Below are positions 1 through 23,332 of a stretch of 23,332 bases of DNA, one piece after another. Positions within the stretch are counted from its first letter, which is position 1, and every line of letters starts with the position of its first letter. The DNA comes from a virus. Below the pieces are notes generated by a model. It was not told the origin of the DNA. It worked only from the letters and a program-made list of their open reading frames with translations, and made no database searches. Both the position numbers and the translations under genes were made by a program. The DNA lies in the IMG/VR virus record IMGVR_UViG_3300037094_000084, positions 1-23,332 of that record; one strand, written 5' to 3'.

Positions 1-285
1 AGCAATCCAATACCAGCAACTTGCCCACTGTGAAATAGCGTTAGGGCAGGCCGGGCAAAATGCCTGAACATTCGTTGAAGCTGCGCCGCACGATGAGGGG
101 CTTAAATTTCCATACCCTACAGAAAAATATAGTGTTGTGGCCGTTGTACTTGCGTATGTTACCGACAGGAAGCCTACCGAATTAAGAACCGGCTGTCCTA
201 CAGGGGATACACCGTTTAAAGAATAAGCGCTGGCCATTGTTGAAAATATTAAAAATAAAAATGAAAAAGAGATTCGTTTTATCAT
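1..285 (-). CDS. exported cysteine-containing protein, C-terminus beyond window edge
   Basis: Reading from an ATG at 285, the frame stays open for 95 codons to the left edge, so the gene is cut by the window. The N-terminus MIKRISFSFLFLIFSTMASA has a short basic start, a long hydrophobic core and a small-residue ASA end, which is a textbook Sec signal peptide with likely cleavage near residue 20. The mature part is Ser/Thr/Gly-rich with four Cys in the last 35 visible residues (SSCGAAS, FCPACPN, ASCWYW), consistent with disulphides outside the cytoplasm. Its ATG overlaps the TGA of the upstream exported gene (ATGA), so translation is probably coupled; I see no strong Shine-Dalgarno of its own. 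I recognise no family. It is the fourth signal-peptide gene in a row. Confidence 0.65.
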   Translation of the reverse strand, partial: MIKRISFSFLFLIFSTMASAYSLNGVSPVGQPVLNSVGFLSVTYASTTATTLYFSVGYGNLSPSSCGAASTNVQAFCPACPNAISQWASCWYWIA

Positions 286-1163
286 TGTGGATTTAACACA
301 GTGCTAGGAAATGAATTTGTTTTAGATAACCAAATAGCGGACCATGTGACAGCCGATGCTCGAACCGGTGGAATAATAACGACAGGCTGATTGCTTTTTG
401 TGTCTGTTACTTGGATTATAACTCCACCACCCGGTTGGAGTTCCCAATTATTGACAATGGTAGTGGAACCCTGAATAACATTTAAAAATCCAATAGATGT
501 TCCGCAATTATTCGCAAGCAAAACACCCTCATTATACCTCCCTACCCCATAGCCGCCCACTGGGGTTGGAATAATATATGGAGTTGGTGTATTGGTGAAT
601 GTAGCGGCAACCGGCGGAATAATAAATCCAGACATGGCAATAGAATTAGAAGTCGGAGTAGGCGTCACAGTAGGCGTCACGGTGGGCGTGTAGGAACTGA
701 TCGGGGTTAATGTCGGTGTATAGGTGTAGCTTGGTGCGATAATAATCGATGCCCCCTCATTCAACCAGACTGCCACCGTGCTAGGACCTATACCGGTGAC
801 ACTCACGCTCCCGGACATTAACTGTGTTGTCGGCACAATCTGCGGGGTAAAATTTCCAACATTAATTGTATTTCCATTAATATTTGTCCACGGCGTAGGC
901 GTCACAGTAGGCGTCACGGTGGGCGTGTAGGAACTGATCGGGGTTGAGGTTATCGTGGGGGTAGGGGTGGGGGTCGGGGTCCATGGTCCCGCACCGATAG
1001 CGAGTGAAACACCGGAATCAGTTACCGGCATCGGGATAGGAACAGTCGGAGCCACACAAGGAACGAGATAACTTTTCCCGAAACTGTCCGTTGAGTAACA
1101 GGGTCCTGAAATCTGCCCAAAAGCCGGTAAAGCAAGTATTAAAAGTAGCAATAAACTTTTCAT
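282..1163 (-). CDS. exported protein with Thr-Pro-rich linkers
   Basis: This 293-residue protein starts with the signal peptide MKSLLLLLILALPAFG, probably cleaved before QISG. The mature protein alternates ordered segments with two low-complexity TPT linkers (about residues 62-91 and 149-172), each containing the same ISSYTPTVTPTVTPTP block. The ordered segments (about 93-145 and 173-293) are rich in Val, Gly, Ser and Asn and look like beta-sandwich or fibre domains; I recognise no family. The start is well supported: GGAGG lies 5 nt before the ATG, and the ATG overlaps the TGA of the preceding gene. The linkers are encoded by a 51-nt exact direct repeat. The protein is probably exported or surface-associated; its function is unknown. 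Confidence 0.75.
   Translation of the reverse strand: MKSLLLLLILALPAFGQISGPCYSTDSFGKSYLVPCVAPTVPIPMPVTDSGVSLAIGAGPWTPTPTPTPTITSTPISSYTPTVTPTVTPTPWTNINGNTINVGNFTPQIVPTTQLMSGSVSVTGIGPSTVAVWLNEGASIIIAPSYTYTPTLTPISSYTPTVTPTVTPTPTSNSIAMSGFIIPPVAATFTNTPTPYIIPTPVGGYGVGRYNEGVLLANNCGTSIGFLNVIQGSTTIVNNWELQPGGGVIIQVTDTKSNQPVVIIPPVRASAVTWSAIWLSKTNSFPSTVLNPQ
658..945. repeat. 51-bp exact direct repeat encoding a TPT linker
   Basis: Positions 658-708 and 895-945 are identical over 51 bp, with starts 237 bp apart. Both lie in the same frame of the exported protein gene and encode the ISSYTPTVTPTVTPTP linker. Perfect nucleotide identity, rather than only amino-acid similarity, indicates recent duplication or gene conversion. 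Confidence 0.9.
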
Positions 1164-1372
1164 TTCACCCTCCGAACAGTCGGCGTCATTGTTGGTTTGC
1201 CTTCCAGTTGAAGAAGACTGTTTTCAACCTTCCACGAAGAAATAGCCCTCACATGGTACATTTTTTCCATCTTGGTCCTCCATTTTGATTTCGGGGTAGG
1301 AGTTGCGGTCTGCCCAAATACCCAATTAAAAACCAAGAAAGCCATAGCCAAAAGCAGGAATAATTTTTTCAT
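1160..1372 (-). CDS. small exported protein
   Basis: This 70-residue protein begins MKKLFLLLAMAFLVFNWVFG, a classic signal peptide with likely cleavage near residue 20, followed by QTATPTP, a short version of the TPT linker found in its neighbours. The remaining 45 residues are basic and unrecognised. The start is firmly supported: a perfect GGAGG sits 7 nt before the ATG, and the gene begins one base after the stop of the preceding exported glycosidase-like gene. Its end overlaps the next gene by ATGA. The C-terminal codons (VRRVK) double as the ribosome-binding site of the next gene. It could be a small lipoprotein-like or secreted factor, but there is no lipobox Cys. Confidence 0.65.
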   Translation of the reverse strand: MKKLFLLLAMAFLVFNWVFGQTATPTPKSKWRTKMEKMYHVRAISSWKVENSLLQLEGKPTMTPTVRRVK

Positions 1373-1373
1373 C

Positions 1374-3572
1374 TCAAAACCTCCACGATTGATTATTAAA
1401 CGGAACGGATTTCACCACTACCGCATGATAACCCGGGACCGTCACGGTGATGTTGTCTACTGTTGGGCCACCATTAACATGGTATGGGTTCAGGTTATAG
1501 AGTGCGTTGTAATAGCCCCACACATCGGTGATAAGCCATGTGTCCACGGGTTGCGCTGGCCTCGGAGGAATAATCTGGCTCATGTTCACGGTCATCGTTG
1601 TTGGTGAAGAAGTGCCGTTTAAAAAAGCAATCGCTCTATTAAGGCTCGGTAACCCTTTGGCTTGATCGATTGGATCATAAAGAATTTTCGAGTAAACGGT
1701 GCATCCTGCCGAGGTCGATGTGACCGGAGTACACATGGAGTTAAGCGGATCGAACCATATTTCATCCAGGGCTGAATTTCGAAGCATATCCAATTGTGTC
1801 ACCGACATCTGAAAGGGCAGGGCATAATTGAATTTCGGAGTTCCCAACATTGCCTTCATCGATGCCACGGCCTCCGATTGCGTGTCGGTGAAAATTCCTT
1901 GGGTTGAATTAGGTGGTCCTCCAATCCATGCGTCGCAGTCGTCGGCGATATGGGATATTCCGGCCCAGGGTTGGAATGCCAAACAGGACGGCAGAGTATT
2001 AAGAAATGAATATACGACTGAATTCCATGTCCCGGTTGAATCCGCTCCTGTTCGCGTGGCATTCCCAAAGACTAATCCGCATGGCCTCTGTAGCTCGTCG
2101 TGGACGAGTATCGCCAAAGGTCTACCACTAGAATTATTGTTTGCGGCATTTATAAAAGTTTCAACTTCAGCATAAGTTGGCCCACCCGGGCCCGTGTCAA
2201 GCATAACCCCATCAACTCCCTGGAGGGCCGCCCAATTCATCAATTCCTGTTCAGCCCCAGTGACACATTCTGGATTCGATGCTATCGTTGCATTTGATGA
2301 AAAATAAAGGCTGAATTTTAAATTTCTGGCATGGCAATAGGAAATGGGGACAGACAAACCTTGAGGATAATTAGTGAAGTTGGCGGCAATAGATACGCCT
2401 GAAACGAACGTCCCGCCTTCGCCCCAAAGATCGTCATCATGAATCCAACTCATACCGTATTTCGGCAAACCAGTCGTGACCATCGAATCAGCAATGGACT
2501 CAATGAATGTTGCGGAATTGGCATAGGTTGGGCTTGTGGCTGGTTCGGTTGATCCCCATGTGCTAATCCTTCCAAAATCCTTTGGGGTATATAGAGCATA
2601 TTTCGAAAGAGGATTCGGCTGATAGGTCGGGGAGGGTAATGGGGTGTAGGTGGCTGTGGGCCCACCTGGGGTTTGTGTTGGCTTAGGAAAGCTCAACCCG
2701 ACATACGGTGGAATAACATTTGCATAAAAGCAAAATGGACCATAGGTAGGGCTGCCGTAGTTATTCCAAGCCAAACTGTAAGTGACTGGCAACGCGAGTG
2801 ATCCATACCCGCCACCAGTAAAATTGTATGCAATCATCGTTGACCCGGAGGAATTATTCAAACACCCGAGGTTAAGCCCGGACGATCCTTGTTCAACCAA
2901 CCAGAACCGCGTGTTTGCCGGAACGGTTAAAACTTGGGAGAGTGGAGCGGATACCCATCCACTAGAACCTACCAAAACATTACCAGTTGCGCCCAGAAGG
3001 TTATTGGGAAGATAAGCGTCACTATAGACGCCCATAGTAATAGTCCCAAGCGCTCCACCCGTCACATAGATGTTCAATTGAGTGATGGACATTGAATAGA
3101 CGGCGGTTTGGGGACACGCCCACAAATAATTTGCACTTACCTGCCCACTGGAAGAAGGCGTTTGGTTTCCGATAACAGATACCCAAACGGGAGTTGGCAC
3201 GAAGGTGAATGTGGGTGTAAAAGTGGATGTAGCCGTATTGGTTGGCGTTGGTGTGAAGGTCCGTGTAAAAGTGGATGTAGTCATATTGGTTGGCGTTGGT
3301 GTGAATGTGGGTGTAAAAGACGGCGTATTCGTATATCCATTCGTCACCGAAAACAAATACCATAACCCACTTTGGTTACTGTAACCGTACTCCGATACCG
3401 GTCCTGAATTTATGATCTGGCAATGTGTCCCGTCAGCCACATTGGTTAGCGCAAGCATGTCCGCATATGTCGTAACTCGGACGGTAGCCTGGGCATATCC
3501 AACCAATAATATGACGAACATCATGCTCATGCAGATTTGGAGTAAAATCCTTTTTAGGTTAGAAATGACCAT
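1374..3572 (-). CDS. exported multidomain protein with alpha-galactosidase (GH27)-like domain
   Basis: The frame is open to 3749, but the ATG at 3572 has AGGAG 7 nt upstream and starts a clear signal peptide (LKRILLQICMSMMFVILLVG, likely cleaved after AQA, residue 29), giving 732 residues. Domains: about 30-75, a small module resembling the preceding fibre protein; 80-128, TPT linkers; 130-288, a beta-sandwich lectin-like region; 290-320, a second Pro/Thr linker; 321-732, a glycoside-hydrolase-like region. The last resembles GH27 melibiases: TP near the start, WIHDDDLW (376-383), GLKFG-like NLKFSLY, GVDGVMLDTG with D459 as candidate nucleophile, ISHIADDCDAW with D544/D545 as candidate acid/base, and a C-terminal beta domain ending ITVTVPGYHAVVVK. 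Family knowledge predicts removal of terminal alpha-galactosyl residues. The assignment is by motif reading only; sequence is divergent, so another TIM-barrel glycosidase is possible. Confidence 0.7.
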   Translation of the reverse strand: MVISNLKRILLQICMSMMFVILLVGYAQATVRVTTYADMLALTNVADGTHCQIINSGPVSEYGYSNQSGLWYLFSVTNGYTNTPSFTPTFTPTPTNMTTSTFTRTFTPTPTNTATSTFTPTFTFVPTPVWVSVIGNQTPSSSGQVSANYLWACPQTAVYSMSITQLNIYVTGGALGTITMGVYSDAYLPNNLLGATGNVLVGSSGWVSAPLSQVLTVPANTRFWLVEQGSSGLNLGCLNNSSGSTMIAYNFTGGGYGSLALPVTYSLAWNNYGSPTYGPFCFYANVIPPYVGLSFPKPTQTPGGPTATYTPLPSPTYQPNPLSKYALYTPKDFGRISTWGSTEPATSPTYANSATFIESIADSMVTTGLPKYGMSWIHDDDLWGEGGTFVSGVSIAANFTNYPQGLSVPISYCHARNLKFSLYFSSNATIASNPECVTGAEQELMNWAALQGVDGVMLDTGPGGPTYAEVETFINAANNNSSGRPLAILVHDELQRPCGLVFGNATRTGADSTGTWNSVVYSFLNTLPSCLAFQPWAGISHIADDCDAWIGGPPNSTQGIFTDTQSEAVASMKAMLGTPKFNYALPFQMSVTQLDMLRNSALDEIWFDPLNSMCTPVTSTSAGCTVYSKILYDPIDQAKGLPSLNRAIAFLNGTSSPTTMTVNMSQIIPPRPAQPVDTWLITDVWGYYNALYNLNPYHVNGGPTVDNITVTVPGYHAVVVKSVPFNNQSWRF
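3204..3322. repeat. 48-bp tandem repeats encoding TPT linker
   Basis: Near-identical units with a 48-bp period (for example the shared ggttggcgttggtgtgaa starting at 3240 and 3288) encode 16-residue TPTPTN-TSTFT-TF units in the exported glycosidase-like gene. Period 48 keeps the frame. This is a protein linker repeat, not a CRISPR array. Confidence 0.8.
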
Positions 3573-3856
3573 GCTCCAGCTCCTGTTCCACCAAGATAGA
3601 CACCGATTTGATTCGTATCCGTAGCGAATCCAAAATCCCCCAACTGGCAGCCAGCCAGGTTTGTGGCCGTCATCAAAACCATCTGAGCGGTAGTGGCCAG
3701 GAACCGTCCTTGGTTTCTCCACAATGAATTTAAAGCATCCCAGCGCCAATGATACCCGGTATCAGCCGTATAAGCCACATCCCCACCTACCAGGCCTGTT
3801 TTTGTCAGTAAGTCCGCATAGCTGGTCGCAGTGTATGTGTAGACTCGCGTTGTCAT
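3554..3856 (-). CDS. small tail-fibre module protein
   Basis: This is a 100-residue protein starting MTTRVYTYTATSYADLL. It has two short motifs of a kind common in phage tail-fibre and spike proteins: GGDVAYTADTGYHWRWD followed by SLWRNQG, and GDFGFATDTNQIGVYLGG. These usually form small beta modules attached to virion fibres. There is no signal peptide. Its ATG overlaps the TGA of the cold-shock gene (ATGA), and its last 19 nt overlap the start of the exported glycosidase-like gene. The first motif recurs in that neighbour after the signal peptide (TTYADMLALT, GLWYLF), suggesting module duplication. It is probably a tail-tip or fibre accessory protein; function inferred from position and motif style. 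Confidence 0.6.
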   Translation of the reverse strand: MTTRVYTYTATSYADLLTKTGLVGGDVAYTADTGYHWRWDALNSLWRNQGRFLATTAQMVLMTATNLAGCQLGDFGFATDTNQIGVYLGGTGAGAWSFLT

Positions 3857-4056
3857 AATTTTCTCACGTTAATGGCCATCCATCCTTTTTCGGTATTTTC
3901 CGGTTCAAACTCCACTTTTTCCCCAGTCTGTAAAACCTTGAATCCATCCATTTGGATGTTTTCAAAGTGGATAAAGAAGTCTTTGCCAGTTCCATCTTCG
4001 GTAATGAAGCCATAGCCTTTATCCTGTCGAAACCACTTGCAAGAACCTGTGGGCAT
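3853..4056 (-). CDS. csp: cold-shock domain protein
   Basis: This 67-residue protein has the usual CspA-family length and both nucleic-acid-binding motifs: RNP1-like KGYGFI (residues 13-18) and RNP2-like DFFIHF (26-31), preceded by CKWFRQD and followed by GEKVEFEPENTEKGWMAINV. Members bind single-stranded RNA or DNA and act as RNA chaperones or antiterminators. The start is supported by AGGA 7 nt before the ATG. It lies between two tail-fibre-type genes, 9 nt after one and overlapping the next by ATGA, so it should be made late with the virion proteins. The family call is secure; why a late tail operon carries it is unknown. Confidence 0.93.
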   Translation of the reverse strand: MPTGSCKWFRQDKGYGFITEDGTGKDFFIHFENIQMDGFKVLQTGEKVEFEPENTEKGWMAINVRKL

Positions 4057-4065
4057 TTAACTATC

Positions 4066-5037
4066 CTATAACAAAGTGTAGTAAAGCCTGTACCACTGTC
4101 CGTTTAATCCCACTAGCTCAAAACAAGAGGCGGCCTCGTTCACGGCGAAGGATGCTACTGCCTCCTCGCCGTCCTGAGAGTAAAAAAATACGGCAGGCGT
4201 AACGTTGGCTCCTGGACCGGAATTAATAAACAATATCCTTTTCCCAGAACCTATTTTCGGAAGGGCCACGTATACCGGACCTGCGCCCCCTCCACTAAAG
4301 CTAGTCGTATAGTATATCCCGCAAGAACCCGGCATGTGGATAGGACTGTCCAAGGAGCCAAGAGGGGCGCTTAGGACCGTATAGGAGTCGGTCTTTGGAA
4401 AAGTGGGGTCGATTTGCTGAAATTTGAGATCATCAATCCAGAAACTACCTGCCACTGCGCTACCCGGAACACCCCCTGTTATTAAAACGCCATAAAAAAC
4501 AGCATCGCTTGGGGGCATTTGGAAAAGGGTGTTGTCCCCATCTGGAGACGCGATACAGCCCTCAGCAAACGTCCAAGTAGATGGATTCCCAGTGGCCTGG
4601 ACCCAAATCACGGATTTCGGCGTAGAACAGGCCGTCCCATCTTTTTTGAACCAAAGGATTTCAATTTTATTAGACATCGTAGGGGCGCTGGATTTGTACC
4701 AAAAAGAAACGTAAAGCCCCTGGCCAGGGTTGTAGGGGATTTCAGTCTGAGATTGAAGGAATCCGCCACCGGCCACTCCACCTGTAGCAAAATAAAATGA
4801 ATTCGTCCCACTGGCAGATGTGCTGTTGTCCACTCCCCCAGTGCCCCCGGGATAGGGTGTGAACTCCCAACCGTCTGGGACAGTCCCGGAGGACACCTGT
4901 TCAAAATTAGAGTTGCCAGGGGAAAGGATGTTTCCAATAACGGAGTTAAGGTATTGAATCCATTGCCGTACAAGGATAGCCCAAGTCAGTCGGGTCGCTG
5001 TTTTTGGTAAAGGATCAACTATGGTTACAGGAGGCAA
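4066..5037 (-). CDS. carbohydrate-binding tail fibre/receptor-binding-type protein
   Basis: This 323-residue protein uses a TTG start (MPPVTIV), with AAAGG about 9 nt upstream. After a short N-terminal helix (about 15-40) comes a region typical of CBM4/9-like beta-sandwich modules: GNSNFEQVSSGTVPDGWEF (about 42-60), then SGTNSFYFATGG, YNPGQGLYVSFWYKSS and a closing SFWIDDLKF near residue 200. Such domains bind polysaccharides. The C-terminal third (about 210-323) is a Gly-rich beta region ending in NGQWYRLYYTLL, a common ending for phage fibre domains. It follows the tail hub gene and has no signal peptide, so it is best read as a virion host-binding protein. Ligand unknown. Confidence 0.68.
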   Translation of the reverse strand: MPPVTIVDPLPKTATRLTWAILVRQWIQYLNSVIGNILSPGNSNFEQVSSGTVPDGWEFTPYPGGTGGVDNSTSASGTNSFYFATGGVAGGGFLQSQTEIPYNPGQGLYVSFWYKSSAPTMSNKIEILWFKKDGTACSTPKSVIWVQATGNPSTWTFAEGCIASPDGDNTLFQMPPSDAVFYGVLITGGVPGSAVAGSFWIDDLKFQQIDPTFPKTDSYTVLSAPLGSLDSPIHMPGSCGIYYTTSFSGGGAGPVYVALPKIGSGKRILFINSGPGANVTPAVFFYSQDGEEAVASFAVNEAASCFELVGLNGQWYRLYYTLL

Positions 5038-5059
5038 TTAGAGAGTCCTTTCAAACCAG

Positions 5060-5101
5060 CTGAAACAAAACGGATACTGGCTAAAACCAAACGGACACCA
5101 G
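5060..5101. repeat. 21-bp imperfect tandem duplication across the hub stop codon
   Basis: Positions 5060-5080 and 5081-5101 match at 16 of 21 bases. The right unit contains the last codons and the TAG stop of the tail hub gene; the left unit lies just after it and would encode a similar VSV-F peptide in the same frame if the stop were read through. Confidence 0.55.
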
Positions 5102-7153
5102 CTCACTATCCGGGTCGGCACTGTCAACAAACCCATTGTCATCAGACCACCATCCACAATTTTGAATGGCCCAGGCCTTAATGGCTGGATCCCAGGCATC
5201 ATTCCAGTCTAGGGAACCTGTCCCATAGCCAGCCAAGTTAGCGAACCTGACCGGTATGCCTTCTTCCCCGGACGTGAACCCGTCCTCCTCAACCCAAAAA
5301 CCCGTTTTGTTGCTGAAGTTATGAAGATTGGATAAAGTGACCTCCACGCCGGTCCCGCCGTAACTGCCCACGTTTGATCCAGCAGAACTGGCCGCAGAGC
5401 CCTTATCCACTTCTACAATTTCAAATATATCATCCAGATTGTGCCTTGCATATTGTATATGAATCTGGTTGGTAGGTAAAAGCAAAAGAGCGGACCAGGG
5501 GAGGTTTATGGTGTATATTCCAGGCTTCTGCCCAAGGAACACCAGATTTCGAGTGGCCCAATACTCCGCATCCTGATCGTTGGACACCCCGATGTTTTGA
5601 GGTCCAACACTTGTGAGGGAGGGTTGGTTTTTTGAATATTGCGTGGCCACTTTATCCACGACCAAGGTTTCCCCCCACTTATCCTGAGTCCTTGTGGCAT
5701 AGTTTATGGTGACTTCACTTTGACATTGGAGGTTCGGCTTTACTTCCGAAAAATCAAGGATGGAAAGATCATCGAATAGTGGCAACCCCTCTCCAGCCAG
5801 GGGGACGAAAACCACATAGTTGAATAGGCCGTTGGCGTCTACAAATAAGTATGATCCAACCACCTGGTTAATTATTTGGGCCACTGCGGCCAGTGTTTGT
5901 GTTGTGTTCAGGAAAAGGGACGGCACCAACATGCTTTGTTCTGTGGCCGGGGTTGTACCGCCAATAACCAGATTTTGTCTGGAGGTGCTGAATGATCCTG
6001 TATTAACTTCCGTTTGACCGCATTGGGCCAGCAGGTCCAACATCATGTCCGAAGCATTGCTCATCCAGGAACCGTCCGCATTCGGCTTCCCATGAAAGTC
6101 CACACTTACAGCAGATTGCCCGTCCCAGCCAGGGAGAAGAAATTCACCGGCAGATAAATACTCCGCTCCAACGGATATCGTGTCCCATGTCGTGGCCGCG
6201 TTGGTCCGAACCTCATCAATGGAAAATATCGCGTGGTCAGCAACTTTAAATCTATTGGTGCCAACATCGATGCAAACAGCAGGAGCCCCATAAATTAATC
6301 CGTAGGCCCAAGGAACAGGGGTTCCAATAGCTGAGTCCTGGGAGTTCATGCCCGGATATAGGTCGGTGGAGTAGATGTTTTGTGGAAAATTTTGAGTAAG
6401 TTGTTGCTTCGTTTCCAAATTGTTCATGATGAACTGCTGGTTCGTTTTTTGCCAGTTGTCGTTGAGCCAGGTGCCGACACGCTCATAGTCAGCGTAGTCC
6501 ATGAACTGACCCAAGGCCGGATTGTCCGCCCCGAGGAGGATAACGGTCTGTCCCCCGTCCCAGTCCAGGTCCGTGTAGGAATCAAAAAACCCATGAAGCG
6601 TTTCGTCCGGGGAATTATCAAAGGTGGTCGTCCCACCGGCTAGTTGACCCACTCCGGAAAAGTCTTGCTCCACACGAAGAGATATTCCGGGGACCGTCAC
6701 TAAGACAGGGTGGTAAAAAATTCCGTTGAATATCTTGTCCCCATGGTCAGCCAGGTAGAAAGTCAACTCCAAAGTAACCGTATTGGCGTCCTGCCTGGGG
6801 TCCGCCCCAGCGGCCAGGTTGATGTAGACATTCACCTGATCCCAATAATACGAGTTGGGCATACCTACAACAGCTTCGGGGCTGTGCACTAAGGTTAGTG
6901 GAGTCTCATTGAAGTTAGCCCCTGTCACAAACGCTTCCCCATCAAAGGGGAAGGGGGTCCAATATACCCAACCTGTTTCAATCGGCCCTAATGTGTCCCC
7001 AGAATCATCCACCAGGAAATTACCGGCATCGTCCAACAATCCACTGGCCAGATCCGTATAGTTCCAAAACTTGACTGTACTTAGCGCGGAGATTTCAACC
7101 AAGTAGACAGATTGGAGGTCTGTGGAATTATAAAGAACAGCCGACAAACTCAC
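5081..7153 (-). CDS. tail hub / tip protein
   Basis: This 690-residue protein follows the distal-tail-like gene, the position of the central hub in siphovirus tails. The GTG start overlaps the upstream TGA (GTGA) with AGGA 6 nt before it. The N-terminal 160 residues are beta-rich (SLSAVLYNSTDLQSVYLVEI, FNETPLTLVHSP). The middle has segments typical of hub proteins that track surface shape: NIYSTDLYPG, GTPVPWAYG (about 280-290) and an IIN..VGSYLFVDANGLFNYV stretch (about 435-455). Many short DDAGN/DDSGD acidic turns occur near both ends. The C-terminus is Trp-rich and ends LVSVWF. I see no peptidase or lysozyme motif. The role is inferred mainly from gene order and style; exact family not identified. 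Confidence 0.65.
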   Translation of the reverse strand: MSLSAVLYNSTDLQSVYLVEISALSTVKFWNYTDLASGLLDDAGNFLVDDSGDTLGPIETGWVYWTPFPFDGEAFVTGANFNETPLTLVHSPEAVVGMPNSYYWDQVNVYINLAAGADPRQDANTVTLELTFYLADHGDKIFNGIFYHPVLVTVPGISLRVEQDFSGVGQLAGGTTTFDNSPDETLHGFFDSYTDLDWDGGQTVILLGADNPALGQFMDYADYERVGTWLNDNWQKTNQQFIMNNLETKQQLTQNFPQNIYSTDLYPGMNSQDSAIGTPVPWAYGLIYGAPAVCIDVGTNRFKVADHAIFSIDEVRTNAATTWDTISVGAEYLSAGEFLLPGWDGQSAVSVDFHGKPNADGSWMSNASDMMLDLLAQCGQTEVNTGSFSTSRQNLVIGGTTPATEQSMLVPSLFLNTTQTLAAVAQIINQVVGSYLFVDANGLFNYVVFVPLAGEGLPLFDDLSILDFSEVKPNLQCQSEVTINYATRTQDKWGETLVVDKVATQYSKNQPSLTSVGPQNIGVSNDQDAEYWATRNLVFLGQKPGIYTINLPWSALLLLPTNQIHIQYARHNLDDIFEIVEVDKGSAASSAGSNVGSYGGTGVEVTLSNLHNFSNKTGFWVEEDGFTSGEEGIPVRFANLAGYGTGSLDWNDAWDPAIKAWAIQNCGWWSDDNGFVDSADPDSELVSVWF

Positions 7154-8007
7154 AGCTGTTCCTCAAACGTGTATGCGACTACCCAATAGGTCTGTGTGGG
7201 GGACACCACGGAGGTTTGCTTTTTATGTGAGGCCTCCAGCTTCACGTAGTAAATTTCTTGGTATGGGTCAACCTGATCGATCTGAAGAAAGAAGTTTCTG
7301 TTCTGGCCTATTATGGCAAAGATATAGTCCAGTTGATTAATCACATTTTGGGCCATGGGGGGAAAAGTCAGGGTTATTTGTTTAAATTGTGGCAGCACTT
7401 CCACAAAAGTCTGAAGGCCCACACCTTTGGATTTATTGGACCCATCAATTAGCTCGATTAAAATACCATTAAAGGCTGGTGCCTGGGGGATGTCGTAAGT
7501 TTGGCCAAGGAATATCCTGCCCACATCCCGCGTTTGGCTGGCTGCTGATTTGTAGTATTTGAATTGCCAATAGCGATAGGTCGGGGCCCCCGGAGTTGTT
7601 TCAAAATACCCCTCGAAATATTGGTGGGGGGACTGAGCATCCGTTATGGAACTTTGATTCAGGGTTTGGGAAAATGGAGGCGAGGACCATGAGTTGACTG
7701 AATTCCCGGCAACGGTCACGGGCCCGTCCCCCCAATCGCCGCTGGTAAAGCCTGTGGTATCCCCGCTGGTCATCGACCCCTCGTTGAGGGTTGTAAAGAA
7801 AGCTATGAAGGCGTCTACCGAAACAGGTGCCCCAAAATCTATAGTCAGGGTTTCCGCGCCTAACGTGTTCCCACTCCTCCAAACACGGCTGCGGAACTGG
7901 GTTTGAACGTTGGAGGCCGGAAGCATTTGGGCATAGGAACTGGGGACCAGGGAAGAGGCTGGTAAAGCGTCAAAGGTCCGGTTGTCCCAGAATAGGCGCA
8001 CAGCCAT
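7150..8007 (-). CDS. distal tail-like protein with discoidin-type N-terminal region
   Basis: This 285-residue protein lies directly after the tape measure, sharing one base with its stop (TAATG). Residues 1-160 look like a jelly-roll or discoidin-type domain: LFWDNRTFDALPASSLVPSS, SRVWRSGNTLGAETLTIDFG and a YRYWQFKYYKS strand. The C-terminal half has LIELIDGSNKSKGVG, QITLTFPPMAQNVINQLDYI and QNRNFFLQIDQ, resembling the belt part of distal tail proteins that ring the tail tip. It probably joins the tube end to the hub encoded next. Assignment rests on position plus overall style. Confidence 0.6.
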   Translation of the reverse strand: MAVRLFWDNRTFDALPASSLVPSSYAQMLPASNVQTQFRSRVWRSGNTLGAETLTIDFGAPVSVDAFIAFFTTLNEGSMTSGDTTGFTSGDWGDGPVTVAGNSVNSWSSPPFSQTLNQSSITDAQSPHQYFEGYFETTPGAPTYRYWQFKYYKSAASQTRDVGRIFLGQTYDIPQAPAFNGILIELIDGSNKSKGVGLQTFVEVLPQFKQITLTFPPMAQNVINQLDYIFAIIGQNRNFFLQIDQVDPYQEIYYVKLEASHKKQTSVVSPTQTYWVVAYTFEEQL

Positions 8008-10073
8008 TAGGAGTTCACCGATTGAGCCCTGACCGCGCTAGGGTGGATAACCACCCTTCCTTCCCGGGAAGCCTTGGATACCGATTTCAATATTGGCCTA
8101 GAGTCCAGATAAACGGCAACTTGGAATGTCGGGGAACCTGAAGAACCTGATCCGGAGGCGGTTGGATCAGAGCCTCCTGCGCTAGAAGGCGCTCCACCCC
8201 CAGCGCTGGGTTGGACCCCTACGCCCATTTTTCCATTACTGAGCCTAGTTACAGGCAAAATAACCTCTGGACCGGCTTCACCTACGGTGACCGCTGTGGC
8301 TTGGTCAAACACTCCCCCGTTGGCCATAGCAGGCATACCCAACGCGGACACTGCCGCAATCAGCCCCACAATAAGGGGAATAGCCAACAAGGGATTGGCA
8401 TCCAAAAAAGAAAAGGCCTTGGCTATGTCTAACTGAACCTCTAGGTACTTTATTCCCCACTGAACCACGGAGTCCAACATGCCTGAGAGAGCTTTACTTG
8501 TGATACTTCTCCAGTCAGCCGCACCCGTGGTCAAGGAATCCGTAACTCCTTTAACCATGTCATTCATCGCGGTGTTCATGCCCTCAAACAAGGTTTGCCC
8601 AAACTGTTGTATCTTATTGAACGCCTCAACCCAAGTTTCCTCTATCTGCTGGGATGTTCCGGCGTTATTTTGTGTCTGCTTTTTAAGCTCATCTTTTTGA
8701 TATGTCGTAAGCCCTGCCCACCACGTTTGAATGCTTCCTATCGCCCCACCGGCCACAGATTTTATGTTGTCGTAAGCAGTTTGAGCCCATCCGGCCATGT
8801 CGTTAAAACTTTTACCGATGTCCACAGAGGAGTTCATTGAGTTAGCCATGTTTGTCTGCATGTCTTTGGACGCTTTTTGAACGGACATACTAAGTTGATT
8901 AATGGCCATCATGGAAGAGTCCCCGAGCCCGGGGATGTGGGATAAAACCTTTTCTATGGCGATTCCAAAACTAAGGACACCTACTTGCAGTGCGTCCCAA
9001 AGATACAGCCCCAGGCTTTTTATCGATTCCCAATTATCATAAAGTAGTTTTCCAACAACCACTACTCCAGCAACAGCGGCAATCCAAGGTAACAGTGGGA
9101 AAATCATATCTATAAAACTAGCCGCGAGAGTCATCGCCCCTTTTATAAGCGGCCCAAATATATTTAGCAGTGCGCCCCCAGCAGCAGACATCAGCTTCCA
9201 AGCCCCTATCGCTGGGCCTATTGCTCCCAATAGTGCTCCTAATCCAACGATAACGTCCTTATTGGTGTCTGACAGCCCTTTAAACCACGTCATAACATCC
9301 CGTACCACGTTGTCCAAAGCATTGAGGGCTGGCACTAACATGCTCATGATCGTGCCGCCCAAAGGATCAAGGGCGTCTTTCATGTCAGTGAAGTCTCGCT
9401 TCATCTGATTTGCAGGTAACTCAGCCATCGCTTCTGCCGATTTCCCATAAACCTTGTTTAAATTACCCATGATAATAGCTTGGGCATCCCCGATTTTTCC
9501 CATGGCCATGTCATTTTCTATTACTTGCCTCTGAGCCGGAGAAATGCTGGCCATCGACAGGCGTAAAAGATTAAAAGCCCTAGTTGGGTTCTCCAGGGCC
9601 GCTCCTATTTTTTGGCTGGCTTCTGCCAACGATGTCTTGGACTCCATCGCAAACCCGACAGCATCATTAGCCGCATCCTTAAACGTGTCTCCTGAGATGT
9701 ATTGGAATTTCAGTAGGGAGTCTATGACCCCCTGCATAATGTCCGTCTTGCCCATACCAGATATGACGTTTAAATTCGAGGCCATCACAGTGAGTTCTTT
9801 AGAAGAGAAACCAGATGCATCCCCGGTGCCTTGTATCTCCGCGTTCATTTGAGCAACGGCCTGGGTGCCAGCGTTGAAAGATTCAACTGCCGTGTCGGCC
9901 AGAAAAGTTAGAGGAACAGTTATTCCAGCGTCTAAGGCCAATCCTGTGCTTTTAAAACTATCCGCCATGGAGGATGTTGCTTTGACAGTAGCTTGTTGCG
10001 CGGAAGACATAGCGGCAGTGTATCCGGAAGCGTCTCCTGTTATTTTTGCCGAAATGTCATCTATCGTGCTCAT
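8007..10073 (-). CDS. tail tape measure protein
   Basis: This 688-residue protein has the usual tape-measure architecture. A helical N-terminus (ISAKITGDASGYTAAMSSAQ) is followed by a region with ASNLNVISGMGKTDIMQGVI (about 107-126). Hydrophobic segments follow at about 270-345 (GLGALLGAIGPAIGAW; LLPWIAAVAGVVVVGKLLYD) and again near 560-580 (LLAIPLIVGLIAAVSALGM). The end carries the conserved-type motif GGVFDQATAVTVGEAGPEVILPV in two adjoining parts (about 587-609). Tape measures set tail length and help DNA entry; at roughly 1.5 angstrom per residue this length implies a tail near 100 nm. The ATG overlaps the stop of the -1 chaperone frame, and it precedes the tail-tip genes as expected. Confidence 0.93.
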   Translation of the reverse strand: MSTIDDISAKITGDASGYTAAMSSAQQATVKATSSMADSFKSTGLALDAGITVPLTFLADTAVESFNAGTQAVAQMNAEIQGTGDASGFSSKELTVMASNLNVISGMGKTDIMQGVIDSLLKFQYISGDTFKDAANDAVGFAMESKTSLAEASQKIGAALENPTRAFNLLRLSMASISPAQRQVIENDMAMGKIGDAQAIIMGNLNKVYGKSAEAMAELPANQMKRDFTDMKDALDPLGGTIMSMLVPALNALDNVVRDVMTWFKGLSDTNKDVIVGLGALLGAIGPAIGAWKLMSAAGGALLNIFGPLIKGAMTLAASFIDMIFPLLPWIAAVAGVVVVGKLLYDNWESIKSLGLYLWDALQVGVLSFGIAIEKVLSHIPGLGDSSMMAINQLSMSVQKASKDMQTNMANSMNSSVDIGKSFNDMAGWAQTAYDNIKSVAGGAIGSIQTWWAGLTTYQKDELKKQTQNNAGTSQQIEETWVEAFNKIQQFGQTLFEGMNTAMNDMVKGVTDSLTTGAADWRSITSKALSGMLDSVVQWGIKYLEVQLDIAKAFSFLDANPLLAIPLIVGLIAAVSALGMPAMANGGVFDQATAVTVGEAGPEVILPVTRLSNGKMGVGVQPSAGGGAPSSAGGSDPTASGSGSSGSPTFQVAVYLDSRPILKSVSKASREGRVVIHPSAVRAQSVNS

Positions 10074-10297
10074 TTTTTATCCGGATACCTTTCCATAAGG
10101 TCAAACAATTCATCCGGCGAAGGAGGAGGAATAGGCTTCTCTATGTTGTTGGCCTCCTGCCACCCCTCAAGAGCACTGTAAAACTCTGTAACCGTTGAGG
10201 ACCAAAACTCGGAACGGGACCAGCCTAAAACTCCCATTCCAACTTGCATCCACCTTCGCCAAGGAAGATCGGTTACGGCGTCCCCTTGGCTCCTTCG
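10070..10297 (-). CDS. tail assembly chaperone, -1 frameshift extension (rcc01693/TAC_6-like)
   Basis: This is the second half of the chaperone pair, read in the -1 frame. It contains the hallmark of the GTA rcc01693-type chaperones: LPWRRWMQVGMGVLGWSRSE followed by FW, and an acidic, Pro-rich tail ending DLMERYPDKK. The domain begins before the only possible internal ATG (10249) and overlaps the end of the upstream frame. That ATG has AAGG only 3 nt away, so independent initiation is poor. A slippery GGGAAAC at 10297-10303 lets ribosomes shift -1 and add 75 residues, for a predicted 191-residue fusion, as with lambda G/GT. The stop overlaps the tape-measure ATG. If shifting failed, a 59-residue protein from 10249 is the alternative. 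Confidence 0.78.
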   Translation of the reverse strand, partial: RRSQGDAVTDLPWRRWMQVGMGVLGWSRSEFWSSTVTEFYSALEGWQEANNIEKPIPPPSPDELFDLMERYPDKK

Positions 10298-10303
10298 TTT
10301 CCC
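10258..10303 (-). promoter_or_regulatory. programmed -1 ribosomal frameshift signal
   Basis: On the minus strand, a canonical X-XXY-YYZ heptamer GGGAAAC (10297-10303) is in the correct zero frame (GAG GGA AAC). It is followed by a 6-nt spacer (10291-10296) and a perfect 7-bp stem, GCCAAGG (10284-10290) with CCTTGGC (10258-10264), enclosing a 19-nt loop. The zero-frame stop lies in that loop. Geometry matches known phage tail-chaperone signals such as lambda GGGAAAG. Confidence 0.82.
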
Positions 10304-10644
10304 TCGTCTTCTTTCAAGGACTCCTGGCCTGACAAGGCCACGCCTATGAATTTACCGAGCATAGCCAGTCCACTCAACGTCCCATGCTTGACCAGCAACT
10401 TTCCGAGCCCGTTGTAACTCAACTTTGGCTCAGACTGGGCGATGTAGATCATTCGCGCCACTTCTTCCATAGTGAAGGAAGGCCGCTCTTGCCGGAACTC
10501 ATTTGAAATTTGGATGAAGGATCGTTTTAGGGTTGACTCCATGTTTGCGATATTCTCAAACGATGGAACCAGAACAAATTCCCTGTCCCCAATTTTTCCC
10601 TTAACTTCCCCCCGGGCCTCGTTAGCTGCTCCTGGTGTTTCCAC
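10273..10644 (-). CDS. tail assembly chaperone (gpG-like, GTA gp10/TAC_11-like)
   Basis: This 123-residue protein starts at GTG with AGGAGG 5 nt upstream. The motif GEVKGKIGDREFVLVPSFEN (about 12-31) followed by a helical region (NIANMESTLKRSF; TMEEVARMIYIAQSE; GLGKLLVKHG) fits the GTA-gp10-type chaperone family, whose members keep the tape measure soluble during tail assembly. The C-terminus is charged (ESLKEDEGNEGAKGTP), and here lies the slippery site that switches some ribosomes into the -1 frame. It sits between the tube genes and the tape measure, exactly where this pair belongs. Confidence 0.8.
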   Translation of the reverse strand: METPGAANEARGEVKGKIGDREFVLVPSFENIANMESTLKRSFIQISNEFRQERPSFTMEEVARMIYIAQSEPKLSYNGLGKLLVKHGTLSGLAMLGKFIGVALSGQESLKEDEGNEGAKGTP

Positions 10645-10677
10645 TACCGCCTCCTGTTAATTTGTTGAACCTACCTT

Positions 10678-11106
10678 TTAGATGTGAGGCGTCAAAACCA
10701 CCGGGCCGCTGGATTCCAGCGTCATGGAGTATTCCTGGGCCCCGTTATAGTTTCCGGTGTACTCGAATTTGGAAACCAAGAACGAGCCAGTGATAGTGTC
10801 TCCATCTTCAGCGGTCAACTGAAAATTGGCCATGGCCCCATTTATGGAGAACCCACGGACATAGTTTTCCCCAACTGAATCCTTGAATATTCCAGATCCG
10901 GAAATGGACAAGGACCGATCCCCCGTATTGGCCAGGAGAGTTTTCCAGGGCGCTTCGTCCTTCGTGGTGATGTCCACCACAGCGTTTGCAATGGACGCGG
11001 TAGCGGCCCGAAGACCTCCCACCGATGTGTAATCTGCCGGGGACACACCATCTGTCACCTTCAAAAGAAATAACCGGCCTTTAGATGCTCCGTAAGGGGT
11101 TGGCAT
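10678..11106 (-). CDS. major tail tube protein, copy 2
   Basis: This 142-residue protein has the layout of TP901-1/HK97-type tube proteins: GRLFLLKVTDG at the start, VDITTKDEAPWKTLLANTGD, the SGSGIFKDSVGENYVR core, and the C-terminal strand pair GSFLVSKFEYTGNYNGAQEY with SMTLESSGPV. The family stacks as rings to form the tail tube. It is a paralogue of the gene immediately upstream, sharing the order G-R-FLL, ITTK/ITSTKS, SGIFK/TGVFK, F.VS..EY.G..(D/N)GA.-Y..TLESSG. A very strong AGGAGG lies 6 nt before its ATG, suggesting heavy translation. Which copy is the main tube subunit cannot be told from sequence. Confidence 0.83.
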   Translation of the reverse strand: MPTPYGASKGRLFLLKVTDGVSPADYTSVGGLRAATASIANAVVDITTKDEAPWKTLLANTGDRSLSISGSGIFKDSVGENYVRGFSINGAMANFQLTAEDGDTITGSFLVSKFEYTGNYNGAQEYSMTLESSGPVVLTPHI

Positions 11107-11122
11107 TCACATCCTCCTAAGA

Positions 11123-11545
11123 TTATGCGCTACCGGGCCAATCTGGTCCGGACATCGTACCTGATGACTCAAGTGTTATGTTGTAAAGCAACGCTCCATC
11201 GTGAGCCCCATTGTACTCTAAATTGGACACTATGAACAAGCCGGAAAAGTTCTCCCCGGACTCCTCAAAAATGACCCTACAAAGGTGCAAAGTATGGGAA
11301 AAAGACCACACCTCCACTGTCTGTTGCCCTAGATCATTCTTAAAGACCCCTGTGCCAGTGAGAGTGATAGTTTGGTTACCACAGTCAGCCAAGATTTCAC
11401 GCCACCCCGCGCTTTTTGTGCTAGTAATGGGGACAATTGTGTTCCCTATCTTTATCCCCGTGGTCTGGAGGCCCATGACCGAGATATAGTAGCCCTGGGT
11501 ATTTACCTGGAGAAGGAAGTTCCTGCCTAGACGAATGCCGCTCAT
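11123..11545 (-). CDS. tail tube protein, copy 1
   Basis: This 140-residue protein has the tube-protein signature GRNFLLQVNTQGYYISVMGL, PITSTKSAGWREILADCGNQ, LTGTGVFKNDLGQQ and the ending FSGLFIVSNLEYNGAHDGAL followed by LYNITLESSGTMSGP. It aligns along its length with the next gene, so the two are tandem paralogues. GAGG lies 6 nt before the ATG. Possible roles are a second ring type within one tube, or a tube-initiation or tail-terminal variant. It has a His/Cys patch (FSHTLHLCRV) absent in the second copy. Confidence 0.82.
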   Translation of the reverse strand: MSGIRLGRNFLLQVNTQGYYISVMGLQTTGIKIGNTIVPITSTKSAGWREILADCGNQTITLTGTGVFKNDLGQQTVEVWSFSHTLHLCRVIFEESGENFSGLFIVSNLEYNGAHDGALLYNITLESSGTMSGPDWPGSA

Positions 11546-11584
11546 TTAAAACCTCGCCCTTAAATTAAAATACAACTAGCGGTA

Positions 11585-11746
11585 TCAGCGTTCCAACCAT
11601 TTCCCATCTTGTTCCTGTAAAACGAGTCCTTGGTTCTTTCCACCCTCGGAAAAATAAACCGAATGGATGAGCAGTTGACCAGCACTAAGCGCAACACACG
11701 GGAGCCAATCTATCGACCGTCCATAATCACCCGTGCTGTCAAACAT
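11585..11746 (-). CDS. small hypothetical protein between tail terminator and tube genes
   Basis: This is an uninterrupted 53-codon frame from the ATG at 11746 to TGA at 11585, filling most of the 212-nt gap between two tail genes. The product (MFDSTGDYGRSIDWLPCVAL..., ending GLVLQEQDGKWLER) has balanced composition and alternating polar and hydrophobic residues like a small beta domain. It could start at TTG 11761, which overlaps the upstream stop, giving 58 residues. The ribosome site is weak, so coupling to the previous gene is likely. Position fits a small tail accessory; no family recognised. Confidence 0.5.
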   Translation of the reverse strand: MFDSTGDYGRSIDWLPCVALSAGQLLIHSVYFSEGGKNQGLVLQEQDGKWLER

Positions 11747-11757
11747 GGATTTACCAA

Positions 11758-12201
11758 TCAAGGTGCTGGGATATCAAAGCCCGGTTCGTAAGTCATCAGA
11801 ACAGAAAAATTCAAAACCAATTCGTCCCGATTATTTGAGTCTTTCCCCATTGGCAAGGGACCAGCTGTTTTAGAGTAAACGTAGATGTATTTGTTTCCGC
11901 CCGGGATAACCGGCTCGTTTTGGTGCAGACCGTTAAATATTTTTTGGGCCTGCGCCCGAAGAGGAGCGTAAGCATTGGTTGATCCGCGTAACCGGACCTG
12001 GAGGCCTACGGCCATAGCTGGTTCTTCCCCAATATTTGGGTCGCGGACGATGTCCGGGGCTTCCCCGGGAGTCTCAAACAGGGCCACCACTTGGTCCGGT
12101 TCAGGGGGCAAAAACCCCTCAGACACAGCCCATCCGGTGGATCCGCCCACAAGACTCTGCGCTACTAGCCAATTGTTTATGTCATCCAAGAAAATCGACA
12201 T
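11758..12201 (-). CDS. tail terminator-type protein (minor capsid/DUF3168-like)
   Basis: This 147-residue protein lies where the tail terminator is found in lambda/SPP1-type phages, after the tail-completion protein and before the tube. Features include MSIFLDDINNWLVAQ at the start, VALFETPGEAPDIV (about 39-52), VGLQVRLRGS (about 66-75), YAPLRAQAQKIFNGLHQ and a late strand DELVLNFSVLMTYEPG. This pattern (short helical start, FETPG, QVR.RG, late N-F-V-Y strand) is typical of the phage minor-capsid/tail-terminator family. The family caps the finished tail for joining to heads. Its stop and the next start are separated by the small ORF. Confidence 0.72.
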   Translation of the reverse strand: MSIFLDDINNWLVAQSLVGGSTGWAVSEGFLPPEPDQVVALFETPGEAPDIVRDPNIGEEPAMAVGLQVRLRGSTNAYAPLRAQAQKIFNGLHQNEPVIPGGNKYIYVYSKTAGPLPMGKDSNNRDELVLNFSVLMTYEPGFDIPAP

Positions 12202-12629
12202 CAGTCAGGCAGCCTTTCTTGTATTCTTCCAGCCAATCTTTCAGACATGGAGGATTTGCGTTCATTCAGGGGAATCTCCAGAAATTTAGCGCCCCCGACT
12301 GGATGGTGCTTGGTTAAATCTTCGTGGACAGGAACGGCATAGCCCACAACCGAGGAATTTGTCTCCCCCTGATTACCTGATCCAGCAACGCCTCCAAACC
12401 CAAATTCCACAGAAACAGAATTCCCGTTTATTTCTGGAAGATTGACGTGGCCAGAACTAACTAGGAATCCGTGGAGCACCGGGGTTAAGGGTTTTGACGC
12501 CGCAATAATTTCCTCCCCCTCCATGAACAGAGCCGGGGCCACAGCCTTCAACATGTCCCTCGGCCTATTGGCCAGCTTGGATAAAAGTTTTTGAAGGCCT
12601 GCGTCCCAGGTTACTTTTAAGGTATCCAT
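12201..12629 (-). CDS. tail completion / HK97 gp10-like protein
   Basis: This 142-residue protein has a helical N-terminal half (WDAGLQKLLSKLANRPRDML; EGEEIIAASKPLTPVLHGFL) and the signature C-terminal segment YAVPVHEDLTKHHPVGGAKF followed by LEIPLNE (about 99-125), typical of HK97 gp10-like/minor-capsid proteins. These act at the head-tail joint. Its stop overlaps the next start by one base, and its start overlaps the head-closure stop by one base, so the three joining proteins form a tight coupled set. Confidence 0.8.
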   Translation of the reverse strand: MDTLKVTWDAGLQKLLSKLANRPRDMLKAVAPALFMEGEEIIAASKPLTPVLHGFLVSSGHVNLPEINGNSVSVEFGFGGVAGSGNQGETNSSVVGYAVPVHEDLTKHHPVGGAKFLEIPLNERKSSMSERLAGRIQERLPD

Positions 12630-12970
12630 CAGAGGAAGTACACAACTGCATGTGAAGGCCCCAGATCGTCCTGGAAAATTTCAACAGACGCAATCTGTGG
12701 ACTTTTCCCATCGCTCAGGATAACCCGGTCATCCGGAAGAACGTTTGGAAACGGCTCCCCCGACACCAAAGAAGGCCCTATCCAACAATGCGCGGAGGAC
12801 ACTACTTCTTGAGCATCACTTTTTCTAACGAGTTTGTTTTTCCGCACTAACCGGCAAGGGTATTCATGCCCCGTGGTGTATTGCGGATTCCCATAACTGT
12901 CCCTGCTTTGGAGAGAAAACCACTGACAGGTGTCCGTGAACATTTCCTGGAGGTCGTTGGTTATAGTCAT
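12629..12970 (-). CDS. head closure / head-tail adaptor protein
   Basis: This is a 113-residue beta-rich protein. DTCQWFSLQSRDSYGNPQY (about 13-31), the YPCRLVRK strand, then LPDDRVILSDG and the end motif DLGPSHAVVYF match the style of SPP1 gp16-like head-closure proteins, where a small barrel plugs the connector. It is the first joining gene after the sugar-enzyme cassette; in a standard order it would directly follow the connector at 16932-17393. Ribosome site is weak. Confidence 0.68.
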   Translation of the reverse strand: MTITNDLQEMFTDTCQWFSLQSRDSYGNPQYTTGHEYPCRLVRKNKLVRKSDAQEVVSSAHCWIGPSLVSGEPFPNVLPDDRVILSDGKSPQIASVEIFQDDLGPSHAVVYFL

Positions 12971-12980
12971 AGACTTTATT

Positions 12981-13778
12981 TTAGCTTATTTTTTTGATTA
13001 ATTCATCAACCTTGTCCAGGGTGAATTCCCTGTTAAATAGTGCAATGCTTTCCGGGTAATTAAGGCCAATACTGTATTGGTCCCCAGCGTGGGCTATGTC
13101 GTAGTCGTCCGGATAAAACGTAAGATTTGGTTTTTTAGAGAAGTACCAATTAGCGATACTCATGGAGGACGTGCACACCACCACCCCTGCCGCTCGATTA
13201 AACAATTTCACTGTCCCCGGAACACTCAATTTATCAATCAAGGACAAAACGCCTGGGTTGAACTCATATCCAATCTCTTTGGACGCGATATTTGGCCCAT
13301 ACCTCTGGAATGTCCTGCCCACCCCCACCACTTTAATCCCCTTCTCGATCAGATGGGCACAGATGCTTTCCAGTATAGGCCTGGGGAGATTTCGATATTC
13401 CCCTCCCGCAGAAGCAGAAATGGCCACAAAAGGAGTGCTTCCTAGCTCATCCAAAACAACCTTGTCCTGATCCGAAATATAAAATACTTCTTTCTTACGT
13501 TCAGCAACTGATGGAATGGTGTCATTCAAGGCTATACCGTTGAACGTTCGCGCCTGCTCCGCCTTACTTAATTCCCGCCACGGGTAGGACACCACGTGTA
13601 GCTGATCTTTTTTAGGGTGCCAGTTCCATATTTCATGGCAGAAAGGATTTGGAGAAACGATGTGAATATCACAGGTGTCCTCGGGTTTGAGGTTGTCCAG
13701 GGATATGTAAGAATCCTGCATCCGCATAGAAACAAAAACATCCCCTAGTCCACCCGCGTAACAAATGGAGTATTTCAT
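12981..13778 (-). CDS. GT9-like glycosyltransferase-type protein
   Basis: I place the start at the ATG at 13778, with AAAGGG 7 nt upstream, rather than the GTG two codons earlier; this gives 265 residues. The N-terminal MKYSICYAGGLGDVFVSMRM contains the G-G-L-GD motif (9-13) of heptosyltransferase-like GT-B enzymes. The middle has FVAISASAGGEYRNLP (about 117-132) and KGIKVVGVG (about 147-155), and the C-terminal half has AAGVVVCTSSMSIANWYFS (about 196-214), equivalent to the donor-site helix region. Family knowledge suggests transfer or recognition of sugar nucleotides; substrate unknown. It is last in a four-gene enzyme cassette. A non-catalytic relative cannot be excluded. Confidence 0.6.
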   Translation of the reverse strand: MKYSICYAGGLGDVFVSMRMQDSYISLDNLKPEDTCDIHIVSPNPFCHEIWNWHPKKDQLHVVSYPWRELSKAEQARTFNGIALNDTIPSVAERKKEVFYISDQDKVVLDELGSTPFVAISASAGGEYRNLPRPILESICAHLIEKGIKVVGVGRTFQRYGPNIASKEIGYEFNPGVLSLIDKLSVPGTVKLFNRAAGVVVCTSSMSIANWYFSKKPNLTFYPDDYDIAHAGDQYSIGLNYPESIALFNREFTLDKVDELIKKIS

Positions 13779-13780
13779 GG

Positions 13781-14410
13781 TCACACCCTTTCAAAAGCAA
13801 AAGTCTCTATGCCCTCACGCCCCAACTCAATTTCAAACAAGGAGTGCCCAATAAACATAAATCCAACCTTACCCATCCAGGACACAAATCCTTGTCTCGT
13901 CCAGTACCAACAATGTTCGCCTTTTTTAAAATGCTTGGATCGAATCACGTGTTCCCCGTCCTTAAAAATGGGCAGGCTGACAAATACGTATTTTGAGATA
14001 TTGTCCAGGATGGATGTCGGATTGTTTATGTGCTCCAAGGAATCCCAAAACGTGGCCGCAAAAAAAATTTTATTCGTGGGGTCTGCAAACACATTCCGTT
14101 CTGTCAGCCACTGAACCCCAAATGGATTTACATCAAACCCAACCGTATCTGGTCGCTGCTCCACAAAGCAGCCGGAGCCTATGCCTATATCCACCAGGGG
14201 GCCGTTACTGTAAAACTGCCTAACCCAGTCAACCCTCTTTGCTGTTAGTTTTTTACCCATTTCCGTGTCCCCAAGCTGGACATAGTTCTTAAAATAGTCT
14301 TTTCCGTAAATGCCTTCTTTGGGCGGAAAATATCCGATACCTTTTTCGGGAAGCCAGATGAATTCTTTTTCCAGCAGCTCCTGAAAATTCTTGTCTATTC
14401 CGCCGATCAT
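13781..14410 (-). CDS. SAM-dependent class I methyltransferase
   Basis: The ATG at 14410 overlaps the upstream TGA (ATGA) and has AAAGG 7 nt upstream, so I use it rather than an earlier in-frame codon, giving 209 residues. Motif I is LVDIGIGSG (72-80), the acidic loop after strand 2 is GFDVNP (91-96) and motif IV-like is FWDSLEHINNP (121-131), all standard for class I SAM binding (Methyltransf_23 type). The N-terminal 55 residues are aromatic and charged and may be a substrate cap; the C-terminal region has HCWYWTRQGF. Between two glycosyltransferase-like genes, a sugar or glycan methyltransferase is the natural inference; DNA methylation is less likely since DPPY/NPPY is absent. Confidence 0.8.
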   Translation of the reverse strand: MIGGIDKNFQELLEKEFIWLPEKGIGYFPPKEGIYGKDYFKNYVQLGDTEMGKKLTAKRVDWVRQFYSNGPLVDIGIGSGCFVEQRPDTVGFDVNPFGVQWLTERNVFADPTNKIFFAATFWDSLEHINNPTSILDNISKYVFVSLPIFKDGEHVIRSKHFKKGEHCWYWTRQGFVSWMGKVGFMFIGHSLFEIELGREGIETFAFERV

Positions 14411-15393
14411 AAAGCAGCCTTTCTTAACCACTCATCGAATTTAGACTTAAAGTCTGTTACCCGTTTATCACAGTCGTGAGTCATGCTGGAGCACTTGCAG
14501 TACCTGTCCGGGAATATCCAATGCAACCAGGAAACGTCCAGGAAGTCCGGATCCGCCACCTGATGAGGAGAGTTGCAGCCCCCATATCCTCCAGCGAGTA
14601 TCAACGCTGATTTTTTCATGGCCATGGCCACAGGAACGATCCATCCAACGCCCCCAAATAAAACGGTTGCCCGGTCACAGAGGCCCATCAAGTCCGAAAC
14701 ACTCAATTCCCCGGCATGAAATTTCAAGTGAGCGGGGGGCTCTTGCCCCACCAGCCACTCTTCCCCAGGATGAATGTCCGCAACCGAAACGACAAAGAAC
14801 CCCGCATCCATCAGGTACTGGGCCCCCTCATATGTGTATTTTGGATCAGGATTCCTGGACACTGCCGCCCACTCTTTCCTGACCGTCACAGGGCGAATTA
14901 TGGCAATCGGCTTCGTTGTCTCCACAGCCAGGGGGGCATCAAAATGGGGCACATCAAACAACGCTGGTTTGGTGTTTCCAAATATGCGGCTTAGTTTTTT
15001 ATACATGGACCCTTGCCGAAGATCGGGGACTCCGTAGACCACTTTCAATTCAGTTATCTTTCCCTCGGGCAGTTCTTTGAACCACCCTTGTGCCTGCCTG
15101 AATATGTTTTTATTCTGGGTTCGTAGAAAGGTGTCACAAGCCACAAAAGAAACGTTTTGGAAATCTCTGTATAACTCCGGCCAGGGGGTGTCCAAATAAA
15201 AAGGAAATTTCAATTCCCTCAGAAACGCCCGTTGATTCACGTTGTCCCCAAGTCCGCGCATTCCTCGAATAACCAGGTTGTTAGGGATGTTTTTTAGGTC
15301 CAGCGTGTCCAAGAAGGTAGCACCGTGTAGCTTATGAAAATGCCTCCTGTTGGCCTCTTCAACCCTGGCCCGGACGGTGGGGTCTATAGCCAT
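14407..15393 (-). CDS. GT9/heptosyltransferase-like protein
   Basis: This 328-residue protein has NNLVIRGMRGLGDNVNQRAF (about 38-57), containing the GLGD loop of GT9 (ADP-heptose:LPS heptosyltransferase-like) enzymes. A C-terminal Rossmann half shows PIAIIRPVTVRKEW, GFFVVSVADI, LSVSDLMGLCDRATVLFGGV and ALILAGGYGGCNSP (about 270-283), matching the place where GT9 enzymes hold the sugar nucleotide. The last 50 residues contain several Cys and His (CKCSSMTHDCDK), an unusual addition that might bind metal. The gene overlaps the upstream one by 10 nt and the next by ATGA. Acceptor unknown. Confidence 0.68.
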   Translation of the reverse strand: MAIDPTVRARVEEANRRHFHKLHGATFLDTLDLKNIPNNLVIRGMRGLGDNVNQRAFLRELKFPFYLDTPWPELYRDFQNVSFVACDTFLRTQNKNIFRQAQGWFKELPEGKITELKVVYGVPDLRQGSMYKKLSRIFGNTKPALFDVPHFDAPLAVETTKPIAIIRPVTVRKEWAAVSRNPDPKYTYEGAQYLMDAGFFVVSVADIHPGEEWLVGQEPPAHLKFHAGELSVSDLMGLCDRATVLFGGVGWIVPVAMAMKKSALILAGGYGGCNSPHQVADPDFLDVSWLHWIFPDRYCKCSSMTHDCDKRVTDFKSKFDEWLRKAAL

Positions 15394-16064
15394 GGGGAAA
15401 ATATTTCTTCGTAAGGTTTATGTGGAAAAACAGTAAGGGCGGAATCAGGAGAGCCATTAAATACCTGAACTTTGGCCGCAGTAAGTTGAGGCACCGTCCA
15501 TTTAAAAGCCTCCGCCCACCTTAAATATAAATGTCGGGAAGAACTTCTGTTGTGCCACGGGTAGGATGAGTGGAAGTGGGCCTTATCGTCAATTTCCTTG
15601 AAATCAAAACCCAATAAATAAATCTCTTTTGCTCCCTTCAAGTAGGCAACTTGAAGGCCAGCGTGGCCAGAATTCATGCCATTAATTAGTTCCTTCGGAT
15701 TTTCACTGAGCCTAGCGTGGTCATTGAGTCCGCTTCGATGAAGCCGGTGGAGATAGGTGAGGTTTTCAGAGGGAAGGCGAGGATTGGACTCATCCACCGC
15801 AGCTATCACCGGACCAGGGAATTGCTTGAACCCATCGCTAAACTTTTCGAGGTTCTTGGCCACCCAAGTATGGTCCAGCGTCACAATCGCGTCCGGAAAA
15901 TAAGTGTTCCAGCAACTGTCGTTCACAGCAACGACCCAGTATTTTTGGTAGAGGTTCCAGAGTTTTTGTTTCCAGGGAATCAGGGAGGGACCACCACCAA
16001 CGACAACACAGGGACGACCATCATCCCATTTCTTAGGGTCAAGAACGCCTAGTGGTTGTTGCAC
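15384..16064 (-). CDS. MptE-like/DUF115 family Rossmann protein
   Basis: This 226-residue protein starts at GTG with AAAGG 7 nt upstream. The motifs VVVGGGPSL (20-28), VVAVNDS (44-50) and NSGHAGLQVAYLKGAKEIYL followed by LGFDF (131-155) are those of the DUF115/6-hydroxymethylpterin-pyrophosphokinase-MptE-like family. Bacterial members of this group occur in glycosylation loci, including flagellin modification. The enzyme activity of this one cannot be read from the sequence. It opens the four-gene enzyme cassette, and its ribosome site and start are duplicated at the homing endonuclease gene in front of it. Confidence 0.72.
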   Translation of the reverse strand: MQQPLGVLDPKKWDDGRPCVVVGGGPSLIPWKQKLWNLYQKYWVVAVNDSCWNTYFPDAIVTLDHTWVAKNLEKFSDGFKQFPGPVIAAVDESNPRLPSENLTYLHRLHRSGLNDHARLSENPKELINGMNSGHAGLQVAYLKGAKEIYLLGFDFKEIDDKAHFHSSYPWHNRSSSRHLYLRWAEAFKWTVPQLTAAKVQVFNGSPDSALTVFPHKPYEEIFSPWL

Positions 16065-16926
16065 TTTGTTGCCTTTATGCTGTTTTTCTTAGACGCCCTT
16101 TATTCCCATCACTTATAGCCTTACGGGCCCTTTGTGTGTGGTGATACCCCAACGAATACTTATTCCCTTTTGCTGCCCGTCCTATCCTTCTTTTGGCCTC
16201 TTCTGTGTGGTGATACCCCAACGAATACCTTTTCCCCAGCATTCTCAAGGACATCTTTCTGCGCGTTTTGAAGGACAGTTTTTTGCCCCTATGAGCCAAA
16301 GACATTCTTGCCCGAGATTCTTCTGAATGATGCCTACCTAGGAATGGATTTTTATGCTCCTTGTGCCACAGTTTTATTCCAACACTCATCTTATCTCTAG
16401 CCTCTGCGGAGTGCTTGTGGCCCAAATGGTTTTTATTACCGGCTGCGTTTGTGTTCCCGAGCTTACTCAGAGACATTCTGCGCCTAGTTTCAACTGAAAG
16501 CTTTATCCCCCTGCGCTCTTTTGACATCCGGGCTTTAGCTTCTTTTGTGTGCCTCATTCCAACGTGGGCCAAAGCTATTTTAAGTCTGGCCTCAACTGAA
16601 TGATGAAATCCAGCATTACTTCCAGCCTTTGGCGCAATATTGTATCCCGTTTTTACTGAAGCATAGTGGTCTAGGAATCCCTGCTCCACAGGAATCAACA
16701 CATCCCTGGCACAAAAAGCAACCACCTTAAAATCAAAACTTTTCTCCCCATATTTATTCCAGTCGGATTGAAGGCGATTATTTACGTGTATGTTTTTTCG
16801 GAGCTGGTATATGTGAAGATTTATTCTGGACTTTAAATTGACCGCACTTCCGATGTATCGTTTTCTGTTCACACTGTTTAATATCTGATATATTCCGGAC
16901 CTGGATATATACATTTTGTTGCCTTT
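16065..16926. repeat. 12-bp direct repeat flanking the homing endonuclease gene
   Basis: TTTGTTGCCTTT occurs at 16065-16076 and 16915-16926 (exact, 850 bp apart). On the minus strand each copy reads AAAGGCAACAAA and serves as the ribosome site of the gene behind it. Deleting one copy and the 838 bp between would place the DUF115-like gene directly after the connector stop with this site intact. Confidence 0.85.
16075..16914 (-). CDS. GIY-YIG homing endonuclease with NUMOD-type repeats
   Basis: The ATG at 16914 has AAAGG 7 nt upstream and leaves the connector gene free, so I prefer it to an upstream in-frame codon; this gives 279 residues. The N-terminal nuclease domain has GIY (7-9), YIG (20-22), a conserved-type Arg at 30 and Glu at 77. 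From about 101 to the end there are around eight NUMOD3-like DNA-binding repeats of the HHS-EAR-RMS-x-G kind (for example YHHTEEAKRR, RHHSEESRAR). The last two repeats share a 25-bp identical DNA block (16135-16159 and 16204-16228). Such free-standing enzymes cut at a target site and spread their own gene. It sits between the connector and the enzyme cassette. Confidence 0.93.
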   Translation of the reverse strand: MYISRSGIYQILNSVNRKRYIGSAVNLKSRINLHIYQLRKNIHVNNRLQSDWNKYGEKSFDFKVVAFCARDVLIPVEQGFLDHYASVKTGYNIAPKAGSNAGFHHSVEARLKIALAHVGMRHTKEAKARMSKERRGIKLSVETRRRMSLSKLGNTNAAGNKNHLGHKHSAEARDKMSVGIKLWHKEHKNPFLGRHHSEESRARMSLAHRGKKLSFKTRRKMSLRMLGKRYSLGYHHTEEAKRRIGRAAKGNKYSLGYHHTQRARKAISDGNKGRLRKTA

Positions 16927-16931
16927 GTTAA

Positions 16932-17393
16932 TTAGTTCGACCCGCCACAAGCATCTTCAGGATTCCCGGGGCCATTCGGACTAGCGTCTGCTCCTGGATA
17001 ATGAAATAAGTCCTTGACGAAGGCCGGTTTTTTTGTGTCCGGGTTACTAAAATCTGCCCTCTGATCCGCCTTAGATATCCCCCCAGCAAACGGAAGGGAC
17101 GTTCTAGTCGCAGCCTGCTTTAGAAAATCCCTGGACATTTCCGTATAGGCCGTCTGCCTCTGCTGATACTCCAACTTCAAGTCCCCAACTGCCTTGGAGA
17201 TTTGACGCGCATACTTGGAAGCAATGCTCCTGGCCGCGTAGGCCGCAGACTTCCAGATATTCGTGTACTGGGAAATCAAAAACAGGATTTCAGCATCCTG
17301 AAGCTGAGGATCATTTGAGTCCGTATCCCCCACAAGAAACCGCACCCCGTCCTTAGAACTGGTGGATGGATCTCCGGAATAATTCCAGGCCAA
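16932..17393 (-). CDS. head-tail connector protein (gp6-like)
   Basis: This 153-residue protein starts at TTG with GGAGG 6 nt upstream; the family start MAWNYSGDPSTSSKDGVRFL with VGDTD fits this choice. Residues 30-100 are helical (LQDAEILFLISQYTNIWKSA; AARSIASKYARQISKAV; GDLKLEYQQRQTAYTEMSRD), as in gp6/gp15-type connectors that ring the portal. The C-terminus is Pro/Gly/Asp-rich and flexible. It follows the coiled-coil gene by 12 nt and would normally be followed by head closure, but the homing gene and enzyme cassette come between. Confidence 0.8.
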   Translation of the reverse strand: MAWNYSGDPSTSSKDGVRFLVGDTDSNDPQLQDAEILFLISQYTNIWKSAAYAARSIASKYARQISKAVGDLKLEYQQRQTAYTEMSRDFLKQAATRTSLPFAGGISKADQRADFSNPDTKKPAFVKDLFHYPGADASPNGPGNPEDACGGSN

Positions 17394-17405
17394 GAGCTGC
17401 CTCCG

Positions 17406-18053
17406 TTATTTTTGTCCTAAAGCGCCCTGCCCATGTGAAGTGGCCCAAGACTCCCTGCCGTTCTTTTTCCGCTTGTCTGCCTCTTCCTTGGCCTTCCGCG
17501 CAACCTCTTCCTGGTTCTTTTTGTCCAGCTCAAGTTCTGTCTGCTTCGTCTTGACCGCTTTAGCCAAGGTGTCCTCTTTGGCTTTGGGGTCGGACAGGAG
17601 TTTAACAAACTCTTCCTGAGTGGGATAGCTTAGGTATTTTTGCTCAAACAGCAGTCGCAGTGTGCGATTTTTCAAGTGGGGATGGTTTTCGATGAAGATG
17701 AAATCCTCAGGATGATAGCTCCAATCCCCCAAGTCCACCCGTTTACGGACCTTGAAGATTTGGATATTGGCGTCAAACACCGGAGGCATTATTTTGTTTT
17801 TGTACTTAGCCTCATTCGCGTTACTGATCTTCGCGGACTCTTCCAGAGCCTTGGCCAGGGCTGCATCCTCAATGGCCTTTTTATCGGCAACTTCTTCCGC
17901 TTCCTTGACCTTCCGGGCCACCTCTGCCGCTTCCTCAACCTTCCGGGCCGCCTCTGCCTTTTCAAACTCTTCTTTGTGTTTCTTGGCCTCGGCCTCCATT
18001 TCCTCACGAATTTGCTGCGGGGTCTTTTCGGGAAGGGGTATTTCTTGAGGCAT
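17406..18053 (-). CDS. coiled-coil protein of unknown function
   Basis: This 215-residue protein has two long charged helices. Residues about 8-85 are an Ala/Glu/Lys-rich coiled coil with repeats of the EEAAEVARKVKEAEEVADKK kind, and residues about 160-205 are a second one. A compact middle (about 88-155) has MPPVFDANIQIFKVRKRV, WSYHPEDFIFIENHPHLKNR and LSYPTQEEFVKLL. AGGAG lies about 9 nt before the ATG. It follows the capsid terminator, so it should be made at lower level than capsid protein. It may be a head-assembly or linking protein, by position only; no family recognised. Confidence 0.75.
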   Translation of the reverse strand: MPQEIPLPEKTPQQIREEMEAEAKKHKEEFEKAEAARKVEEAAEVARKVKEAEEVADKKAIEDAALAKALEESAKISNANEAKYKNKIMPPVFDANIQIFKVRKRVDLGDWSYHPEDFIFIENHPHLKNRTLRLLFEQKYLSYPTQEEFVKLLSDPKAKEDTLAKAVKTKQTELELDKKNQEEVARKAKEEADKRKKNGRESWATSHGQGALGQK

Positions 18054-18090
18054 AGGGTGTTTCTCCTGTTTATTGGATCAAAACCACCCC

Positions 18091-18132
18091 TAAAAATAAA
18101 ATGGGCAGGAGCCTTTTACAGCTCCCGCCCAT
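18091..18132 (-). terminator. intrinsic terminator after the major capsid gene
   Basis: On the minus strand, ATGGGCGGGAGC pairs with GCTCCTGCCCAT (12 bp, one G-U) around an 8-nt loop (TGTAAAAG), at 18101-18132. It is followed at once by TTTATTTTTA (18091-18100). This is a canonical Rho-independent terminator 38 nt after the capsid stop. Because downstream genes have no obvious promoter, it probably acts as an attenuator that sets capsid message high and lets some read-through continue. Confidence 0.9.
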
Positions 18133-18169
18133 ATTACCGAAAACTCAGCCAAAGTGCCAGTAGTTTTAC

Positions 18170-19168
18170 TTACTGGACGCAGGTGCCGAAATAGAAGCCC
18201 AACGAGGGGGCCACTACTTTCAAGGCGTAGGCCATTTCGATTTCGATACGATCCGAAGCATTCCGTTCCAAGCGGAACTTCTTGATTCGGTTTCCTTCAA
18301 TTCCGGCCCCAGTCCAGCCGGTCCAGGAGAAGGTGTATCCAGCCGAAACAACACGTTTGCCAGCGGCGGGAGCAGCGTAGCCGATCAAGGCTGCCTTGTC
18401 CCCCACGAAAGCGCCCGTAAACCCCGCGTTCTCGGCAGCGGTGTTGTAGACCGCTTCCATGACGTAGATGTTTTTCAGGCCCAAAATCGTGGCCACGATT
18501 TCCTGCGAGTTACGCGCAGGGTTCGTGTTCGGGGAACCCGAATACTTCACACGATCCAGGAAGTCGGCGTTGTCCAGGAGAGCGTACCAGGCCGATGCTC
18601 CAAAGATGGCGAAGTTCGGCTTGATGCCCGATCCCTTGTGAATCGCCTTCACGGCGTACCGCATGTCCTCGATGGGCGTTGAGGCCGCGATATTCCAGTA
18701 TTGAGACAAGTTGCCAGCCATGTTGGACGCACCGGCTTGGCCCGTGGTGTTGTAACTCCAAACCCCAGCCGTGAAGTAGTTGGACGCGAAATCCAGCTCC
18801 CTCTTGATCATGGCGTTTTGAGTCAGGAAGTTGACGGAATCCGTGTCCAGGTTGTCGAACACCGGATCGGCGTTGGCCCGGTTCTGATCGGGAATGTCAT
18901 CGTGCAGCGCGAAGTCCCGACAGAAATACGAATCAGTCGAAACCCTCCAGCCGCTACCCGCAGACTCGGCTCCCGGGGCGCGTTCTTGCATCTGACTGGT
19001 CATGAAGTCTTCCTGGTTGTACTTGTAGTACAAGTCGGATTTCATCTTGACCGGAACATTCGGGAACACCTTAGCTGCGATGAACGCCGATTGGTCCTGC
19101 ATGTAAGCGATACTGACATCCGTCAACGGCGCGTTGACGTGCAGATCGCTAATGGTCGGATTAGGCAT
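18170..19168 (-). CDS. major capsid protein
   Basis: This 332-residue protein has the size and layout of a HK97-fold major capsid protein. The N-terminus SIAYMQDQSAFIAAKVFPNV with PVKMKSDLYYKYNQEDFM (about 18-57), AGSGWRVSTDSYFCRDFALH (about 71-90) and IKRELDFASNYF are the common signature of a large phage capsid group. ASTPIEDMRYAVKAI and KPNFAIFGASAWYALLDNAD form the central A domain, and the end IEIEMAYALKVVAP closes the fold. It follows protease, scaffold and decoration genes and is followed by a strong terminator. AGGAG/AAAGG precede the ATG. No cleavage signal is certain from sequence. Confidence 0.93.
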   Translation of the reverse strand: MPNPTISDLHVNAPLTDVSIAYMQDQSAFIAAKVFPNVPVKMKSDLYYKYNQEDFMTSQMQERAPGAESAGSGWRVSTDSYFCRDFALHDDIPDQNRANADPVFDNLDTDSVNFLTQNAMIKRELDFASNYFTAGVWSYNTTGQAGASNMAGNLSQYWNIAASTPIEDMRYAVKAIHKGSGIKPNFAIFGASAWYALLDNADFLDRVKYSGSPNTNPARNSQEIVATILGLKNIYVMEAVYNTAAENAGFTGAFVGDKAALIGYAAPAAGKRVVSAGYTFSWTGWTGAGIEGNRIKKFRLERNASDRIEIEMAYALKVVAPSLGFYFGTCVQ

Positions 19169-19302
19169 GGTGAAAGTCCTTTCTCCTCGGTTAGGAGGAA
19201 AGTTTGAAAGGTTATCGAGTCCCGGGGCAACCGGTCCGGCTTGTTAATTAGTCCCGGGGAGGGGGTTAGCCTCCCCAGTCCAATTTAATTTTGACCTACT
19301 TC
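19169..19302 (-). promoter_or_regulatory. intergenic leader of the capsid gene with two hairpins
   Basis: This 134-nt gap, long for this tight operon, holds two hairpins. One at 19256-19276 is GGGGAGG and CCTCCCC around 7 nt, without a U-tract. One at 19179-19202 is CTTT-C-CTCC with GGAG-AAAG and a single bulge, and its right arm contains the Shine-Dalgarno of the capsid gene. They may tune capsid translation or protect the message end. Confidence 0.45.
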
Positions 19303-19695
19303 TTACGTGGTGTTCCTGGGCTTCAACAGGAACGGTATGATGGCCCCTGAAGCGCCCGTTCCCAAGGCCTTGCCCTGAGAAATGTTCCCGCCACCTGTGG
19401 TGGTGGTGACACAACCGGCGCTGTCGCACATGCCCTCATCTCCGTCCGTGATGCCAGCGGATCCAACCACGATCTTGGTCACGCCTGAGATGCCGATCAA
19501 ACCAACGTAGCCAGTGGCTTGGGGATCGTCCTGCAAAACCCCGTCCACACCAGTGTTGGATGCGGTGCAGAGGGCGAACATGCCCGTTCCCGCGCCGCGA
19601 ACCACGAACTTATACTGGTTCAGGTTTTCATTGGCGTTGACCGCCCCCGAAATCTTCTTGAGGGCTTCCTCATAAGCTTTGGTATTTGCTCCCAT
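19303..19695 (-). CDS. capsid decoration / cement-type protein
   Basis: This 130-residue beta-rich protein sits immediately before the major capsid gene, the usual place of decoration proteins. It is Gly/Thr/Ala-rich with VVRGAGTGMFALCTASNTGV, DDPQATGYVGLIGISGVTKI and a late ISQGKALGTGASGAIIPFLL, a pattern typical of small trimeric cement proteins of the DUF2190 kind. Three Cys are present. The N-terminal 25 residues are helical. Such proteins stabilise the shell after expansion. Assignment is from size, composition and neighbours. Confidence 0.7.
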   Translation of the reverse strand: MGANTKAYEEALKKISGAVNANENLNQYKFVVRGAGTGMFALCTASNTGVDGVLQDDPQATGYVGLIGISGVTKIVVGSAGITDGDEGMCDSAGCVTTTTGGGNISQGKALGTGASGAIIPFLLKPRNTT

Positions 19696-19739
19696 GCTGT
19701 TTTCTCCTTGATCCGGCTAAGGATCGTTTTAAGTTAGTG

Positions 19740-19763
19740 GCTGCCCCGTTTTACCGAGGCAGC
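19740..19763 (-). promoter_or_regulatory. strong hairpin between scaffold and decoration genes
   Basis: On the minus strand GCTGCCTCG pairs with CGGGGCAGC (9 bp with one G-U) around a 6-nt loop GTAAAA. It lies in the 97-nt gap before the decoration gene. There is no U-tract, so it is not a standard terminator; message stabilisation or processing that separates scaffold from capsid-shell messages is possible. Confidence 0.45.
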
Positions 19764-19792
19764 AGGCCAGGGGGTTAAATCGAAACCGATGA

Positions 19793-20821
19793 TTAGTCGG
19801 CTACGGTTTTGGGCTTTTCGTCCTCGGCCCTTTTGTAAAGCTCCTTGCCTTCCGGAGTTCCGAGAATGATGGACATCGCCTTTTCCTTGGTGATGCCTTC
19901 GCTCTTCGCTTTTTGGACGGCCAAAGCGGTCAATTGCTCCTGAGCTCCACCGGGAGTCGGACCGTTCTGTGCCAAGCCTAATTCCTTGAGCATGATCGCA
20001 TTCTTTTTGATCTGCGCGGCCTGGGACTTGATCTTGGCCACCAGGACGTTTGTGGCATTCGCGTTGGAAATGCGGCACTTGTAAATAGCCTCCGCATCGT
20101 CCTTCGTGATTCCCTCCACATCCTTCATTTCGTCCGTCCGGATTTTTTCGATGTCCGAAACAGCCTCCATCTTCTCGACACGGGTCCGGAGGTCCAAGTT
20201 TTTCTTGATTTCAGACTGGAGGCGCTTTTCCATCTCATCGTTGCCCTCGCCCTCTTCGCCTTCGCCCTCTTCAGCCGCTGCCGGGTTCTTGCTCATGTAC
20301 GCGTCTTTTTCCTTCATGGGCATGGACTCAAACTTGGTCTTTTCGTCCCCAGCCAGGTTCTCCGAATAGGCGTCATGCTTCGCGGATTTGGCCAACAGGT
20401 CCGTGACCATTTCCTTGAGGACAGCTACCCGGGGATCGTTCTTATCCAGCTTCTCGACTTCCCCGTCCTGCTCCTCGACATCCTTCTTTTTCTTTGCCTT
20501 GCTCAACGCAATCGAGACGGCCCCGATTGAATTGGAGAGAGCCAGCGCACCCTGAACTTTGGTGATCGTTTCTCCCATTTCCTTCATCTGCTTAACAACC
20601 TCATCCAGTGTAGGCATAGCCTCACCCCCATTATTTTCTAAAGTTTTTTGCACGTCCTCGAACTTTACGCCCAAGGTTGTGCAAAACTGCTTCACCTTCT
20701 CCACCAAATCTTTTTGAACCTCTGATGCTTGTTTCATCAAAACGGCCACTGCGCCGGAATTTGCTCCACGATCCACCAGGGAGATTTCTTTAACCTTTAA
20801 AGCTTGCAACCAGTTAGCCAT
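19793..20821 (-). CDS. scaffold-like protein
   Basis: This 342-residue, highly charged, mostly helical protein lies between protease and capsid genes, the scaffold position. It has GGAGG 6 nt before its ATG and overlaps the protease gene by 8 nt. The start LQALKVKEISLVDRGANSGA (residues 5-24) is the motif usually found at the C-terminus of XkdF-like prohead proteases. Next come helices (about 30-115), a Lys/Glu segment, a very acidic stretch EEGEGEEGEGNDEME (about 185-199) and a long coiled region (about 200-290), ending in basic-acidic repeats (KEKAMSIILGTPEGKELYKR). Scaffold proteins direct shell assembly and are degraded by the protease. Function by position and composition. Confidence 0.7.
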   Translation of the reverse strand: MANWLQALKVKEISLVDRGANSGAVAVLMKQASEVQKDLVEKVKQFCTTLGVKFEDVQKTLENNGGEAMPTLDEVVKQMKEMGETITKVQGALALSNSIGAVSIALSKAKKKKDVEEQDGEVEKLDKNDPRVAVLKEMVTDLLAKSAKHDAYSENLAGDEKTKFESMPMKEKDAYMSKNPAAAEEGEGEEGEGNDEMEKRLQSEIKKNLDLRTRVEKMEAVSDIEKIRTDEMKDVEGITKDDAEAIYKCRISNANATNVLVAKIKSQAAQIKKNAIMLKELGLAQNGPTPGGAQEQLTALAVQKAKSEGITKEKAMSIILGTPEGKELYKRAEDEKPKTVAD

Positions 20822-21239
20822 TTGTTGCCTCCGGTACTCTTACCGCTTCTCCACCAATCGAGGCTTCGGCAAAGTCACCAGCCTTGACGCGCTTCCACAA
20901 CTCTTTAGAGTCCACGGCGTATGCCGTAAGCCACCCCTCTATGTGGTCCCCGTTCTGGTCCTTAATTACAATCCCCAAAGATTTTTGGAGGGCATAATCA
21001 AACACCATCGACTCCACAATCTTCCCGGCCTCCAGGCCAGGGACATGCATGAATCCCCCCGCCCGGCTCTTGTCGATGAAATCATGGGCGCACTCTTGGA
21101 GGACCAGGGGAGATATTTTGTCTCCTTGGCTGTCTTCCACCGGCACCCCGTTCTTGGTAATCACACTGGCCCAGATATAAACGATCTGTTGATCGTCATC
21201 GATTTTTTGAATTGGACCACGCATCGTGATATCGGGCAC
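20814..21239 (-). CDS. XkdF-like prohead protease
   Basis: This 141-residue protein starts at GTG with AAAGG 7 nt upstream. It matches the XkdF-like putative phage serine protease family: IVYIWASVITKNGVPVEDSQ-GD (about 19-40), LQECAHDFIDKSRAGGFMHV (about 47-66), EAGKIVESMVFDYA (about 70-83), GWLTAYAVDSKELWKRVKAG (about 102-121) and the end DFAEASIGGEAVRVP. The family matures the prohead by cleaving scaffold. It is shorter than many relatives because the downstream EISLVDR segment lies on the next ORF. The DSQGD region and His65 are candidates for active-site neighbours, not proven. Confidence 0.82.
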   Translation of the reverse strand: MPDITMRGPIQKIDDDQQIVYIWASVITKNGVPVEDSQGDKISPLVLQECAHDFIDKSRAGGFMHVPGLEAGKIVESMVFDYALQKSLGIVIKDQNGDHIEGWLTAYAVDSKELWKRVKAGDFAEASIGGEAVRVPEATNG

Positions 21240-21384
21240 TTGGAAACCTTTTTAGGAATTTTTGTTTGTTGATTTTTTCTACAAGGGCTACGGGTGTTAA
21301 AAAGTTCGGAAGGAACCAGGGGCGAAGGGCCCTGTCTGGTTATTTGGATTATATACTGGAACTACAGGTTAAAGGTACAACTAT
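21240..21384 (-). promoter_or_regulatory. AT-rich gap with candidate -10 and hairpin
   Basis: This is the longest non-coding gap (145 nt). Reading in the gene direction it contains AGTATATAAT, including a perfect TATAAT at 21348-21353, without a good -35 at the usual spacing. A hairpin follows, AACCAG with CTGGTT and an inner GGG/CCC (21314-21341), with TTTTT about 10 nt beyond. It could be a weak promoter or terminator separating the minor head gene from protease, scaffold and capsid. Confidence 0.3.
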
Positions 21385-23235
21385 TTATTCTTCCTCGGTA
21401 GAACTGTCCTGGTCCTCATTATTTGGGGCTCCTTTTCCCCAGGCGTCTAAAAATTGAAGACTCACAAAACATCGGCAATTGTCATCAAACCCATCATCCC
21501 CGGAGTCCCCCGGATTCATCACTTCCCCAATCGGAGTCTGGAACGGTTCGTCAATCCTGACCCCATCCGGGTTCATGTCTTCTGTGGCTATGTGGTCTTC
21601 CCGCTCTTTTCCATCATGAATCCCACCCCACATGCGCCTAGTGATATCCGGATCCAGATACCCCAGGTCCACCGCCTTATTCCAAATTTCCTGCTGGCCT
21701 TGAATTTCGGCGGAATGAATTTCTGAAACAGCAATGTCCATGGCCCTTTTTGCCGTCAACGATGCCGCGTACTTATCCACAAGCAAGTCCACAGTGGCCG
21801 GATCCTTCTCCAGTGCCTCAAACTGATCCTGGGCCATGGACGCATCCACCGCAGAAAGCCGTCTCTCGTCCACCGGGGTAAAGTTCCCATTTACGCCGGT
21901 CATCAGCTGAGTTCTGAAATTAATGACCCACTGGGCCTGTTTCTCTGTCAATCCCACAACCTGCTTTAATTGCCGCGCAATAGCCGGTCCATCCATGCCC
22001 CCGTGGATACCCTGGAGCAGAACGGCCTGGACGGCCAAGGCTTGCTGGTTGTTTATTTCCTTAATCAGGGTGGGAAGCTCTGTTCTTAGGTAGTCCACTG
22101 CGTCTTCATTCTGAAGATCGAGGGAACCGGAAAAAGATTTAAAGGCCAAGGTTCGGAATCCTAATTGGCTCTCCGCCTGATCCCGAGAAACAAATCTACC
22201 GTCCCTAGTCAAAAACCCTTCTTGCCAGTCCCGGGCATCCCCACCGATACGGTCCAGGATGTCCAGGTGCATTTCATCGCCTTCAGCAGGGACAATTTCA
22301 CCGCTGATGTCATGCTTTAGGGCAGGCTTGTTGTTTTCGAGGGCTCGTTGATAGGCCAGGATTTGTTTAAATCTGTCCGCGCCGGTTGTGGTGTGGGGGC
22401 CGCTCCCGGGGCCGCCTTTTTCCACGAACTGTAGCTCCCGGAACCTTTGAAGATTGTAGGTTTCATGATAGCCCCCGGTCAAAGTGTCCGCTTCCGCCCG
22501 GGTCAGGAAATTCCCATCTTTATCCGTAAATCCATGGGTGTAGTTATTGTTGTAGTCCTCGTATGTGGGCATTTTGGTGTGAAGTTGCGGGAACTCTTCC
22601 CTAAATTTATTGTACCTGTCTTCCTCGGCCCTAACGGCCACCTCATGGTGTATCTCATTCCCCACTGCTGTGGTTACAGTTCCGGTGTTGATGTTTTGTA
22701 CTGCCGTAGTAAGTCCTTCTGCCTTTAACTGTCGGGCACGAATGTCATTGTAGTCGTTATTCTTTTCACGATTCCGTATCCACTCATTCCCCTCCATGGT
22801 GAACATGGCCGGACTTTCAACAGGGGATTTGGAACCATCTCCTGGCCGTGGACCAGAGCCAGGGCCACCTTTTCCTATCCGAGCTGTTCTAACCAAAAGG
22901 ATTTGATTGTAGGATCGGTGGAGGTATTGGCCGCTCCCGGGGCCGCCTTTTTTGACCGGAGCATTTTTCAGTTGCGATGCCCCAATCAGCGCCCCAGCGT
23001 GGTAGGCCTCAAAGATCAACTTTTTGAATTCCCCGTTCAAACCCTTCTCGAACTTGTCCCCGGCCACCATTTCAATCACGCGATATAAGTCCCGCGTCTC
23101 AACCACCTTGGCCAGCTCTGCCAGATCAATACCGCTCTTGATCTTGTTGCAGACAGCCAGGAAGGCATTGGCCACCAAGGGCTCAAATTTTTTGTGGTTT
23201 CTGTGGAAGGCTTGCCCAATAGGATGCTGAATCAC
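21385..23235 (-). CDS. MuF-like minor head protein with GGPGSG repeats
   Basis: From the GTG at 23235 this encodes 616 residues, but the frame remains open to the right edge with no other start, so the true N-terminus may lie outside. The C-terminal third holds the MuF-type head-morphogenesis domain: MDIAVSEIHSAEIQGQQEIW, RRMWGGIHDGKEREDH, IGEVMNPGD and NCRC (about 499-589), with Cys and His residues in the expected order. The middle carries three KGGPGSG motifs (97-102, 123-128, 274-279) and two repeats of the GF-DG-F-R-A type (235-251, 340-356). The acidic end is EDQDSSTEEE. MuF proteins sit near the portal and can carry attached domains injected with DNA. Confidence 0.85.
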   Translation of the reverse strand: MIQHPIGQAFHRNHKKFEPLVANAFLAVCNKIKSGIDLAELAKVVETRDLYRVIEMVAGDKFEKGLNGEFKKLIFEAYHAGALIGASQLKNAPVKKGGPGSGQYLHRSYNQILLVRTARIGKGGPGSGPRPGDGSKSPVESPAMFTMEGNEWIRNREKNNDYNDIRARQLKAEGLTTAVQNINTGTVTTAVGNEIHHEVAVRAEEDRYNKFREEFPQLHTKMPTYEDYNNNYTHGFTDKDGNFLTRAEADTLTGGYHETYNLQRFRELQFVEKGGPGSGPHTTTGADRFKQILAYQRALENNKPALKHDISGEIVPAEGDEMHLDILDRIGGDARDWQEGFLTRDGRFVSRDQAESQLGFRTLAFKSFSGSLDLQNEDAVDYLRTELPTLIKEINNQQALAVQAVLLQGIHGGMDGPAIARQLKQVVGLTEKQAQWVINFRTQLMTGVNGNFTPVDERRLSAVDASMAQDQFEALEKDPATVDLLVDKYAASLTAKRAMDIAVSEIHSAEIQGQQEIWNKAVDLGYLDPDITRRMWGGIHDGKEREDHIATEDMNPDGVRIDEPFQTPIGEVMNPGDSGDDGFDDNCRCFVSLQFLDAWGKGAPNNEDQDSSTEEE

Positions 23236-23278
23236 TTTTTTAATGGAGAGGGCAAACCGGGATTTTCTTATTGATTTT

Positions 23279-23332
23279 CTATTCGTGTATCGGACGCTGA
23301 AGGGCTGCTTTTTCTTTTCTCCGCCTAGGGGC
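23279..23332 (-). CDS. C-terminal end of upstream gene (possibly portal), partial
   Basis: One frame entering from the right edge is open for 17 codons and ends at TAG (23279-23281), giving a basic tail APRRRKEKAALQRPIHE. Portal genes usually precede MuF genes, so this may be the portal end. The evidence is only an open frame of this length, and the competing frame joined to the MuF-like gene is also open. Confidence 0.25.
   Translation of the reverse strand, partial: APRRRKEKAALQRPIHE

Follow-up and report, generated by a model that had tools for sequence, protein, structure and literature searches.

A run of four genes for predicted exported proteins beyond the tail genes of a phage: a possible exchangeable, surface-acting cassette

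Four predicted exported genes after the tail genes of a late operon

The window analyzed here is a whole virus record of 23,332 bp, in which the minus strand carries all main genes and the head genes lie at the right end (Table 1). Read toward base 1, this strand runs from the capsid gene through those for the tape measure, tail-tip, 323-aa, cold-shock and 100-aa proteins to four consecutive genes predicted to encode exported proteins, the last of which is still open at the contig end. The capsid protein is nearest to those of Pseudomonas phage RSP and Rhizobium phages (~45%), and a genome scan with this protein for a host returned only a distant alphaproteobacterial locus. The 323-aa protein has weak similarity to a Cip1-like carbohydrate-binding jelly roll (E 0.04). 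Terminator-like and promoter-like sites show no excess in positions 1-13000, which is consistent with the exported genes and the tail genes forming one late operon; the cold-shock gene sits in the middle of it.

Table 1. Coordinates of the cassette and of other features of the window
Feature	Position	Strand	Evidence or remark
Exported protein 4 (predicted), at least 95 aa	1..285	minus	Signal peptide; runs off contig end; no Shine-Dalgarno-like motif
Exported protein 3 (predicted), 293 aa	282..1163	minus	Signal peptide and two TPT blocks; C-terminal domain unknown
Exported protein 2 (predicted), 70 aa	1160..1372	minus	Signal peptide, then short basic TPT-bearing peptide
Exported protein 1 (predicted), 732 aa	1374..3572	minus	Signal-peptide rule and GH27-type domain match
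Swap boundary	3558..3572	minus	Identity to L002 ends at 3558, 14 nt inside exported gene 1
100-aa protein, without signal peptide	3554..3856	minus	Identical in L002; adjoins exported gene upstream
Cold-shock-domain protein, 67 aa	3853..4056	minus	Identical in L002; just before 100-aa gene
Probable accessory tail protein, 323 aa	4066..5037	minus	96% identical in L002
Probable tail-tip protein, 690 aa	5081..7153	minus	99% identical in L002; upstream of cassette
Tape measure protein	8007..10073	minus	Marks operon as tail module
Relic, 3' half of exported gene	11565..11759	minus	Intact as L002:2905-3243; directly before tail-tube gene
Major capsid protein	18170-19168	minus	PHROG major head protein match

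The four genes begin with ATG at 3572, 1372, 1163 and 285, where a sequence-only reading had placed them, and are linked as that reading described, by a 1-nt gap (1374/1372) and by ATGA overlaps at 1163 and 285. The strong ribosome sites that it reported are present as Shine-Dalgarno-like motifs before three of the starts (AGGAG, GGAGG, GGAGG) and missing before start 285. Signal peptides were called by a rule of our own rather than SignalP: a positive n-region, an uncharged hydrophobic core, and small residues at -3/-1. Sec-type signal peptides were thereby found in all four cassette genes and in none of the other 24 genes of the window, which bears out the claim that all four products carry one. 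The rule is not specific to cleaved signals, and it flagged several inner-membrane proteins among 46 E. coli K-12 genes. A stricter form additionally excludes proteins with a later membrane segment; in a control set of 134 late-region genes, drawn from five phages whose capsid or glycosyltransferase gene is related, it picked out 4, none longer than 181 aa and all within the lysis region or beside it. A run of four, including proteins of 732 and 293 aa, is therefore well beyond the control background.

TPT triplets, likewise reported for three of the four proteins, number 6, 2, and 13 in these three, with none in the fourth and none in any other protein of the window. Cys is missing at the predicted cleavage sites of the exported proteins, which thus have no lipobox. 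The description of the run as a set of large glycan-type proteins holds for the 732-aa protein only, the others having 70, 293, and at least 95 aa. Neither the 70-aa nor the incomplete 95-aa protein matched a family, and the latter had no relative in viral contigs. Apart from L002, a related contig considered below, the searched viral contigs and phage genomes held no relatives of the exported proteins, the only further signals being two weak gut-phage matches (E 0.09 and 1). The contig ends inside the cassette, a search of viral contigs found none that overlaps it on the left, and the lysis genes are accordingly known only from L002.

Several other genes of the window are of separate interest. 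A MuF-like head gene with KGGPGSG linkers occupies 21385-23235, the linker being encoded by exact 24-nt repeats (22398-22421 and 22929-22952); in the near-identical contig L003 (3033-5525, 858-2732), an extra HELGH metallopeptidase-like insert lies between the linkers, and the neighbor of the L003 gene carries a RelA_SpoT domain (PF04607, 3.4e-15). The exact linker repeats suggest that modular domains, possibly toxin-like, recombine here. Glycosyltransferase-like, methyltransferase, and MptE-like genes lie at 12981-16064, between the head and the tail genes, and the protein encoded at 14407-15393 shares 40-45% identity with proteins that D3-like Pseudomonas phages encode close to their head-tail genes. 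A GIY-YIG endonuclease with five NUMOD3 motifs, a probable homing endonuclease, lies between head genes (16075-16950).

A GH27-type domain in the largest exported protein

The signal peptide of exported protein 1 comprises residues 1-29, with predicted cleavage after MVISNLKRILLQICMSMMFVILLVGYAQA and before TV. It is followed by an N-terminal module of ~45 aa, a TPT linker, a domain of ~170 aa of unknown fold, a second Pro/Thr linker and, in the C-terminal part (~326-732), a GH27 alpha-galactosidase-type domain. This last domain matches the rice enzyme 1uas (E=2e-9) and 6f4c (E=1.2e-7) in the PDB and aligns to cellular GH27 across about 90% of its length; the match to Pfam Melibiase_2 (PF16499; E=0.0014) scores 18.5 bits, under the 23-bit curated cut-off. 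The two catalytic Asp residues of the rice enzyme, D130 and D185 (nucleophile and acid/base), align with D459 and D511. By similarity of the catalytic domain, we assign the domain to GH27. Alpha-galactosidase specificity does not appear to follow, hence the name GH27-type: the substrate-contacting K128 of the rice enzyme corresponds to Met457 and Cys132 to Gly, so that the K-Y-D-x-C substrate-site motif reads M-L-D-T-G. These two replacements leave the substrate specificity open, and it may differ, or activity may be lost. GH27 enzymes are mostly known to take off terminal sugars, not to cut chains.

An AlphaFold model of the 732-aa protein made without an alignment had a mean pLDDT of 34.7 and was confident only at the N-terminal helix, which we attribute to the small number of relatives. 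The N-terminal module has some likeness to the 100-aa protein encoded just upstream (permutation p about 0.003, uncorrected; BLASTP not significant, E=0.23), and homology between the two is only suggestive.

The cassette slot in a related phage

Contig L002 (14,583 bp) matches positions 3558-11759 of the window at 97.7% identity. Both L002 and L003 carry sample number 3300014838, which we take to be permafrost peat and on which we base the description of the window virus as a soil-type tailed phage. Past the boundary, which is marked by the 3' end of the 100-aa gene where it overlaps exported gene 1 by 19 nt, L002 continues with an unrelated gene of about 358 aa. Its product begins with another signal peptide (MVISDLRRLFLLGLLLLPWPVGA) and also carries a TPT linker as well as a repeat-rich domain with a match (1.2e-6) to a virion structural PHROG. 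Downstream of this gene lie genes for a small membrane protein, a spanin-like protein (weak match), an M15 endolysin (strong match), and membrane-associated proteins. The slot thus appears to lie, as in L002, between phage tail genes and phage lysis genes; in this comparison of two phages, its occupant appears to have been exchanged, with a change of sequence and domain, while an export signal was kept. Searching related contigs for the same cassette therefore recovered the slot with a different exported protein in it. The view that the exported run is not a standard tail module is strengthened by this swap at the same base and by the GH27-type domain.

A longer start for exported gene 1, TTG at 3749, was rejected because it reads the 100-aa gene out of frame. 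L002 has the same 100-aa protein although the DNA differs, which makes the frame of that protein the coding one, and the start at 3572 is favored.

Directly before its tail-tube gene, L002 has a second set, with one gene for a TPT protein and two for predicted exported proteins of 640 and 112 aa. The window lacks this second set apart from a relic, which keeps about 195 bp of the 112-aa gene, frameshifted and with its start lost. Exported protein 3 and the L002 TPT protein (L002:3-992) share a 41-aa segment (46% identity, pairwise E=2e-5). From the second set in L002 and the relic in the window, exported genes appear to be gained and lost at two sites of the late operon.

Proposed role, alternatives, and known systems

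We tentatively read these genes as an exchangeable cassette of Sec-exported late proteins that act on the cell surface or on the glycans around it. In the mechanism that we infer, from the export step through catalytic activity and target to the timing and the benefit, the proteins would be made late in infection with signal peptides, exit the cytoplasm through the Sec route, and work on the cell surface or its surroundings, separate from the assembly of virions in the cytoplasm. TPT stretches would serve as stalks joining an N-terminal part to an effector domain that varies between phages. For the window phage this would be the GH27 domain, trimming terminal alpha-linked galactose-type sugars off a surface glycan; in L002 it would be the repeat-rich, fiber-like binding domain, which would mask or bind the same surface. 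With the glycan altered or masked, progeny and competitors would be kept off the infected cell and its debris, or release would be easier. Export is likely, and a signal peptide kept through a full change of sequence and domain suggests that export itself is under selection; action outside the cell is probable, as proteins exported late would miss cytoplasmic assembly unless they meet virions after lysis, which makes it the simplest reading. A function in limiting re-adsorption or superinfection, or in easing release, seems most likely; the particular benefit to the phage is a guess. A job outside the cell was also the core of the sequence-only reading, and the GH27 domain and the L002 swap strengthen it; the clearing of surface polysaccharide suggested there is less apt, since an enzyme family that typically removes terminal sugars fits receptor alteration better than dissolving of a capsule.

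An exported GH27 enzyme would also be well placed to trim hemicellulose, and the genes might instead be auxiliary or lysogenic-conversion genes whose product breaks down plant polysaccharide, such as the side chains of galactomannan in peat, and thereby nourishes the host while it is infected or lysogenic. Precedents exist in the viral glycoside hydrolases of thawing permafrost peat, one of them an active endomannanase (PMC6786970), and in an active chitosanase encoded by a soil virus (PMC9485262). However, the corresponding slot in L002 holds a fiber-like exported protein that does not look enzymatic, so that the swap would go unexplained; small TPT proteins accompany the GH27 protein; and the genes lie in the late operon with no promoter signal of their own. 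We consider this reading unlikely, and a glycoside hydrolase in a soil virus need not be a nutrient-cycling gene. Exchange of a distal domain at a fixed point also recalls the evolution of tail fibers, and the products could be receptor-binding fibers or decorations that join virions only during or after lysis. The virion structural match of the L002 domain and the likeness between the N-terminal module and the 100-aa protein favor this, whereas the BLASTP result for that module does not, and by the criterion that tail fibers, assembled in the cytoplasm, carry no export signal, the cassette proteins fall outside the class. We are not aware of a tailed phage that builds its virions with Sec-exported fibers, and a literature search that covered few subscription papers found none described. 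The idea is improbable, and slightly more so in its general form, that this phage group makes its receptor- or glycan-binding fibers as Sec-exported proteins joining virions outside the cytoplasm; if true, it would amount to a separate assembly route for the host-range proteins of tailed phages.

Because our rule cannot surely tell membrane anchors from cleaved signals, the N-termini might also be uncleaved anchors of proteins acting in lysis or in membrane association, as the neighboring lysis genes of L002 would allow. Yet the hydrophobic cores are short, small residues stand at -3/-1 in all of them, large soluble-type domains follow, and similarity to holins or spanins is lacking, so we give this about as little credence as exported fibers. 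A left part that is host chromosome beyond an attachment site, or an assembly chimera, would fit with the contig ending within the cassette and with TPT-linked exported proteins being common in some bacteria. Against this, L002 carries an exported TPT gene starting from that very base, with the genes for the membrane protein, the spanin-like protein and the M15 endolysin behind it, and another part of the L002 late operon encodes a related TPT protein; for the slot we reject this reading, which is very improbable overall. Under the surface-acting cassette that we prefer, replacement of the main exported protein between near-identical phages with retention of export suggests strong diversifying selection of its own on action outside the cell, as for tail fibers, and the system allows one to ask directly whether a phage, late in infection, removes or masks the receptor that it uses itself.

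Among known systems, the cassette resembles the cor cassette and the O-antigen genes of phage D3 in position and logic, not by homology. In unrelated phages, the cor superinfection-exclusion cassette comes immediately after the tail-fiber genes, its presence follows the receptor used, and it is thought to stop progeny from adsorbing to debris (PMC13164509). Cor (T1, N15, HK022, phi80) and Llp of T5 are phage-encoded envelope proteins, and the position directly downstream of tail genes recurs here; as small lipoproteins, they block a receptor protein of the outer membrane, whereas the window encodes large TPT-linked proteins, one of them with a GH27-type domain, and no lipobox, and no homology of Cor or Llp to the cassette proteins was detected. 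D3-like Pseudomonas phages likewise have surface-modifying genes (O-antigen acetylase, Wzy) between tail genes and endolysin (PMG1) and share a glycosyltransferase-like gene with the window, but their conversion genes encode membrane enzymes of O-antigen synthesis rather than exported hydrolase- or fiber-type proteins. The rice GH27 enzyme (1uas) has the same catalytic domain by sequence, with both catalytic Asp residues aligned, but in the phage protein the domain follows a signal peptide, a module, and TPT linkers, and it carries Met and Gly in place of K128 and C132. The GH32 enzymes of Bacillus phages SP10 and phiNIT1 and the peat and soil viral enzymes are likewise phage-encoded glycoside hydrolases not directed at peptidoglycan; the GH32 enzymes lack a signal peptide (PMC4595243), whereas predicted export is built in here and common to four genes. 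Lambda lom, which neighbors the tail-tip gene in the late operon, also encodes a signal-peptide protein, but it is a single gene for a small outer-membrane barrel without a glycan domain. Known envelope-targeted late genes occur alone or in small groups (Cor, Llp, lom), whereas the window has a run of four predicted exported proteins.
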